Assembly (NCBI RefSeq): GCF_019884785.1
Contig: NZ_CP082326.1
Span: 2,721,355 to 2,785,354, forward strand
Source of the DNA: Crassaminicella profunda
Lineage (GTDB): Bacteria; Bacillota; Clostridia; Peptostreptococcales; Thermotaleaceae
Direction of reading: 5' to 3'
Length of the DNA: 64,000 bases
This document shows, piece after piece, positions 1-64,000 of the stretch. The first letter of the stretch is position 1, and the number at the start of each line of letters is the position of its first letter. The notes beneath the pieces were generated by a model, which made no database searches, was not told the origin of the DNA, and saw nothing but the letters and a program-made list of their open reading frames with translations. The position numbers and the translations under genes were made by a program.

Positions 1-1469
1 AATTTCATATAATCTACTTCTTGAGTGATATCCGTTTCAGCATACCGCTTATGACAAAACATTTTCTGCCATTGCCGAACCATTCCAAGGGTTTGATTGT
101 TAAAAAGCAATGTAATCATAGGTAGTTTATACTTTGCTACAGTAGCTAGTTCATTGCAATTCATTCTAAAACTTCCATCTCCTGCTATATGAAGAACCCG
201 TTTATCAGGATTGCCTACTTGCGCTCCAATAGCTGCTCCTAATCCATACCCCATTGTACCAAGTCCTCCAGAGGAGATAAAGGTTCTAGGATTTTTAAAG
301 GGAAAATGTTGTGCTGTCCACATTTGATGCTGACCTACTTCTGTAGTGACAATGGTTTCATCTCCCAAAACCTTATGAGCACAAGCTAGAATGTTCTCAG
401 CATGAAATCCTGTTTTTTCTTTATTTACTTTAAAATCTTCAATTTTCTCAAGCCATTCTTTTCGATCTTTAGTACTAAGCATATCTGTAAGATCAGCTAA
501 GACCCTTTTTACATCTCCTAAAATCCACAAATCAACATCCTTATTTTTTCCTATTTCTGATGCATCAATATCTATATGAATCACCTTAGCCTTTGGTCCA
601 AATTCTTCAGCAATGCCAATGACACGATCACTAAATCTAGCACCAATTGCAATAATCAGATCACTACCACAAACAGCTAAGTTTGCATCTCTCATACCAT
701 GCATTCCTACAAGACCTAAGGAAAGATCATGATCTCTTGGAAAGCTTCCAAGTCCCATTAAAGTATTCACAACAGGAATATTTCCCTTTGTGGCAAATTC
801 ATAAAGTTCGTTAGCAGCTTCCGATAAAACAATTCCTCCTCCTGCATAAATAACAGGTTTTGATGATTGATTAATGAGATCAGCAGCCTTTATAATCTCT
901 TTATTTGAAGAAGTACACGCTCTTTTGTTTTCTTTAAGTACTTCTTTTTTCACATAAGTAGTTTTTTCTAAAAATACATTTTTAGGAATATCAATCAGCA
1001 CTGGTCCTGGTCTACCACTCTCAGCAATTTTAAAAGCATCCCTGATTACATCTGCTAATTTTTCAACATCTTTTACAAAATAATTATGTTTCGTAATAGG
1101 TAGGGTAATCCCAGTAATGTCTACTTCTTGAAATGAATCTTTTCCTAAAAGGTTGGCAGGCACTTGCCCTGTGATCACTACTAGTGGCACGCTATCCATA
1201 TATGCTGTTGCAATACCTGTTACTGTATTTGTAGCTCCAGGGCCTGATGTTGCAAAGCAAACACCTACCTTGCCTGTGCTTCTTGCATATCCATCAGCTC
1301 CATGACTTGCTCCTTGTTCATGAGCCGTAAGAATATGATCAAAATGATCCATTTTGTCATATAACGCATCATATAAAGGAATCACAGCACCTCCTGGATA
1401 TCCAAATATTTTGTCTACATCTTGTTCCTTTAAACATTCTAGTACTATTTCTGCCCCAGTAAGTTTCAT
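1..1469 (-). CDS. ilvB: Acetolactate synthase large subunit, 3' end cut by window edge
   Basis: This is the catalytic, thiamine-diphosphate-dependent subunit of acetohydroxyacid synthase, which condenses pyruvate with pyruvate or 2-oxobutyrate in valine, leucine and isoleucine synthesis. The reverse-strand translation from the ATG at 1469 begins MKLTGAEIVLECLKEQDVDK and continues with FGYPGGAVIPLYDAL and the ThDP glutamate context TAHEQGASHGADGYARSTG. GPGATN and the flavin/ThDP region GQVPANLLGKDSFQEVD follow. A GGGAGGT ribosome site lies 11 nt before the ATG. The C-terminus is beyond position 1. It is the last visible gene of the ilvN-ilvC-ilvB operon, 32 nt after ilvC. Confidence 0.95.
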   Translation of the reverse strand, partial: MKLTGAEIVLECLKEQDVDKIFGYPGGAVIPLYDALYDKMDHFDHILTAHEQGASHGADGYARSTGKVGVCFATSGPGATNTVTGIATAYMDSVPLVVITGQVPANLLGKDSFQEVDITGITLPITKHNYFVKDVEKLADVIRDAFKIAESGRPGPVLIDIPKNVFLEKTTYVKKEVLKENKRACTSSNKEIIKAADLINQSSKPVIYAGGGIVLSEAANELYEFATKGNIPVVNTLMGLGSFPRDHDLSLGLVGMHGMRDANLAVCGSDLIIAIGARFSDRVIGIAEEFGPKAKVIHIDIDASEIGKNKDVDLWILGDVKRVLADLTDMLSTKDRKEWLEKIEDFKVNKEKTGFHAENILACAHKVLGDETIVTTEVGQHQMWTAQHFPFKNPRTFISSGGLGTMGYGLGAAIGAQVGNPDKRVLHIAGDGSFRMNCNELATVAKYKLPMITLLFNNQTLGMVRQWQKMFCHKRYAETDITQEVDYMK

Positions 1470-1501
1470 GACTTATGCCCGACCTCCCTATCCTTATAAA
1501 C

Positions 1502-2494
1502 TTATTTTTTTAACCAAGACATCATTGCTCTTAATTTTTTTCCAACCTCTACAATTGGATGTCTTAATTCTTCTTGTTTCATTGCAGTAAATACTGGTCT
1601 GTTTGCCATATTCTCTGTAATCCAATCCTTTGCAAAGTTTCCTGTTTGGATTTCTTTTAATACCTTTTTCATTTCTTTTCTTGTTTCTTCATTCACAATT
1701 CTTCTACCAATCATGTAATCGCCATACTCTGCTGTATCACTAACGCTATAGCGCATATTTTCAAATCCACCTTCATATAGTAAATCAACGATTAATTTTA
1801 ATTCGTGAAGACACTCAAAATATGCAATCTCTGGTTGATATCCAGCTTCTACTAATGTATCAAAACCTGCCTTGATAAGCTCTGTAGCTCCTCCACAAAG
1901 TACTGCTTGTTCTCCAAATAAATCTGTTTCTGTTTCTTCTTTAAAGCTAGTTTCTAAAACTCCTGCTCTTGCTGAACCAATTCCTTTTGCATAAGCTAAG
2001 GCAACCTCACGACACTTTCCTGTATAGTCTTGATATACTGCAAATAATGCTGGAACTCCACCACCTTCTGTATATACTCTTCTTACTAAATGTCCAGGTC
2101 CTTTTGGTGCAACCATGAAAACATCTACATTAGTAGGGGGTACAATTTGATTAAAGTGTATATTGAATCCATGAGCAAATGCTAATGCGTCTCCTTCATT
2201 CAAATAAGGTTTCACTTCTTCGTTATAAAGCTTTGCTTGTCTTTCATCAGGTACAAGCATCATCACTACATTACTAGCCTTTACAGCCTCAGCAACTGTC
2301 ATTACTTCAAGACCACTTGCCTTTACCTTTTCCCATGATTTGCTTCCCTTGTAAAGACCAACTACTACTTCTACACCACTCTCTTTTAAATTTAGTGCAT
2401 GAGCATGACCTTGACTTCCATATCCTATTACTGCTATCTTTTTTCCTTCAAATAATTCTAATGCTGCGTCCTTTTCATAATACATTTTTGCCAT
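1502..2494 (-). CDS. ilvC: Ketol-acid reductoisomerase (NADP+)
   Basis: The 330-residue protein is full length for a class I enzyme, which isomerises and reduces acetohydroxy acids to dihydroxy acids, the second common step of branched-chain amino acid synthesis. The N-terminal Rossmann motif [17 protein letters not shown] (residues about 20-36) binds NADPH. Residues such as HGFNIHF, the metal-binding acidic segment [19 protein letters not shown] and the later [17 protein letters not shown] are all present. The gene lies between ilvN and ilvB and is expressed from the same T-box leader. The order small subunit, reductoisomerase, large subunit is less usual than ilvB-ilvN-ilvC. Confidence 0.97.
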
Positions 2495-2555
2495 TTTTCA
2501 TCTCTCCCTTTATCTTCTTTTTCTTTGTATTTTATATTATAAATATTTAAAATAT

Positions 2556-2831
2556 TTACATTACCTTGTATAAGTTTGCTTCTTTTTTCATATTTTCATC
2601 CATTGTCTTTACTTTATAGACATCAACAATTTTTTCTATTAAAAGCATGGCTCTTTCAATGCTTTCAGGTTCTTCTTTTGTTGTAATCATCAAATGTGCC
2701 AATGCTTTATTTTCTGTTTCTACCATACTAATGCTTTTCATGTGAAATGCTCTTCTTCTCAAAAGACCAATAATACGCATCAACACCTCTGGTTGATTAT
2801 TTACCTCTGCAAACAAAATCCTATTCATCAT
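2556..2831 (-). CDS. ilvN: Acetolactate synthase small (regulatory) subunit, short ACT-only form
   Basis: This 91-residue protein consists essentially of one ACT domain (RILFAEVNNQPEVLMRIIGL, then RRRAFHMKSISM). It should activate the large subunit and give feedback control by valine or related amino acids. Many small subunits are about 160 residues with a second C-terminal domain; this one stops after the ACT domain, like the short enterobacterial subunits. It is the first gene after the T-box terminator, about 100 nt downstream, with a GGAGGTAGGATG start region. Two adjacent ATG codons make the exact start ambiguous by one residue. Confidence 0.9.
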   Translation of the reverse strand: MMNRILFAEVNNQPEVLMRIIGLLRRRAFHMKSISMVETENKALAHLMITTKEEPESIERAMLLIEKIVDVYKVKTMDENMKKEANLYKVM

Positions 2832-2925
2832 CCTACCTCCTTAATATTGATTGAAGATTCGAAATATTCTGTGTTTGACTTTTGCACAATAACCTACTTT
2901 AATTATTGGCTTCCTAATTAGGTAT

Positions 2926-2978
2926 AAAAAATCTCCCATCCCTAAGACACAAATATTTATGTCTTAGGGACGAGAGAC
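2926..2978 (-). terminator. T-box terminator hairpin
   Basis: The inverted repeat TGTCTTAGGGA (2960-2970) and TCCCTAAGACA (2939-2949), extended by GAGA/TCTC pairs, is followed on the reverse strand by six T residues at 2931-2926. It competes with the T-box antiterminator. Confidence 0.9.
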
Positions 2979-3257
2979 TTTGCTCGTGGTACCACCCTAA
3001 TTTACAATTCACTCACATGAATTGACTCTTCAGGTCTAAGGAAATATCCTCTAACCCTAGCCATATAACGGTGGCACTTCTACATTTTGTAGAATCCCGG
3101 CCTTACCTACTAAAAAATTCTTTTCGGCTCAGCAGTTCAGGAGTGATTATTATATACTGCTTTGACGCTAACTCTCAGCAAACGCTAGCTCTCTGTAATC
3201 AAAGAAATAGTATTTTTCTCTCCGTCGTAACTATTAAAATATTCTGTTAAATGGATT
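2926..3257 (-). promoter_or_regulatory. T-box riboswitch controlling ilvN-ilvC-ilvB
   Basis: The reverse strand carries the conserved T-box sequence GGGTGGTACCACG at 2997-2985, just upstream of a strong terminator, with the AGAGAG/GCUGAGAG-type Stem I segments at 3180-3230. Such leaders read the charging state of one tRNA. Folding Stem I by eye (ATACT/AGTAT and GGAG/CTCC) leaves ATC at 3147-3145 in the specifier position, which would mean tRNA-Ile. The specifier call is tentative; the T-box itself is clear. Confidence 0.93.
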
Positions 3258-3263
3258 AAACAC

Positions 3264-3292
3264 ATTGTACTATCATTTTAATCCTTCGTCAA
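3264..3292 (-). promoter_or_regulatory. Sigma-A-type promoter of the ilv operon
   Basis: On the reverse strand TTGACG (3292-3287), a 17-nt spacer and TACAAT (3269-3264) precede the T-box leader. The predicted start of transcription is near 3257. The stretch 3293-3497 upstream is AT-rich and holds nothing else recognisable. Confidence 0.75.
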
Positions 3293-3497
3293 TACTTTTT
3301 TTTTAATTTTTTTCATTTTTTTATTAATTCCTTTTCATAAATATAAAAATACACTCCCTCTATTCATTGAAAAAAACCTTTTCCTTGTATCACCATTTTT
3401 CTTTTCTTTTATTTCAAATTTTATATTTAAATCTAAAAAAAATAAAATTTCACAATATTCGCCTTTGATGATTTATTAAAAATAGATTTACCCTATT

Positions 3498-4895
3498 TTA
3501 ATAGCATCCTTCAAAATCTTCTTTTAATCCATTCTCAAATGTTGATAAGGGAATTTCAAAGGTTGGTATTCCTGCTGCATAAGGAGCGATTTCATAAAGT
3601 CCAAAATAAATCCCTAATTTATTATCTTTTAAATAAAAGCTATGATCTTTCCTGATTCCTTCAAAGCCTTGATAATATATATAATCATCTTCTGAAGAAT
3701 TTTCTCCTGATGGTTTATTGATTCTATCGATTTGTTCCTTTATTTTTTCATTGATAACTTTTTCATAATCATAATTTTCTTTAAATAAGTCTTTTAACTC
3801 TATGAGCTTTCCTGTTTTTAAATCAATATTATAAGTAATATCATTATGCATACCATGGGCACCACCTGTATATTCATAATAGGTAATATAGATACTTAGT
3901 AAATCTTGTTCATTTTTCTTTTCTTCAAAATCTACATATACGCTATAAGGTCTCATCTCATAATCATATTTTTTAGCATCCTCTGCACCTTCCTTTGCCC
4001 ACTTTTCTATTTCATCTTTAAAATCTAATGCTTCTTTTTTAAACATTTGATTGATTTTTTCTTGTATCTTCTCATCTTTTAATCCTGAAAGTACAGGAAT
4101 TTTTACATCTGCTTCAAAGTATTCTTTATTTTCTTTTATTTTCTTTGTATGTACCTTTACTGCATAGGGTTTTAGCTGTACATGTGTATTTACTCCATTT
4201 TTAAAAACAGAAAATGGTATTTCAAAATGATCCTCCTCTGCATCATATGGATTAAAAGATATAATTATTTTTTGATCCCTCAAATAATAGAATACATCTT
4301 TTGTATTAGATAGACACATATAAAGATCTTTCTCTTTTTTATTATATTCTTTTTTTATGTAATCTATAAGGAGCTCGTTGTAATCTTCATCCTTGTTAAA
4401 CAATCTGTCAAAGGCAATCTGCTTTCCTGTATTTAAATCAATATTGTAGTAATCTTCTGTTGGATGTGTATAGGGTTTTTCTTCATTGACCTTTTGCTTG
4501 ATGATTATACTGATCAAATTTTCATTTTTGTATGCTACTTCATAATCAGATGTTATATTCTCTTTTTCATGCTCCTCTTTATTTTTATCATATGCATTCT
4601 TAGCACTTTGAATATTGAATTCCATAAACTCTGTTATATCATTTTCAAATAGCTCATTGATTCTCTCTTCTACATCTTTATTAGAAAGCTTTGAAATAAC
4701 AGGAATCTTTATATCTCCTTTTATATACTCTTCATCTACCTTTATTTCTTTTGCTGTTATTTCTATAGGTTGATTTTTTATAGTTTGTTCTGCTGCTTTT
4801 ACACCTTTTTCCTCTATTAGAGAACATGCTGCTGTAGAAATACACAAGCTTAGGATAAGCATGATCCCTACTGCCTTATAAACTATTTTTTTCAT
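3498..4895 (-). CDS. RsiV-like lipoprotein with duplicated DUF3298/DUF4163 module
   Basis: The 465-residue protein starts with a lipoprotein signal (MKKIVYKAVGIMLILSLC, lipobox STAAC with the cysteine near residue 24), so it should sit on the outer face of the membrane. Two homologous halves follow. Each has a KIPVISKLSN or KIPVLSGLKD segment, a helix, a Y-rich beta region and a NIDLTGK-type turn (NIDLNTGKQIAFDRLF; NIDLKTGKLIELKDLF). The second half has the EYTGGAHGMHNDITYNIDL signature of the RsiV/DUF3298 fold. RsiV binds lysozyme and controls sigma-V in Bacillus, but no sigma factor lies next to this gene and there is no N-terminal cytoplasmic domain, so the function is unknown. Confidence 0.8.
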   Translation of the reverse strand: MKKIVYKAVGIMLILSLCISTAACSLIEEKGVKAAEQTIKNQPIEITAKEIKVDEEYIKGDIKIPVISKLSNKDVEERINELFENDITEFMEFNIQSAKNAYDKNKEEHEKENITSDYEVAYKNENLISIIIKQKVNEEKPYTHPTEDYYNIDLNTGKQIAFDRLFNKDEDYNELLIDYIKKEYNKKEKDLYMCLSNTKDVFYYLRDQKIIISFNPYDAEEDHFEIPFSVFKNGVNTHVQLKPYAVKVHTKKIKENKEYFEADVKIPVLSGLKDEKIQEKINQMFKKEALDFKDEIEKWAKEGAEDAKKYDYEMRPYSVYVDFEEKKNEQDLLSIYITYYEYTGGAHGMHNDITYNIDLKTGKLIELKDLFKENYDYEKVINEKIKEQIDRINKPSGENSSEDDYIYYQGFEGIRKDHSFYLKDNKLGIYFGLYEIAPYAAGIPTFEIPLSTFENGLKEDFEGCY

Positions 4896-5080
4896 ATTTG
4901 AAACCTCCCTTTATATTTTTATATCTTTATTTTATACCTTTATAATCTAAAAAAAGTTACAAAAAAGTTTCATTTCTTATAATTTGAAACATATATAGAT
5001 TTGTCATTTATATATTTCATTTATGATGAATCCTTCAAAAGCATTATTTATATATCAATAAAAAATATTTATTTCCCCTA

Positions 5081-5110
5081 AAAAAAGAACCCTTTTAAAA
5101 GGATTCTTTT
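5081..5110 (-). terminator. Terminator after trmO
   Basis: AAAGAATCCTTTT/AAAAGGGTTCTTT forms a hairpin followed by a T run on the reverse strand, 40 nt after the trmO stop. Confidence 0.8.
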
Positions 5111-5149
5111 ATGAAATCATTTATTTACATCTATCATGTTTTAATTCTC

Positions 5150-5566
5150 TTATTCCATATTTTCAGGATTTAACTTAGCTACATAAGGTTTAATATCTAT
5201 TACAGGTGTTTGATCTAACATATCTACACCCTCAATTTCTATATGACATCCCTCTATTTTTCTCAATTTTACAATACTTATCCCTATAGGGTTCGGTCTT
5301 TTTGGAGATCTCGTAGCAAAAACACCTTTTTTTTCATCACTCCATGGAGTTAGCGTCAATAACTCATACCCTTTTGATTGATGAAAATAAAATTGTACAA
5401 TAATATGAGAATAATTTTCTAAATCCTTCAATCCTTCCTTATACTCCTCTATAAGCTTTATGGTAGCTACTTTTTCTCTGGCATATATGCTCTGAGGTGG
5501 AATTTCTTCAATCCTTTTAAACGGAGATGCGATATATCCAATTGGTTTTACTATAATATCACCCAT
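5150..5566 (-). CDS. trmO: TrmO-like tRNA methyltransferase (TsaA/YaeB domain)
   Basis: The 138-residue protein is a complete TsaA-like beta-barrel domain, as in TrmO, which uses S-adenosylmethionine to methylate N6 of t6A37 in certain tRNAs. Diagnostic segments are KPIGYIASPFKR near the N-terminus, LENYSHIIVQFYFH, and the signature GVFATRSPKRPNPIGISIVK followed by GVDMLDQTPVIDIKPY. The ATG at 5566 has AAAGG 9 nt upstream; an ATG 9 nt earlier overlaps that site. It lies 21 nt after the ABC binding-protein gene and ends at a terminator, so it appears co-transcribed with a cobalamin-riboswitch transporter operon. E. coli TrmO carries an extra C-terminal region absent here. Confidence 0.85.
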   Translation of the reverse strand: MGDIIVKPIGYIASPFKRIEEIPPQSIYAREKVATIKLIEEYKEGLKDLENYSHIIVQFYFHQSKGYELLTLTPWSDEKKGVFATRSPKRPNPIGISIVKLRKIEGCHIEIEGVDMLDQTPVIDIKPYVAKLNPENME

Positions 5567-5587
5567 TCTAAACATCCTTTCTATTTT

Positions 5588-7171
5588 TTATTTTACAAAA
5601 ATCATTTTATTTAAAGCTAAAGGAATTCCAATAGATACGCCTTCATTGGTAAAATACAAATTTGCCTTATCATTATAAACAAACACAAATTCAGAAAAAT
5701 AGATATGATAAGCTGGTAATTCTTCTGCATAAGTCTTCTGGAACTCTTTTAAAATATTTTTTCTTTCTTCTAAGTTGGTTGCTAAAAGCTGCTCTTTTAA
5801 AAGCTTACTCATTTTTTCTGATTTGTAATATCGATCACTTGTAAATCCCTTTCCAAGGATTTCTCTATTCAAAAATATAGGATCTCCTATGGCACCACAT
5901 TCTACTACAGATATATCAAAATCCCAATTATTTAAGCTTTGATCTGCTGTTTGTCTATCTTTATAGATAGCCTCTGCCTTGATCCCTTCATGATTTAATT
6001 GTTCTACAATCATATCTACATCTCTTTTTACCCGTTCATTTCCTAAAACGGTAAAGCTTAATACTTCTCCATCCTTCTTATAATAATCCCCTTCTTTTTT
6101 GTATCCTAATTTTTCAAGGATGGATTCTCCTTTTTCTGGATTATATTTATACTGCTCAACATCTTTTTCAAAATAAGCGCTTTCCCTTGAAAAAATTCCT
6201 GTATTTCCTTTAAAAGCATGTCCTCTATGAGCAATATCTATAATGTCATCCCTATTAATGAAATAAGCCATTGCATGTCTAAATGTTTTTTCATCAAAAG
6301 GAGCTTTATGATGATTAAAGGCTACCTTTGTTACCATTCCTATATCACTAATAACATTTATATCTTTTCCTTTGAAAAGCTCCTTAGCATCTCCATTTGT
6401 AAATATAGCATCTACTTTTCCTTGAAGTAAAGCTTTTGGTTGCATTTGAGGATTCATCTTAAAGAACTTCAATTTTTTTACCTTTGGGCAACCTTGATAA
6501 TAATCATCAAAGGCTTCAAATACATATTCACCCTTTTCCCCATTGTAATGAGCCAACTTAAAAGGACCACTTCCTATAATTTGCTCTTCTGAAAATAATT
6601 TTTCTGGGTTTTTGATCTCTTTATAAATGTGCTCTGGAAGTATTGGCATACAACCAGCAATATGGGCATAAAAAGGTGCCCATTTTTCTTTTAATTTAAA
6701 TTCCACTTTATTTTCTTCTATAGCTGTTACTTTTTCAATAGGCTTTAAATTCAACCAAGCAAGAGGATGTTTTTTCATATACTCTATTGTGAAAGTAACA
6801 TCCTTTGCTGTTATAGCTTCCCCATCATGCCATTTAGCATTTTCTTGAAGTTCAAAGGTATATGTATTCTCTTCCTCATTGTATACCCATTCTTTTGCTA
6901 GTGCTGGAATAAAATCTCCCTTCTCATCCTTCCATATTAATGAATCAAATACATAACTCATTCGTATAAAGCCAGGACCCCTTGGAATTAAACCATAGGG
7001 TGTAGGAGCTCCCCAGTTTCCAGTTGCATCAGGAATTGCATATTCTTCTATATCCGTATTGGTAGCCTTTGCAGAAGAAGTTTCATTTGCTTTAGATGCG
7101 CATCCCCCTGTCCCTAAAATCATCACTACCAGCATTAGTAGTGCAATGGTTTTAAACAATTTCTTTTTCAT
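5588..7171 (-). CDS. ABC transporter substrate-binding lipoprotein, NikA/OppA family
   Basis: This 527-residue protein is an SBP_bac_5 family extracellular binding protein. It has a signal peptide and lipobox (GTGGC, cysteine near residue 27), then the family segments PALAKEWVYNEEENTYTFEL, WHDGEAITAKDVTFTIEY and FKLAHYNGEKG. The C-terminal domain contains FRHAMAYFINRDDIIDIA. Members bind peptides, nickel or cobalt complexes and similar ligands. The upstream cobalamin riboswitch points to a corrinoid-related ligand or metal such as cobalt rather than peptides, but the ligand is not visible in the sequence. It is the fourth gene of the operon. GGGAGG lies upstream of the ATG. Confidence 0.88.
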   Translation of the reverse strand: MKKKLFKTIALLMLVVMILGTGGCASKANETSSAKATNTDIEEYAIPDATGNWGAPTPYGLIPRGPGFIRMSYVFDSLIWKDEKGDFIPALAKEWVYNEEENTYTFELQENAKWHDGEAITAKDVTFTIEYMKKHPLAWLNLKPIEKVTAIEENKVEFKLKEKWAPFYAHIAGCMPILPEHIYKEIKNPEKLFSEEQIIGSGPFKLAHYNGEKGEYVFEAFDDYYQGCPKVKKLKFFKMNPQMQPKALLQGKVDAIFTNGDAKELFKGKDINVISDIGMVTKVAFNHHKAPFDEKTFRHAMAYFINRDDIIDIAHRGHAFKGNTGIFSRESAYFEKDVEQYKYNPEKGESILEKLGYKKEGDYYKKDGEVLSFTVLGNERVKRDVDMIVEQLNHEGIKAEAIYKDRQTADQSLNNWDFDISVVECGAIGDPIFLNREILGKGFTSDRYYKSEKMSKLLKEQLLATNLEERKNILKEFQKTYAEELPAYHIYFSEFVFVYNDKANLYFTNEGVSIGIPLALNKMIFVK

Positions 7172-7201
7172 TTAAACATCCTCCCTTATTATTTTTATAT
7201 T

Positions 7202-8851
7202 TTAAAATATTTGTGGTGCAGCACTAATTAGTTTCTTCGTATAAGCATGAATAGGCGTATTTGTCATTACAGCTGAATGCCCCTCTTCCACTACTTCTCC
7301 ATTTTTTAACACAATCATCTTATCGCTTACTTTACGAGCTAGTGCAATATCATGGGTGATAAAAAGTAAGGTAAGTCCTCTCTTTTCTTGTAATTCCATA
7401 AATAGCTTCATAATTTTAGCTTGAACACTTACATCAAGGGCAGAAGTAGCTTCATCTGCAATTAATAATTTAGGTTTTAAGATTAAAGCTCTTGCAATAG
7501 CTACTCTTTGACTTTCTCCACCACTTAATTCATGAGGAAACCGATTTAAAAATTCATCCTCTGTAGGTAAATTTACTTCCTTTAAAACTTTTAGTACCTC
7601 TTTTTTCTTTTCTTCCTCATTTCCTATTTTATAAATATCTAAAGGCTCTTTTACAGCTGTTAATACATTAAAGCTTTTATTAATAGAAGCTTGAGGATTT
7701 TGGTAAATCACTTGTACCTGCTGATAAAACCCTTTATTTTGATAAATTTTTTCTTCACAATAAAACAATTTTCCATGGTCTATTTTTTCTAATCCCATAA
7801 TGCATTTTACTAGGGTAGTTTTCCCACTCCCACTTTCTCCAACAACGCATAATGTTTCTCCTTCATATAATTGAAAATCAACATCCTTTAAGATCTTTCT
7901 TTTTTTATATTTTTTAACAATTCCCTCCCCTCTTAATAAACAAATAATTCCCTTTTGATGACATGCAATAAAACGGTTCTTTATTTCTTGAAGCTCAGGT
8001 TTTTTATGAAAACAAATATTCTTTCTTTGAGTACATCTATTGACAAAGGGGCATCCCTTTTCACCATATTGAATGGTTCCTCTTATTCCTTGTAAATCTT
8101 TTGTTGTAGACATATTTGGATAGGAACGTAATAATCCTCTTGTATAGGGATGAACGGGTTCATTGAGAATTTTATTTGCTTCTCCCATCTCAACTACACT
8201 TCCTCCATATAAAACAACTATTTTTTCTGCTAAACTCCTGGCAACAGAGAAATCATGAGTAATAAGCACCACCGTTTTGTCTTTAGCAACTCTTTTTATG
8301 AGCTGAATCATTTCCATTTTTGTTAATGGATCTAATGCTGAAGTAGGTTCATCTAACACTAAAATATCTGGATCATTAGCAAGTGCCATTGCCACTAAAG
8401 CCTTTTGAATCTGCCCTCCACTTAATTGAGCTGGATAAAAGTCATGATATACTTCCTCAAGTCCTACCAATAAAAGCAATTTTTTTCCTTGCTGAAAAGC
8501 TTCCGGTTTTGAAAATATTTTATGCTCAATCATAGATTCTGCAATCTGCTTAACTATTTTTACTGTTGGATTTAAAATTTGACCTGTATTTTGAAACACA
8601 ATGCTTGCTGTATTCCATCGGTATTTTTTCATTTCCTCAGCTGAATATTTTAAAATATCTTCATCCTTTACAATAATTTCTCCACTTACATCTCCCTTAT
8701 TGAGTCCTAATAAAGAGAGTCCTACACTTGTTTTCCCCGTTCCTGATTCTCCTATAATTGCTGTTATACTGTTTTTTCTAAATTCTAAATTGATCCCATT
8801 AATGACCTTTTTGTTCCCATAGGAAATACTTAAATTTTTTATTTTTATCAC
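7202..8851 (-). CDS. Fused double ATP-binding subunit of Nik/Opp-type ABC transporter
   Basis: One 549-residue polypeptide holds two complete nucleotide-binding domains, equivalent to NikD-NikE or OppD-OppF. The first has Walker A GESGTGKTS and signature LSGGQIQKALVAMALA, with Walker B ILVLDEPTSALDP. The second has GESGSGKTT, signature LSGGESQRVAIARALIL and LLIADEATSALDV. Between them is the OppD/F-type cysteine-containing linker (GCPFVNRCTQRKNICFHKKP). The start is the GTG at 8851, which overlaps the upstream permease stop (GTGA) and has GGAGGA 9 nt before it; a longer reading frame upstream lies inside the permease gene and is unlikely to be used. Confidence 0.9.
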   Translation of the reverse strand: MIKIKNLSISYGNKKVINGINLEFRKNSITAIIGESGTGKTSVGLSLLGLNKGDVSGEIIVKDEDILKYSAEEMKKYRWNTASIVFQNTGQILNPTVKIVKQIAESMIEHKIFSKPEAFQQGKKLLLLVGLEEVYHDFYPAQLSGGQIQKALVAMALANDPDILVLDEPTSALDPLTKMEMIQLIKRVAKDKTVVLITHDFSVARSLAEKIVVLYGGSVVEMGEANKILNEPVHPYTRGLLRSYPNMSTTKDLQGIRGTIQYGEKGCPFVNRCTQRKNICFHKKPELQEIKNRFIACHQKGIICLLRGEGIVKKYKKRKILKDVDFQLYEGETLCVVGESGSGKTTLVKCIMGLEKIDHGKLFYCEEKIYQNKGFYQQVQVIYQNPQASINKSFNVLTAVKEPLDIYKIGNEEEKKKEVLKVLKEVNLPTEDEFLNRFPHELSGGESQRVAIARALILKPKLLIADEATSALDVSVQAKIMKLFMELQEKRGLTLLFITHDIALARKVSDKMIVLKNGEVVEEGHSAVMTNTPIHAYTKKLISAAPQIF

Positions 8852-9687
8852 GATTTTCTTTCCTCCAAACAAACATTCCTTTTGTTCTCTAGATAATATC
8901 CTATATAAGATAATGTAAGTAAAAACAATGAAAGAACTACCCCTACAGGCAATAACCACCATTTCCATACATCTAGATAAGTAAATGCCATAGCATTATT
9001 CATAATCTTGCCAAGACTAATGGCTTTAGGATCTACCAATCCTAAATATGAAAGACTCACTTCCATAAAAACAGCAATTCTTGCATTTCTGATAAACGTA
9101 GCCATAATCATTGGAAAAATTTCAGGAAGAATATGTCTTTTAAAAAGATATATTGTACTTCCGCCAAAGGTTCTCGCTGCATATACAGATAAATTTTCTT
9201 TACATATCATCACTTGAGAACGTATGACCTTAAGAGGTCCTTGCCAATTTAATAAACTAATCATAAGTATTAAAGTAATTCCACTAGGTCGTATATAAGA
9301 AGCCACTAATAAACAAATAATAAATTCAGGCAGTGCCAAGAATATATCGCAAAGCCTTAAAATCAACCGATCAAAGATTCCTCCTATTAAAGCTGCTGTT
9401 GTTCCTAAAATTGTAGCTATAAAGGTTGCTATCATCCCTACAAATACACTTGTAAAAATAGAAGCTCTTACTCCATAAAGAAGCCTTGAAAAAATATCTT
9501 GTCCTATATCATTCGTTCCTAAGATATGCTCTTTAGATGGTGACAAAAGTACTTCCTTTGAAGAATCCATAGGAGGTGATAATCCCATAAAAGGTGTAAT
9601 GATTGCAATGATTATAAAGCATAAAAGGCAACTGCCCCCTACTACTACAAAAATATCTTTTTCTAAAATTTTTCTACTCATTCTCAA
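8848..9687 (-). CDS. ABC transporter permease, NikC/OppC type
   Basis: The 279-residue protein is an inner-membrane permease of the dipeptide/nickel family. It has an N-terminal helix, the OppC_N-type segment PPMDSSKEVLLSPSKEHILG followed by TNDIGQDIFSRLLYG, several hydrophobic helices, and the EAA-like loop IYLFKRHILPEIFPMIMATF that contacts the ATPase. It likely starts at TTG 9687, which has AGAAGG 7 nt upstream; an ATG at 9681 is the alternative. It follows the NikB-type permease after 5 nt and overlaps the ATPase gene by 4 nt. Confidence 0.88.
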   Translation of the reverse strand: MRMSRKILEKDIFVVVGGSCLLCFIIIAIITPFMGLSPPMDSSKEVLLSPSKEHILGTNDIGQDIFSRLLYGVRASIFTSVFVGMIATFIATILGTTAALIGGIFDRLILRLCDIFLALPEFIICLLVASYIRPSGITLILMISLLNWQGPLKVIRSQVMICKENLSVYAARTFGGSTIYLFKRHILPEIFPMIMATFIRNARIAVFMEVSLSYLGLVDPKAISLGKIMNNAMAFTYLDVWKWWLLPVGVVLSLFLLTLSYIGYYLENKRNVCLEERKS

Positions 9688-9692
9688 ATTTC

Positions 9693-10655
9693 TTACCTTC
9701 TCTCACTATATTTCAAATGAATTCCTTCTGCTATGCCATTAAAAATCAAAACCATCGTAGCAACCATGAAAAAGGTTCCTTGTAAAACAGGATAATCTCT
9801 CACTTGAATGGCTTCATAAATAAGACTCCCAAGTCCTGGATAAGAAAAAACAACTTCAATCAGCAATGCCCCTACAAACATTCTTCCCATAATAATGGCA
9901 GCCATTGTTAATAAGGGAATAAAAGAATTTTTCCCTAAATATCTATGCTTCATCACATGCTCTCCTAAGCCTTTTGCTATAGCCGTACGCATATAATATT
10001 TTTTCCTCACTATAATAGATGTGTTTCTAGTCAATAAATACATATTTGACACTTCTGCAATAACAATCGTAATCACAGGTAAAATCAGATGCATTAAAAT
10101 ATCTTGTATCCTATGGATTCCTGTAAAATCTGAACAAGCTGTCTCACATCCACCCAGAGGAAACCATCCTAGCTGTACACTAAAAAATATCAAAAAAAGC
10201 ATTCCTAAAAAAAATTGTGGAAAACCACTGATAAAAATCATGACGCTTAATAAATATTTATCAAGCCTTTTTCCATGATGATAACCACTTTCTATTCCCG
10301 TTAAATATCCTATGAGTAAAGAAAAAAACATACTCGTCATCACCAAAAGAATGGTCCATGGTATATATGAAAAAATGAGATCTATGACTTTTTTCTTATA
10401 AAAATACGAATATCCAAAATCAAATTGTATTAAGCCCTTTATATATTTAAAAAATTGGATATATAGGGGTTGATCTAAACCAAAATCAACTACCAATTTT
10501 TTATACATTTCATCTGTCATTTCAAAAAGAACTTGGTCTCCTATTAAAGTTGTAACAGGATCTCCTGGCAATAATCTTGGCAACATAAAATTTAATACAA
10601 TTAAACAAATAAATGCAGCCACATAATCCTTATAGACCTTTTTATATTTTTCCAT
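9693..10655 (-). CDS. ABC transporter permease, NikB/OppB type
   Basis: The 320-residue protein is the first gene of the operon behind the cobalamin riboswitch. It shows the OppB-family N-terminus (FICLIVLNFMLPRLLPGDPV), the segment VDFGLDQPLYIQFFKYIKGL with QFDFGYSY, six hydrophobic segments and the ATPase-contact loop YYMRTAIAKGLGEHVMKHRY. It forms a heterodimeric channel with the next permease. GGGAGAG precedes the ATG by 5 nt. Confidence 0.88.
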   Translation of the reverse strand: MEKYKKVYKDYVAAFICLIVLNFMLPRLLPGDPVTTLIGDQVLFEMTDEMYKKLVVDFGLDQPLYIQFFKYIKGLIQFDFGYSYFYKKKVIDLIFSYIPWTILLVMTSMFFSLLIGYLTGIESGYHHGKRLDKYLLSVMIFISGFPQFFLGMLFLIFFSVQLGWFPLGGCETACSDFTGIHRIQDILMHLILPVITIVIAEVSNMYLLTRNTSIIVRKKYYMRTAIAKGLGEHVMKHRYLGKNSFIPLLTMAAIIMGRMFVGALLIEVVFSYPGLGSLIYEAIQVRDYPVLQGTFFMVATMVLIFNGIAEGIHLKYSERR

Positions 10656-10695
10656 AAAACTCTCCCTTTTTGTTCATTACTAAAAACTCTGCATC

Positions 10696-10731
10696 AAAAA
10701 AAGTCCTATCCCTTTGCGGATAGAACTTTTT
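10696..10731 (-). terminator. Cobalamin riboswitch terminator
   Basis: The reverse strand GTTCTATCC-GCAAA-GGGATAGGAC followed by seven T residues is an intrinsic terminator between the aptamer and the first permease. Cobalamin binding would be expected to favour it and shut the operon off. Confidence 0.88.
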
Positions 10732-10789
10732 ATTAAAAGCTTCAATATATAAAAAATTGCTCCTTCCCGCCGAAGGCTTTCATTTTAAA

Positions 10790-10955
10790 TGATAGGCAGG
10801 TCTCCTGGCTTATGAATCATCTAGACTAATCACCTTCCCAATCCTAAAATCAGTGGTAAATCATTAGTCTATCTTCATTTACAGTAGCGGGGGCTGCGTT
10901 GGATTTTCACCTAACTTCCCTTTTCATTGATAATCCTCATTATCAACACCTAGCA
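10790..10955 (-). promoter_or_regulatory. Cobalamin (B12) riboswitch
   Basis: The reverse strand contains the conserved core in order: GGTG...GGGAA, GTGAAAATCC, GCAGCCCCCGCTACTGTAA, GGGAAGGTGATTAG, and the B12 box AGCCAGGAGACCTGCC. This is the adenosylcobalamin-type aptamer. It lies about 135 nt upstream of the Nik/Opp-type transporter operon with a terminator between, so uptake should be repressed when cobalamin is plentiful. Confidence 0.95.
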
Positions 10956-11074
10956 TTCTTTTAAAATTTTTTCTTTTCCGCCAACATATAATTGGCATTT
11001 GCTAATTAAATTATATCTTAAATGTTGTTTTTGTCAAATGCCATATTCAATTTTAATGATTATTTTTTATATTC

Positions 11075-11093
11075 AACAATGAATATCATTATC
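11075..11093 (-). promoter_or_regulatory. Fur-box-like 19-mer upstream of the riboswitch operon
   Basis: The reverse strand GATAATGATATTCATTGTT matches 16 of 19 positions of the classical Fur box GATAATGATAATCATTATC. It lies at about +11 to +29 of the predicted leftward start and abuts the -35 box of the rightward crp promoter, the same geometry as the site at 18966-18984. Confidence 0.6.
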
Positions 11094-11094
11094 T

Positions 11095-11123
11095 TTTACT
11101 TTCTATTCAAATTATACTATAAT
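11095..11123 (+). promoter_or_regulatory. Promoter of the Crp/Fnr gene at 11182 (back to back with leftward promoter)
   Basis: TTTACT (11095-11100), a 17-nt spacer and TATAAT (11118-11123) drive the rightward regulator gene. Immediately beside it ATTATA at 11111-11116 reads TATAAT on the reverse strand and is the likely -10 of the leftward riboswitch operon. Confidence 0.65.
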
Positions 11124-11138
11124 AAATTTAAGAAAACT

Positions 11139-11152
11139 GTATCTACTGATAC
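11139..11152. promoter_or_regulatory. Crp/Fnr-type operator GTATC-N4-GATAC
   Basis: The perfect dyad GTATCTACTGATAC (with outer T/A pairing as well) lies 22 nt upstream of the leftward -10 at 11116-11111, so it is centred near -41.5. It lies about 10 nt downstream of the rightward start. This placement suits activation of the transporter operon and autorepression of the regulator. Related sites are at 19031, 21807 and 25186. Confidence 0.7.
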
Positions 11153-11181
11153 ACTCTAATTTTTTTGAAAGGAAATTTATT

Positions 11182-11859
11182 ATGAATAAACTATTTATAT
11201 CGCTTCAAAACTCTAATTTATTTAAAGGAAAATCTTTAAATGAAATCAAAACTCTTTTATCAAAAATCATCTATAATGTTCAATCATATAAAGAAAATGA
11301 AATCATATTTTCTCCTCATCAGCTTGCTGATACAATGGGAATTATTTTATCTGGATCTATCGATATTGAACAGCTCTCTCCATCTGGAAAAATTATTATC
11401 CTCAAAAGAAAAAATAGTCCAGATTTAATTGCTGAACCATCACTATTTTCTAAATCAAAATATTATCCATCTACTGTTGCTGTATATAAATCTGCTAAAA
11501 TATTATTGATCCATAAAAATCAGCTTCTTAAATTATTTTTAATAGATAATGATATTATGTTAAACTTTTTAGAATCTGTATCTGATTCTATGCTTATATT
11601 AAAACATAAAATTTCTATTCTCTCTCTCAATTCTATACAAGAAAGAATAGTTGCATTTCTTATACATGCTTATAAAAATACTAATTCTACGGTGATTACT
11701 TTGCCTTTTTCAAAAAAAGCTTGGGCTGAATACATAAATGTTTCAAGAACTTCTCTTTCAAGAGAATTGAGAAATTTAGAAATAGAGGGAATTATATCTT
11801 TTGATAGGCACACTATAGAGATTAAAGATTTAGAAAAACTAGAAGAAATACTCTTTTAG
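11182..11859 (+). CDS. Crp/Fnr family transcription regulator (first of three)
   Basis: The 225-residue protein has an N-terminal cyclic-nucleotide-binding-like beta barrel (about residues 10-125, with IILSGSIDIEQLSPSGK), a long dimer helix, and a C-terminal winged helix with recognition helix VSRTSLSRELRNLE. No cysteines for an iron-sulfur cluster are clustered at the N-terminus, so the effector is unlikely to be sensed FNR-style. The canonical cAMP-binding arginine-glutamate motif is not evident. It is divergent from the cobalamin-riboswitch operon and is a paralogue of the gene at 19069. The ATG follows GAAAGGAAA. Confidence 0.88.
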   Translation: MNKLFISLQNSNLFKGKSLNEIKTLLSKIIYNVQSYKENEIIFSPHQLADTMGIILSGSIDIEQLSPSGKIIILKRKNSPDLIAEPSLFSKSKYYPSTVAVYKSAKILLIHKNQLLKLFLIDNDIMLNFLESVSDSMLILKHKISILSLNSIQERIVAFLIHAYKNTNSTVITLPFSKKAWAEYINVSRTSLSRELRNLEIEGIISFDRHTIEIKDLEKLEEILF

Positions 11860-11864
11860 CAAAC

Positions 11865-11889
11865 GAGAACCCTCGAAAAAAGGATTCTC
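11865..11889. terminator. Convergent hairpin between crp gene and ABC operon
   Basis: GAGAACCC/AGGATTCTC forms a short hairpin with an eight-base loop in the 44 nt between two converging genes. T runs are weak on both strands, so termination strength is uncertain. Confidence 0.45.
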
Positions 11890-11903
11890 TCTTATGTTTA
11901 ATT

Positions 11904-12602
11904 TCAATATTTTACAATACAATCCACAATTTCACTTCTTATTTTCATCAATGTTTCATCTTTTAAATTTCTTTCTCTCTTTAATTTTTTTATTTTAAAC
12001 TCCTTGATTATCTTCGTCGGTCTATTAGATAAAACTAAAATCCTATCTCCGAGCAAAAGGGCTTCATCTATTTCATGGGTAACAAATATAATTGAATTTC
12101 TCTTCATTTCCCAAAGGTTTAGTAAATGTTCAATCATAGTAAACCTTAAATTATAATCAAGAGATTTAAAAGGTTCATCCATCAGTAACAAATCGGCCTC
12201 ATAATTAAACCCTCTTGCAATAGAGCATCTTTGTCTCATTCCACCGCTCAAATTTACAGGATAATAATTTTCAAAACCTTCAAGACCAACCCTTTCAATC
12301 AATGCCTTTATTTGATCTTTTGTATTTTTTCTATTTACAATATGAATATTTTCATAAACGCTCTTCCAGGGTAACAATCGATCTTCTTGAAATACATAGC
12401 TGATATTTTTACTTTTGTTTACAAGCTCTCCTTTAGAGGGTGTTAAATTTCCTGATATCATATTGAGCATGGTAGATTTTCCACACCCAGATGGTCCAAT
12501 AATACAAAGAATCTCTTCTTCATTGACTTTTAGCGAAAAATCTTTTATTACAATAACCTTTCCAAATGCTTTTTCTATTTTGTTCATTTGCAAAATCATC
12601 AT
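11904..12602 (-). CDS. ABC transporter ATP-binding protein, SsuB/TauB-like
   Basis: The 232-residue protein is a single nucleotide-binding domain: Walker A GPSGCGKST, Q-loop YVFQEDRLLPWKSV, signature LSGGMRQRCSIARGF, Walker B LLLMDEPFKSLD and switch histidine VTHEIDEAL. The LLPWKSVYENI segment is typical of nitrate/sulfonate/taurine-type ATPases. The likely start is ATG 12602 with AAGGGGAAAG before it. This overlaps the upstream permease by 83 nt, a long overlap for an operon pair. It is the last gene of the operon that begins with the activase-like protein. Confidence 0.88.
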   Translation of the reverse strand: MMILQMNKIEKAFGKVIVIKDFSLKVNEEEILCIIGPSGCGKSTMLNMISGNLTPSKGELVNKSKNISYVFQEDRLLPWKSVYENIHIVNRKNTKDQIKALIERVGLEGFENYYPVNLSGGMRQRCSIARGFNYEADLLLMDEPFKSLDYNLRFTMIEHLLNLWEMKRNSIIFVTHEIDEALLLGDRILVLSNRPTKIIKEFKIKKLKRERNLKDETLMKIRSEIVDCIVKY

Positions 12603-13353
12603 TTTCTTTCCCCTTATTTCTAAAATCAAATACAAAATCTATTAGCTTTTGAGATAACCCTCCTAAAAAAATCACAATAATGGTCCACCCTAAAACCTTC
12701 CCTGTTTCTATATTCAATCGTGCATTGGTTATTTCTGCTCCAATTCCTGTGCTAGCGCTTAAAACCTCTCCCATGATCACTAATTTCCATCCTAATCCAA
12801 CAGCTATAGTTATTCCTGATTTGAAATAAGAATGGAGAGACGGAAGTGTAATCTCAAACAATCTATCCTTTTTTGAAAAATGAAAAACTCTTGCCATTTC
12901 AATGAGCTTAGGATCAATATTTTCAAATCCTTCTACAATATTGATAATCATTATAGGAATACTTGCAATAAATACAATAAACACTGTAGCTTGCCCATCT
13001 AACCCGAACCAAATCATTCCAAGTGCTAACCACGATATAGGTGGTGTAGCCTGTATAATATGAAATACAGGCTCAAATAAATTTTTTATTCTTTTGTATT
13101 CACCTATTGCTAATCCCAAAATACTCCCTAATAAAACAGCCCCTAAAAGACCTACAAAAAGTCTTTTTATAGTGATTAGCACATGACTTAGAAAATTCAT
13201 ATCACTTAAGACATTTCTTGTATCTTCCCATGTTTGAATAGGTCCTGGCAGGATTATGGGTGAATAAATGGTAGATAATCCTCCCCAAATGATCAACAAA
13301 ACAAACATTGTTTTAAAAATATCCCTACTTTTCTTCGTAATAATAATTTTCAT
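12520..13353 (-). CDS. ABC transporter permease, SsuC/TauC-like
   Basis: The 277-residue membrane protein has six hydrophobic segments, the family start region SPIILPGPIQTWEDTRNVL, and the EAA loop IEMARVFHFSKKDRLFEITL that meets the ATPase. The start is the ATG at 13353, 10 nt after GGAGGG; it overlaps the binding-protein gene by 29 nt. The C-terminal 25 or so residues after FVFDFRNKGK are hydrophilic and are encoded in the overlap with the ATPase gene. Confidence 0.87.
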   Translation of the reverse strand: MKIIITKKSRDIFKTMFVLLIIWGGLSTIYSPIILPGPIQTWEDTRNVLSDMNFLSHVLITIKRLFVGLLGAVLLGSILGLAIGEYKRIKNLFEPVFHIIQATPPISWLALGMIWFGLDGQATVFIVFIASIPIMIINIVEGFENIDPKLIEMARVFHFSKKDRLFEITLPSLHSYFKSGITIAVGLGWKLVIMGEVLSASTGIGAEITNARLNIETGKVLGWTIIVIFLGGLSQKLIDFVFDFRNKGKENDDFANEQNRKSIWKGYCNKRFFAKSQ

Positions 13354-14326
13354 CTGGAGTTTTCCCTCCAATGCTATCTGCTTTGAAATTTAAAAGGGTC
13401 TCATAATATTTTTCTAAATCCTTCTTTGCCTCATTAGCTTGTTTATACTTAAGTCCTAAGGTTGGCATAGATTTTTCTATTAACCCTTTATTTAAACCTA
13501 GATATTTTTCTACTAATTGTGCAGATTCTTTAGGGTTTTCTAATGTCCACTGAAGCGCTTTTTCATATTCCTTTTCAAATAATTGTACTAACTCTTTATT
13601 TTCACTTAAAAACTTATTATTTGTAACAATCCCTGCATTAGGAATATCATATTCCATTCCTTTTATTTTTTTCCACTCATCCATATAATCAAAAATTACT
13701 CTTACCTTTTCATTTCCCATCTTACTTGCTGTTATGAAGGGTTCGATGTTCATAGCATATTGGATTTGCCCTACCTTTACCATTTGTGCAATCTCTGACG
13801 GTGTTGAATAAATTATTTCAACATCCTTTCCAGCTTCTAATCCGTGTTCCTTTAATAAATATTGTGTAATAATATCAGGAGGAGCACTTTTAAAAGGAAT
13901 ATATAATTTCTTTCCTTTTAAATCTTTCCATTCATTGCAATTTGAATCTGTAGTTGATAAATACATAACGCCCCATGTATCTACATTCGTAAGCTTTATA
14001 TCTACACCTTTATTGTATAACTTAGCTGCTGTATTTACTGGTATAGCTAAAAATCCATAATCTGAGCTAGTAGCAATAGTCAATAGCTCTTCCACGCCAT
14101 TCCATATTTTAAAATCAATTTTCACATTTTCCCCTAATGCATTTGTTTCCATCATTCTTAGTAAAGGAATTGTAGGGGGTGCCTTTGGTCCACTCATAAC
14201 AATCTTTATTTCTTCTTTTTGTTTTTCAGCAGATACCTTCGTCTCTTTATTTTCTGATTGATTACAACCAAATAACATGGTTATACTTAGTACTGCAATC
14301 AAAAGTAATGCAATCTTATTCTTCAT
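13325..14326 (-). CDS. ABC transporter substrate-binding lipoprotein, SsuA/NMT1-like
   Basis: The 333-residue protein has a lipoprotein signal (ALLLIAVLSITMLFGC, cysteine at 21) followed by a two-lobed binding fold: VMSGPKAPPTIPLLRMMET, GFLAIPVNTAAKLYNKG, WKDLKGKKLYIPFKSAPPDI, and INIEPF-like MNIEPFITASKMG. This pattern fits the nitrate/sulfonate/aromatic binding-protein class (COG0715). The ligand is not evident. It sits between two cupin genes and its own permease, in an operon with a Fur-box-like site at the front. Confidence 0.87.
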   Translation of the reverse strand: MKNKIALLLIAVLSITMLFGCNQSENKETKVSAEKQKEEIKIVMSGPKAPPTIPLLRMMETNALGENVKIDFKIWNGVEELLTIATSSDYGFLAIPVNTAAKLYNKGVDIKLTNVDTWGVMYLSTTDSNCNEWKDLKGKKLYIPFKSAPPDIITQYLLKEHGLEAGKDVEIIYSTPSEIAQMVKVGQIQYAMNIEPFITASKMGNEKVRVIFDYMDEWKKIKGMEYDIPNAGIVTNNKFLSENKELVQLFEKEYEKALQWTLENPKESAQLVEKYLGLNKGLIEKSMPTLGLKYKQANEAKKDLEKYYETLLNFKADSIGGKTPDENYYYEEK

Positions 14327-14340
14327 GATTTTTCAACTCC

Positions 14341-14688
14341 TTATTTTTGCGCCTTCACAATAATAATCATTATTTTAGATTTTTCTACTACATCAATACT
14401 ATGAAGTACATCTGGTGGTACAACAATTGTTTTTCCTTCCTTTAAAATAAATTTTTTATCTTCATCCATCACTACTTCAGCCTTTCCTTCGTATACATAA
14501 ATCATTGTATCTCCAGGCATTGAATAAGCACTTACTCCTTCTCCTTGTTCAAAGGCAAAAAGGGTCATACTAAAATCTTCTCTTTGTACAAGGGTCCTAC
14601 TTTCAACCCCTCCATCTACATACCCTATCAAATTTTTAAAATCTAACACTTTCTCAAAATCTATATTTTTGATATATTTTTCTTTCAT
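14341..14688 (-). CDS. Small cupin protein (second of pair, first His replaced)
   Basis: This 115-residue single-domain cupin is about 50 percent identical by eye to its neighbour at 14707. The usual metal-site histidine in motif 1 is a tyrosine here (SAYSMPGD against STHSAPGD in the neighbour), while the aspartate, the YVYEG glutamate and the motif 2 histidine (PPDVLH) are kept. It may therefore bind metal differently or not at all. GGAGC precedes ATG 14688; a GTG one codon earlier is possible. It is part of the activase-cupin-ABC operon. Confidence 0.82.
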   Translation of the reverse strand: MKEKYIKNIDFEKVLDFKNLIGYVDGGVESRTLVQREDFSMTLFAFEQGEGVSAYSMPGDTMIYVYEGKAEVVMDEDKKFILKEGKTIVVPPDVLHSIDVVEKSKIMIIIVKAQK

Positions 14689-14706
14689 CACAAAAGCTCC
14701 TGTCTA

Positions 14707-15063
14707 CTATTTATTTTCTTTCTGAGGTTTTACAACCGTAAGTAACATCTTGAATTTTTCAATTGATTCTAATGCATGGGGAATATTAGCAGGCATAACG
14801 GCTGTCTGTCCTTCTTTTAATACAACTTTTGTATCTTCTCCAATTGTAACATTCACACTACCTTCCATAACATACACCATGGCGTCTCCCGGTGCAGAAT
14901 GTGTACTTAGTCCCTCTCCTTGATCAAATGCAAATAAAGTAATACTCAAATCATTTCTTTGTACAAGGGTTTTACTACTTACTCTTCCCTCTGCATAATT
15001 AACTAAGTTCTTCAGCTCTAAAACTTCCTCAAAAGGTATGTTTTTTAAATATTTTTCTTGCAT
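14707..15063 (-). CDS. Small cupin protein (first of pair)
   Basis: The 118-residue protein is one cupin barrel, with motif 1 THSAPGDAMVYVMEG (His55, Asp60, Glu67) and motif 2 LKEGQTAVMPANIPHA (His96). These could hold one metal ion. Small cupins of this type have no single function; roles range from ligand sensing to isomerase chemistry. It lies 19 nt after the activase-like gene and 18 nt before its paralogue, which indicates tandem duplication within an operon. GGAGGAG precedes the ATG. Confidence 0.85.
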   Translation of the reverse strand: MQEKYLKNIPFEEVLELKNLVNYAEGRVSSKTLVQRNDLSITLFAFDQGEGLSTHSAPGDAMVYVMEGSVNVTIGEDTKVVLKEGQTAVMPANIPHALESIEKFKMLLTVVKPQKENK

Positions 15064-15082
15064 TTTTACTCCTCCTCATTTT

Positions 15083-18000
15083 TTATATATAATAGATGAA
15101 ATTTTGTATTTTTTCATCATTTCCACTATGTAAGCTTCCATCAAAACACAACTCTATATTAGGTTGAATCAATATATTTTTATCTTGTTCCTTTAAGAGC
15201 TTTAAAATAGTTCCTGTATTTTCATACATTGAACTCATCAAAAGTATGCCATTCATATGCTCTGGACATCTTAATGGTTTCACCATTCTATATCTACCAT
15301 TTCCGCCACAATATAATGGTAATTTTTCATCAGCCATTTTGATCATTTCATCTATATCTTTATCAAATGGACTATATACGCTAAGTTCCTTTGAAACTTG
15401 CTTCATGATTTCATTCATTTTACTCAAAAGTTTCTTCATTACTGAATGATCCTTTTTCTCTTTTCTTAAAAAGTCCACCCATTTAAAATACATGACCTCT
15501 GAAACAGGTTCATAATAAACTTTATTTTTTTGCTCCAATTTCTCAAGTTGATTATGATTGAGAAAAGGATTAAATATTATACTTATTTCTCCTAACACAT
15601 AAATTGATTTTTCATATTTTATTTTTGATAATTTTTCGTATATGCTATTAGCTATCATTCTCAATGAATATTCATTAAAAGTTCCTTCTTCTATCTCCTT
15701 CAATATTCTTTTTAAATATTCCTCTCGATCTTCTCTAGGAGAAGTCATAATAAGATCTCCTGCAATAATCATTAATAAAAATTCTTCCTCATATTTATCA
15801 TCTTCTAGTAAATCTTCCATAAATGGTGATTCTATTCTAACATCCTCATAGCCTTCAAGCTTAATCTTTTGATCTAGTAATCTTCCGTATTGTCCAAAGG
15901 TTTCACTTCCTTCTGTTTGTGGAACCCATATACATGCATTTGCTTTGTTTATTTCTTGAATCTTTGAGAATACATCCCCTAATAGTGCAGTTAAGGATAA
16001 ATACTCCTTTGATAGGGTATACTTTTTTCCAACTTCTAAAGATTTTTCATCTGTAGGTGAAAGAAGATTTACATGCATACCTTTTTTTCTTAATATGCCC
16101 TGCAATAAATGACTATAGGGATACAAATAAGGTATATACAATTGTTCATCATCCCTATAACTTTTTGTTATATCCTTATCTTTTTTCTTTACTTCTTCAT
16201 TCATTTTATTATTTTTCAAGCTTTCTATAAAAGCCTCTAATCTAGTCATAACGCCAACATTAGATGCATGCTCATCTACTTCTATATGTAGATAAGGCTT
16301 CTCACCCATTTCTTCCTTAAAATAATGACTCAATATTGTATCTGGTCCACATCCATGATTCGTAAGATATATAGCATAGAGGTTCTTATTCTCTTTTACA
16401 ATCTTTGCTCCTGATAAAATATGTTGACCAAAAGGCCAATACATATTCGGATAATCATCAGATAAATCATAGCTATGAGCTGGAAGATTTGATAAAGTAA
16501 GGACTTTATGTCCCATTTCTCTCAACCTTCTTGGAATTTCCATATTCAGCCCTTCATCTGCGATTCCATAAGCTCTTGTAATGATGACAAATGCTTTTTC
16601 ATCCTCTTTAAGAGAATCCATTAGCCCTTGTCCTAATGTTTCAACTTCTTCTTCAAATTGTTTAAACCTTTTTAGTCCTTTTTCCAACGCTAATGATGTC
16701 TCCCCTTTATTCTTTCCAAGTTTTTTCCCTAAATCTAGTAGTGTTTGCATCATATGTCCTTTGCCAAACTTAAAAGATAATGCTGGAGATAAAAGTTGAA
16801 TTCCTTTTTCTTTCAATTCCATAGTTTTTTCCACAATTTTAGGTGCTGTTTGCATATATACACACGCATAATCTTCTCTCGTCTTAGAGATGGGATGCTT
16901 CATCGTATACAAGCTAGGCAAAAATATATAATCTACCCCTTTTTTAATCAATGCTGCTACATGACCATTAATCAATTTTATAGGATAACAAGTCTCATCT
17001 AGTGCATATTCTTGACTTAATGCGATAATATCCTTATTGGTTTCTTCCGATAATAAAACATTAAATCCTAAAGTTTTAAAAAATTCATTGAACAAAGGAA
17101 ATAGCTTGTGTATGAAAAGAACCCTTGGAATTCCTATGGTAAGTTTTTTATCCTCTAGATCTCTTGTATATCCCTTTAAAAAGAATTTATTGATTTCATC
17201 TTCCATATCTAGTGACTCACTAGCTTCTATTCTTGTTTCTTTTTTATTTTCTAATTCTTCTTTTGTTAATAACGCTACACCATAAGCTCCTGTAACACTG
17301 AAAAATGGTGGTACGCTGATTTTCTTTCCAAGTACGGCTCTAAAAGCATTAACCACTGCTTGATTATGAGCAATTCCTCCTTGTAAAAAGATTTTATTTC
17401 CTATCTTTTTATTCATAACGACTCTATTTAGATAATTGTTTACAATTGAATAACTAAGCCCTGCTGTAATATTTTCTTTACTTTTCCCTTGTGCTAAAGC
17501 CTTTGAAATATTTCCTTCTATAAAAACAGTACATCGCTCTCCTAAATTCAAAGGTTTATTTCCTTTTAAAGCAATTTTTTCATATTCTTCTATAGGAATT
17601 TTTAATTTTTTTGCTTGTTCCTCAATAAATGAACCTGTTCCAGCAGCACAAATTTTATTCATTTCAAAATCAACAACACAGCCATCCTGTATACTGATAT
17701 ATTTTGAATCTTGACCCCCTATCTCAAAAATCGTATCTACATCCTGATCCATCTCAATAGCACCCTTTGCCTGTGCTGTAATCTCATTTACAATTAAATC
17801 TGCTTTAATTTTTCTTCCAATCATAGTTCTCCCGGAACCAGTTGTACCTATTCCTATTACATTGAGCCTTCCATTAAACTCCTCTTGAATAGATTTGAGA
17901 CCTATATTTACAGATTTTTCAGGATTCCCTTTCGTTCTTATATATCTATATGACAATACCTCTTTATTTTTATCAATTAGTACCAGATTCGTACTCGTAG

Positions 18001-18952
18001 AACCGATATCAATTCCCATATACCCATCAATCATATTTTCTTTTACAATTTTACAAATATGCTTATCCTTATAATCATGCTTCCCATATTCTTGAAGAGG
18101 TTCATAAAAGCAACTGTCCTCATTTTTTACTTTAATACTTTCTAATTCTTCAAATATATTTTGAAGATTGCATAAGACATTGTTTTTTATGGCTAGAAGG
18201 GCTGCACCTAAAGCTCCCTTATTTGAACAGTCCTCCGTAATCATCAACTCATCATCAGAGAAGCTAAAAATTTCTTTTAATGCTCTTACTACGCCTTGAT
18301 TATTTGCTACACCCCCTACAAACATAACAGGCTTTGCAATCTTCATACGCTGTACAACATTCCCTTTATAATTCCTAGCAAGGGCATAAGAAAGTCCAAG
18401 CAATATATCTTCGATTTTAACGCCCTCTTGCTGGTGATGAATCATATCTGTCTTAGAAAACACACTACAGCGTCCCGCAATTCTAGGTATTTGGGTAGCC
18501 TTTTGAATATAGCTTGAATATTCCTCTAACTGAATCCCTAGTCGTGATACTTGTTCCTCTAAGAAAGAACCAGTTCCAGCAGAACAGCTTGAATTCATAG
18601 AAAATTCCATGTGTTCCTTAGCATTTTTAGAAAAACCTGTAATATACCTAGAACTCTGAGCACCTATTTCCATAATAGATTGAACATTCTCGTCCGTATG
18701 TATAACCCCTTCGGTAAGTGCTGAAATATCATTTATCTGATATTTATTCAATACTTTTGCCTGTTCTCCCGTAACGCCTATATAACAATTTTTTATACTC
18801 AATTTATTTTCAATATTTTTTAATTGCTTCTTTAGTAAACCCATACTGTTTCCATAATGAAAAATATTACTTTTAAAAACCTGTTCTTTCACATTATTCA
18901 GTACTACACATTTTAATGTAGCATATCCAATATCTACTCCAATGCTATACAT
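15083..18952 (-). CDS. Giant tandem 2-hydroxyacyl-CoA dehydratase activase-like protein (BadF/BadG + DUF2229)
   Basis: The 1289-residue protein has two ASKHA ATPase domains (about 1-260 and 311-570; SIGVDIGYATLK and MGIDIGSTSTNLV), then a DUF2229 region (LTIGIPRVLFIHKLFPLFNE) and an HgdB-like C-terminal part. Each ATPase domain keeps two cysteines 39 residues apart, in CSAGTGSF/RCSVF (Cys123, Cys162) and CAAGTGSF/RCTVF (Cys435, Cys474). In HgdC this pair from each of two subunits binds one [4Fe-4S] cluster, so here one chain could form the cluster alone. HgdC drives ATP-dependent electron transfer to a dehydratase; the partner here is unknown. ATG 18952 lies 5 nt after GGAGG; an ATG four codons upstream contains that site. 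Confidence 0.9.
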   Translation of the reverse strand: MYSIGVDIGYATLKCVVLNNVKEQVFKSNIFHYGNSMGLLKKQLKNIENKLSIKNCYIGVTGEQAKVLNKYQINDISALTEGVIHTDENVQSIMEIGAQSSRYITGFSKNAKEHMEFSMNSSCSAGTGSFLEEQVSRLGIQLEEYSSYIQKATQIPRIAGRCSVFSKTDMIHHQQEGVKIEDILLGLSYALARNYKGNVVQRMKIAKPVMFVGGVANNQGVVRALKEIFSFSDDELMITEDCSNKGALGAALLAIKNNVLCNLQNIFEELESIKVKNEDSCFYEPLQEYGKHDYKDKHICKIVKENMIDGYMGIDIGSTSTNLVLIDKNKEVLSYRYIRTKGNPEKSVNIGLKSIQEEFNGRLNVIGIGTTGSGRTMIGRKIKADLIVNEITAQAKGAIEMDQDVDTIFEIGGQDSKYISIQDGCVVDFEMNKICAAGTGSFIEEQAKKLKIPIEEYEKIALKGNKPLNLGERCTVFIEGNISKALAQGKSKENITAGLSYSIVNNYLNRVVMNKKIGNKIFLQGGIAHNQAVVNAFRAVLGKKISVPPFFSVTGAYGVALLTKEELENKKETRIEASESLDMEDEINKFFLKGYTRDLEDKKLTIGIPRVLFIHKLFPLFNEFFKTLGFNVLLSEETNKDIIALSQEYALDETCYPIKLINGHVAALIKKGVDYIFLPSLYTMKHPISKTREDYACVYMQTAPKIVEKTMELKEKGIQLLSPALSFKFGKGHMMQTLLDLGKKLGKNKGETSLALEKGLKRFKQFEEEVETLGQGLMDSLKEDEKAFVIITRAYGIADEGLNMEIPRRLREMGHKVLTLSNLPAHSYDLSDDYPNMYWPFGQHILSGAKIVKENKNLYAIYLTNHGCGPDTILSHYFKEEMGEKPYLHIEVDEHASNVGVMTRLEAFIESLKNNKMNEEVKKKDKDITKSYRDDEQLYIPYLYPYSHLLQGILRKKGMHVNLLSPTDEKSLEVGKKYTLSKEYLSLTALLGDVFSKIQEINKANACIWVPQTEGSETFGQYGRLLDQKIKLEGYEDVRIESPFMEDLLEDDKYEEEFLLMIIAGDLIMTSPREDREEYLKRILKEIEEGTFNEYSLRMIANSIYEKLSKIKYEKSIYVLGEISIIFNPFLNHNQLEKLEQKNKVYYEPVSEVMYFKWVDFLRKEKKDHSVMKKLLSKMNEIMKQVSKELSVYSPFDKDIDEMIKMADEKLPLYCGGNGRYRMVKPLRCPEHMNGILLMSSMYENTGTILKLLKEQDKNILIQPNIELCFDGSLHSGNDEKIQNFIYYI

Positions 18953-18965
18953 ATCTTCCTCCATT

Positions 18966-18984
18966 GATAATGATTATCTTTATC
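18966..18984 (-). promoter_or_regulatory. Fur-box-like 19-mer in front of the activase operon
   Basis: The reverse strand GATAAAGATAATCATTATC matches 18 of 19 positions of the classical Fur box. It begins 14 nt upstream of the activase ATG and lies at about +12 to +30 of the predicted leftward transcript. It also abuts the -35 box of the rightward crp promoter. Confidence 0.75.
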
Positions 18985-18985
18985 C

Positions 18986-19014
18986 TTTACGTTTCATTAT
19001 CATTATAGTATAAT
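18986..19014 (+). promoter_or_regulatory. Promoter of the Crp/Fnr gene at 19069 (back to back with activase promoter)
   Basis: TTTACG (18986-18991), 17 nt, and TATAAT (19009-19014) form the rightward promoter. ATTATA at 19002-19007 is TATAAT on the reverse strand and is the likely activase-operon -10. The block ATTATA-N-TATAAT is shared with 11111-11123. Confidence 0.68.
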
Positions 19015-19030
19015 AATTTCATTATTACAC

Positions 19031-19044
19031 GTATCTGGTGATAC
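19031..19044. promoter_or_regulatory. Crp/Fnr-type operator GTATC-N4-GATAC
   Basis: The perfect dyad GTATCTGGTGATAC lies 23 nt upstream of the leftward -10 (centre near -42) and just downstream of the rightward start. The arrangement copies that at 11139-11152. Confidence 0.72.
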
Positions 19045-19068
19045 TATTTTTAAAATTTGGAGGTTAAA

Positions 19069-19755
19069 ATGAAAAATATTTCTGGTTCTCTTATTCATTC
19101 TGTTCTTTTTAAAAATAAAACTCAAGAAGAAATCAATAATACTTTATCTTCCATAGAATACATTATTAAAGATTATAACAAGGGAGATTTAATTTTTAGC
19201 GTAGATCAAGCAACTAAATATATTGGGATTATTTTAAAAGGATCTATTGAGGTGCAAAAGAATTTAGCTTCTGGAAAAATTATCAGTATTCTTCACAAAA
19301 AGAAAGGAGATCTATTTGGAGAAGGTTCTGTTTTTTCAAAAACAAATACATATCCTTGCAACATTTTTGCTAAAACAAGAAGTACTATTCTTCTTATTCA
19401 TAAGAAAAATATGCTCACGCTATTAAGTAATGACCCTTCTTTATTAGCTAATTTTTTAAGTTCATTTGCTAATCGAGTGCTTTTATTAAATTTAAAAACC
19501 GAATTATTATCTTACTCATCCATTCAACAAAAAATCGCTTTTTCCCTACTCTATCTGATGGACGAGTACAAATGTGATCATTCTATTCTTTTGCCTTATT
19601 CAAAAAAAACATGGTCAGAACACTTGAATGTGTCCAGACCATCTTTATTTAGAGAACTAAAAGCTCTCTGTGAACAGGAAATTATCCATATACAAGATCG
19701 AATCATTACCATCTTAAACAAAGATCATTTGGTAAATCTATTATATAATCAATAA
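19069..19755 (+). CDS. Crp/Fnr family transcription regulator (second of three)
   Basis: This 228-residue paralogue of the 11182 protein has an effector barrel with GIILKGSIEVQKNLASGK and GDLFGEGSVFSKTNTYP, a dimer helix, and a winged helix with recognition helix VSRPSLFRELKAL. It is divergent from the activase-cupin-ABC operon. The GTATC dyad between the two suggests that it activates that operon and limits its own expression. ATG 19069 follows GGAGGTTAA; a TTG 12 nt earlier overlaps that ribosome site. The effector is unknown. Confidence 0.88.
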   Translation: MKNISGSLIHSVLFKNKTQEEINNTLSSIEYIIKDYNKGDLIFSVDQATKYIGIILKGSIEVQKNLASGKIISILHKKKGDLFGEGSVFSKTNTYPCNIFAKTRSTILLIHKKNMLTLLSNDPSLLANFLSSFANRVLLLNLKTELLSYSSIQQKIAFSLLYLMDEYKCDHSILLPYSKKTWSEHLNVSRPSLFRELKALCEQEIIHIQDRIITILNKDHLVNLLYNQ

Positions 19756-19776
19756 TCTATTATTTATAAATCTTTT

Positions 19777-20090
19777 TTATAGTTCATCCTCTGCAATAGG
19801 CAGGTTATATTTTAAAAACATCTTTTTTATACGTTCTATATTTTCCCTTGTAGAAGGTTTTATATGCTTTAGTGAATAAGTTAAATTGAGTTCCTCCCAT
19901 TTATCAACGTCCATCTCATGATAAGGAATAACCTCTACTTTCTCCACATTATTTAAACCTCTAAGAAATTGACACAAGTCATCTACATCTTCTTCATCAT
20001 CAGAATATTCGAGTACAAGTACATACCGAATCCACGTGGGAATATTTTTTTCATTTAAATATTTTGCAAACTGAAGTATTTTTTTATAGT
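19777..20090 (-). pseudogene. pflA: Remnant of pyruvate formate-lyase activating enzyme (C-terminal part only)
   Basis: From just inside the hcp stop codon an open reverse-strand frame reads [20 protein letters not shown], then IRYVLVLEYSDDEEDVDDLC, and ends with VEKVEVIPYHEMDVDKWEEL and a short tail. This is the C-terminal third of a PflA-type radical-SAM activase. The CX3CX2C cluster motif and the rest of the barrel are missing, and no pflB is nearby. A piece of about 95 codons abuts hcp, which suggests a deletion or insertion joined hcp to a broken pfl locus. An internal TTG/ATG-less start makes translation doubtful. Confidence 0.8.
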
Positions 20091-21727
20091 AATTGTTCTA
20101 AATCTTCATTCACACTATTTATCCCATTAATTCCAAAAGTCTCAACAAGAACTTTTGCTACATTTGGTGATAAGAATGCTGGAAGTGTTGGTCCTAATTT
20201 AATATTTTTCACGCCTAGGTAAAGTAATGCAAGCAGTACAATTACAGCCTTTTGCTCATACCACGCAATATTATAAGCAATTGGTAATTCATTTACATCA
20301 TTTAACTCAAATACTTCTTTTAATTTAAGAGCGATGACTGCTAATGAATAGGAGTCATTACATTGTCCTGCATCTAGGACTCTTGGTATTCCACCAATAT
20401 CACCTAAATCTAATTTATTATAACGGTATTTTGCACATCCAGCTGTTAAAATTACGGTATCCTTTGGAAGCTTTTCTGCAAATTCTGTATAATAATCTCT
20501 TGATTTCATTCTTCCATCACACCCAGCCATTACAAAGAACTTTTTAATCGCTCCACTCTTTACAGCTTCAACTACCTTGTCCGCTAATGCAAATACTTGT
20601 GCGTGAGCAAATCCTCCAACGATTTTGCCATTTTCTATTTCTGTAGGTGAATTTGATTTTTTAGCATGTTCTATAATTTCAGTGAAATCTTTTTCTCCAT
20701 TTTCGTTTAATTCAATATGTTTACATCCTGGATATCCAGATGCACCTGTAGTATATATTCTTTCAATATGCTCAGATTTTGGTGGTACAATACAATTCGT
20801 TGTGAAAAGAATCGGTCCATTAAAGGTTTCAAATTCTTCTTTTTGCTTCCACCAGGCATTTCCATAATTTCCTACAAAATGATCATACTTTTTAAATGCT
20901 GGATAATAATGAGCTGGTAACATTTCTCCATGAGTATATACATCTACCCCTGTACCCTCTGTTTGCTTTAGTAATTGTTCTAAATCTTTTAAATCATGAC
21001 CAGATATTAATATGGCAGGATTATTTCTAACACCAATATTTACTTCAGTAATTTCTGGATTACCATAAGTACCTGTATTAGCAGCATCTAATAGCGCCAT
21101 TACATCTACACCGTATTTTCCTGTTTCTAAAGTAAGCGCTACTAATTCATCTGCACTTAATGTATCATCTAACGTAGCCACTAATGCTTTTGTAATAAAT
21201 GCATATATTTCTTCATTTTCTTTTCCTAGATTATAAGCATGTTCTGCATAAGCTGCCATTCCTTTTAATCCATAGATGATTAATTCTCTTAGAGAACGTA
21301 CATCTTCATTTTCCGTAGCTAAAACGCCTACTTGAACAGAATCTGCTTTTGCTTTTATTGCAGATACTGAATCCGCTGTCCATGTAGCTGCATCATGTAA
21401 ATCATCAAGAGTTACCCCTTTACTTCTTAATTCTTTTTTCATTTCCTCTCTTAAAGCTAATCCTTCTTTAATTTTTTTAATAAACACTTCTTCATCGAAG
21501 TTAGCATTTGTAATCGTCATAAATAAACCATTCATGGTGAAGTGGTCGGCTGCTAGAAATTTAGCTCCTACTTTACTTCCCTCTTGTGTAACGACTGCAA
21601 TTCCCTTTAAGGTATAAATCATTAAATCTTGTAAATTTGAAACCTCTTCTGGCTTTCCACAGACTCCTTTAATGGTACAACCTGTTCCTTTTGCGGCTTC
21701 TTGACATTGATAGCAAAACATACTCAT
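20084..21727 (-). CDS. hcp: Hybrid cluster protein (Hcp), class III
   Basis: The 547-residue protein carries the N-terminal cluster cysteines FCYQC, then GCTIKGVC (Cys5, Cys8, Cys17, Cys23), and the hybrid-cluster ligands in later segments such as [40 protein letters not shown] and [10 protein letters not shown]. Hcp was called hydroxylamine reductase; in E. coli it reduces nitric oxide and S-nitrosylates proteins. The gene has its own likely operator and -10 box in the 107-nt gap after the zinc-ribbon gene, so it may be transcribed both alone and with the upstream operon. A second hcp is at 38806. Confidence 0.96.
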
Positions 21728-21778
21728 TTAAACGTCCTCCTTTATTTAAATTGTTTTATTCTTTTCTTCTATGGGTCT

Positions 21779-21784
21779 ATCATA
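21779..21784 (-). promoter_or_regulatory. Probable -10 box of hcp
   Basis: TATGAT on the reverse strand lies 22 nt downstream of the GTACC-N4-GGTAC dyad, the same spacing as at two other operators in this window. No good -35 box is visible, as expected for an activator-dependent promoter. Confidence 0.55.
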
Positions 21785-21802
21785 TAATGATTGAATAATA
21801 TT

Positions 21803-21824
21803 TTCGGTACCCTAAGGTACCGAA
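21803..21824. promoter_or_regulatory. Perfect 9-bp dyad, probable Crp/Fnr-type operator of hcp
   Basis: TTCGGTACC-CTAA-GGTACCGAA is a perfect inverted repeat. Its core GTACC-N4-GGTAC (21807-21820) is the same form as the GTATC-N4-GATAC sites with one symmetric base change. No T run follows on either strand, so it is unlikely to be a terminator. It is centred about 41.5 nt upstream of the predicted hcp start. Confidence 0.65.
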
Positions 21825-21834
21825 TAAATAATAT

Positions 21835-22077
21835 TTAATAATCTTTTCCTGCAGCTCTAACATTTTCTGGATCAAAGGCATGGCATGGCGTTACCCCATA
21901 AACCATCTTGCAATGGGGGCAATGATCCTCAAAGGTTTCCATATCAAAGGTTTCATCACATTCCTCACATTGAATTCTTAAAGGTACAGGCATATATTGC
22001 TTTGAAAATCCCATCATTCTAATTTTATCTACAACTTCTTTTCCTGTTTGAAAGCTTCCTGAGCATCCTTCGTGCAT
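21835..22077 (-). CDS. Small zinc-ribbon-like protein in Hcp operon
   Basis: The 80-residue protein has two CXXC knuckles (IQCEECDETF, Cys37/Cys40, and EDHCPHCKMVYG, Cys53/Cys56), as in a zinc ribbon or rubredoxin-like metal site, plus single cysteines at 5 and 65. The N-terminal MHEGCSGSFQTGKEVVDKIR is unlike ribosomal or transcription zinc ribbons. I do not recognise a named family. It lies 28 nt after the ATPase gene and before hcp, so a metal-binding role in the same module is a reasonable inference. Confidence 0.75.
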   Translation of the reverse strand: MHEGCSGSFQTGKEVVDKIRMMGFSKQYMPVPLRIQCEECDETFDMETFEDHCPHCKMVYGVTPCHAFDPENVRAAGKDY

Positions 22078-22105
22078 ATTTATTCTCCTCTCTTTTTTAT
22101 AAAAT

Positions 22106-23116
22106 TTATTTTTTCAGTCTTTCACCTTTTCTTAAGTTAGCTCTTAAACCACTGATAATTTTGTCCATTCTCTCAAGTTCTACTAATACTTCTTTTTCTT
22201 CCTCTTGCGTTTTGAGTACTTTATGAATTCCCCCATTTTTAATGACAATTCTTTTATCTGCCATCAAAGCTAAGGTAGGGTCATGGGTAGCCATAAGGAC
22301 TATTTTTTCTTCACTAACCAAAAGATTTAAAGCTCTTTTTCTATCTATTCCAGCATTCTCAATTTCATCAATTAAGACGATTGGAGAAGTACTAAGTATA
22401 GCTGTATCCGCAATCATTAAAGCTCTAGATTGTCCCCCACTAAGGCTGGTTATAGGCGTATCTAAGTTAAACTGCTCCCCTGCTAAATGATTTGCTGCGT
22501 CAATGATTTTTTGAATCACTTCTTCTTCATTTTGAATTAGCCTACTTTTAGCATGTAATTCTATAAACTCCTTTACGGTTAAATCCATGACAAAGTTCAT
22601 ATTTTGAGACAATTGTGCTACTAATTTATTAGAAGAGGAGAATCTCCATTTTTTATCTGGCTCCTTTTCATTAATTAAAATACTTCTTTCTGTAGGGGTA
22701 TCCCCATTGGCAGTCCATTCAATATCTGCTAGCAACCGACTTTTTCCTGAACCTGTAGGTCCTACGATTGAAACAATTTCTCCTTTGTGGATCGTAAGAC
22801 TTTCAAACTCTTCTTTTTCCCCATATTTGTTATTTCCTGCAATAATGGTCAATGAGTTTACTCCATCCTCTTCTTCTATTCCAAGAAAGGTTAACATCTC
22901 ATTCATATAAGCAATGAAATCTATTTTGATTTTTTCAATATCGATTGCCCATTCTTCTATTTCTTCTTCTGTGAAATGATTTAAATATTCTTCAAAGGTA
23001 TATTCATCATATCCGTCTATATTTAAATTGTTGTTTTCGAAAAAAGCAATGCTAAAAGGATATTTTTTCTCTAATGCTTTTATTTTCACTTTTTCTATTT
23101 CTTTTATATTAATCAT
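22106..23116 (-). CDS. Permease-less ABC-type ATPase with N-terminal extension
   Basis: The 336-residue protein has about 85 acidic, helical N-terminal residues and then one ABC domain: Walker A IVGPTGSGKS (near 118-127), signature LSGGQSRALMIADTAIL, Walker B IVLIDEIENAGID and switch histidine MATHDPTLALM. DEIENAG in place of DEPTSGLD is unusual for transporters. No permease is encoded nearby and the associated binding-protein-like gene lacks a signal peptide, which argues for a cytosolic role such as metal-cofactor assembly. ATG 23116 follows AGGTG by 6 nt and overlaps the GTPase gene; starts at 23122 or 23125 are possible. Confidence 0.82.
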   Translation of the reverse strand: MINIKEIEKVKIKALEKKYPFSIAFFENNNLNIDGYDEYTFEEYLNHFTEEEIEEWAIDIEKIKIDFIAYMNEMLTFLGIEEEDGVNSLTIIAGNNKYGEKEEFESLTIHKGEIVSIVGPTGSGKSRLLADIEWTANGDTPTERSILINEKEPDKKWRFSSSNKLVAQLSQNMNFVMDLTVKEFIELHAKSRLIQNEEEVIQKIIDAANHLAGEQFNLDTPITSLSGGQSRALMIADTAILSTSPIVLIDEIENAGIDRKRALNLLVSEEKIVLMATHDPTLALMADKRIVIKNGGIHKVLKTQEEEKEVLVELERMDKIISGLRANLRKGERLKK

Positions 23117-23813
23117 TTTCATCACCTAATTTCATTTTTCTAACATTTCCCATTTGATAGTCTTCTCCGATTCTTGTCTCTCCTAAGCAATAAGAGCACA
23201 GGGCTGAAGGCATGGAAAATCTTAATTGTTTTCCTTTTACTGTCTCTACGTCTTCCTTTTCATCATATAAAAGTGTACTTAATTCATATGCACCTTGTCC
23301 TGTTAATCCATTTACATGCATTGTTATTGCCTTAGGATTTACGGAATGAACCTTTGAAGCAAAGACTTCCCTTTCTGCTTGTGATACAATATCCCCTTTT
23401 GTAATCACTACAATATCTGCTGATTTTAACATAGGTCCTATTTTTTTAGGGGTATTGATTCCACTTAAATTGTCAATAACACAAATTGCCTGAATATCTT
23501 TAATGTATGGAGAGCAGCGATTACAAAGTCCTGCACTTTCTGTAATGAGTACATCTAGCTTTTCGTCTCTTCCCCACTGAACAACTTCTTCAATATTACT
23601 TACGAAATAATGGTCTGGACATAAAGACCCTGATAATCCTTTTTTAACGGGAACTCCTGCTTTTTTATAGTAAATATCATCATCTGTATACAAGCAGTCA
23701 AATTTTACTACTCCTACTTTTAAATCTCTTTCATGCAATGCATGAATAGTTTTTAGTATAATAGATGTTTTTCCTGATGAGGGGGGTCCTGATATAGTTA
23801 TTAAATTCATCAT
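23109..23813 (-). CDS. HypB/UreG-like (SIMIBI) GTPase with CXXC motifs
   Basis: The 234-residue protein starts with P-loop ISGPPSSGKTS, followed by a KFDCLYTDDD segment, ESAGLCNRCSPYIK, AICVIDNLSGIN, the base-recognition motif VITKGD and MHVNGLTGQGAYELSTLL. This order matches HypB/UreG GTPases that deliver nickel to hydrogenase or urease. CNRC and a C-terminal CSYC (SALCSYCLGE) give two CXXC pairs that could bind metal or a cluster. It overlaps the upstream gene by one base (TAATG) and the ATPase by a few bases, indicating tight co-translation. The target is unknown; Hcp is the nearest candidate. Confidence 0.82.
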   Translation of the reverse strand: MMNLITISGPPSSGKTSIILKTIHALHERDLKVGVVKFDCLYTDDDIYYKKAGVPVKKGLSGSLCPDHYFVSNIEEVVQWGRDEKLDVLITESAGLCNRCSPYIKDIQAICVIDNLSGINTPKKIGPMLKSADIVVITKGDIVSQAEREVFASKVHSVNPKAITMHVNGLTGQGAYELSTLLYDEKEDVETVKGKQLRFSMPSALCSYCLGETRIGEDYQMGNVRKMKLGDEND

Positions 23814-25045
23814 TACACCTCCTTAATACTTTCGTTAAATAATTTTTCACATTTTTTTATTAATTTTCCTATGTCGTTATTTTTAATGTAGTCCCATCCA
23901 ATCCACATATACTTATGTTCTTTTGAAATCATATTGTCCACATTTGGATTGACACTTGGGAACTTTCCATTATGTGATAATATTTCACCTATCTCTTTTG
24001 AAGCAAAGAAATCTACAATAGGCTTTAATTTTTCTTTTTTCTCCTTTTTACTTAGTAAAAATATAGGACTAATAATGGCTCCATCCTTTGGCCATACAGC
24101 TCTCATAGGGCCTCCTCTTTTCGTCATCTTTGTAAAGAAATAAGGCATGATTGTAACGATTGGCTTTTGTGCTTTTTTAATATGAGATTTTACCATTTCT
24201 GATGGATGCATACTTCTTAATAAGCTTTTTCCTAATTTTTTCACACCATCTTCTCCATATTTTTGATGGATATTTAATAAGATGGCATTGAATAAATCAA
24301 AATCTCCTATAGGTAAACTCACTTTATTTTCAAAGCTTTCACTGAGTAAATCTTCCCAGCTTGTTGGCATAACTCTTCCATTCAATTCTTCTGTATTCAC
24401 TAAGAATACTGCTGGAACAACGCCGATCATTGAATATTGATTGTCAGGGTCTTTTAGACTTATATTTTCATTTTCAAAATCTCTATTATAATGAGTCATC
24501 TCTGTAAGATCTTCAAATACATTTTCTGATTTGTATTTACCGATTAAATCCTTATCGAAAAACAAATCAAATCCTGCTGATATGAATAAATCTGCTAATA
24601 CATCTGCTGAACCTGTTTTTTCTAAAGATTCTTTCAGCCAATCTACTCCCATAGATGCAGCCTTTAATTCATAGCCTATACTCATATTCAATTTTTCTTT
24701 ATTTTCTTCTAAAAAGCTTTGAAAAGCTTCCATCAAAGGTACTCTTACAGGACAAGGTAGTATGCCTTCAATTCTTACATCTGTCTTTTCTTGTATCTTA
24801 TTTGTTTCTAATAACTCATTTTGGTTGTTTTCAATGAGTTCAATTAATTGTTCGGAGAAAGTATTAACATTTATTTTTTTCATGTTTAAAGCAGTCTCTA
24901 ATGTAATAGCTTTTCCCATGGTTTTTCTCTTATTTTCATCTTTTATATTTTCAAAGCCAATAGAAACTAATAAGTCAATGGCCTCTTTATATTTTTCAGT
25001 AATATCAAACAATGTATCTTTTTGATCAAAATATCTATTTTCCAT
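23813..25045 (-). CDS. Cytosolic solute-binding-protein-like protein with N-terminal DUF1858 domain
   Basis: The 410-residue protein has no signal peptide or lipobox. Residues about 10-65 (FDITEKYKEAIDLLVSIGFE, then GKAITLETALNMKKINVN) match DUF1858, a small domain family that includes the Hcp-associated redox-disulfide proteins, but its usual cysteine pair is absent. Residues about 90-400 resemble an iron/spermidine-type binding-protein fold (GILPCPVRVPLMEAF, ADLFISAGFDLFF, PTSWEDLL, MPYFFTKMTKRGGP, FFASKEIGEIL). It heads the operon running to hcp. ATG 25045 follows GGAGG by 7 nt. The function is unknown; binding of a small ligand or metal complex in the cytosol is inferred. Confidence 0.78.
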   Translation of the reverse strand: MENRYFDQKDTLFDITEKYKEAIDLLVSIGFENIKDENKRKTMGKAITLETALNMKKINVNTFSEQLIELIENNQNELLETNKIQEKTDVRIEGILPCPVRVPLMEAFQSFLEENKEKLNMSIGYELKAASMGVDWLKESLEKTGSADVLADLFISAGFDLFFDKDLIGKYKSENVFEDLTEMTHYNRDFENENISLKDPDNQYSMIGVVPAVFLVNTEELNGRVMPTSWEDLLSESFENKVSLPIGDFDLFNAILLNIHQKYGEDGVKKLGKSLLRSMHPSEMVKSHIKKAQKPIVTIMPYFFTKMTKRGGPMRAVWPKDGAIISPIFLLSKKEKKEKLKPIVDFFASKEIGEILSHNGKFPSVNPNVDNMISKEHKYMWIGWDYIKNNDIGKLIKKCEKLFNESIKEV

Positions 25046-25157
25046 CACATTTCCTCCTTATAGATAAAATTTTCTATAAACGCTTATCCATTCTTTAAAT
25101 TTTTCACTTATTTTTAAAGTTTCTTTATTTATTTTTATTGGTTTTTTCTTTGAACTC

Positions 25158-25163
25158 ATTTTA
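25158..25163 (-). promoter_or_regulatory. Probable -10 box of DUF1858-GTPase-ATPase operon
   Basis: TAAAAT on the reverse strand lies 22 nt from the GTATC-type dyad at 25186-25199, giving a start near 25151 and an untranslated leader of about 105 nt. Confidence 0.5.
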
Positions 25164-25185
25164 GCATCTTATATTTATTATTTCC

Positions 25186-25199
25186 GTATCCTCTGTTAC
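25186..25199. promoter_or_regulatory. Crp/Fnr-type operator GTATC-N4-GTTAC
   Basis: CGTATC-CTCT-GTTACG is a 16-bp dyad with one mismatched pair. It is centred about 41.5 nt upstream of the predicted operon start, in the 515-nt gap before the DUF1858 gene. The remainder of that gap is AT-rich and holds only a terminator. Confidence 0.6.
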
Positions 25200-25427
25200 G
25201 TAAAATTATTTAATTTGATAATTTTTTACATCATCTATCATTTTGATACCCACATTTTCCACAATTATGTAAATTTTCAATATACAGCTCAGTTTTTCCA
25301 TTACAAATTAACTAGAGCTTTACGCAAACAAAAAAATAAAATATTATTTTATCAAAATATCCATTTATTATCACAATAACATTACAAATATGGATTACAC
25401 TTAAAAAATAAAGTTATCTATAAACAC

Positions 25428-25475
25428 AAAAAAAGCGGTTATACCCATAAATTTATTGGTATAACCGCTTTTATT
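25428..25475. terminator. Strong bidirectional terminator
   Basis: AAGCGGTTATACC (25433-25445) and GGTATAACCGCTT (25458-25470) form a 13-bp stem flanked by A and T runs. It ends the leftward crp transcript and insulates the downstream operon. Confidence 0.9.
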
Positions 25476-25564
25476 TATTCAATAAGCTCCCATTACTAAA
25501 ACAAAACATTCAAACTTCAGATAAACACACGACTCCACCTGAAGCAAAAAATTCTAATTAAAAA

Positions 25565-26254
25565 CTATATATTTACTTTTAATTCTTCTAAATCAATAAT
25601 TTCAAAGGAAGATCTATAAAAATCAATCATCCCTTCCTCCTTCATTTTGACCAATTCTCTTGACAAGGATGGTCTAGATACATTTAAAAATTCCGCTAGT
25701 TCATTTCTCTTTAATGGAATTATAAATTTATTTTTCCCAATTCGATTATATTGTTCTAATAAATAATTGCTTATTTTACTTCTAATGCTTTTCATGACTA
25801 AGTATTCAATCTTTCTATTGAGATTAAGTGCCTTTTGTGAAACAATTTTCAGCATATTTTGTATTAATAATTTATGTCCTATACACATTTTAGGACAATT
25901 CCCCAAAATCTTTTCTGTAGGTAAAAATAATACAGTACAATCTGTGATAGCAATAACTGTAGCAGGCCACTCATTCTTATCAGAAAAAGCAACAATTTCA
26001 CCAAATATATTTCCTTCATTTAGTTTTGCAATGATTACTCGGTCTCCTGCTACATTTTCTTTTGTAACAATTACTTCTCCTTCTACAATAATTCCTATCC
26101 CTGTAAATTTATTTTGAGCTATAGTAATGTATTCTTTTTTTTTGTAAGATACTTTATTAGGTCTTAAACAAGATAACATCTTACTCAATTCATTTACTTC
26201 TATATTCTCAAATAATTTCACCTTGTGTAATATATTTATCCACCTAGTATACAT
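25565..26254 (-). CDS. Crp/Fnr family transcription regulator (third of three, HcpR-like candidate)
   Basis: The 229-residue protein has an effector barrel (GIGIIVEGEVIVTKENVAGD, EGNIFGEIVAFSDKNEWPAT), a dimer helix and a winged helix with recognition helix VSRPSLSRELVKM, nearly the same as in the other two regulators. It contains cysteines but no clear FNR cluster motif. It is transcribed after an EamA transporter gene and lies directly upstream of the Hcp-linked operon, so it is a good candidate for control of hcp; Crp/Fnr proteins named HcpR do this in other anaerobes. ATG 26254 lies 6 nt after AAGGAG; earlier ATGs at 26290 and 26287 lack a better site. Confidence 0.87.
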   Translation of the reverse strand: MYTRWINILHKVKLFENIEVNELSKMLSCLRPNKVSYKKKEYITIAQNKFTGIGIIVEGEVIVTKENVAGDRVIIAKLNEGNIFGEIVAFSDKNEWPATVIAITDCTVLFLPTEKILGNCPKMCIGHKLLIQNMLKIVSQKALNLNRKIEYLVMKSIRSKISNYLLEQYNRIGKNKFIIPLKRNELAEFLNVSRPSLSRELVKMKEEGMIDFYRSSFEIIDLEELKVNI

Positions 26255-26292
26255 GCATTTCTCCTTCGTATAAATGTTATCCTTCATCAAAC

Positions 26293-27165
26293 TTAACTCG
26301 TAGCCATTTTCCTATTCTTTCTATTGATTATAATGGACCTACCTATAACTGATGAAACTACAATAATTCCTCCAATTAATGCCCATTTACTTGGTTGCTC
26401 TCCAACAAATATAAAAACCCATACTGGATTAAGGAGTGGTTCTACAACTGAAATCAATATGGCTTCAATAGCCGATACTTTAGGTATTGCCTCCGAAAAA
26501 AATATAAATGGAATCCCCAACTGAAATACTCCTAATAAAACAAGTCCCAAAACACTTTGCATACTAGGAACAGATTTTAAAATAAAAGGAATACTAGCAA
26601 TTAACGTGATACAATTTCCTAAAAAAATCATTTCACCAGCTGTTCCTTCTTCTTGTAATTTAAACATGATCATTTCTCCTGCAAGGGCAACTCCAGAGAC
26701 TAACGCTACCAAATTGCCAAACATTTCTCCGCTTCCTAAGTCTCCAATAAAAAACATCACCATCCCCATCATTACAAAAAGAATAGCCACCCAATCAACT
26801 GATTTTACTTTTTCTTTTAATATCCACCCTGATAAAATTGCCACCCATATAGGTGCCGTATACTGAAGTAATATGGCATTTGCCGCAGTGGTTGATTTGG
26901 TTGCCACTACAAAAAGAACAACCATACTAGCATACATACATGCTCCTGTTACTTTTACTTTATTCAATTTAAATAATTTCTTTTGTTTTGTATTCTTTCT
27001 CTTCCTACGAATATACAAATATATCACTAAAGCCGAAATACCACTTCTTATTCCCGCAATGGCTATAGGATTCCAGTCAACTAATTTTATCAATATTCCT
27101 CCTGTACTCCAAAGTACAGCAGATATTACTAAGAATAATAATGCTTTGAATCTTTCATTTTTCAT
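26293..27165 (-). CDS. EamA/DMT family transporter
   Basis: The 290-residue protein has ten hydrophobic segments as two EamA repeats. The first starts LLFLVISAVLWSTGGILIKL and the second contains LLGVFQLGIPFIFFSEAIPK. Members export amino acids, drugs or metabolites, and the substrate cannot be told from sequence. It is probably co-transcribed with the following crp gene, 38 nt downstream. The ATG follows AGAGGT. A weak dyad CTATC-TGGT-ATATC lies upstream at 27236-27249 and is only a poor match to the GTATC operators. Confidence 0.85.
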   Translation of the reverse strand: MKNERFKALLFLVISAVLWSTGGILIKLVDWNPIAIAGIRSGISALVIYLYIRRKRKNTKQKKLFKLNKVKVTGACMYASMVVLFVVATKSTTAANAILLQYTAPIWVAILSGWILKEKVKSVDWVAILFVMMGMVMFFIGDLGSGEMFGNLVALVSGVALAGEMIMFKLQEEGTAGEMIFLGNCITLIASIPFILKSVPSMQSVLGLVLLGVFQLGIPFIFFSEAIPKVSAIEAILISVVEPLLNPVWVFIFVGEQPSKWALIGGIIVVSSVIGRSIIINRKNRKMATS

Positions 27166-27272
27166 ATTAACCTCTTCTTAATTATGTCTTTTAGCACATA
27201 TTATCATAAGTTATACAAAAAATCTATATCCACAACTATCTGGTATATCTTTTGATCAAAAAATACATTTAA

Positions 27273-27398
27273 TTACTTTATATACCATTCAGTAGGAACA
27301 GGATCATGATCCCCAAACAGGTCAATGTTACGCTTTAAAAATAAACTTGTTAAATTTGCTATACCTACAGCATCACCACCTATTATTTCTACAAAAAA
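27273..27398 (-). pseudogene. C-terminal fragment of a lost gene, family not recognised
   Basis: The reverse strand of the 309-nt gap between EamA and the flavodoxin gene holds about 42 codons of protein-like sequence (FFVEIIGGDAVGIANL, then LKRNIDLFGDHDPVPTEWYIK and a stop). There is no start codon or ribosome site. Restoring one T in the run at 27393-27398 would extend the frame by a few residues (GIKDF), which suggests a frameshift. I could not place the family. Confidence 0.45.
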
Positions 27399-27474
27399 TC
27401 TTTAATTCCTTTATACGTCCCTTAATTTTAACAATAAGAGACATCTATAAATAAACAACTTGAATCATTCAATA

Positions 27475-28329
27475 CTATAGATATATCTTGCTCTTCAAAT
27501 TATTTATTTCTTCTTTTGTAGTTTTATGGAGTTCTAATTTTTTAGTCCATGTATTAGATAAATCATTTGTATGTAAAACTGCATCAGGACAGTTTGCAAT
27601 ACATCTAAAACATGCAATACAAGAATTAACATCAGCGATACCTTTTATCATATTCATTGCATTTGTTGGACACATTTTTTCACAAAGCCCACACATAGAA
27701 CAACTATTATTACTTCTTGTTGGAAGCTGTGTTATTAAATGAAATCTATATTTTTCTGCTTGATCTAATTGATTTGAACTAAATATTGGCTTTTTAAATT
27801 CTCTAATTTCATTCAAATCTTCCCCTGTAAATCTTTTAATTGTTCTAATTGTATATTCTTGCGCAGCATTAAAGTCTGATTGGTTAGGATGTCCTTCAGC
27901 GGCTTGCCATCCACTACGATTAAATGTATGTGCTCCTAAGAATTCTCCTGTAGAAACAAGCTTAAAATTTTGCTTCTCTAATAACTCTTTTATATAATAG
28001 TGAGCAGGATCTTTTCCAAAGCCACCAAATGTGAAAAAAACTGAACATTTCTTTCCTTCACCATCAAGTTTTTGTAGCCACTCTCTACATACCCGTGGAG
28101 CTCTCATAGAGTAAATAGGAAAACCAAATATCACAGCATCATATTGGCTAATTGATATCTCTTCTTTTCTACTAAGATAAGAAGTAATATCCAATATACT
28201 AACAGAGACATTCAACTCATGTAATTTTTGTTGAATTACGTTTGCTATTTTTTGTGTATTTCCTGTAGCAGAAAAAAACACCATCATTACTTTCATATCT
28301 TCCATTTTTATCTTTTCTATATTTTTCAT
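27475..28329 (-). CDS. Flavodoxin-ferredoxin fusion (EFR1-type)
   Basis: The 284-residue protein begins with a flavodoxin-like FMN domain (VMMVFFSATGNTQKIANVIQ, later FTFGGFGKDPAHYY) and ends with two [4Fe-4S] motifs, CSMCGLCEKMCPTNAM and CIACFRCIANCPDAVL. It probably moves electrons in the cytosol between ferredoxin-type donors and an unknown acceptor. A donor role to Hcp or another stress reductase is possible from its position but not shown. ATG 28329 lies 10 nt after GGAGGGG. Confidence 0.88.
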   Translation of the reverse strand: MKNIEKIKMEDMKVMMVFFSATGNTQKIANVIQQKLHELNVSVSILDITSYLSRKEEISISQYDAVIFGFPIYSMRAPRVCREWLQKLDGEGKKCSVFFTFGGFGKDPAHYYIKELLEKQNFKLVSTGEFLGAHTFNRSGWQAAEGHPNQSDFNAAQEYTIRTIKRFTGEDLNEIREFKKPIFSSNQLDQAEKYRFHLITQLPTRSNNSCSMCGLCEKMCPTNAMNMIKGIADVNSCIACFRCIANCPDAVLHTNDLSNTWTKKLELHKTTKEEINNLKSKIYL

Positions 28330-28660
28330 TATCAATCCCCTCCATAAATATTTTTTAATAGCCAGTTTTTAAATTTGAAACCATTCATCTTGAAGAAATA
28401 AAATTAATTATTGAAATACAAAAATATGTTGCAGATTGATATATTATATTCAAATGAAATATTAGTATGTGGCTCTATAAATGTTTCTTCAAGATTTTAC
28501 TCTGGAATATATTAATTTTAGTTTGCATCTATGCTAAATTAACTTTTTCCTATTTCTACAAAAACCACATTCCCTCTCTAAGATACAAATTTTAACAATA
28601 AAAAAAACATCCAACCTCTATTTAGTCAGATGTTTTTTATAAAACCTTTTTTTATTTCTT
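28330..28660. other. Intergenic, 331 nt
   Basis: This AT-rich stretch holds the ribosome site of the flavodoxin gene and, near 28601-28638, the terminator of the GIY-YIG gene. Short coding-like stretches around 28380-28520 (for example LEEIKLIIEIQKYVAD, then a stop) could be decayed gene pieces, but none is convincing. Confidence 0.4.
28601..28638 (-). terminator. Terminator after GIY-YIG gene
   Basis: AAACATC and GATGTTT form a stem with an internal imperfect helix and an eight-base T run on the reverse strand, 22 nt after the stop codon. Confidence 0.75.
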
Positions 28661-28918
28661 CTATTCCAATCCAAATTCCGCTACTAACGTTTCCTTTTTC
28701 ACCTTCGTCAACTTCTTCAATTGATACTCCCTTTTCATGGCTTCACTCTTACTTTGAAATTTCTCAAAGTACACTAATTTAACAGGTAATCTAGTTCTAG
28801 TATATTTACTGCCTATACCTTTATTATGTGTCTCAACTCTATTTTGAGGGCTATTTCCTTTTGTATATCCACTGTATAATGAATGGTCACTGCATCTGAC
28901 CATATAAGCAAAATGCAT
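28661..28918 (-). CDS. GIY-YIG nuclease superfamily protein (UPF0213)
   Basis: The 85-residue protein is a minimal GIY-YIG domain: FAYMVRCSDHSLYSGYTKG carries the two tyrosine motifs, followed by the RVETHNKGIGSKYTRTRLPV region and the acidic EKFQSKSEAMKREYQLKKL. It belongs to the short YhbQ/YazA group, for which DNA cleavage or DNA-damage roles have been proposed. ATG 28918 follows AGAGGTGA; the frame is open further upstream but without a better start. It lies just after the GH18 gene. Confidence 0.88.
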   Translation of the reverse strand: MHFAYMVRCSDHSLYSGYTKGNSPQNRVETHNKGIGSKYTRTRLPVKLVYFEKFQSKSEAMKREYQLKKLTKVKKETLVAEFGLE

Positions 28919-28971
28919 TGCATCACCTCTTACTAAATCAATGAATTTCAGGACTTTTACTACCAAATCTC

Positions 28972-30657
28972 CTAATCATTAAACCCTAATTCTGCATAGG
29001 TTTTTCCATTTTTTATAATTTCCTGTAGTACTGCCCAAACCTCTACATCTTCAAATCCTCTTCTCCATGAGGCAGTTCCTGCAAGATTGTATTTTTCTAT
29101 TAAGCTAATCTTTAATGCAATAGAACGAGGATCTTCAAGCCATATTTTATAGACTGCCCCATCTTCATTGTATTGGGCATAATATTGTCCTACTTCTTCA
29201 TTCCATATAATTGTAGCATTCTTTTCATCAATCATTTTTTTTGCATAAGTCATAGAAATGGCTTTTGATTCCACCTTGATGTTTCCATCTTCACCCTTAG
29301 ATTCTTTCCACCTTCTTGTATAAAAAGGTAATCCTAATAGAACCTTTTCTTCAGGAATAGATTTCAAAGTATTGACAATGCCTTTTTCAACCCATCCAAT
29401 AGATGCTACTGAACCACTAACTGGACTAGATGCCCAGTGTTCATCATAAGTCATGATTGCCATATAATCTACAATATTTCCTAGGGCCACTCTATCATAA
29501 ACCTTTGACCACCTTTTACTTGTAGATGGCACGGTTATATCCATAGAAAGAACAATATTTTGTTTTTTTGTATAATATTTTATTTCTTCAACAAACTTTA
29601 CAAGTTTTGCTTGATCTTCATAATATACATTTTCAAAGTCAATGTTGATCCCATCTAAATCATAAGCACTGGCATAAACAAGTAGTTGTCCTATAACTTT
29701 TTTTCTTAATGCTTCATTATTTAATATGGTTGAAGTCAATTTTGGATCAAAGCTGTTATTCACAAGCCCCCATACCTTATATCCTTTTTTATGAGCTTCT
29801 TTTACATAACTTTGATCTGCATTATTTATGACCTTCCCTTTATCATTTACAATACTAAACCAGGTAGGTACAATTACATCTAAAGACTGTATTTTACTTT
29901 CCTTTGATAAATCTTTAGATTTTTCATGAACGTATTCCCATACGAGATTAATTTTCTGACCCTCTTGATTAAAAGATTCCCTCTTTTTATTCAACTGCTT
30001 ATCAATATTTATTTCTTGTTCAAAAACTCTAATACTCTCTTTTTCAACGAGTCCTATTACCCCTTCATTATTTCTTATTTTATAGTATTCATCCTCTTCT
30101 CCAAATACTTTTACTTTGTCACCTATCTTTAACTTTTTATTCCCTAAAAGATTATCGGTTTTTATTTTATCTGTCTTGATTACTTCTCCTAACTGAGCTG
30201 TAGGAGAAAAGTAATCTACAAGGATTGTTTTAGTATCTTTAATATACGAAATATCTATCTCAAATATTTTACTCAACAAATCAGCTTGTACATAAATCGT
30301 ATCTGCTATTCTCTTTGTAGGCACATTAATACTTATTAAATTATCCTTTATAAAATCCGATAAATCCTCATCTTCTAATACAATATTCTTATTTTTCAAA
30401 TCAATAAGAACTCTTTTTTTATTTTCATCTAAATAAATATCTTCACAAAAATAATCCTTTACAACATCATATGGAAGATATATCCCTGTATGATCTACAT
30501 AAGGTTCTTTTATATCATTAATTTGTTGATCCTCTATAATCAAGCTAACTTTCGTATCTAAAAGAGAATTTTCTTTTTTCCATTCCAAAATACCGAGCAT
30601 AGCTCCTACGGTCATAAAAGTTATCATGAGTAGTATGATAATTTTCTTTTTTCCCAT
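28972..30657 (-). CDS. Secreted glycoside hydrolase family 18 protein with SH3-like domain
   Basis: The 561-residue protein has an N-terminal membrane anchor or signal (KIIILLMITFMTVGAMLGIL), a stalk-like domain (about 35-150), an SH3-like segment (about 160-215, KVFGEEDEYYKIRNNEGVIG) and a GH18 barrel from about 240. The catalytic motif LDGINIDFE ends in the acid glutamate; DYMAIMTYDEHW and LLGLPFYTRRW are further barrel signatures. Proteins of this layout act on peptidoglycan in the spore cortex or cell wall of Clostridia and Bacilli. GGGGGAAG precedes the ATG. Confidence 0.88.
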   Translation of the reverse strand: MGKKKIIILLMITFMTVGAMLGILEWKKENSLLDTKVSLIIEDQQINDIKEPYVDHTGIYLPYDVVKDYFCEDIYLDENKKRVLIDLKNKNIVLEDEDLSDFIKDNLISINVPTKRIADTIYVQADLLSKIFEIDISYIKDTKTILVDYFSPTAQLGEVIKTDKIKTDNLLGNKKLKIGDKVKVFGEEDEYYKIRNNEGVIGLVEKESIRVFEQEINIDKQLNKKRESFNQEGQKINLVWEYVHEKSKDLSKESKIQSLDVIVPTWFSIVNDKGKVINNADQSYVKEAHKKGYKVWGLVNNSFDPKLTSTILNNEALRKKVIGQLLVYASAYDLDGINIDFENVYYEDQAKLVKFVEEIKYYTKKQNIVLSMDITVPSTSKRWSKVYDRVALGNIVDYMAIMTYDEHWASSPVSGSVASIGWVEKGIVNTLKSIPEEKVLLGLPFYTRRWKESKGEDGNIKVESKAISMTYAKKMIDEKNATIIWNEEVGQYYAQYNEDGAVYKIWLEDPRSIALKISLIEKYNLAGTASWRRGFEDVEVWAVLQEIIKNGKTYAELGFND

Positions 30658-30676
30658 AACGTCTTCCCCCTTTCAA

Positions 30677-31198
30677 TTAATATAAAACCACTCCCATCAC
30701 TCCAGCTAAAACAATGCCTAATATAGGATGTAGCTTTAATTTTTTCAAACTAAAAAGTATGATAATAGCAATCAATACACTTTTTCCATCTATCAAAGCT
30801 GTCTTTCCAACAGATACGGCAGCACTTAATATAAGTCCTAATACAGCTGGTCTTATTCCCCTAAATACAGCCTTTGTAGCTTTATGATCTTTTATCTCCA
30901 TAAAATATTTTGCTAAAATAGTAATCAATATGAAAGATACAATAACAATTCCAAAACTTCCTGCTAACCCTCCAAATACTCCTGCAACCTTGTATCCTGC
31001 AAAGGTAGAAGAATTTATAGCGATAGGTCCTGGTGTCATTTGTGCAATAGCGATAATATCTATAAACTCATTAGAGGTAATCCAATGATATTTATTTACA
31101 ATCTCTTTTTCAATAAATGGAAGCATGGCTAATCCTCCACCAAAGCTAAAAGCCCCAATTTTCATAAATGTCATAAATATTTCAAGAATTATTTTCAT
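30677..31198 (-). CDS. chrA: Chromate transporter family protein, subunit 2
   Basis: The 173-residue membrane protein is one CHR domain with the signatures FMKIGAFSFGGGLAMLPFIE, IAIAQMTPGPIAINSSTF and GIRPAVLGLI. Half-size CHR proteins work in pairs; its partner overlaps it upstream. The family exports chromate in some bacteria, but the natural substrate in anaerobes is unclear. Its ATG lies inside the end of the partner gene, 9 nt after AAGGAG. Confidence 0.88.
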   Translation of the reverse strand: MKIILEIFMTFMKIGAFSFGGGLAMLPFIEKEIVNKYHWITSNEFIDIIAIAQMTPGPIAINSSTFAGYKVAGVFGGLAGSFGIVIVSFILITILAKYFMEIKDHKATKAVFRGIRPAVLGLILSAAVSVGKTALIDGKSVLIAIIILFSLKKLKLHPILGIVLAGVMGVVLY

Positions 31199-31733
31199 CT
31201 ACATTTTCTCCTTTAAAAAGCATGTATCCTAGTGATCCTGAAAAAACAATTACTAGTATGGGATGGATATGAAACAAAGTAATACATAATACACTTCCAA
31301 TGACCCATCCTATATTTAATATACTTTTGGGTAGTGTCTTTCCTAATTTCATCACAGCTGCTACAATTAACGCTACTACAGCTGGTCGAATTCCTCTAAA
31401 GATAGATTCAACCCACATATTGTTTTGAAATTGAGTAAAAAAAGCTGCTACAATCATGATAATCACCACAGAAGGAAGCATAGTTCCTATGCACCCAAGT
31501 AAGGCACCCTTAAGACCAAAGAGTCTATATCCAATATAGGTAGAAGTATTAATAGCCAATGCTCCTGGTATAGTCTGTGCTAAAGCAATAATATCAATGA
31601 ATTCATTTTCCTCTATCCACTTATTTTTTTCTACAATTTCCTCCTGAATCAAAGGAATCATAGCATACCCTCCACCTAAAGTGAAGGTTCCTATTTTTAC
31701 AAAAATAAAAAACATCCTCATCAATTCACTCAT
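31182..31733 (-). CDS. chrA: Chromate transporter family protein, subunit 1
   Basis: The 183-residue membrane protein is the first half-size CHR domain, with FVKIGTFTLGGGYAMIPLIQ, IALAQTIPGALAINTSTYIG and FRGIRPAVVALIV. It pairs with the next gene, overlapping by 17 nt, and arose from the same ancestral duplication. No chromate or arsenate resistance genes lie nearby. Confidence 0.88.
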   Translation of the reverse strand: MSELMRMFFIFVKIGTFTLGGGYAMIPLIQEEIVEKNKWIEENEFIDIIALAQTIPGALAINTSTYIGYRLFGLKGALLGCIGTMLPSVVIIMIVAAFFTQFQNNMWVESIFRGIRPAVVALIVAAVMKLGKTLPKSILNIGWVIGSVLCITLFHIHPILVIVFSGSLGYMLFKGENVDENNS

Positions 31734-31931
31734 TTTCTTAGTCCTCTCAACATCTTTATTCTATCACTAAAGCTTAACTTTACTAAAAAGTTTATATAAT
31801 TTATTCTTTCTTGTCAATTTATGCTAACCATTCTTCTCATAAAATATGAAGTTTTTGTTTAGTTGCCTAGATAAATGGATAAAATGTTTCTAGATAAATT
31901 TTTTAATAAGATATTGAAAGGAGTATGTTCA

Positions 31932-32096
31932 ATGAAAAAATATTTATGCACACCATGTGGTTATATTTACGACCCAGAGACAGGGGATCCTGATAGTGGA
32001 ATCAATCCGGGTACAGCTTTTGAGGATATTCCAGATGATTGGGTATGTCCAGTTTGTGGGGTAGGAAAAGATATGTTTGAGCCTGTTGAAGAATAG
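31932..32096 (+). CDS. Rubredoxin
   Basis: The 54-residue protein binds one iron through two CXXC-type knuckles, [19 protein letters not shown] and [14 protein letters not shown]. It carries single electrons in the cytosol, for example to oxygen- or peroxide-detoxifying enzymes in anaerobes. ATG 31932 follows AAGGAG by 8 nt; an in-frame extension upstream is not needed. It is a single-gene unit with its own terminator. Confidence 0.95.
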
Positions 32097-32102
32097 GTTC
32101 AT

Positions 32103-32136
32103 AAAAAGCTTCCATAAGGATTTATGGAAGCTTTTT
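32103..32136 (+). terminator. Terminator after rubredoxin
   Basis: AAGCTTCCATAA-GGA-TTTATGGAAGCTT is a near-perfect hairpin followed by T residues. Confidence 0.88.
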
Positions 32137-32192
32137 AACATTTGTGTTAAACTTATGTGGGGATTATTAGTATACCACAGGAGGACGATTCT

Positions 32193-33095
32193 ATGAACAA
32201 ACAATATAAGGCAGATTTGGCATTAATTTTTGTTACCTTAGCATGGGGACTTTCTTTTATTCTTACAAAAAATTCATTAAATGCATTATCCACCTTTAAT
32301 TTTTTAGCTATTCGATTTTTCATTGCTTCCTTATCTGTTGCCATAATTTTTTACAAAAGAATTTTAAAAATTGATAAAACTACTTTAAAATATGGTATCA
32401 TCATTGGATTTATCATGTTTTCTGGTTATGCTTTTCAAACACTAGGACTTAACTATACTACAACAGCTAAATCTGCTTTCATAAGCGGTTTATGTGTTAT
32501 TTTAGTTCCTATATTTTCAGCACTATTTCTAAAAAAAGCACCAAAGCCAGCTGTAATCATAGGGGTAATCCTTTCTGCCATTGGCTTAGGTTTATTAACC
32601 CTTGATGATAGTCTTTCTTTAAACCTAGGAGATCTTCTAACCCTTTTGTGTGCCTTTGTCTTTGCTTTTCAAATATTATCTATATCCAAATATTCTGTAA
32701 AGGTAGATACGGTTAATCTTGCCTTTATACAAATTAGTGTTGTAGGATTCCTAAGTGCTATTGTAAGCTTTTTGTTTGAGGCACCTACAATCCCTACTAC
32801 CCAAAAGGTATGGACTGATATTTTATTTTTAAGTTTTTTTTGTACCTCTGGTGCGTTTATCGTACAAAATACTGCACAAAAGTACACATCCGCTACCCAT
32901 GCAGCTTTAATCTTTACAGGTGAACCTGTATTTGCAGCTATATTTGGCTATTTTCTATGCGGAGAAATATTAAGTATTCGTGGATTCATTGGTGGTTTTT
33001 TAATTGTTTTCTCTATGCTTTTAGCTGAGTTAGAAATCAAAATTCCTTTTTTAAGTCCTAAAAGTAAGGTTCCTATTATGGCTAATAAAAAATGA
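32193..33095 (+). CDS. EamA/DMT family transporter
   Basis: This 300-residue protein has ten hydrophobic segments in two EamA repeats (LIFVTLAWGLSFILTKNSL; ALIFTGEPVFAAIFGYFLCG). It is not closely related to the EamA protein at 26293. The substrate is unknown; amino-acid or metabolite export is usual. ATG 32193 follows AGGAGG by 6 nt, and an upstream in-frame GTG/TTG has no ribosome site. Confidence 0.87.
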   Translation: MNKQYKADLALIFVTLAWGLSFILTKNSLNALSTFNFLAIRFFIASLSVAIIFYKRILKIDKTTLKYGIIIGFIMFSGYAFQTLGLNYTTTAKSAFISGLCVILVPIFSALFLKKAPKPAVIIGVILSAIGLGLLTLDDSLSLNLGDLLTLLCAFVFAFQILSISKYSVKVDTVNLAFIQISVVGFLSAIVSFLFEAPTIPTTQKVWTDILFLSFFCTSGAFIVQNTAQKYTSATHAALIFTGEPVFAAIFGYFLCGEILSIRGFIGGFLIVFSMLLAELEIKIPFLSPKSKVPIMANKK

Positions 33096-33143
33096 TACCA
33101 CTTTATCCGTATACTTTAAATAAATTTACTAGGGGTAGCATTT

Positions 33144-33974
33144 CTATAAATGAAACCCCTTTTGAATGGCTTTAGTAGGACAAACATCTGCACATTCTCC
33201 ACATCTTATGCATTCTAAGCTATTTGGCTTTTTATAAACTTCTATATCTAATTTGCATTTGTTACTACATGCTTTACAATTTGTACATTTATTTTCATCA
33301 ACTTTTAACCTATAAAAACTTATAGGGTTAAATAAGGAATAAAAGGCTCCTAAAGGACAGACGTATCTACAAAATGGTCTGTAAATAAGGATTGAAAAAA
33401 CAATGGTAGCAATAGATAAAAACACCTTCCAGCCAAATAACCATCCTATGGTAGACCTTAACCCTTCATTCATAAGAACCAACGGTACTCCCCCTTCAAT
33501 AGTTCCAGCAGGACAAACATATTTACAAAAGTATGGATCTCCCATACCTACAACATTCGTTAAAAGTAATGGCATGATGATTACAAATCCAACTAAAAAT
33601 ATGTATTTAAAATATTTTAAAATATGATTTACTTTTGGATTTACCCTAATTTTAGGAGAAGGTATTTTATTTAATAAATCCTGCAAAAGTCCAAAAGGAC
33701 ACAACCATCCACAAATAAACCTACCAAATATAATTCCCATAAGAGATATAAAACCTAGTACATAAAATGAAAAATTATATTTTATACTTCCTAAAACTGC
33801 CTGTAATGAACCTATAGGACAAGACCCAAGAGCCCCTGGACAAGAATAACAATTTAGCCCTGGCACACATGCTTTTTTTAAATTGCCTCGATAAATTTTT
33901 CCTTGAAAAAAGCCTTTCACGTTTGCATTTGTCACTATAGTTGCTATAATCTGCGTTAATCTTCTCTTATCCAA
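33144..33974 (-). CDS. NapH/RnfB-like membrane 4Fe-4S protein
   Basis: The 276-residue protein has five or six membrane helices carrying CXXXCP motifs (CGWLCPFGLLQDLL; CRYVCPLGAFYSLF), a cysteine-rich first part (CVPGLNCYSCPGALGSCPIG) and two C-terminal [4Fe-4S] motifs (CTNCKACSNKCKLDIE; CIRCGECADVCPTKAI). Related proteins move electrons from the quinone or ferredoxin pool across the membrane; here it is probably a membrane-bound ferredoxin relay. It appears to start at TTG 33974, overlapping the CXXC micro-protein gene by 8 nt, with GGAG 10 nt upstream. Confidence 0.85.
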   Translation of the reverse strand: MDKRRLTQIIATIVTNANVKGFFQGKIYRGNLKKACVPGLNCYSCPGALGSCPIGSLQAVLGSIKYNFSFYVLGFISLMGIIFGRFICGWLCPFGLLQDLLNKIPSPKIRVNPKVNHILKYFKYIFLVGFVIIMPLLLTNVVGMGDPYFCKYVCPAGTIEGGVPLVLMNEGLRSTIGWLFGWKVFLSIATIVFSILIYRPFCRYVCPLGAFYSLFNPISFYRLKVDENKCTNCKACSNKCKLDIEVYKKPNSLECIRCGECADVCPTKAIQKGFHL

Positions 33975-34104
33975 TGCCTATACACTCCAAACATATATTA
34001 ATTGCCTTTTGTAAAACAGTTTGTACTTCATTTTTATATACACCTGCTACAATAAAGGCTATACTCCCTAAAAGAATAACATATCTTAATATTTTTTTAT
34101 TCAT
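33967..34104 (-). CDS. CD1871A-type CXXC micro-protein (45 aa)
   Basis: The reading frame MNKKILRYVILLGSIAFIVA, then GVYKNEVQTVLQKAINICLE and CIGIG, encodes one membrane helix and a C-terminal CLEC motif. This matches a short clostridial family that occurs directly upstream of NapH-like iron-sulfur genes. GGAGGT lies 1 nt before the ATG region, and the stop overlaps the next gene's start. The conserved CXXC suggests a role in redox or cluster handling for its neighbour; the function is unknown. Confidence 0.82.
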   Translation of the reverse strand: MNKKILRYVILLGSIAFIVAGVYKNEVQTVLQKAINICLECIGIG

Positions 34105-34139
34105 ACCTCCACCTCTTTGCTAAGTCTTTGAATATATTT

Positions 34140-35069
34140 TTAATTTTCTTCTATCTCCAAATCCCTTATATCTTTTGATTCTCTCTTAGTCTTCAACAAA
34201 ATACCTACAATTCCTAGTCCTAATACAATGGTTGCTGCAAATCCTGCTTCAGGACCAAATGCTCCACCTGTAAACCACTCACTTCCAACCAGCTTTAATT
34301 TCATAATACTTCCAATTCCTGTCTTTGTACCACTTACTTCAAATCCAAAGATATTTCCTTGTACCCAATTCCATGCAGCATGAAGACCACAAACACCCCA
34401 TAACTCCTTTGTTTTCATCACATATAGACCTAACAATATTCCTACTAGAATAATATTTAAAATTGCAATAAAACTTACATTTGGATTAAATATATGCATC
34501 ACTCCAAAAAATATTGCAGACACTCCTAATCCTAAGAATGGATTATATCTTGCTCCTAATACATTCATCATCCAACCTCTAGCTAATATTTCTTCCGTTG
34601 CACTCTGAATCATCCACCCTGGTAAAATAATTAAAATGCTACTTAAAACAGCCAATCCTGTAGGCGTAGTTGAATTTTGATCTACTTGAATATGTCCTGT
34701 AATAGCAAGAAGACTTACCACTAAAGTAAACAATCCAACTCCAACCATAAAACCTATCGTATATTTTTTAATAAAATTTTCTTTATAAAATCCCATACTT
34801 GAAATCTTTCTTTTCTCAGCAAGCTTTACCCACGCAAATATCAATAATGATACAAACAAAAAACCAAAAATCAATTGTGCCATCATCCCCATTAAAGGGC
34901 TTACATTAGATGTTCCAAAAATAAATATCCCCGTAATAGCCATAGCTATTCCACCAATAATTTCTCCACCTATGAGAAAAGCAACTGCTAATATAAGCAC
35001 AACAATAATATTTGGCAGATATCTTGCCCCTTTAGCTTCTAAAAATAATCCTTTTTCCTTAGAAAACAT
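34140..35069 (-). CDS. CPBP family intramembrane metalloprotease
   Basis: The 309-residue protein has about eight hydrophobic segments and the CPBP (Abi/CAAX-like) motifs EEILARGWMM (motif 1, with the paired glutamates), FFGVMHIFNPN (motif 2, histidine) and CGLHAAWNWVQG (motif 3). Members include CAAX-type proteases and bacteriocin-immunity proteins, and the role here is unknown. ATG 35069 follows AAAGGAGG by 11 nt. It lies 35 nt upstream of the CXXC micro-protein on the same strand and may share its transcript. Confidence 0.85.
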   Translation of the reverse strand: MFSKEKGLFLEAKGARYLPNIIVVLILAVAFLIGGEIIGGIAMAITGIFIFGTSNVSPLMGMMAQLIFGFLFVSLLIFAWVKLAEKRKISSMGFYKENFIKKYTIGFMVGVGLFTLVVSLLAITGHIQVDQNSTTPTGLAVLSSILIILPGWMIQSATEEILARGWMMNVLGARYNPFLGLGVSAIFFGVMHIFNPNVSFIAILNIILVGILLGLYVMKTKELWGVCGLHAAWNWVQGNIFGFEVSGTKTGIGSIMKLKLVGSEWFTGGAFGPEAGFAATIVLGLGIVGILLKTKRESKDIRDLEIEEN

Positions 35070-35414
35070 GATATGCTCATCCTCCTTTATGATTTCCTTT
35101 ATAAATATCATATCTTATAAATATATACAATTCCATTTACTTCCCTTACGTTCTTTGATCTAATCTTACATTTTTGTCACAAATGATTAGTATACCCTTT
35201 CTATTGATTATGTCTTCATTTTTCTATAATTAATCATAATTTTTTTCTAATTTTATTATATTTTATCAATATAAATTTACACTTAAATAAATCTTAAATA
35301 TACCTTAAAATCATCATTAAAGAATTATATTTTAATCACAAAATATCCTATAAGGTAGACTTTTTTATTCATCACCCTATAGGATACATTTTATTCATAA
35401 ATACATAATATTTA
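35070..35414. other. Intergenic, 345 nt
   Basis: This AT-rich stretch holds upstream sequences of the CPBP gene and a terminator at 35344-35386. I see no gene in it. Confidence 0.6.
35344..35386 (-). terminator. Terminator after engB
   Basis: TATCCTATA and TATAGGATA arms with an extended imperfect inner stem are followed by TTTT on the reverse strand. The long loop makes strength uncertain. Confidence 0.6.
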
Positions 35415-36038
35415 TTATTTTATTGCTTCCTCTGCTTCAAAATCAAATCCATTCACTTTAAAGACCTCATTAATAATCTCCCAAGCTTCTTCTTTTCCTT
35501 CTCTGCTTTCTGCTGAAACAGGCAATAGGATATCGTCACTTGTCATTTGAAGTTCTTTTTTTATGATATCTAAATGTTTTTGTCTTTGACCTCTCTTGAT
35601 TTTATCTAGTTTTGTAACAATAACAATCCCATTAAAACCAAAATGCTTAATCCAACTATACATATGCTTATCCTGTTGTGTAGGAGCATGGCGAATGTCC
35701 ACAAGCTGAAATACATCTATTAGATTTTTCCTATTGCTAAGATAGGCATCCATCATTTTTCCCCAAGCTTCTTTACTACTCTTAGACACCTTCGCATAAC
35801 CATATCCTGGAAGGTCTACAATTCGAAACTGATCATTAATATCATAGAAATTAATCGTTTGAGTTTTTCCTGGACTTGAACTAGTTCTAGCAAGTTTTTT
35901 TCTATTCACCAAAAGGTTAATAAGAGAAGACTTTCCTACATTAGATCTCCCAGCAAAAGCAATCTCAGGTTTTTCATCCTCTGGATATTGTTCTCTCTTT
36001 ACTGCACTAATAACAATCTCTGCACTTTTAATTTTCAT
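35415..36038 (-). CDS. engB: Ribosome biogenesis GTPase EngB/YsxC
   Basis: The 207-residue protein has G1 [12 protein letters not shown], switch region TQTINFY, G3 [13 protein letters not shown]4 TKLDK and G5 PVSAES. It is an essential TrmE-Era class GTPase for late 50S subunit assembly. The ATG lies within the last codons of lon (11-nt overlap), after GGAAGG. lon-engB pairing is common in Firmicutes. Confidence 0.95.
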
Positions 36039-38376
36039 CTTTTTCTTCCTTCCGAACTAATGCATGCTCTAATACTTGATCCATATTTTCAACTAAAACA
36101 AAAGTTAGCTTTTTCCTTACATTTTCAGGAATCTCTTCTATATCTTTTTCATTATCAATAGGCAATAATACTTTCGTAATTCCTGCTCTATTTGCAGCTA
36201 ACACCTTTTCTTTAATTCCCCCTACAGGTAAAGCTCTACCTCTTAATGTAATTTCCCCTGTCATGGCTACATATTTATTAACAGGTATCTTTGTAAGCTC
36301 TGATATAACTGCCGTTGCCATAGTAACCCCAGCTGATGGTCCATCCTTTGGTATAGCTCCTTCTGGAATATGTATATGAATATCTAACTTTTGATAAAAG
36401 TCTTCTGGTATATTTAAATCCTCAATTTTAGATCGAATATAACTGATTCCAGCTCTTGCAGATTCCTTCATTACATCTCCAAGCTGTCCTGTTAATACAA
36501 GTTTTCCATTTCCTTTCATGGTTGTTACTTCAATAGATAGGGTATCTCCTCCAACTCTTGTCCATGCAAGACCTCTTGCAATACCTATCTCATGATTTTC
36601 TTTAATCTTTTCATATCTATATCTTCTGCTTCCAAGATAGTTGCTTAGATTATTTACATTGATTCGAACATTTTTTATCTTCTTCTCAACAATTTTCTTT
36701 GCAGATTTTCTACATAATGTAGCAATTTGTCTTTCTAAGTTCCTCACACCTGATTCCCTTGTATAATAACTAATTACATCTCGAAGGGTTTGCTCTGAAA
36801 TCTGAAGACTTTTCTCTTTCAGTCCATGTTCTTTTTTCTGCTTAGGTAAAAGGTATTTTTGTGCAATTTTTAGTTTCTCTTCCTCTGTATATCCAGATAC
36901 CTCTATAACTTCCATTCTATCAAGAAGAGGTCTTGGAATAGTTCCTAAGCTATTTGCTGTTGTAATAAACATGACTTTAGACAAATCAAAGGGAACTTCT
37001 AAATAATGATCTGTAAATTCTTTATTTTGCTCAGGGTCTAATACTTCTAATAATGCAGATGCTGGATCTCCCCTAAAATCATTACTTAATTTATCTATCT
37101 CATCAAATAAGAATACAGGATTTTTAGAACCGCATTCTTTTATTGCGGACATGATTCTTCCTGGTATAGCACCCACATAAGTTCTACGATGTCCTCTGAT
37201 CTCTGCTTCATCTCGAACACCTCCAAGAGACATTCTTGTAAACTTTCGGTTTAAACTTCTTGCAATAGATTTGGCAATAGAAGTTTTTCCTACTCCTGGA
37301 GGACCTACTAAACAAATAATAGGGCCTTTCATGCTTTTAGACAACTGTCTGATAGCTAAATATTCTAAAATTCTTTCCTTAACATCCTTTAGCCCATAAT
37401 GGTCTTCATCTAGTATGATTTTTGCTTTTTGAATATCGATTTGATCTTTGGTTTGCTTCGCCCATGGAATATCTAAAATCCAATCTACATAATTTCTAAT
37501 GACACCACTTTCAGCTGAACTTGGAGAGAGTTTAGAAAGCCTACTAAGTTCTTTCTTAACCTTCTTTTCTACCTCTTTAGGAAGTTTTGATTTTTTGATT
37601 CTTTCCTTATAGTCATCTTCTTCCTCATTAAATTCGTCTTCTTCTCCTAATTCTTCGTGAATGGCTTTTAGTTGTTCTTTCAAGTAATATTCTTTCTGAA
37701 CTTTATTGATTTGTTTTTTTACTCTAACATTAATATCTCTTTCAATTTCTAATACTTCTATTTCTCTTAAAAGTATTTTATAAATGACCTCTAGACGCTC
37801 TTTAGGCTCAAAAGCTTCTAGTATTTCTTGCTTTTGTTCTATCTTTAAAATCATATGAGAAGCCATAATATCAGCAAGTCTTCCTGGCTCTTCAATAGTC
37901 GTAACATTCATAAATACTTCAGGGGAAATACGGCTTCCTACACTTATGTAGTCTTCAAAAGCATTGGTTACTGTTCTCATTAATGCTTCAAGCTCTTTAT
38001 CCATCTCTATCTCATCATCATACATTTCTTCCTCTACTACACACTTAAAGTAAGGGTCTTCTTGTAGAATATCTATCACCCTCGCTCTACTGATTCCTTC
38101 TACTAATACTCTAATAGCATCTCCTGGAAGCTTCAACATCTGTTTTATTTTAGCTAAAGTTCCTACTTCATAAAAGTCATCTCGTGTAGGTAAATCTACT
38201 TCCGCTTCTTTTTGTGTTGTCAAAAATATTAATTGGTCATTCACCATAGCTTCTTCTAATGCATTGATTGACTTTTCTCTTCCTACATCAAAATGCAGTA
38301 CCATGTATGGAAAAACTGAAAGCCCTCTAAGTGGAATAAGAGGCAGTTCATGTTTTTTCACTTTTTTATCTTCCAC
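36028..38376 (-). CDS. lon: ATP-dependent protease Lon
   Basis: The 782-residue protein has the LonN substrate domain ([20 protein letters not shown]), a coiled linker, the AAA+ domain with Walker [10 protein letters not shown] and Walker B FLFDEIDK, and the protease domain with Ser in [12 protein letters not shown] and Lys in [11 protein letters not shown]. It degrades misfolded and regulatory proteins in the cytosol. It begins with GTG 38376 after GGAG. The last 11 nt overlap engB. Confidence 0.97.
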
Positions 38377-38805
38377 TTTTTATCAACTCCTCGTTCTATG
38401 CAATAGCAACATTATTTTTTGTAATTAAAAGGAATTTATTCTCTTACCTATATGTTATCTGCTTATTATGAAAGTCTTTTTCATTATAAACTTTATTATC
38501 ATATTTTACAATTTTCTTTATACATAAAAAAATAAACCTTAAAACCATGTAATACTTTACAATACACTATTATATAGAAAGGAGCATTATTTTTCAATAT
38601 ATTCCGTTATTACTATAGTTAACCACCTGTTTTATGTGTTTAATCATATAATGCATTGCTGAATAGATAAGAATACGAATAACATTAACAAATATAATAC
38701 AAATAAAATAATAAATCTGTTTATCTATTCAAATGGTATATATTTGTATTCATTATCAAATAATACTTTTGATATCTATTACATTGAAACAAAGGAGGTT
38801 CTTTT
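38377..38805. other. Divergent intergenic region between lon and second hcp
   Basis: This 429-nt AT-rich region should contain both promoters. GAATAGATAA (38661-38670) is repeated inverted as TTATCTATTC (38721-38730), and GAATACGAAT (38671-38680) is nearly repeated inverted as ATTTGTATTC (38742-38751). No GTANC-N4-GNTAC dyad like that of the first hcp is present. Confidence 0.55.
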
Positions 38806-40470
38806 ATGGATCAAGCCATGTTCTGTTATCAATGCGAACAAACTTTAGGTTCAAAAGGATGTGTCAAGGTCGGCGTATGTGGAAAAGACGCAACTGTAGC
38901 TAATTTACAAGATGTGTTAATTCATTTATTAAAAGGAATAGGCTTTTATGGTCAAAAAAACATTGAAAAAGGAGTAAAAATTCGTAGTAAAATTAATAAA
39001 TTTGTAGTAGATGCTATGTTTTCAACCCTTACAAATGTTAATTTTGACCCAGATAGATTTGTTGAGTATATTAAATTAGCAGATGCAATGAAAGAAGAAT
39101 TAAAGACCTCTGCTGGTGAAATTGAAAATGTACCAAAAGCAGCTACATATAGACCCCCAAATACATTAGAAGAAATGCTAGAAGATGCAAAGCAAGTAGG
39201 TGTCATGGCAGATGAAAATTTAGATATGGATATACGTTCTTTAAGAGAATTATTGATTTATGCTTTTAAAGGTATGGCCGCTTATGCCCATCATGCATAT
39301 GTTCTTGGTAAATTTGATGATGAAGTAAATAATTTCTTTTACAAGGGACTGGCAGCTACACTAGATGATTCTCTAACTGTTGAAAATTTATTTCATTTAA
39401 ATATGGAATTTGGACAAACAAACCTTAAGTGCATGGCTCTTTTAGATGCAGCTAATACAAGTACTTATGGAAATCCAGAACCAACAGAAGTACTCATTAC
39501 AAAGAAAAAAGGTCCTTTTATCATCGTATCTGGTCACGATTTAAAAGATTTAAAAAATTTACTAGAGCAGACAGAGGGAAAGGGAATCAATATCTATACC
39601 CATTGTGAAATGCTTCCTGCTCATGGATATCCAGAATTAAAGAAATATAAACATTTAGTAGGGAATTTTGGAGGAGCATGGCAAAAACAACAAAATGAAT
39701 TTGATGGCATTCCTGGATGTATTTTAATGACTACAAATTGTCTTCAAAAGCCAAGAGAAAGCTATAAAGACAGATTATTTACTACAAGCATCGTTGGATG
39801 GCCTGATACCCCTCATATAGATGAAGTAAATGGCAAAAAAGATTTCACTCCAATCATTGAAAAAGCATTAGCCTTAGGTGGCTTTACGGAAGATGAACCT
39901 GAAAAGAAAATCCTTGTTGGATTTGGTCATAATGCAGTACTAAGTCACGCAGATACAATCGTTGAAGCTGTAAAAAGTGGTGCTATAAAACATTTCTTCC
40001 TCATTGGAGGATGTGACGGTGCAAGACCTGGAAGAAATTATTATACAGAGTTTGCAGAAAAAACACCACAAGACACAATCATATTGACCCTTGCCTGTGG
40101 TAAATTCCGTTTTAATAAATTAGATTTTGGAACTGTAGCAGGTCTTCCAAGACTTCTTGATGTAGGACAATGTAACGATTCCTATTCAGCCATTCAAATC
40201 GCTCTAGCTCTTAGCAAAGCCTTTGATTGTGATGTGAACGAATTACCTCTTTCAATGATTCTTTCTTGGTATGAACAAAAGGCTGTAGGTATTTTGCTTA
40301 CCCTTTTATCCCTGGGGATTAAAAATATTCGTCTTGGACCAACACTTCCTGCATTTGTTACACCTAATGTATTACAGGTGTTAGTAGACAAATTCAATAT
40401 TAGTCCTATTTCTACTCCTGAGGACGATTTAAATGCTATATTAGGGATCGAACCACTTGTCAAAAAATAA
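38806..40470 (+). CDS. hcp: Hybrid cluster protein (Hcp), second copy
   Basis: The 554-residue protein carries FCYQCEQT and GCVKVGVC (Cys7, Cys10, Cys19, Cys25), then HCEMLPAHGYP, TTNCLQKP, GGCDGARPGRNYY, LACGKFR and [10 protein letters not shown]. All hybrid-cluster ligand segments appear intact. It is clearly diverged from the first hcp and stands alone with its own terminator, so the two are likely to be used under different conditions. AAAGGAGG precedes the ATG. Confidence 0.96.
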   Translation: MDQAMFCYQCEQTLGSKGCVKVGVCGKDATVANLQDVLIHLLKGIGFYGQKNIEKGVKIRSKINKFVVDAMFSTLTNVNFDPDRFVEYIKLADAMKEELKTSAGEIENVPKAATYRPPNTLEEMLEDAKQVGVMADENLDMDIRSLRELLIYAFKGMAAYAHHAYVLGKFDDEVNNFFYKGLAATLDDSLTVENLFHLNMEFGQTNLKCMALLDAANTSTYGNPEPTEVLITKKKGPFIIVSGHDLKDLKNLLEQTEGKGINIYTHCEMLPAHGYPELKKYKHLVGNFGGAWQKQQNEFDGIPGCILMTTNCLQKPRESYKDRLFTTSIVGWPDTPHIDEVNGKKDFTPIIEKALALGGFTEDEPEKKILVGFGHNAVLSHADTIVEAVKSGAIKHFFLIGGCDGARPGRNYYTEFAEKTPQDTIILTLACGKFRFNKLDFGTVAGLPRLLDVGQCNDSYSAIQIALALSKAFDCDVNELPLSMILSWYEQKAVGILLTLLSLGIKNIRLGPTLPAFVTPNVLQVLVDKFNISPISTPEDDLNAILGIEPLVKK

Positions 40471-40482
40471 TTCAATATATAT

Positions 40483-40518
40483 AAGGAATTCCTTTAAATA
40501 ATAAAGAAATTCCTTTTT
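40483..40518 (+). terminator. Terminator after second hcp
   Basis: AAGGAATTCCTTTA and TAAAGAAATTCCTT pair with one mismatch and are followed by T residues. Confidence 0.8.
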
Positions 40519-40576
40519 CATTGTATATTTACTATTAAAATTTAATATTTTTCAAAATAACTTAGTCCAAAACCTT

Positions 40577-42262
40577 TTACTTTATTGATATATGATCTAA
40601 ATATTTTTCTATTCCTTCTGCCACTGACTTTATACTTCCATCTTCAAAAGGAGAATCTAAATTTGAAAAATCTACTAATTCTAAGAAAGATTTGCTACCT
40701 CCCACCTTACAAAGCTTTAGATAATCTTTCCACGCTCCATCAAAATCATCTATAGATTTTTTGAAAAATTGGAATGCACAGATTTCTGCTAATACATAAT
40801 CAATATAATAGAATGGATTTTTAAAGATATGTCCTTGTTGATACCAATATCCACCGTTTTCTAAAAATTCATTTCCATCATAATCCCTATAGGTCAGATA
40901 TTTTTTTTCTATTTCTCTCCACTTGCATTTTCTTTCCTTTGGAGTTACATTTGGATTTTCATATACATAATGCTGAAATTCATCTACCACTACCCCATAA
41001 GGAATAAATAAAAAAGCTTCACTCAAATGTCCAAATTTATATTTATTCACTTCATCAAAGAATAAATCCATCCATGGATACGTAAAGAATTCCATACTCA
41101 TAGAATGTATTTCGCAAGCCTCAAGTGTTGGAAAATTATATTCAGGAATCTCAAATTCTTTACTTTCATATACTTGAAAAGCATGGCCTGCTTCATGGGT
41201 CAGTACATCTATATCATCAGCAGTCCCGTTAAAATTTGAAAATATAAAAGGGGCTTTATATTTAGCAATATATGTACAATATCCTCCTGGAGATTTTCCA
41301 CCCTTACTTAAAACATCCATCAACTGGTTTTCCATCATGTATTCAAAAAATACCTTTGTTTCATTAGATAATCCTTCATACATTTTCTTTCCAGCTTCAA
41401 GAATTTCTTTTGCATCTCCTTTAGGTTTTGCATTTCCATCTAAAAAGGTAAGAATTTCATCATAGTATTTTAATTGATCTAAATTTAGTCTACAGCTTTG
41501 CTTTTCTCTTAATTTTGTAGCTAAAGGTACAATATATTCTTTTACTTGTTTTCTTAAATTTCCAACCATATCTTTGTTGTAATCTGTTCGAAGCATACGA
41601 GCATACCCAAGCTCTACAAAATTTTCATATCCTAGCTTTTGAGCCATCCTAGTTCTTACTTTTACTAATTTATCATAGATTTCATCAAACTTTTCTTCAT
41701 TTTCTTTAAAGAAGTTATATTTTGCCTCATTTGCCCTCTTTCTTATATCTTGATCATGAGACATTTGAAAAGGTCTTAACTGAGGTATCGTTCGCGCTTC
41801 TCCTTCAAAAGGTATTTTGGCTGAGGATAAAAGCTTTGTATATTCACTCATTAATTTATTCTCAAGCTTTAAATCTTCAATTATTTCCTGGGAAAAACTC
41901 TTCACTTTAAGCTTTGCAATACGAAAAAGCTGTTCTCCCCATTTTTCTTTTAAATCATCCTTATATTTTGAATCCACTAATGCAGCATAATATTTAGCAA
42001 CTAATCCTTCATAAATAGGTCCATTTTCGTCAAAATATTTTTGTTCCTCTTCATATACCTTATCTTCTGTATTGATCGTATGTCGAATATAAGCAATTTG
42101 CTCCATAGACTCAAATTCATTTCTTAAGGTATTGATTTTACTCATGAGTTCATCTTGTTCTTTGTAATTCTTTGCTTTTATAAAATCATTTAATAATTGG
42201 TTAAATTGTTCTTCAAAAGTTTTTATATTGGGTCTTTTGTATTCATATTCAGTAAATTTCAT
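40577..42262 (-). CDS. pepF: Oligoendopeptidase F-type M3 metallopeptidase
   Basis: The 561-residue protein is a cytosolic zinc peptidase of family M3. The zinc site is in DVLTHEAGHAFQ (HEXXH) with the third ligand glutamate in PTLEACEIHSMSME. FHGTADD-like FNGTADDIDV and the C-terminal YYIDYVLAEICAFQFF are further family features. It trims peptides of about 7 to 17 residues. It is shorter than typical PepF of about 600 residues but complete. GGAAGGTG precedes the ATG. Confidence 0.93.
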   Translation of the reverse strand: MKFTEYEYKRPNIKTFEEQFNQLLNDFIKAKNYKEQDELMSKINTLRNEFESMEQIAYIRHTINTEDKVYEEEQKYFDENGPIYEGLVAKYYAALVDSKYKDDLKEKWGEQLFRIAKLKVKSFSQEIIEDLKLENKLMSEYTKLLSSAKIPFEGEARTIPQLRPFQMSHDQDIRKRANEAKYNFFKENEEKFDEIYDKLVKVRTRMAQKLGYENFVELGYARMLRTDYNKDMVGNLRKQVKEYIVPLATKLREKQSCRLNLDQLKYYDEILTFLDGNAKPKGDAKEILEAGKKMYEGLSNETKVFFEYMMENQLMDVLSKGGKSPGGYCTYIAKYKAPFIFSNFNGTADDIDVLTHEAGHAFQVYESKEFEIPEYNFPTLEACEIHSMSMEFFTYPWMDLFFDEVNKYKFGHLSEAFLFIPYGVVVDEFQHYVYENPNVTPKERKCKWREIEKKYLTYRDYDGNEFLENGGYWYQQGHIFKNPFYYIDYVLAEICAFQFFKKSIDDFDGAWKDYLKLCKVGGSKSFLELVDFSNLDSPFEDGSIKSVAEGIEKYLDHISIK

Positions 42263-42290
42263 GGTTTCACCTTCCTCTTTTTTAGTATAC

Positions 42291-42578
42291 CTAATTTAAT
42301 TCTTTTATAATTCTCTTAATTGTATAATACGTAAATATGATTGCTGTTATAGCTATTACACTCATCATTAAATGAATAGCTTCCATTCTAGGATTACTTA
42401 ATGTGTGAACACCATGAGCTGAATTATACCATTCAATATTCATAGCGTTTCCCCATATGCCTACTAAAATAGCAACTACTATTAAAAACATAAACAGTAT
42501 TTTACCATTACAGAAAGTTTCTAATAAACTATATTTAAATACGTTAATAAAGTATTTAAATCCTATTGGATTCAGCAT
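42291..42578 (-). CDS. Small membrane protein, unknown
   Basis: The 95-residue protein has two hydrophobic segments (ILFMFLIVVAILVGIWGNAM and MMSVIAITAIIFTYYTI) separated by a short polar stretch, with a basic end. I do not recognise a family. ATG 42578 lies 8 nt after AAGGAAG; an in-frame GTG is three codons earlier. It lies between prfH and pepF on the same strand, 83 nt after prfH. Confidence 0.65.
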   Translation of the reverse strand: MLNPIGFKYFINVFKYSLLETFCNGKILFMFLIVVAILVGIWGNAMNIEWYNSAHGVHTLSNPRMEAIHLMMSVIAITAIIFTYYTIKRIIKELN

Positions 42579-42661
42579 CCAAATCACTTCCTTTTATAGG
42601 TTCGTTTATATGATCAGAAACAAAACTGTCCTTACATTTCGTAAAGACAGTTTTTAAATTT

Positions 42662-43282
42662 TTATTTCTTTATCTTAAACTTCTTCCCCTCAAAAGTTCT
42701 CACAGGATTCCCTCTTACTAAAGCCTTATGTTGCTGCCATAATCCTTTTTTGAAATCATCTAAAGCTTCTTCATTTTTATTTTTAAGAATTCTTTCAAGG
42801 ATGGCAAGGGCTAGTTTTTTATTTTGATATTGACTTCTCTCTTCCTGTGCTTTCACCATAATCCCTGTTGGCAAATGGGTCACTCTTACAGCCGTTTCTA
42901 GTTTATTTACATTTTGTCCCCCAGCTCCTGAACTTCTCATGGTATCTATTTTTACATCTGACAAGTGAAAGCTATATTTTTCCTGTTCTTCATAGACTTC
43001 CACATTAATATACCAATTTTTCCTCTTATGATTGGGTCGATAAGGACTCTTACAAATCCAGAGAATGGTTCCTTCCATACTTTTTAGGTATTTCCTTACT
43101 CCTTCTCCTTCAATGCGTAAAATAACCGATTGATAATTTCCTGGATATTGTCCCTCTTCATGTCCTACTAGTTCTATTTTAAAATCCTTTTGTTTGCATT
43201 CTTTGATGACCTGTTTGAAAAAAAGTCCTACACCTAAAGCACACTCCTCAGGTCCTGCTCCACTACTAATTTGCATCCACAT
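42662..43282 (-). CDS. prfH: Peptide chain release factor-like protein PrfH
   Basis: The 206-residue protein has the peptidyl-tRNA hydrolysis domain with SSGAGGQNVNKLETAVRVTH and lacks the codon-recognition and N-terminal domains of RF1/RF2. The start MWMQISSGAGPEECALGVG is typical of PrfH. Together with RtcB2, PrfH is reported to release peptides from ribosomes cut in the 16S decoding centre so that the ligase can repair the rRNA. It follows rtcB after 7 nt, with AAGGGGTGA doubling as the rtcB stop region. Confidence 0.93.
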   Translation of the reverse strand: MWMQISSGAGPEECALGVGLFFKQVIKECKQKDFKIELVGHEEGQYPGNYQSVILRIEGEGVRKYLKSMEGTILWICKSPYRPNHKRKNWYINVEVYEEQEKYSFHLSDVKIDTMRSSGAGGQNVNKLETAVRVTHLPTGIMVKAQEERSQYQNKKLALAILERILKNKNEEALDDFKKGLWQQHKALVRGNPVRTFEGKKFKIKK

Positions 43283-43289
43283 AACCCAA

Positions 43290-44375
43290 TCACCCCTTAT
43301 AAGTTATGACAGGCTTTAATGTAGCAATGACCTCAATTAAATCTGCCTCTAGTAAATCTTTTATAACTGTTTCAATATTTTTATAGGCTTCAGGAGCTTC
43401 TTCAAATAGCAAACTTTTATCTTTACAAATCACAGCTCCACCCAATTGAGTTTGTTTGATTGTTTTTTTTGTGTATTTATTCATGAGTCTTTCTTTGCAG
43501 CCTCCACGACTCCATTTCCGTCCTGCTCCATGAGCAATAGAGTACGCTGAAACCTCACTTGGCTTTGGCATGACAATATAAGTCAAATCTCCTCTTGATC
43601 CAGGGATAACAACTGCTCCAACATCTGCTGGTGCTGCTCCCTTTCTGTGGATATAGACTTCTTTATTTTTGATAGCTTTTCTTACAATACTATTGTGGGT
43701 ACTATCTAACACCCTAGTCATCTCTATTCCAAGTAATTTCATGAATCTATTAGCAATCATTTTTCGATTATTTTCTGCCCAATAGATGGCTCTCTCATGC
43801 TTTTTTAGATATGCGTCTGCTTCAAATGTTCCTATTTTAAGTCCCTTTTGTGCATGATATTTTTTAATGGCTTCATCTAGGATGCTTTCTCCATAGCCTC
43901 TTGATCCACTATGAACTAAAAGGTATATATGCTTTTTACTAAGTTCTAATCTTTCAAATGCTTCTTCATGAAACACTTTCTCAATTTCTTGAAACTCAGC
44001 AAAATGATTGCCTCCACCGATAGTTCCCATTTTTTCTTTAAAGGAAGTTGTATCGTCAAAAGTATCTTCTATAAGAATATCCTTTATATTTAAAGTAGCT
44101 TCTAATTTTTTAATCCATTTATCTTTTTTTACTTTATGCTTTTTCACATCTGTCATAAAAAAACTCATCCCACAGCCTATATCATTTCCTATAATATGAG
44201 GATATATCATCTCTTCACTCACAAAAGCTGCTCCTACTGGAGTTTTTCCCGGGTGCAAATCTGGAAGTCCTACTGCCTTGATGATTCCTTTAAGGGATGC
44301 GATGCCCTTTAATTGATCTACTGCACTTTGTTCTATCCAACTTTTATTTGATGCGATTATTTTGATTTTTTCCAT
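43290..44375 (-). CDS. rtcB: RNA-splicing ligase RtcB (RtcB2 type)
   Basis: The 361-residue protein joins RNA 2',3'-cyclic phosphate and 5'-OH ends through a GMP-histidine intermediate using Mn2+ and GTP. Metal-site motifs NDIGCGMSFF, GGGNHFAEFQ and VHSGSRGYGE are present, and the guanylylated histidine is in YSIAHGAGRKWSR. It is shorter than standard RtcB (about 400 or more residues). The immediate prfH neighbour marks it as the rRNA-repair RtcB2. AAAAGGAG precedes the ATG. A promoter and a hairpin leader lie upstream. Confidence 0.94.
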   Translation of the reverse strand: MEKIKIIASNKSWIEQSAVDQLKGIASLKGIIKAVGLPDLHPGKTPVGAAFVSEEMIYPHIIGNDIGCGMSFFMTDVKKHKVKKDKWIKKLEATLNIKDILIEDTFDDTTSFKEKMGTIGGGNHFAEFQEIEKVFHEEAFERLELSKKHIYLLVHSGSRGYGESILDEAIKKYHAQKGLKIGTFEADAYLKKHERAIYWAENNRKMIANRFMKLLGIEMTRVLDSTHNSIVRKAIKNKEVYIHRKGAAPADVGAVVIPGSRGDLTYIVMPKPSEVSAYSIAHGAGRKWSRGGCKERLMNKYTKKTIKQTQLGGAVICKDKSLLFEEAPEAYKNIETVIKDLLEADLIEVIATLKPVITYKG

Positions 44376-44513
44376 AGGTTCTCCTTTTCTTATTCGATTC
44401 TTTCATCTCTCCAATTTTTTATTTCATATCTATAGATCATCATCATAATAATCGCCCTCTTTCTACTATTTTCTATATTTCCATAGACATCCACCTTCAG
44501 TATTAGATTTAAC

Positions 44514-44557
44514 AGGTGATAATGATAGGATAAGGAATGACATTGCTATCATCACCT
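44514..44557 (-). promoter_or_regulatory. Hairpin in the leader of rtcB-prfH
   Basis: AGGTGATAATGATAG (44514-44528) can pair with CTATCATCACCT (44546-44557) with one bulge, closing a 17-base loop. No T run follows, so it is not a classical terminator. It lies about 30 nt into the predicted rtcB-prfH transcript. Confidence 0.45.
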
Positions 44558-44594
44558 TTGTATGATTTTTAGTGTGAACTCTATATACATTATT

Positions 44595-44623
44595 ATTCTA
44601 ATGGTATTGGTTCATTTTTTCAA
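44595..44623 (-). promoter_or_regulatory. Promoter of rtcB-prfH
   Basis: TTGAAA (44623-44618), a 17-nt spacer and TAGAAT (44600-44595) on the reverse strand form a sigma-A-type promoter in the 271-nt gap after blaR1. The E. coli rtc operon instead uses sigma-54 with RtcR. Confidence 0.55.
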
Positions 44624-44646
44624 ATCTATTTTTATGTACAAAAAGT

Positions 44647-46842
44647 CTACTTAAAATACGGCGTTTCATTAATAAAGAATTTCACAATATTTTCTTTGCG
44701 CTTAAATGTTCCAGTAAATTCTACTGTATATATAATATTGTCTTTTTTCCACATATAATACTGCTTATCTTTTCCTTCAAAGGTAAACATTTTAGTATCC
44801 TCTATATTCATGATTTTAGCTTGTATTTCTGTTTCCCGATCATATCCATTTTTTTCTAAAAACCCATAGCGATGGATACTTTTTGTTTGAATAAATGTTA
44901 TTTCTGAAGAATTGTCCTTTTCCTTTTGAAATAGTGTTTCTAATTGAGTCCATGGTTCTGTTTCTAAATACATAGGACAACCAATACTTGAAGAAACTGC
45001 CGTAAATCCTTCAGGCAACTTTAATGGAAACTTTGGTACAAAGCCAATAATTTTTTCTGCTTTTCTTAAATCTTTATCCCCATAGATATACAAATAATTT
45101 TCCCAGGCTTTCGATACATAGTCCATATTTTTTAATTCTTTCGTATACCTAAGAGAGGATAAAATGGTTTCCATATCTTTTATAGGAATTTCACTCATAG
45201 AAGTATCTCCATAATAAGAATTATTTTCAAAATAATAATCTAAGCTATACCATATTCCATCCTCTTGCCAAATAAAATATTTTTCAATATGTTCAATCGT
45301 AGGGATATGCTTTGTATTTTTTGTATTATTTTTTTCTAATTCCTTTATCCCTTTTTCTGTCCACTCATAATTAAATTTAGTTGTTACACGTATCCCTTGA
45401 GTATTAGCAATGGTCATGGGCTCTATAGTAGATTTTTTAGTAATTTTTTCATCATGGCTTCCTTTATATATTTCATAAGACTTTTTCTTTTCATCCTCCA
45501 TCAATTCTTTTTTAGAAATTGTTAGGGTAAAGGCTGAAGTATCAACAACATTTTTCACAGCAAACTTTATTCGAAGTACATCATCATGCAAAATGATTGA
45601 ATCAAAGATATAATTATTTAGGTCCGTATCTGGAACTTTAAAATCAAAATTAACAAAATCAAGAGCTCGTTCTAATGTATTAAAATGAACTGGCGTATCT
45701 AAGCTAAATCCCTTATTTTGAAAACTTGTTTTATTATTAGTATTTATTTGAGCATTAGTAAGTGTAAGAGGGGTAAGCAATAAAAATATAAGCACCACCA
45801 GGATAGATATTTTATAAGAACTTTTTTTAAAGGTTTTTATCATCATAATTCTCCTCTCAATTTGATTTTTATTTTCATAAAAATATGCAGGAATCATTTT
45901 TTTTGAAATATGGTTTGAAAAAATACTAGATAGTTTTAAAATAGTCAAACCATACTCTGTTCCTTCCTTTTCTTCAAGAATTTCAAGAACACCATAATCA
46001 CAAGATAATTCCCTATCAAATCTCATTTTTTTTACTGCAAACCATACAACAGGATTAAACCAATGAAGGCTTAGGGCTATTGTTTCAAATAAATTGTAAA
46101 ATAAATCTTTTCTTTTATAATGAATCAATTCATGTAAAAGTATATAATATAGCTCTCTTTCTCCAACCATTCTTAGAAGTTCTCTAGGAAGATAGATTTT
46201 AGGATGAATCAGTCCAGCTATAAAAGGACTTTTGATGCGTTCTTCATAATATAATTCAATATTTTTATTCATTTTCAATTTTTCTTTTAACAGATTCAAA
46301 ATTTGAATCACTTGAGAATCATTGACCTTTTTAAATTTTTTTGCTTTTTTATTAAAGTTAATAGCAGTAAACATAATTAATAAAAATATAGTTAAAAATC
46401 CAAAGCACCAAATATATGAAGCTACTTGAAAGCTTATTTTTGAAAAAGAATTTTCAAAAGAAATCTTCTTCTTATTTTCTAAAATCTCTTCTTTCGGTAA
46501 ATTGCTTTTATTTATGGTTTGTCTTTTTATAGGGGCTATATCAGAACTTTTTTCATTTTCACTTATCTCTTCTGATTCTAATGTATAAAAGCTATCAATA
46601 GACTGATTATAACCTATCATATGTTGATGATTTTCAGGTAAAAGATTAAACATACTCAATGGACTTTCAGGAGTAAAAGGAATCAACAATCGTATCATGA
46701 CTAAAAGCCATAAAGCATGATAAAATCTTAAATCCATATGATTTTTTATAAGCTTTTTTAGTAAAATAACACAAAAGATCATCATGGTAGATGTCAATGA
46801 TGCATATAAAATCCATACAAATATAATTTCTAGTAAGTTCAT
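44647..46842 (-). CDS. BlaR1/MecR1-like M56 peptidase with non-beta-lactam sensor part
   Basis: The 731-residue protein has an N-terminal M56 membrane metallopeptidase domain (four or five helices; zinc motif LLHELIHYKRKD near residue 230; LSCDYGVLE) up to about residue 355, where a further helix crosses the membrane. The outer part of about 370 residues lacks a penicillin-binding SXXK/YXN set. It instead looks like a DUF4367-type module (FVPKFPLKLPEGFTAVSSS). It probably senses a non-beta-lactam signal and triggers cleavage of the BlaI-type repressor encoded 30 nt upstream. Confidence 0.85.
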   Translation of the reverse strand: MNLLEIIFVWILYASLTSTMMIFCVILLKKLIKNHMDLRFYHALWLLVMIRLLIPFTPESPLSMFNLLPENHQHMIGYNQSIDSFYTLESEEISENEKSSDIAPIKRQTINKSNLPKEEILENKKKISFENSFSKISFQVASYIWCFGFLTIFLLIMFTAINFNKKAKKFKKVNDSQVIQILNLLKEKLKMNKNIELYYEERIKSPFIAGLIHPKIYLPRELLRMVGERELYYILLHELIHYKRKDLFYNLFETIALSLHWFNPVVWFAVKKMRFDRELSCDYGVLEILEEKEGTEYGLTILKLSSIFSNHISKKMIPAYFYENKNQIERRIMMIKTFKKSSYKISILVVLIFLLLTPLTLTNAQINTNNKTSFQNKGFSLDTPVHFNTLERALDFVNFDFKVPDTDLNNYIFDSIILHDDVLRIKFAVKNVVDTSAFTLTISKKELMEDEKKKSYEIYKGSHDEKITKKSTIEPMTIANTQGIRVTTKFNYEWTEKGIKELEKNNTKNTKHIPTIEHIEKYFIWQEDGIWYSLDYYFENNSYYGDTSMSEIPIKDMETILSSLRYTKELKNMDYVSKAWENYLYIYGDKDLRKAEKIIGFVPKFPLKLPEGFTAVSSSIGCPMYLETEPWTQLETLFQKEKDNSSEITFIQTKSIHRYGFLEKNGYDRETEIQAKIMNIEDTKMFTFEGKDKQYYMWKKDNIIYTVEFTGTFKRKENIVKFFINETPYFK

Positions 46843-46872
46843 ACATAACGCTCCTTATAAGCATGATAAGGT

Positions 46873-47262
46873 CTATTCTTTATTTTTAGTTTCTTTTTTT
46901 TCCTCTAAAATTTTTTGAAGCTTTTCTATTTCCTTTTGAGATAGATTTTCTTCCTCTAGAAATTTTGAAAATAGTGTTCCTAAAGCACCATCATAGATTC
47001 TTTGAAGAAAAGATTTATTTTCTACCTTTACATAATCATCATAAGAAAATAATGGATAGTAAAGATAGCTTCTTCCAGACTTTTCAAATCCAATAACTTT
47101 TTTATTGAGAAGTCTATTGATAAAAGTTTTGATGGTTTGATGAGACCAGCCCATCTTCTCTGATAATACATCAATAATTTCATTAGATGTTAAGGGGTTG
47201 TTTTTCCATAAAAGCTTCATAATTTCAAATTCAGATTCAGATATTTTAGGAATATTTTTCAT
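46873..47262 (-). CDS. BlaI/MecI/CopY family repressor
   Basis: The 129-residue protein has the winged helix typical of BlaI: ISESEFEIMKLLWKNNPLTS, then SHQTIKTFINRLLNKKVIGF, with a dimerisation helix region (FLQRIYDGALGTLFSKFLEE). BlaI proteins bind TACA-N2-TGTA dyads and are inactivated by cleavage set off by the paired M56 sensor. A perfect such dyad lies at 47305-47338 over its own promoter. ATG 47262 follows GGAGGTG; an ATG five codons earlier contains that site. Confidence 0.9.
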   Translation of the reverse strand: MKNIPKISESEFEIMKLLWKNNPLTSNEIIDVLSEKMGWSHQTIKTFINRLLNKKVIGFEKSGRSYLYYPLFSYDDYVKVENKSFLQRIYDGALGTLFSKFLEEENLSQKEIEKLQKILEEKKETKNKE

Positions 47263-47304
47263 TCCACACACCTCCATAGAATATTTGGTTTACAAACATA
47301 ATCC

Positions 47305-47338
47305 ACAAACAAAGTTTACACTTGTAAACTTTGTTTGT
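47305..47338. promoter_or_regulatory. BlaI-type operator over the blaI promoter
   Basis: ACAAACAAAGTTTACA-CT-TGTAAACTTTGTTTGT is a perfect inverted repeat of 16-bp arms around the BlaI core TACA-CT-TGTA. TTGACA (47341-47336), 17 nt and TAAACT (47318-47313) on the reverse strand place the promoter within it. A half site TTTACAAAC lies at 47289-47297. Confidence 0.88.
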
Positions 47339-47420
47339 CAACTATTCTTTTTCAATTAAAACTATTCCATATGATCCGTATGGGAATAGTTTTGCAAAAT
47401 TTTAAAATAACTATTAGCTC

Positions 47421-47449
47421 TTGTAAATACTTTGTAATCGTAGTATCAT
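47421..47449 (+). promoter_or_regulatory. Promoter of the thi operon
   Basis: TTGTAA (47421-47426), 17 nt and TATCAT (47444-47449) precede the TPP riboswitch. Confidence 0.6.
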
Positions 47450-47470
47450 AAAGTCGAACAGAATATTTTT

Positions 47471-47562
47471 AACGCTAGGGGAGCTGGTTCAATCAGCTGA
47501 GAGTAAGAATGTTGATTCTTTGACCCTTAACCTGATCTGGATCATGCCAGCGTAGGGAAGCA
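47471..47562 (+). promoter_or_regulatory. TPP riboswitch (THI element)
   Basis: AGGGGAGCTG, CAGCTGAGAGTAAGAATG, GACCCTTAACCTGATCTGG and ATGCCAGCGTAGGGAAGC occur in the canonical order. Thiamine diphosphate binding should favour the downstream terminator and shut off the thi genes. Confidence 0.97.
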
Positions 47563-47579
47563 ATACATAAAATACTATT

Positions 47580-47610
47580 GCACGAATCCTTACTGGGTTC
47601 GTGCTTTTTT
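47580..47610 (+). terminator. TPP riboswitch terminator
   Basis: GCACGAATCC-TTACT-GGGTTCGTGC followed by six T residues, 55 nt before thiD. Confidence 0.9.
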
Positions 47611-47664
47611 ATTACTTCCAATCAAAGCTTTAAAAAATCATTAGAATAGAAAGGATGAATTTTT

Positions 47665-48471
47665 ATGAAACATTGTTTAACGATTGCAGGATCTGATAGT
47701 AGCGGTGGTGCAGGGATTCAAGCAGATTTAAAAACATTTTCAGCCCACGCTACATTTGGTATGAGTGTCATTACAGCAATTACTGCTCAAAATACACAAG
47801 GAGTCTTTGATGTACAAGATATTACCCCAACTGTTATTGCCAATCAAATCAAAGCAATTTTTGATGATATTCATGTTCACGGTATCAAAATTGGTATGGT
47901 ATCTCAGACAGAAACTATTGAAATCATTGCAGATACTCTAAAAAAATATGATCTACCTCCATTGGTATTAGATCCTGTTATGATTTCAAAAAGCGGATAT
48001 GATTTATTAAAACCTGAGGCCAAAAAAGCTTTAATTGAAAAATTATTGCCTATGGCTACATTAATCACACCAAATCTTCCAGAAGCAGAGGAAATATTAG
48101 GATATCGCATAGAAAATTTGGATACAATGAAACAAGCCTCAAAAGATTTACATGATTTAGGCCCTAACTTTGTATTAGTAAAAGGTGGACATCTTTCAGA
48201 TACAGCCACAGATGTTTTATATGATGGAAAAGAGTTTTACTTATTAGATCAAGAAAGAATAAAAACGACTCACACTCATGGTACAGGATGTACTCTATCT
48301 TCTGCTATTACTGCCAATTTAGCAAAGGGCATGCCTATTTATGAAGCAGTAAAAAAAGCAAAGCAATACATTACAACAGCTATTATGCATGGATTCTCTA
48401 TTGGTCATGGGGTAGGTCCAACCCATCATTTTTATGAACTTTATGAAAAGGCAGGTATTTTAAATGACTAA
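47665..48471 (+). CDS. thiD: Hydroxymethylpyrimidine/phosphomethylpyrimidine kinase
   Basis: The 268-residue ribokinase-fold enzyme phosphorylates HMP and HMP-P to HMP-PP for thiamine synthesis. Motifs: TIAGSDSSGGAGIQADLKTF at the N-terminus, GMSVITAITAQNT, and the anion-hole/catalytic THTHGTGCTLSSAI near the C-terminus. It is the first gene after the TPP riboswitch, with AAAGGATG upstream, and overlaps cytX by 8 nt. Confidence 0.96.
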   Translation: MKHCLTIAGSDSSGGAGIQADLKTFSAHATFGMSVITAITAQNTQGVFDVQDITPTVIANQIKAIFDDIHVHGIKIGMVSQTETIEIIADTLKKYDLPPLVLDPVMISKSGYDLLKPEAKKALIEKLLPMATLITPNLPEAEEILGYRIENLDTMKQASKDLHDLGPNFVLVKGGHLSDTATDVLYDGKEFYLLDQERIKTTHTHGTGCTLSSAITANLAKGMPIYEAVKKAKQYITTAIMHGFSIGHGVGPTHHFYELYEKAGILND

Positions 48472-49696
48472 TGAAAAACTCGGTTTAAGTAGCTTTCACC
48501 TTTTAGCATTATGGTTTGGTGCGTCCATCTCCATTGCTGAAATTTTAACAGGGGGACTTTTAGCACCTATGGGATTTTCTAAAGCTTTCACAGCTATTCT
48601 TATAGGACATCTTATTGGAACAGGTATCCTTGTTCTAGGTGGATTCATAGGTGCAGAAAGTAAATTACCTTCTATTATGTCCACAAGAATCTCTTTTGGG
48701 TCCTATGGTTCCTACTTATTTTCTATTTTAAATGTATTACAGTTAATTGGATGGACGGCTGTTATGATTATTTCTGGAGGCCGCTCTGTTAATGAAATCA
48801 CTAAAATTTTATGGTCTTTTGATCACTTGACTCTTTGGTCTTTTGTCATCGGCATTTTTATTTGCTTATGGATTTTCCTTGGTAAAAATGGATTCCAGAA
48901 GCTAAATTTGATTGCAGTAGCTCTATTATTTGGATTAACTATCGTTTTAAGTACTGTTGTTTTCAAAGACAGTTCTGTTTTTACTAGTAAAAGTGTAGAA
49001 CCTTTGTCTATGGGAACAGCTATTGAATTAAATGTGATTATGCCCCTTTCATGGCTTCCACTGATTTCTGACTATACACGTTTTTCAAAAAACAAAAAAT
49101 CAGGACTTTTCGGTAGCTTTATAGGATATTTTGTAGGAAGTACATGGATGTATACCATTGGCCTTGGCGCAGCTATTATGGCAGGAAATGCTGATCCAGG
49201 AAGTATGATGCTTGCTGCAAATCTAGGATTATTTGGCTTAGGCATTATTGTTTTATCCACTGTTACCACTACATTCTTAGATGCTTATTCTGCAGGGGTT
49301 ACCTTTTTAAATGTTTTCCCTAAATTAGAAGAAAGAAAAGTTGCATTAGCTATGGGGTTAATCGGTATGGTTTTAGCCATTCTTATTCCTATTGAACAAT
49401 ATGAAAACTTTTTATACGCAATCGGATCTGTTTTTGCGCCCCTATTTGCTGTACTCATGACAGATTATTTTGTTTTTAAAAAGAAAAATATCGAGAAAAA
49501 CTTACTAGTTCATTGGGGTTCTTTTGTAATTTGGGCCATAGGTGTTTATCTTTATTATCAATTTATCAATATGGACTTTTTCTTAGGGGCAACTGTGCCT
49601 GTTATGATGAGTACAAGTATCTTATTTATAGTTACAAAAAAGGTGACAAATTCATGGGTATATTTAAAAAAACATCCCACTGCTTTATCAGAGTAA
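48464..49696 (+). CDS. cytX: Hydroxymethylpyrimidine permease CytX (NCS1 family)
   Basis: The 410-residue protein has about twelve hydrophobic segments in the cytosine/purine permease pattern (LALWFGASISIAEILTGGLL; GGFIGAESKLPSIMSTRISFG; MPLSWLPLISDYTRFSKNKK). CytX transporters are found under TPP riboswitches and are thought to import HMP. Its position between thiD and thiE supports this. The start overlaps the thiD stop. Confidence 0.9.
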   Translation: MTNEKLGLSSFHLLALWFGASISIAEILTGGLLAPMGFSKAFTAILIGHLIGTGILVLGGFIGAESKLPSIMSTRISFGSYGSYLFSILNVLQLIGWTAVMIISGGRSVNEITKILWSFDHLTLWSFVIGIFICLWIFLGKNGFQKLNLIAVALLFGLTIVLSTVVFKDSSVFTSKSVEPLSMGTAIELNVIMPLSWLPLISDYTRFSKNKKSGLFGSFIGYFVGSTWMYTIGLGAAIMAGNADPGSMMLAANLGLFGLGIIVLSTVTTTFLDAYSAGVTFLNVFPKLEERKVALAMGLIGMVLAILIPIEQYENFLYAIGSVFAPLFAVLMTDYFVFKKKNIEKNLLVHWGSFVIWAIGVYLYYQFINMDFFLGATVPVMMSTSILFIVTKKVTNSWVYLKKHPTALSE

Positions 49697-49770
49697 AAGC
49701 AAAAAGGCCACTGATTCATCACATTACAAGCTATGCAACAACTAATAATTGTGCAAACAAATGCTATTAG
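49654..49770 (+). pseudogene. thiM: Remnant of hydroxyethylthiazole kinase (N-terminus only)
   Basis: A 38-codon frame in a different register from cytX ends VKAKRPLIHHITSYATTNN, CANKCY and a stop. The PLIHHIT-Y-T-N-CAN core is the conserved N-terminal motif of ThiM, which salvages hydroxyethylthiazole. The other 230 or so residues are absent and thiE follows at once. An internal deletion of a former thiD-cytX-thiM-thiE order explains this. The remaining piece cannot be a kinase. Confidence 0.85.
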
Positions 49771-49814
49771 TCAAATACACCCTAACACCTTGATACAGGA
49801 GGCGAAAATACAGT

Positions 49815-50444
49815 ATGTTAAAAACAATGGATAAAACCATTTATTTAGTAACAGATGATGCTCAAATGGATTTTGATACCCTTTATAAAAAAACAGAATT
49901 AGCTCTACAAGGAGGAGTGACCCTCCTTCAATTAAGAGAAAAAAAATCTTCCTCTAGAACCTTTTATCAACATGCTCTAAAAATGAAAGATTTATGTAAA
50001 AAATATGATGTTCCACTCATTATTAACGATCGATTAGATATTGCTCAAGCAATAGATGCAGATGGTGTTCATTTAGGGCAAAGTGACCTTCCCTTAACAA
50101 TTGCACGAACAATATTAGGTCCTGAAAAAATCATAGGCATTTCAGCAAGAACTATAGAGGATGCTATCCTTGCTGAAAATAATGGTGCTGACTATCTAGG
50201 AGTAGGCGCTGTATTTCCTACAAGCACTAAAAATGATGCAACGGTCATTTCCGAAAAAGTTTTTCATGACATTCAAGCTAATGTATCTATTCCTATTGTG
50301 GCTATCGGCGGAATTACACTAGATAATGCATCTACTATTATCAGAAGAAAAGTAAATGGCATTGCCGTAGTCTCTGCAATACTTGGTCAAGAGGATCCTA
50401 AAAAAGCAGCTACCCATTTAAAAACTTTATTCATTACAATGTAA
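49815..50444 (+). CDS. thiE: Thiamine-phosphate synthase
   Basis: The 209-residue TIM-barrel enzyme couples HMP-PP with thiazole phosphate to make thiamine phosphate. Motifs: TLLQLREKKSSSRTF, PLIINDRLDIAQAIDADGVH with LGQSDLP, GVGAVFPTSTKNDA and VAIGGITLDNA. GGAGG lies about 11 nt before the ATG. With thiM lost, thiazole phosphate must come from another locus or uptake. Confidence 0.95.
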   Translation: MLKTMDKTIYLVTDDAQMDFDTLYKKTELALQGGVTLLQLREKKSSSRTFYQHALKMKDLCKKYDVPLIINDRLDIAQAIDADGVHLGQSDLPLTIARTILGPEKIIGISARTIEDAILAENNGADYLGVGAVFPTSTKNDATVISEKVFHDIQANVSIPIVAIGGITLDNASTIIRRKVNGIAVVSAILGQEDPKKAATHLKTLFITM

Positions 50445-50451
50445 AATGATC

Positions 50452-50487
50452 AAAGCTGCACCCTCATCAAAGGATGCAGCTTTTTTT
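50452..50487 (+). terminator. Terminator after thiE
   Basis: AAGCTGCA-CCCTCATCAAAGGA-TGCAGCTT followed by seven T residues. Confidence 0.9.
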
Positions 50488-50537
50488 ATCTTCATCATCC
50501 TAATTCTTTTTATATAAAAAATACCATACAAGGGTCT

Positions 50538-52613
50538 TTAAATTTCAAAATTATTGATGCTCTCATTCAATATTTTTGAAATTGATCTTAACTTTTCTGC
50601 CGTCCTAGAAATCTCTTCTATTACAGCTGTTTGTTGCTGAATAGATGCTGAAATTTCTTCTGTAGAAGCTGATGATTGTTCTGTTATAGCTGATATTTCT
50701 TGAATAGCACTAATTACTTTTTCTTTATCTTCATCTACCTTCATAATACTTTTTGTAAGTATTTCTATTTGTTCAATCATTTTGTTTACAGATCTACTGA
50801 TAATCTCAAATTTCTCGCTGGTAATGTTGGATACCTTTTCAGTTTTTCCTATAATCTCTTTTGCCGTGTCTATTTTTAATTTTGTATGAACTACTTCTTC
50901 CCTCACATCATTCGTTGTATCTTTAATGACTTTTACATTGTTTGTTACTTGTTCAGCTAGTTTTCTTATTTCTTCTGCAACAACAGCAAATCCCCTTCCA
51001 GATTCTCCTGCTCTAGCTGATTCTATCATTGCATTTAATGCCAATAGATTTGTCTGGTCTGCTATAGCTTGAATGGTTTCACTAATCATACTAATAGATT
51101 GAGATTTATGATCTAATTGATCTACTTGATCCGTGATATCTGATGCAATATGAATATTATCATTAATAGATTGCTGCAAATCTGAAATCGCATCAGCACC
51201 TTCCTGATTTGCTATAGTAATTACACTTGTATGTTCTCTAATATATTCTGATTTTTCTACTACAACAGCAATTTTTTCAGCAAATCTATCCAGCTTTTCA
51301 ACGCCATCTTGGGCATTTTTTGCTTGTTCCATTGATCCTTTTGCCAATTCATCTGTTGCTTGAGATATGCCTTCAAAAGTCATGGAAGTGTCTTCCGTAG
51401 CATTGGCTAAGGTATTGGCATATTCATTTACTTTTTTTGATGATTCTTTAAAGTTTATAACCATATCTCTCAATGTCTTTCTCATATTCCCTAATGATTT
51501 TATCATTTTTCCTGCTTCATCTTTTTTTTCCGTCTCTATGATCGTATCCACTAAATTCAAGTTAGCCATTTTGTCTAAAGAGTCTCTTGCCATTATAATA
51601 GGTTTAGATATTCTATTACTTAAAATCCATGCAATAAGGATGGATACTACCAAAGAGCACATCATTATCATAAGAATCAATAAACTTAATCTATGCAATA
51701 CAGAAAACACTTCTTCCTTAGGTGTATTCACAACAAGTGTATATCCATTATTTAGCTTATGATAGCTTATGAGCTTTTCAATACCACCAAATTCAGTCTT
51801 CATATTTCCTTTATATTCTTTCTCTATAGCATCTATTATATCTGCATATTTCCCATTAGATAGGGTTTTCATATTGATATCCTTGTCAATGGTTGGATGG
51901 ATCATATAATTATAATTAGGATCAAGCATGAAAAAATAACCTGTATCATTTACTTTTATATTCTTTATTCTTTTTTCTAAATCTTCAAAGCTAAAATCCA
52001 TCCCTACAACACCTAAAAATGTATCCTCTACGTATATGGGCTTCACATAAGAAATTAAATACATATGAATATTTTCATTCATATATGGTTTGAGCCATAT
52101 ACCACTCTTTGATTCCATAGGTTCATAATACCAGCCTACATGCTCATGATCATCTGATGCATATTTTGTTACATCTATTATCATTTGTCGTCTATATTGC
52201 CCATCTCCTTCTTCCATATACCAAACCCCTTGTCCACCATCACCCAATTCATGGTTTATCACAAAATATGCACTTAATGTCTCTTTTGTGTTTTCTGCCA
52301 TATATGCTATAGTTGGATCTATTTGTTCTTTATATTTTTCTATATATTCTGGTGTATTTTTTAACTTTTCTACATCAAAGTTCATTTCCAGCTGATCTGC
52401 CATCTCTTCTACTTTATTTTCCATTTTCTCAAAAATACTTTCTACTTCATGGGCTTTATTTTCTACCATTAACATTAATTCGTTATTTGCATATTCTTCA
52501 ATGATTTTCGAACCTTTATAAATACTTATGGTACCAATCAAAACAGCTGTAATTAAGGAACATAACATAATAGACAAAACAATTTTCCCTTTTATGCTTT
52601 TTAACTTAATCAT
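50538..52613 (-). CDS. Methyl-accepting chemotaxis protein with dCache sensor
   Basis: The 691-residue receptor has an N-terminal membrane helix ([20 protein letters not shown]), an outer dCache-type domain (about 35-300, with [17 protein letters not shown] and [16 protein letters not shown]), a second helix ([20 protein letters not shown]), a HAMP domain and a long signalling coiled coil. Its hairpin tip is [20 protein letters not shown]. It signals to CheA; the ligand is unknown, small carboxylates or amino acids being usual for dCache. It is a single-gene unit with TAGGAGG before the ATG. Confidence 0.93.
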
Positions 52614-52705
52614 TTATAATCCTCCTAAAGATTGTTTTCTTCTCAGTATATAAATACTTACTTTTATTGCTTATGTGCATAATATAAGGAAAAATTGCAT
52701 CAAAT

Positions 52706-52743
52706 AAAAAAGCCCTCAATATTTTCATATTAAAGGCTTTTTT
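52706..52743 (-). terminator. Terminator after NhaC-family gene
   Basis: AAAAGCC and GGCTTTT with an inner ATATT/AATAT stem, followed by six T residues on the reverse strand, directly after the stop codon. Confidence 0.8.
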
Positions 52744-52746
52744 CAT

Positions 52747-54057
52747 CTATCTTCCAAAATTTAAATTTTTAGCAGTACTTTTTTTCACCTTAGGAATCCC
52801 CAATGCAATTGCTAATAGTGCACATATTCCCATTAAATAAGGATAATATAAATACCTCATAATAGCAAAGGATGAGGTTCCTGCAACACTTGCTGCCACC
52901 AATAGTTGTGCTCCATAGGGTATGACCCCTTGACAAAAGCATGAGAACGTATCTAATATGCTTGCTGCCCTTCTTGGGTCTACCTCGTATTGTTCTCCTA
53001 TATCTTTTGCGATAGGTCCTGCCATAACAATAGCGATAGTATTATTTGCTGTACAAGCATCTACTACACTTACTAAAATACCAATCCCTAACTCTGCCCC
53101 TTTTTTACTATGAATTCTACTAGTAATAAAATCTAGTAAGAAATCTATTCCTCCATTGTATTTTATTACCTCAACCATTCCACCAATTAAAAGAGAGATG
53201 ATTACAATTTCAGACATGCCCATAATCCCTTTTCCAATTGCCTGTACAAATCCCCATACATCAAAGGCATTTGTAAATATTCCTACAACTCCTGCAAATA
53301 AAGTTCCTCCAACTAAAACAACCATTACATTTACACCAAATAATGCTGCAATTAAAACTGCTAAGTAAGTAAATACCTTCATAATATTATAATCATAGCT
53401 CCCACTTAATACAGAAGTATCTCCCACATTCATAGAAATAAATATAATTGCTGTAATAATAGCTGCTGGTACTACAATAATAAAATTCATCTTAAATTTA
53501 TCTCTCATTTCACAACCTTGTGTTCTTGATGCTGCGATAGTTGTATCAGAAATCATAGATAGATTATCTCCAAACATAGCACCACTCACTACTGCTCCTA
53601 ATGCAAGGCCTATGGGAATCCCTGTTTTTTCAGCAATCCCCACTGCCATAGGAGCTAAAGCTACGATGGTTCCTACTGACGTACCAATAGATAATGAAAT
53701 GAAACACCCTATAACAAAAACTCCAGCAATTAATATGTTTCCAGGTAAAATACTAAGTCCTAAATTCACTGTAGAATCTACAGCTCCCATTTCCCTTGCT
53801 ACTTGTGCAAATCCTCCTGCCAAAATAAAGATGACACACATAAGGATAATATTATTGTTTCCTGCACCCTTACAAAACACCTCCACCTTGTCATGAATAC
53901 TTTCCTTTCTATTCATAGCAATAGCAACAATACTTGCAGCTAAGAATGCCACAGTTACAGGCATTTTATAGAAATCTCCAATAACAATAGATGTTACAAG
54001 ATACAGTACAAGAAAAACTACTAAGGGGAGTAGCGCCCATGGATTTCCTTTTTTCAT
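52747..54057 (-). CDS. NhaC-family transporter under SAM-I riboswitch, probable methionine transporter (MetT-like)
   Basis: The 436-residue protein has about eleven membrane segments in the Na+/H+ antiporter NhaC pattern (GTSVGTIVALAPMAVGIAE; AVVSGAMFGDNLSMISDTTI; VDACTANNTIAIVMAGPIAK). S-box-controlled NhaC-family proteins have been proposed as methionine transporters (MetT), and the SAM-I riboswitch here fits methionine import rather than sodium export. ATG 54057 follows TAGGAGGGA; the open frame upstream runs into the riboswitch terminator and is not coding. Confidence 0.85.
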   Translation of the reverse strand: MKKGNPWALLPLVVFLVLYLVTSIVIGDFYKMPVTVAFLAASIVAIAMNRKESIHDKVEVFCKGAGNNNIILMCVIFILAGGFAQVAREMGAVDSTVNLGLSILPGNILIAGVFVIGCFISLSIGTSVGTIVALAPMAVGIAEKTGIPIGLALGAVVSGAMFGDNLSMISDTTIAASRTQGCEMRDKFKMNFIIVVPAAIITAIIFISMNVGDTSVLSGSYDYNIMKVFTYLAVLIAALFGVNVMVVLVGGTLFAGVVGIFTNAFDVWGFVQAIGKGIMGMSEIVIISLLIGGMVEVIKYNGGIDFLLDFITSRIHSKKGAELGIGILVSVVDACTANNTIAIVMAGPIAKDIGEQYEVDPRRAASILDTFSCFCQGVIPYGAQLLVAASVAGTSSFAIMRYLYYPYLMGICALLAIALGIPKVKKSTAKNLNFGR

Positions 54058-54085
54058 TACATTCCCTCCTATATTTTTTTGCAAT

Positions 54086-54114
54086 AAAAAAACCTCTTGC
54101 AGACAAACAAGAAG
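54086..54114 (-). terminator. SAM-I riboswitch terminator
   Basis: CTTCTTG-TTTGTCTG-CAAGAGG followed by seven T residues on the reverse strand, just before the gene. Confidence 0.82.
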
Positions 54115-54122
54115 TAATATGC

Positions 54123-54232
54123 TATTCTCATCTGCCAGGTTAAACCTGCTGGAATTGGCACCACAAAACAAAATGTTTTAGGTTGCCGGGCTTCATAGGG
54201 CCAGTCCCTCCACCTCTCTGGATAAGATATTC
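54123..54232 (-). promoter_or_regulatory. SAM-I riboswitch (S-box)
   Basis: The reverse strand reads CTTATCCAGAGAGGTGGAGG, GACTGGCCCTATGAAGCCCG, GCAACC, then GGTGCCAATTCCAGC and CAGATGAGAA. This is the canonical S-box aptamer. SAM binding should allow termination and reduce transporter expression. Confidence 0.97.
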
Positions 54233-54260
54233 TATTTTATTTGATTTTTACACTTCATTT

Positions 54261-54289
54261 ATTATATTCCTCTATAGATATAAAGTCAA
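54261..54289 (-). promoter_or_regulatory. Promoter of the SAM-I riboswitch transcript
   Basis: TTGACT (54289-54284), a 17-nt spacer and TATAAT (54266-54261) on the reverse strand. Confidence 0.8.
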
Positions 54290-54370
54290 TATGTATTTTA
54301 ATCCATCTTTAAATGAAAAAAAATCTTACAAAATTTCATTTTTATGAAATATTTTCCTCAAAAAATATTT

Positions 54371-54403
54371 TTTTATTGCAATAATAAATTATTTGCAATA
54401 AAA
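54371..54403. promoter_or_regulatory. Perfect 11-bp dyad overlapping probable ridA promoter
   Basis: TTTTATTGCAA and TTGCAATAAAA are perfect inverted arms around an 11-nt spacer. The right arm contains TTGCAA, which with TATACT at 54415-54420 (16-nt spacer) could form the promoter of ridA and the symporter. This looks like an operator for an unidentified dimeric regulator. Confidence 0.55.
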
Positions 54404-54613
54404 TAAAAAAGTTGTATACTATTGGTAAACAAAATGGTAAAAACTTCTTAAACTACTCTTTATTCATATAATAACATTATTAAACAAATCTAAACATAAA
54501 AAATTCAGATAAGATTTCTATCTTCTGTAAGTAAACATTTTATAAAAAACAACTACAAGCATATAACTCCACCATTACTTAAATCCAATTATCATAAAAA
54601 GAGGAGGATACAT

Positions 54614-54988
54614 ATGAAAAAAGCAATTAGTACACAAGCAGCACCTGGTGCCATTGGTCCTTATTCTCAAGGAATTGCACTACAAAATATGATTTACACA
54701 TCAGGACAATTACCAATAGATCCTAAATCAGGGGATATGCCAAAAACTATTGAAGAACAAACAAAACAATCTCTTGAAAATGTAAAAGCGATTTTAGAAG
54801 AAGCTGGAAGCACTCTAAAAAATGTTGTGAAAACAACTGTTTTCCTAAGTGATATGAATAATTTCGCTAAAATGAATGAAGTATATAGTCAATATTTTGA
54901 TCAAGCTTATCCTGCAAGAAGTGCAGTAGAAGTAGCAAGATTACCAAAAGATGCTTTAGTAGAAATCGAAGTTATAGCATATAAGTAA
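54614..54988 (+). CDS. ridA: RidA family enamine/imine deaminase
   Basis: The 124-residue protein hydrolyses reactive enamines such as 2-aminoacrylate made by PLP enzymes from serine or threonine. It has [20 protein letters not shown], the SGQLPID strand, and the C-terminal [20 protein letters not shown] with the catalytic arginine. It lies 75 nt before an amino-acid/dicarboxylate symporter gene, probably in one transcript. AGAGGAGG precedes the ATG. Confidence 0.95.
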
Positions 54989-55063
54989 AATGATTTGAGT
55001 AATAGTGGAGTATTATATATAATGTTCAAAAATGTTTTTCAACTTTTGGGGAGGGTTATAGAC

Positions 55064-56254
55064 ATGAGTAAAAAAAAAGGATTAGGCTTAATTCCTAAAT
55101 TATTAATCGGTATTACCGTTGGTATTATTTTAGGTCTTTCTGTGAGTCCAAAAATTATAGCCATTATTACAACCATCAAAGAAATTCTTGGCTCATTTAT
55201 ATTCTTCACTGTACCTTTAGTTATATTCGGATTTATCACACCTGCTATTACAGGTCTTAAAAACAATGCAAGTAAAATGTTAGGTACTTTTTTAGGAATG
55301 TCTTATTTATCTGCAGCAGGTGCTTCTGCACTTTCAGCTATTGCAGGATATATTATCATTCCTCACTTACATATTGCAAGTCAAGCACAAGCTTTAAAAG
55401 AATTACCTAAAACAGCATTTCAATTAAACATTGAACCCATCATGCCTGTAATGACTGCCTTAGTATTAGCAATTTTAACAGGTGTGTCAGTAATATGGAC
55501 AAAATCTGAAACAATGAATACTCTTCTCAACGAGATGCAAAATATGATTTTAGCTATCGTCAACAAAATTGTTATTCCTATTCTTCCATTCTTTATTTCA
55601 GCAACTTTTGCAGGATTAGCTTATACAGGAAGTCTAACAGAACAATTACCTATTTTCTTAAAAGTAATCGTTTTAGTACTAATAGGTCACTTCATTTGGT
55701 TAAGTATCCTTTATTCTATTGGTGGTGCTGTATCAAAACAAAATCCTCTAGACGTTGTGAAGTATTATGGTCCTGCTTATTTAACAGCTGTAGGTACTAT
55801 GTCTAGTGCTGCCACACTACCTGTTTCATTAAGATGTGCTCACCGCTCAAAAGCCTTAGTCCCTGAAGTTGTTGACTTTGCCATTCCACTTGGTGCAACA
55901 ACCCATCTTTGTGGATCTGTTTTGACAGAAACATTTTTCTGTATGGTTATCTCTAAGATTCTTTATGGAGCATTACCTGATGTTGGAACCATTGCACTAT
56001 TCACTCTTTTATTCGGTATCTTTGCAGTAGGTGCTCCTGGCGTTCCTGGAGGAACAGTTATGGCATCTTTAGCCATTGTTACAGGTGTATTAGGATTTGA
56101 TTCATCTGGAGTTGGTCTATTAATCGCAATCTTTGCATTACAAGATAGCTTTGGTACAGCTTGTAACATCACAGGAGATGGTGCATTAGCTTTAATCCTT
56201 AGAGGACTTTTCTATGATAAAAACGGAAAAGCAAAAGCAAATGTTTCTGCATAA
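55064..56254 (+). CDS. Dicarboxylate/amino acid:cation symporter (DAACS family)
   Basis: The 396-residue protein has about eight membrane helices plus re-entrant loops, as in GltPh-type symporters. Signatures: IKEILGSFIFFTVPLVIFGF, the serine-rich loop AVGTMSSAATLPVSLR, and DSFGTACNITGDGALALIL. It should import an acidic or small neutral amino acid with sodium or protons. Its pairing with ridA suggests serine, threonine or another substrate of PLP enzymes. ATG 55064 follows GGGGAGGG; an in-frame TTG upstream lacks a ribosome site. Confidence 0.88.
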   Translation: MSKKKGLGLIPKLLIGITVGIILGLSVSPKIIAIITTIKEILGSFIFFTVPLVIFGFITPAITGLKNNASKMLGTFLGMSYLSAAGASALSAIAGYIIIPHLHIASQAQALKELPKTAFQLNIEPIMPVMTALVLAILTGVSVIWTKSETMNTLLNEMQNMILAIVNKIVIPILPFFISATFAGLAYTGSLTEQLPIFLKVIVLVLIGHFIWLSILYSIGGAVSKQNPLDVVKYYGPAYLTAVGTMSSAATLPVSLRCAHRSKALVPEVVDFAIPLGATTHLCGSVLTETFFCMVISKILYGALPDVGTIALFTLLFGIFAVGAPGVPGGTVMASLAIVTGVLGFDSSGVGLLIAIFALQDSFGTACNITGDGALALILRGLFYDKNGKAKANVSA

Positions 56255-56315
56255 TTTTTTTTAATCATACTCAAAAGAAATGGATGAATTATGCAGCTAA
56301 CAGCTCCAAATGCAT

Positions 56316-56350
56316 AAAAACACTTGCCAAAATTAAGTGCAAGTGTTTTT
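56316..56350. terminator. Bidirectional terminator between symporter and trmB
   Basis: AAAAACACTTGC and GCAAGTGTTTTT form a perfect 12-bp stem with an 11-base loop between two converging genes. Confidence 0.92.
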
Positions 56351-56353
56351 CAT

Positions 56354-56989
56354 TTATTTTCTTCCTTCACATCTATAGATTTTTAATCCTTGTTGCATAA
56401 ATTTTTCTTCATATTCTGTTGTAACATTTCCTTCAAAATCACTCTCTTCCAAATTCAAAGAAATATTTTTTAGTTTTAAATCTGCACCAGCAAATTCATT
56501 TAGTGAAAACTCAAATAGTTTTTCATTATCTGTTTTAAAATGAATTTCTCCTTGATTACTTAATAACTTTTTATACATTTCCAAAAATCTATTATGAATC
56601 AACCTTCTTTTAGCCCATCTTCTCTTTGGCCATGGATCACAAAAATTAATAAAAATCCTCCTTATTTCCTCATGCTCAAAGTATTCCAATATTTTAGTTA
56701 CATCTCCCCATACAAATAAAATATTTTCCAAAGGATTCTCGTGAATCTTTTCAACGGCCTTTAATAATACTTCTTCCTTCATTTCCATTCCAATAAAATT
56801 AATATCTTTATGCTGCTTAGCAAGAGTCGTTAAAAACTTACCTCTGCCCATACCTAACTCCAAATAAATAGGATTTTGATTATTAAATCTTTCATTCCAT
56901 TTTCCTTTTAATTCACCTGGATCTTTTAATACATATCCTGTATAGCTTAAAAGTTTTTCATCTGCACCTTTTTTCTTTCTTCTTCTCAT
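56354..56989 (-). CDS. trmB: tRNA (guanine-N7-)-methyltransferase
   Basis: The 211-residue SAM-dependent enzyme makes m7G46 in tRNA. Motifs: PIYLELGMGRGKFLTTLAKQ (SAM site), NFIGMEMKEEVLLKAV, and the signature INFCDPWPKRRWAKRRLIH with the DPWPK loop. The C-terminus TEYEEKFMQQGLKIYRCEGR is typical. ATG 56989 follows AAGGAG; an earlier ATG at 57016 has no ribosome site. Confidence 0.96.
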   Translation of the reverse strand: MRRRKKKGADEKLLSYTGYVLKDPGELKGKWNERFNNQNPIYLELGMGRGKFLTTLAKQHKDINFIGMEMKEEVLLKAVEKIHENPLENILFVWGDVTKILEYFEHEEIRRIFINFCDPWPKRRWAKRRLIHNRFLEMYKKLLSNQGEIHFKTDNEKLFEFSLNEFAGADLKLKNISLNLEESDFEGNVTTEYEEKFMQQGLKIYRCEGRK

Positions 56990-57087
56990 GGTATTCTCCT
57001 TATATAAAATATTCACTTCTTGTATTCAAATTATATATTGCAATTATACATGAATTCATCCACTGTATCTAGTAAATAATATTATAA

Positions 57088-57116
57088 AAAAAGAGCCTCT
57101 CTATACGGAGGCTCTA
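57088..57116 (-). terminator. Terminator after ANTAR regulator
   Basis: AGAGCCTC and GAGGCTCT pair perfectly around an eight-base loop, followed by a T run on the reverse strand. Confidence 0.9.
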
Positions 57117-57132
57117 TTGGATTCATTATTTT

Positions 57133-57702
57133 CTATATATATTTTTTTATAATTTTTTCTGCCATCTGATCCATTGATATGCACGCATCCATGCTTTTCC
57201 TTCTTAATAACTTATAAGCTTCCTCCTCAGAAATCCTTAAATGTTCTATCAACAATCCTTTTGCTCGATCAATCTTCTTTCTGTTTTCTAAAGTACTCTC
57301 AAGCTTTTCTATTTTTTTTGATAATTGATGCATCTTACTCCCATTCATAATTGAAAACTCTACCATTTGATACAATTGATCAGGGTGAATGGGTTTCATC
57401 ACATAAGCAAAAACATTCATATTTTTCAATTTCTGATAAAAAGAATTTGTTGGATTACTCGTAACAAAAAGTACCGTTGACAATTGATCCTCTTCTATAA
57501 TACGAGCAGCTTCATAGGCATTCATTCCCCAAAGGTTTGTGTCCATAATTAAAAGTTTTGGAAAAACACTTCTAGAAATTCTTATCGCTCCTGCTCCATC
57601 TGTTGCTTGATAAGTCTTATACCCTTTTTTATTTAATAGTTTGCAAATAAGTTTTCTAGAACTTTCACTACTGTCTGCAACTACAATCCTATAACTGTCC
57701 AT
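57133..57702 (-). CDS. ANTAR-domain response regulator (antiterminator)
   Basis: The 189-residue protein has a receiver domain (about 1-120; phosphoacceptor Asp54 in LLIMDTNLWG, lysine in YVMKPIHP) and a C-terminal ANTAR RNA-binding domain (KIDRAKGLLIEHLRISEEEA, then YKLLRRKSMD). The N-terminal acidic pocket reads VVADSSES, with only one of the usual two acidic residues, so phosphorylation may be weak or absent. ANTAR proteins bind hexaloop RNA hairpins and prevent termination. One such element lies in the glnA leader directly upstream, and the gene follows glnA by 26 nt. Confidence 0.9.
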   Translation of the reverse strand: MDSYRIVVADSSESSRKLICKLLNKKGYKTYQATDGAGAIRISRSVFPKLLIMDTNLWGMNAYEAARIIEEDQLSTVLFVTSNPTNSFYQKLKNMNVFAYVMKPIHPDQLYQMVEFSIMNGSKMHQLSKKIEKLESTLENRKKIDRAKGLLIEHLRISEEEAYKLLRRKSMDACISMDQMAEKIIKKYI

Positions 57703-57728
57703 GTGACCACTCCGAGTTTAAACAATTT

Positions 57729-59063
57729 TTAAAATTTTCTCAAATATCTATCGAGCTCCCACTTAGAAACAGATTTTGAATACTCATACCACTCATAAAG
57801 GGCCGCATCTGTAAATTTTTCATATACATGGGCTCCAATAGCATCTTTTATCACTTCATCTTTAGATAACTCATTTACTGCTTCATAAAGATTTTCTGGA
57901 AGACTTGTTATTCCTTTTTCCTTCATCTCCACATCATCCATATGATAAACATTGCTCATGACAGGTGCCGGTGGATTGATTTTATTTTGAATACCATCTA
58001 GCCCTGCTTTTAAAATAGCTGCTAATGCTAAATAGGGATTGGCTGCTGGATCTGGATTTCTAAGCTCTATTCTTGTAGAATTCCCTCTTTTAGCAGGGAT
58101 CCTTACTAATGGACTTCTGTTACTTGCTGACCATGCAATCAGTACTGGTGCTTCGTATCCTGGAACCAATCTTTTATACGAATTCACAGTAGGATTAGTA
58201 AGAGCTGCAAAACTTCTCGCATGCTTTATAATTCCTCCTAGATAATGATAAGCTGTTTTAGATAACTCCAACTCCCCTTCACCATCATAAAAAGCATTCT
58301 TTCCATCTAATGTTTCAAGGGACATATTAATATGCATTCCTGAACCATTGATCCCGAATTTAGGCTTTGGCATAAATGTAGCATGAAGTCCATGTCTTTG
58401 AGCAATAATTCTTACAGCCATCTTAAAGGTCATAATATTATCAGCAGCGGTTAGGGCATCTTCATATTTAAAATCGATTTCATGTTGACCTGGTGCTACT
58501 TCATGGTGAGAAGCTTCTATTTCAAATCCCATTTGCTTTAATGTAATGGTCATATCCTTTCTTGCATTTCCACCTAAATCTATTGGCGCTAAATCAAAAT
58601 ATCCAGCATTATCATGGGTTTCTAAGGATGGTTCTCCTCTCTCATCTGTATGAAACAAGAAAAATTCACATTCAGGTCCTACATTCATAGTATATCCCAT
58701 ATCATAGGCTTCTTTTAATACTTTCTTTAGTGTATTTCTTGGACATCCTTCAAAAGGAGTTCCATCTGCCTTGTATACATCACAGATCATTCTTGCCTCT
58801 TTTGCATGATTTGTCCAAGGGAATACTACAAAAGTAGATAAATCCGGTCTTAAGTACATATCTGATTCTTCAATTCTAACAAATCCATCAATAGATGAGC
58901 CATCAAACATAATCTCATTATTCAATGCTTTTTCTAATTGCTCAATAGTAATAGAAACATTCTTCATAACTCCCAAAATATCAGTAAACTGTAAATGAAT
59001 AAACTCAAGTTCCAATTCTGTTGCCTTTTTTAATAATTCTTCTTTCGTATAGTTACACCCCAT
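57729..59063 (-). CDS. glnA: Glutamine synthetase, type I
   Basis: The 444-residue enzyme makes glutamine from glutamate, ammonia and ATP. Motifs: [32 protein letters not shown], the ATP site [19 protein letters not shown], the glutamate/ammonia flap [20 protein letters not shown] and [18 protein letters not shown]. It matches the GSI-alpha type of Firmicutes, which is feedback-inhibited rather than adenylylated. AAGGAGGAG precedes the ATG. The leader has an ANTAR-type hairpin and terminator. Confidence 0.96.
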
Positions 59064-59114
59064 TTTAACTCCTCCTTAATTATTTATAGTATTTGAATTC
59101 CGTAAAAAAATAAT

Positions 59115-59164
59115 AAAAAAAACGTCAACAAATAAAGGAATTTTAAATCCTATTTTGTTGGACG
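59115..59164 (-). terminator. Terminator in glnA leader
   Basis: On the reverse strand CGTCCAACAAAATAGGA pairs with TTCCTTTATTTGTTGACG, followed by eight T residues. Its first arm overlaps the 3' arm of the ANTAR-type hairpin, so the two structures exclude one another. Confidence 0.85.
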
Positions 59165-59173
59165 CCATTGCCC
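59160..59173 (-). promoter_or_regulatory. ANTAR-target hairpin in glnA leader
   Basis: GGGC-AATGGC-GTCC (reverse strand) is a 4-bp stem with a six-base loop having A at position 1 and G at position 4, the hallmark of ANTAR binding sites. A second hexaloop hairpin, usual in dual-hairpin targets, was not clear. Confidence 0.75.
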
Positions 59174-59199
59174 GTTAAACTATTTAATTGATTGAAAAT

Positions 59200-59228
59200 A
59201 TTATACAATATTTTTTTTATTTATGCAA
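59200..59228 (-). promoter_or_regulatory. Promoter of glnA-ANTAR operon
   Basis: TTGCAT (59228-59223), 17 nt and TATAAT (59205-59200) on the reverse strand, giving a leader of about 130 nt. Confidence 0.75.
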
Positions 59229-59262
59229 GAATAAAATTTAATATAAATTCATAATAATTATT

Positions 59263-60624
59263 TTAATACTTATTTCCCTTATTGATCAATCCAAATTTTT
59301 TCAATTTATATTGGAGGGTTCTCCTTGATATACCAAGTTCCTTGGCAGTTTTTTCGCGATGTCCACTATTTCTCTCAAGTGCTTTTTCTATGATCTTAAT
59401 TTCTTGAATTTCTAAAATACTCAACCTACTGCTACATTCAATGGAATTGATTACACTGTTTGCTTTTCTCCTAATTCTTAAAGGTATGTCTTCCTCCTCT
59501 AGTACATTTCCATTAGATAATGCCATAGCACTCTCTAAAGTATTTTCCAATTCACGAACATTTCCTGGCCAATCATAATCCATAAATATATTCCATACTT
59601 GAGATGAAATTCTTTCTATGTGTTTCCCCAACCGTTTATTTAGTTTTTTTACAAAATATAATATTAATTCCTCAATATCCTCTTTCCTATACCTTAGTGG
59701 TGGACATTCTATGGAAATAACATTTAGTCTATAATATAAATCTTCCCTAAATTTATTAGAACTAACTGCCTCTTCAAGATTAAGATTTGTAGCTGCTATA
59801 ATTCTCCCTTCAAGTTCAATAATTTTAGAAGAACCAATTCTTTCGAATTTTTTATCCTGTAATACCGTTAAAAGTTTTGCTTGTAAATTATGATCTAAAG
59901 TTCCAATTTCATCAAGAAAAACAGTCCCTTTAGCAGCTAATTGAAATTTTCCTTGCTTCCTTTCATTGGCTCCAGTAAAAGCACCTTTTTCATGACCAAA
60001 AAGTTCACTTTCAATCAAATTTTGAGGTAATACAGCACAATTCACATGTACAAATGGCATTTTACTTCTATTACTTAACTCATGTATTTCTCTAGCTATA
60101 ACTCCTTTTCCTGTGCCACTTTCTCCAGTTAATAATATGGTCGTATCTAAATCTTTTATTTTGTGTATCTTTCTTTTTATTTCAATCATTTCCTTACTAC
60201 AGCCTACTAATTGACTTTTTTCTTTTTCATGATTGTCCATTTTATAAATAATACCATGTTTAACTTTAAAAGCTTCCTTGATCTTACATATTAAATCATT
60301 ATTATCAAATGGCTTCGTTATATAATCATAAGCTCCAAATCGCATAGCTTCTACTGCATTATCAATAGTTCCAAAAGCAGTCATCATAATAACTATGATA
60401 GTTGAATTCATTTTCTTAATATCTTTTAATACATCCATACCAGTTTTTTTAGGCATTCTATTATCAATTATGGCTAAATCATATTTCTTTTTCTCTAGTT
60501 TAGTATAAACCTGCTCACCATTATAAGCAACATCCACCTCATAACCTTCACTCTTCAATTCTTCACGTATGACCCTAACAATATATTCTTCATCATCAGC
60601 AACTAATATTTTTTTCCTATTCAT
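59263..60624 (-). CDS. Sigma-54-dependent response regulator (NtrC/AtoC type)
   Basis: The 453-residue protein has a receiver domain (KILVADDEEY, phosphoacceptor in AIIDNRMPKKTG), a sigma-54 activator AAA+ domain with Walker A GESGTGKG and the sigma-contact GAFTGA loop (FGHEKGAFTGANERKQGKF), and a Fis-type helix-turn-helix (KTAKELGISRRTLQYKLKK). It is paired with the histidine kinase 15 nt upstream. Targets should have -24/-12 promoters; none was spotted in this window. ATG 60624 lies 7 nt after GAGGG; an ATG two codons earlier is possible. Confidence 0.93.
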   Translation of the reverse strand: MNRKKILVADDEEYIVRVIREELKSEGYEVDVAYNGEQVYTKLEKKKYDLAIIDNRMPKKTGMDVLKDIKKMNSTIIVIMMTAFGTIDNAVEAMRFGAYDYITKPFDNNDLICKIKEAFKVKHGIIYKMDNHEKEKSQLVGCSKEMIEIKRKIHKIKDLDTTILLTGESGTGKGVIAREIHELSNRSKMPFVHVNCAVLPQNLIESELFGHEKGAFTGANERKQGKFQLAAKGTVFLDEIGTLDHNLQAKLLTVLQDKKFERIGSSKIIELEGRIIAATNLNLEEAVSSNKFREDLYYRLNVISIECPPLRYRKEDIEELILYFVKKLNKRLGKHIERISSQVWNIFMDYDWPGNVRELENTLESAMALSNGNVLEEEDIPLRIRRKANSVINSIECSSRLSILEIQEIKIIEKALERNSGHREKTAKELGISRRTLQYKLKKFGLINKGNKY

Positions 60625-60639
60625 ATACATACCCTCTTT

Positions 60640-62106
60640 CTAATAAGGTAAGTAAACTTTAAACTTTGTTCCCTTATCAACATTAGAATGAACAAATATC
60701 TTCCCCCCATGTTTTTCGATTACTCGCTTTACAATAGGAAGCCCAAGACCTGTCCCTCCACTTTTAGTACTATAGAACGGTTGAAAAATTTGGTCTATTT
60801 CTTTTTTTTCTATACCATTTCCATTATCTGATATTATCACTAATACTTTATTTTCATCCTCAAAATTATAGCTTTCAATCCTTATAACCCCTTCTATTTC
60901 AATAGCTTGAACAGCATTTAACAAAATATTTATAAATGCTTGTTGCAATTGAACATTATTGCCTTTAATGAGAGGTAAATTCTTTGAAAATTTCTTCTCT
61001 ATATTTATATATTTGAATTCTTTATGAAATCTAATAACGTTGAAACACTTTTCCAATACCTCATTTATATTTAATAATGAATAGTTTTCTTCCTTCGTTA
61101 TAAATGAATAGGATAGCATCTGTTCTATGGTTTCATTGATTCTATCTACTTCATATATAATTGGTTCTATAAATTCATTATATTTTAGTTGCTCTGATAA
61201 TTTTTTCTCTAATATTCTCGCACATCCTCGAATACTCATAAGTGGATTTTTTATATCATGAGCAACACCTGCTGCTAATTCACCTAATACAGCAAATTGC
61301 TTTAATTGCTCTATTTCTCTTTCATAAATTTTCTGTTTTGTAACATCTGTTCCAATAACTACTACTCCTACTACTTGATCTTTATTATTGTTAATAGGTG
61401 AAATGGTGAGATTAATAATTTTTTTACCACCTACGGAACTTGAATAAATAGTTTCCTTAGCATAATAGCTTTTATTTCTATCAATCACATACCCTATTGA
61501 TTTTTGTAATTTAATCTTTACTTCTTCATCCATAAAAAAGCTATAGTTTTTTCCTATAATATCCTTTAATTGCCACCCAAATACTTCACATGCTACTAGA
61601 TTAGCTGTTGTGATATTTCCATTAAGATCCATACCTATAATAAAAGATCGAACGCTATTGAAAAGATTTTTCAAATAATTTCTTTCTTTGATTATTTCAT
61701 TATCTAATAATACATTTTCATAGCTAACTTTTGTAACAAATTTTATGATAGCCAAATCCCTTTCTGTATAACTTTCATCTAAGGTACAACATATGAAAAA
61801 AACCTTATAATTTTCATGGGCACGTATAGGAGAAACAATCATATTAATTTTTCTATTATTTTCATTAAATTTAAAAATGATCCCATCTTCTATGATCTCT
61901 AATTCCCTTATTTTTTTTCGTAATAGATTCACTATTAATTTATTATTTATTTTTAAACAATTCATTTCACCATCAATTATAAATTTTCCACTCATTGTAA
62001 ATGTAATAATCCCTAACCAGTCAACATGAATTGTTTTATCAATTTCTAAACGTTTCATTTTTTTTAGGGTATTCTCTACATTACAACTTACATCTGAATA
62101 GTGCAA
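60640..62106 (-). CDS. PAS-domain sensor histidine kinase
   Basis: The 488-residue protein lacks membrane segments and is probably cytosolic. It has an N-terminal region of unknown fold (about 1-150, GAF-like by position), a PAS domain (about 160-270; GMDLNGNITTANLVACEVFG), the H-box VAHDIKNPLMSIRGCARIL and an HATPase domain with DNGNGI and GGTGLGLPIVK. It phosphorylates the NtrC-type regulator downstream. TTG 62106 lies 7 nt after GGAGG and is the likely start. The signal is unknown; position next to an acyl-CoA dehydrogenase hints at fatty-acid metabolism. Confidence 0.9.
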   Translation of the reverse strand: MHYSDVSCNVENTLKKMKRLEIDKTIHVDWLGIITFTMSGKFIIDGEMNCLKINNKLIVNLLRKKIRELEIIEDGIIFKFNENNRKINMIVSPIRAHENYKVFFICCTLDESYTERDLAIIKFVTKVSYENVLLDNEIIKERNYLKNLFNSVRSFIIGMDLNGNITTANLVACEVFGWQLKDIIGKNYSFFMDEEVKIKLQKSIGYVIDRNKSYYAKETIYSSSVGGKKIINLTISPINNNKDQVVGVVVIGTDVTKQKIYEREIEQLKQFAVLGELAAGVAHDIKNPLMSIRGCARILEKKLSEQLKYNEFIEPIIYEVDRINETIEQMLSYSFITKEENYSLLNINEVLEKCFNVIRFHKEFKYINIEKKFSKNLPLIKGNNVQLQQAFINILLNAVQAIEIEGVIRIESYNFEDENKVLVIISDNGNGIEKKEIDQIFQPFYSTKSGGTGLGLPIVKRVIEKHGGKIFVHSNVDKGTKFKVYLPY

Positions 62107-62209
62107 TTGTATTCCTCCTAGCAATAGTTTGAATTTTCTATCTTTTTTTATTTATACCTTATTCTATCAATAGCGTTTTATTCCTTTCATTTTTTTAACT
62201 TTTATCTAA

Positions 62210-62240
62210 AAAATAAACCCCTTGTTTTATAAGGAGTTTC
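62210..62240 (-). terminator. Terminator after acyl-CoA dehydrogenase
   Basis: AAACTCCTTAT-AAAA-CAAGGGGTTT followed by a T-rich tail on the reverse strand. Confidence 0.75.
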
Positions 62241-62294
62241 ATACAATCAATAAAATATATTATTTAAATCTATCAAATAATCTTTTTACTTTTC

Positions 62295-64000
62295 TTATTC
62301 TACACCTATCACAGATCCATTCATAACATATACACCATCTTGTATCTGCACAAATTCCTTCCAGAATTTTAAATCTTTTTCCTTATCTATAATAGGCTTT
62401 CTCAATGCCAATTCTTGTAAATATTTTTCTTGTAATTCAGTGTTTATTTGACTATTCATTTGGTTTAATGCGTAATTGTTAATATCTTTAATAAAATATC
62501 CGAATATTTGATCCGTTAATGCATCATCTACATTATGAAGGCTACAGCCTTCTAATACTAATTGTGCATATACAATCATTGTAAATATTTCACCTATGTT
62601 AAGCATATAATCCATATTTTTCACTAATTTTTCATCTGGAGCAGCTTTAGCCATCATTTCTTTAAATGTTTCTATTTGCTTTAAGAAAATCTTAACATTA
62701 GGGTTTTCTATTCCTTCATAAACTTTTTTATAATCTGGGAATTTAACCTTTCTTAATCCACCTATTCTTTGTTCAAATACATTTGAATCATCCTTTGCAT
62801 CATTGCGTATTGGAACTTTAGGGTAATCTATATTACCAAAAAAGTAATTCTTGATGAATTTCATCACTAAAGCCATATTTACATGGGCTGTTCCCTCAAG
62901 TCTATGTAAATAATCCATAGTACTATAGGCATCAGATATATATGTCTCCGTTTCATATCCCTTAGCACATACAACATCCATAATCAGCCTTATTACATCT
63001 GAACCTTGGGTTGTAACCTTCATTTTTTGAATTGGATTAAATAATAGGTAACGTCTATCATTTTTTGACATTGACCTAAAGTAATCTAAGTTTCTTAAAC
63101 AATAAAGTTTCATTGCATTTGCACGACAGAAAGCTTCAGATAGAAAAGCTTTAATATGGGGAAAATTAGTGACTTTCTTACCATAGATCACACGTCTATT
63201 TGTATGAGTAATTGCTTCCCAAAATGCATGAGCAGCTATACCAGATGCAGAAAATCCTAATTGAAATTTACCAATGTTTACTGTTGATAATCCATCTGCA
63301 AAAGCTTCATCTCCAACCTTCAAAATATCCTTATCTGTAAGAGGATACTCTATCATTTCATATTCCCCAACCCTTGCTTGACCTATTGATGGGGTTTCTA
63401 TATCCTTTACATATTTATAGTTTCTATGTCTGCTATCTACTACCCAATAGGTCCACTCTCCCGTTTCAGCATTTTTACCTAAAGTAGTTACTTTAGGAGC
63501 AATTTGAGCATTTCCTATATAATATTTATTACCATTTGCAACATATTTTCCATCACCTATTGGTTTAATTGTGCATTCATTAGAATAAAGATCTGCTCCA
63601 TGTTCCTTTTCAGACATACCAAAGGCAAATACGTGCCCCTCTTCAAGCTGCTTCGTTAACTCCTTTTTTTGTTCTTCATTATTCCCCATCCAAATAGGTC
63701 CAACACCTAGAACAGAAACCTGTAATGGATATTGATATGCTTCACCATAGAATCCTAAAATTTCACTCATTTCACAAATTCTTGATAAATCAAAACGAGA
63801 ATCATTAGGACCATATCCCTTTGAAGTAAGCAATGTGGCAAAAATTTTATTTTCACCTTGATATTTGATCCAATCATCCTGCCATCTATAATCTCTATCA
63901 TCCTGTCTTATTGATTGTAGTCCCTTTTCCTCGAAAAACTCCATGGTTTTCACCATTATATTATGGGTTTTTTCGTCGGCATGTTTCACATCATATTTAT
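62295..64000 (-). CDS. Acyl-CoA dehydrogenase family protein, 5' end beyond window
   Basis: At least 568 residues of a flavin-dependent acyl-CoA dehydrogenase are visible. Features: VSVLGVGPIWMGNNEEQKKE, the FAD/substrate segment FAFGMSEKEHGADLYSNECT, YVANGNKYYIGNAQIAP, and the flavin-binding C-terminal half (GFSASGIAAHAFWEAITHTN; YSTMDYLHRLEGTAHVN). The frame is open upstream of the first possible GTG (63989) to the window edge (KYDVKHADEK), so the true start probably lies outside. Its long C-terminal extension resembles the FadE5-like branch. The gene ends at a terminator upstream of a PAS kinase/NtrC pair. Confidence 0.88.
   Translation of the reverse strand, partial: KYDVKHADEKTHNIMVKTMEFFEEKGLQSIRQDDRDYRWQDDWIKYQGENKIFATLLTSKGYGPNDSRFDLSRICEMSEILGFYGEAYQYPLQVSVLGVGPIWMGNNEEQKKELTKQLEEGHVFAFGMSEKEHGADLYSNECTIKPIGDGKYVANGNKYYIGNAQIAPKVTTLGKNAETGEWTYWVVDSRHRNYKYVKDIETPSIGQARVGEYEMIEYPLTDKDILKVGDEAFADGLSTVNIGKFQLGFSASGIAAHAFWEAITHTNRRVIYGKKVTNFPHIKAFLSEAFCRANAMKLYCLRNLDYFRSMSKNDRRYLLFNPIQKMKVTTQGSDVIRLIMDVVCAKGYETETYISDAYSTMDYLHRLEGTAHVNMALVMKFIKNYFFGNIDYPKVPIRNDAKDDSNVFEQRIGGLRKVKFPDYKKVYEGIENPNVKIFLKQIETFKEMMAKAAPDEKLVKNMDYMLNIGEIFTMIVYAQLVLEGCSLHNVDDALTDQIFGYFIKDINNYALNQMNSQINTELQEKYLQELALRKPIIDKEKDLKFWKEFVQIQDGVYVMNGSVIGVE

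Follow-up and report, generated by a model that had tools for sequence, protein, structure and literature searches.

Four leftward promoters in the window, the 64,000-nucleotide stretch of Crassaminicella profunda DNA analysed here, carry a GTANC-N4-GNTAC dyad, and three Crp/Fnr regulators are encoded in the same stretch. The question raised by the locus is whether the four promoters form one regulon, as was proposed in a sequence-only reading of this DNA, or whether they are controlled separately. We favour, with a probability of roughly 0.7, a reading in which the dyads, placed as in class II promoters, are predicted operators for HcpR2-like Crp/Fnr proteins and serve two small circuits, circuit A with a Fur-type gate and circuit B without one. 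The dyads and the -10 boxes of the four promoters are as follows.

11139..11152, minus strand: transporter (opp-like) promoter, class A operator GTATC-AGTA-GATAC, which also lies just 3' of the predicted crp1 promoter
11111..11116, minus strand: transporter operon, -10 box TATAAT, at a gap of 22 nt to the dyad
19031..19044, minus strand: activase promoter, class A operator GTATC-ACCA-GATAC, which also lies just 3' of the predicted crp2 promoter
19002..19007, minus strand: activase operon, -10 box TATAAT, at a gap of 23 nt to the dyad
21807..21820, minus strand: hcp promoter, class B operator GTACC-TTAG-GGTAC
21779..21784, minus strand: hcp, -10 box TATGAT, at a gap of 22 nt to the dyad
25186..25199, minus strand: DUF1858 operon, class B operator GTAAC-AGAG-GATAC
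25158..25163, minus strand: DUF1858 operon, -10 box TAAAAT, at a gap of 22 nt to the dyad

All four dyads named in the sequence-only reading were found in place, and its distances to the leftward -10 boxes were confirmed. The dyad occupies the place of the -35 element about 22 nt before the -10 box, and the spacing of 22-23 nt supports the class II Crp/Fnr geometry that had been assigned to these promoters. The window contains five copies of GTANC-N4-GNTAC where 0.21 were expected, a number reached in 0 of 100 shuffles (Markov-sampled, not exact), although this figure is biased because the pattern was derived from these same sites. The fifth copy, at 41517-41530, lies inside an ORF (40577-42262).

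The earlier reading had also suggested a scan of the genome for the motif. In the whole 4.59-Mb genome, dyad-N22-TANNNT was not enriched, with 5 matches versus 4 for the backward control pattern. Three of the five are window sites, the activase promoter falling outside the pattern with its spacing of 23; one of the other two is within a 596-aa ORF and the second is about 860 nt from the nearest leftward gene. Counts of the bare dyad, 75 per strand versus 40 for the backward control, were uninformative. Since the raw count is unenriched, the case rests on clustering, the quality of the -10 boxes and conservation. When dyad-TATAAT pairs were collected from 148 genomes, the gap was exactly 22 nt in 24 of 61, where an even distribution would give about 2 per gap; at least one of the 24 (in genome G112) is inside an ORF. 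The shuffle and binomial figures overstate certainty because related genomes are not independent.

The operon assignments behind the four dyads were supported, and the three local Crp/Fnr genes were identified as described previously. The genes are listed below.

5588..10655, minus strand: Opp/Nik-type ABC transporter operon (oppB, oppC, fused ATPases, SBP_bac_5)
10778..10968, minus strand: cobalamin riboswitch (Rfam RF00174, 118.5 bits) within the leader of the transporter operon
11182..11859, plus strand: Crp1, Crp/Fnr regulator of clade A, recognition helix VSRTSLSRE
11904..15063, minus strand: two cupins and an SsuA/NMT1-like ABC transporter, after the activase
15083..18964, minus strand: 1293-aa activase with two BcrAD_BadFG domains, DUF2229 and a weak HGD-D match
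19057..19755, plus strand: Crp2, Crp/Fnr regulator of clade A, helix VSRPSLFRE; translation probably begins with the ATG at 19069, preceded by GGAGG
20084..21727, minus strand: hcp, hybrid cluster protein (Pfam Prismane)
21835..25048, minus strand: DUF1858/SBP_bac_6 protein, CobW/HypB-type GTPase, ABC ATPase and 80-aa protein
25565..26290, minus strand: Crp3, HcpR2-like Crp/Fnr regulator, helix VSRPSLSRE

If the four promoters were one regulon, one or more of the regulators would bind all four dyads and co-drive the transporter, activase, hcp and DUF1858 operons. The general pattern and the spacing are common to all four operators, Ser-Arg is common to all three recognition helices, and the dyad is combined with a well-placed -10 box genome-wide only at these four promoters. 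However, the half-sites fall into two classes without overlap, the symmetric GTATC/GATAC form being found at 17/17 matched activase/transporter sites versus 0/16 matched DUF1858/hcp sites. The regulators are divided as well. In the regulator tree, Crp1 and Crp2 belong to clade A with support of 99/97, and Crp3 lies in a different clade, where it groups with hcp-linked regulators on a branch that was drawn open, its support being only 83/93. Among the 30 of 63 regulators with a near site, Ser before the recognition-helix Arg was paired with a GTATC/GATAC operator in 21/21 and Gln, Glu or Pro with a GTAAC/GTTAC operator in 9/9, an association that runs largely along one tree split.

Furthermore, the local pairing of regulator and operon is kept in relatives, which argues against a single regulon. 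Crp1 adjoins the transporter operon in three genomes, and at loci L167 and L172 the arrangement around the transporter dyad is the same as in the window. Crp2 adjoins the activase in relatives, except that no adjacent divergent clade-A regulator was found at the activase loci L155 and L159; a Crp2 scan of named genomes gave a single locus, 98% identical, in a Marinisporobacter MAG. The module of activase, cupins and SsuA-like ABC transporter is present across many genera of this order. GTATC-N4-GATAC was found within 500 nt upstream at 14/17 activase loci first fetched and, with two later loci, at 16/19 long activase loci, which supports the observation made in the sequence-only reading. At L156 and L157 (genomes G064 and G056), which have no exact dyad, a degenerate GTTGC-N4-GATAC was read by eye at a gap of 22, and at L166 neither an exact nor a degenerate dyad was visible by eye.

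Circuit B also appears to occur by itself. In G007, a sister genome that is 91% complete, Crp3 was the only one of the three regulators found, and the DUF1858 and hcp sites are kept. A search limited to the exact pattern gave the dyad at 12/23 DUF1858 loci and 4/23 hcp loci; the hcp of G006 has no exact dyad, and none was found in the 500 nt upstream of the window's second hcp (match 38815-40440). Four cysteines of Crp3 are invariant in 7/7 clade members. The possibility was considered, on sequence alone, that the hcp dyad is a terminator, and this was rejected, as no T run appears to follow the hairpin in the leftward direction.

The promoters of the two classes also differ in a second element. 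The Fur-box-like elements of the window and the predicted regulator promoters beside them are as follows.

11075..11093, minus strand: Fur-box-like 19-mer GATAATGATATTCATTGTT, 16/19 letters, weak as a 15-mer with 3 mismatches
11095..11123, plus strand: predicted crp1 promoter TTTACT-N17-TATAAT, separated from the dyad by 15 nt
18966..18984, minus strand: Fur-box-like 19-mer GATAAAGATAATCATTATC, 18/19 letters
18986..19014, plus strand: predicted crp2 promoter TTTACG-N17-TATAAT, separated from the dyad by 16 nt

Fur-like boxes are absent from the sequence-only reading. In both promoters the consensus lies over the start region, where it would be placed in a Fur-repressed promoter. At a threshold of at least 14 letters, the 19-mer was matched in 15/18 activase promoters (0.33 expected) and 3/3 transporter promoters (0.10 expected), leaving three of the 18 activase promoters without a match, and in 0/7 DUF1858/hcp (class B) promoters. 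The 15-mer form was found in 9/17 activase promoters (0.21 expected), 0/9 DUF1858 promoters and 0/9 hcp promoters; the transporter box fails in this form (shuffle p 0.06-0.17). The exact 15-mer has three copies genome-wide, one next to a feoB-like gene, one next to a DUF3793/SBP_bac_6 pair and one next to an FMN oxidoreductase gene. These A/T-rich GATAAT boxes might instead be sites of another Fur-family protein or reflect promoter composition, as the genome has five Fur-family matches and the transporter boxes are imperfect. This is unlikely given that the offset is fixed, the box following the dyad at about 45 nt (range 38-49 nt) in the 18/21 promoters that match, that the boxes are absent from class B promoters and that the same motif stands by the feoB-like gene. 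The restriction of the box to the activase and transporter promoters further argues against one regulon, which we consider an unlikely arrangement, although crosstalk between the two circuits through their similar operators is possible.

From the operators, their spacing and conservation, the regulator clades and the boxes, all read from sequence, we infer binding, activation, autorepression and an iron response. In circuit A, Crp1 for the transporter operon and Crp2 for the activase-cupin-ABC operon would each bind GTATC-N4-GATAC between divergent genes and switch on the leftward operon. Each would probably also damp its own gene, as this dyad closely follows the predicted promoter of the regulator gene as well; a TTTACN-N17-TANAAT regulator promoter near the dyad was seen in 8/18 activase promoters, not in all. 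The Fur-type box past the operon -10 box would add repression by iron. In circuit B, Crp3 would use operators of the GTAAC/GATAC and GTACC/GGTAC types, with no Fur box, to drive the DUF1858 operon and hcp. Were the divergent regulators repressors instead, the protein on the dyad would block one or both promoters and the 22-nt spacing would be inherited rather than activating. A dyad just 3' of the predicted crp1 and crp2 promoters is where a bound protein would block, but its location in the -35 place of the operon, at a fixed spacing to the -10 box, fits activation, and disruption of C. difficile hcpR lowers hcp (PMC12915319). Repression alone is thus quite improbable, and activation of the leftward operons is retained in the two-circuit reading.

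In the window genome, the cobalamin riboswitch of the transporter leader would be a further element of circuit A. Its presence, claimed in the sequence-only reading, was confirmed, and two close relatives have it at this place in their transporter operons too. It was not found in the G042 transporter leader, though the same dyad is there, and the corrinoid theme of that reading is correspondingly weak.

The conserved Fur-like box of circuit A suggests a small iron-starvation gene set centred on a little-studied enzyme activator. A more speculative proposal, which we hold only tentatively, is that the activase-cupin-SsuA-like ABC module, together with its dedicated divergent Crp/Fnr gene and Fur-type box, responds to iron starvation as a system so far unrecognised. 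In it, a low-potential reductase driven by ATP would work with an importer, perhaps so that a metal complex is taken up or used reductively. The proposal would further hold that the helix residue before Arg sets base 4 of the half-site, that Crp1 was recruited to a metal or corrinoid transporter and that Crp3, with its four invariant cysteines, senses redox or NO via a different site. Among the literature matches listed, none describes an activase operon of this kind under Fur or HcpR, and an earlier RegPrecise prediction is possible. The module, little studied and widely kept, gains a testable regulatory context in a dedicated Crp/Fnr activator and an iron-type box. Moreover, a simple helix-to-operator rule is offered for HcpR2-like regulators, and the hcp branch of this family in anaerobes can now be separated from the iron-linked branch.

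This kind of motif is already known from the HcpR2 regulon, with the operator GTAACnnnnGTTAC (Rodionov 2005, PMC1274295). Shared with that regulon are the Crp/Fnr family, the R-P in the helix of Crp2 and Crp3, the 5-N4-5 dyad and the hcp target. Unlike in that regulon, the half-sites here are GTATC, GTAAC/GATAC or GTACC/GGTAC, and Crp1 and Crp2 form a clade separate from the hcp-linked regulators, tied to the activase or the transporter, with a Fur-type box in the promoters. The Pro at the CRP-181 position is present in Crp2 and Crp3 and is Thr in Crp1. Crp3 has the Crp/Fnr sensor and HTH domains, but its sites are GTAAC-N4-GATAC and GTACC-N4-GGTAC in place of the HcpR2 operator, and it is therefore regarded as an HcpR2 relative and not a strict member. 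In C. tetani, a divergent HcpR2 paralog is linked to a permease-ferredoxin operon (PMC1274295). The HcpR of C. difficile likewise acts on hcp with one local target operon, frdX-hcp being the only one among the changed genes to have a putative site; unlike for circuit A, the accessible part of that source mentions no branch with an activase or a transporter (PMC12915319). All three regulators are sequence homologues of Porphyromonas gingivalis HcpR (PDB 9DAY), whose heme ligand is Met68 (PMC12750200). This residue aligns with Lys in Crp3, Lys in Crp2 and Gln in Crp1, assuming an offset of 14 between the 9DAY chain and the native numbering. Heme sensing via the Met68 equivalent is not supported by these residues. 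In C. difficile, ssuA2B2C2-CD2992 was induced in low iron and in the fur mutant; according to the accessible part of the report, the authors found no Fur box and called the fourth gene iron hydrogenase-like (PMC6311696). The ABC operon of the window, with its predicted iron control, resembles this iron-controlled, SsuA-family sulfonate-type transporter in type.

Re-reading of the window sequence reproduced exactly the four GTANC-N4-GNTAC dyads and their distances to the leftward -10 boxes (the gap) reported by the sequence-only reading. The pattern matched the window 5 times compared with 0.21 expected from shuffling, a comparison in which the pattern was derived from the same data, and the fifth match lies within an ORF. 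The bare dyad is frequent genome-wide (75 per strand vs. 40 for the control), and dyad-N22-TANNNT occurred 5 times vs. 4 for the backward control; three of these occurrences are in the window and the remaining two are away from gene starts. The four window promoters, counting the activase site with its gap of 23, are the sole such promoters found in the genome.

The activase protein was searched for in 98 genomes of the order. GTATC-N4-GATAC was recovered at most 500 nt upstream in 14/17 of the long-activase loci first fetched, although the search pattern permitted any base at position 4, and in 16/19 places once L165, L166 and a split-gene locus (L164, genome G017) were added. The three others had a degenerate dyad at gap 22 (two, by eye) or none (one). 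In 148 genomes, GTATCNNNNGATAC-N10-40-TATAAT gave 61 rows vs. 24 for the backward control, with a gap of 22 in 24/61 and the next most frequent gaps at 4 each. The binomial for this excess, 3e-20, is overstated because many gap-22 rows are orthologs and at least one (G112) lies within an ORF. The activase loci and the gap-22 peak bear out the motif upstream of orthologous genes in relatives. The dyads are real and conserved predicted class II operators for a known kind of regulator. In other families, GTATC-N4-GATAC 22 nt from TATAAT also fronts a Fe/Mn superoxide dismutase gene (L207 818-1489, G022) and a DUF2249 gene (L208 685-1374, G033), hinting at a stress theme there.

The proposal that all four promoters form one regulon was not supported; two circuits are predicted instead. 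The activase and transporter operators (class A) were symmetric GTATC/GATAC in 17/17 matched loci, compared with 0/16 for the DUF1858 and hcp operators (class B; matched loci 12/23 and 4/23, respectively). In a tree of 63 Crp/Fnr regulators, Crp1 and Crp2, encoded divergently from the transporter and activase operons, fell in one clade with activase-linked regulators (clade A; 99/97), and the third regulator, Crp3, grouped weakly (83/93) with hcp-linked regulators of the known HcpR2 type. Genome G007 (91% complete) has DUF1858 and hcp sites, and Crp3 was the only one of the three regulators found; no full-length activase was found there. G006 has Crp2-activase and Crp3-DUF1858 pairs, but neither a Crp1 ortholog nor a separate hcp dyad was found in it. 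The transporter-linked Crp1 group (window, L045 and L172) was monophyletic (96/94) and adjoined activase-linked L156/L157. Crp1 therefore appears to be an activase regulator that was co-opted by a transporter. In G042, of another family, oppB/oppC again lie opposite a divergent Crp1 homologue (62%), and the gap between the dyad and TATAAT is 22 nt. A second hcp-like gene of the window (38815-40440), 53% identical to the first, has no dyad within 500 nt upstream.

The recognition helix was compared with the operator in the 30 of 63 regulators having a dyad near their start; the other 33, with no near site, were uncounted. GTATC/GATAC went with Ser immediately before the invariant helix Arg (21 regulators), and GTAAC/GTTAC with Gln, Glu or Pro at that position (9 regulators). 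There were no exceptions (0/30), a match that mostly tracks one split in the tree. Crp3 also has Ser before the Arg but is in the other clade, with mixed GTAAC/GATAC sites, and is a partial second case. Numbering follows E. coli CRP, after R180 in Rodionov's paper. GTAAC-N4-GATAC, the half-site mix of the DUF1858 site, also lies upstream of a cupin-side gene at L033 2663 (G010), L160 15508 (G028) and L164 11797 (G017).

The activase contains two BcrAD_BadFG domains, DUF2229 and a weak HGD-D match. Among 17 fetched 20-kb stretches with activase (L150-L166, two of them shorter), an adjacent divergent Crp-type gene was present in 15, of which the one in L166 is a long branch. Twelve of the stretches encode a cupin nearby, and 14 encode an SsuA/NMT1-type binding protein. 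A CobW GTPase-ABC ATPase-SBP module shares the stretch in 5/17 (L150, L153, L156, L159 and L160) and also in the window, which suggests from gene order that the two modules may be functionally linked. The transporter is Opp/Nik-like; its cobalamin riboswitch is present in the window and L167 and was not found in the L172 transporter locus. Other Rfam matches in the window were:

2963-3237, T-box leader
47467-47575, TPP riboswitch
54125-54228, SAM riboswitch

Class A promoters carry a Fur-consensus match 3' of the -10 box at a near-fixed offset, 38-49 nt past the dyad in matching promoters. A Fur 19-mer of 14 or better was found in 15/18 activase promoters (0.33 expected), 3/3 transporter promoters (0.10 expected) and 0/7 DUF1858/hcp promoters. 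The 15-mer TGATAATNATTATCA, with at most 2 mismatches, occurred in 9/17 activase promoters vs. 0.21 expected, and in 0/9 DUF1858 and 0/9 hcp promoters; by this measure the transporter boxes were not significant. At no more than 1 mismatch the genome of the window has 16 copies per strand vs. 6 for the control, the activase box included, and three exact copies adjoin a feoB-like gene, a DUF3793/SBP_bac_6 pair and an FMN oxidoreductase gene. Each of the five Fur-family matches in the genome is a candidate binder. These putative boxes would add an iron-type control to class A promoters that the sequence-only reading had missed.

A predicted promoter of crp1 and crp2, TTTACN-N17-TATAAT, ends 15-16 nt ahead of the dyad, which places the dyad just past the expected start of the regulator transcript. 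Binding there would allow each gene to repress itself. A comparable promoter precedes the dyad in 8/18 activase and 3/3 transporter promoters; the remaining activase promoters of the 18 had no such clear regulator promoter.

Heme sensing through an equivalent of Met68, the heme ligand in P. gingivalis HcpR, was not supported, this residue not being conserved in Crp1, Crp2 or Crp3. Cys at four positions (41, 118, 132 and 136) and His139 are invariant in 7/7 clade members, namely Crp3 (25565-26290) and six relatives, and are absent as conserved columns from clade A. This Cys/His set may be a redox or cluster site, one that differs from the N-terminal motif of FNR.
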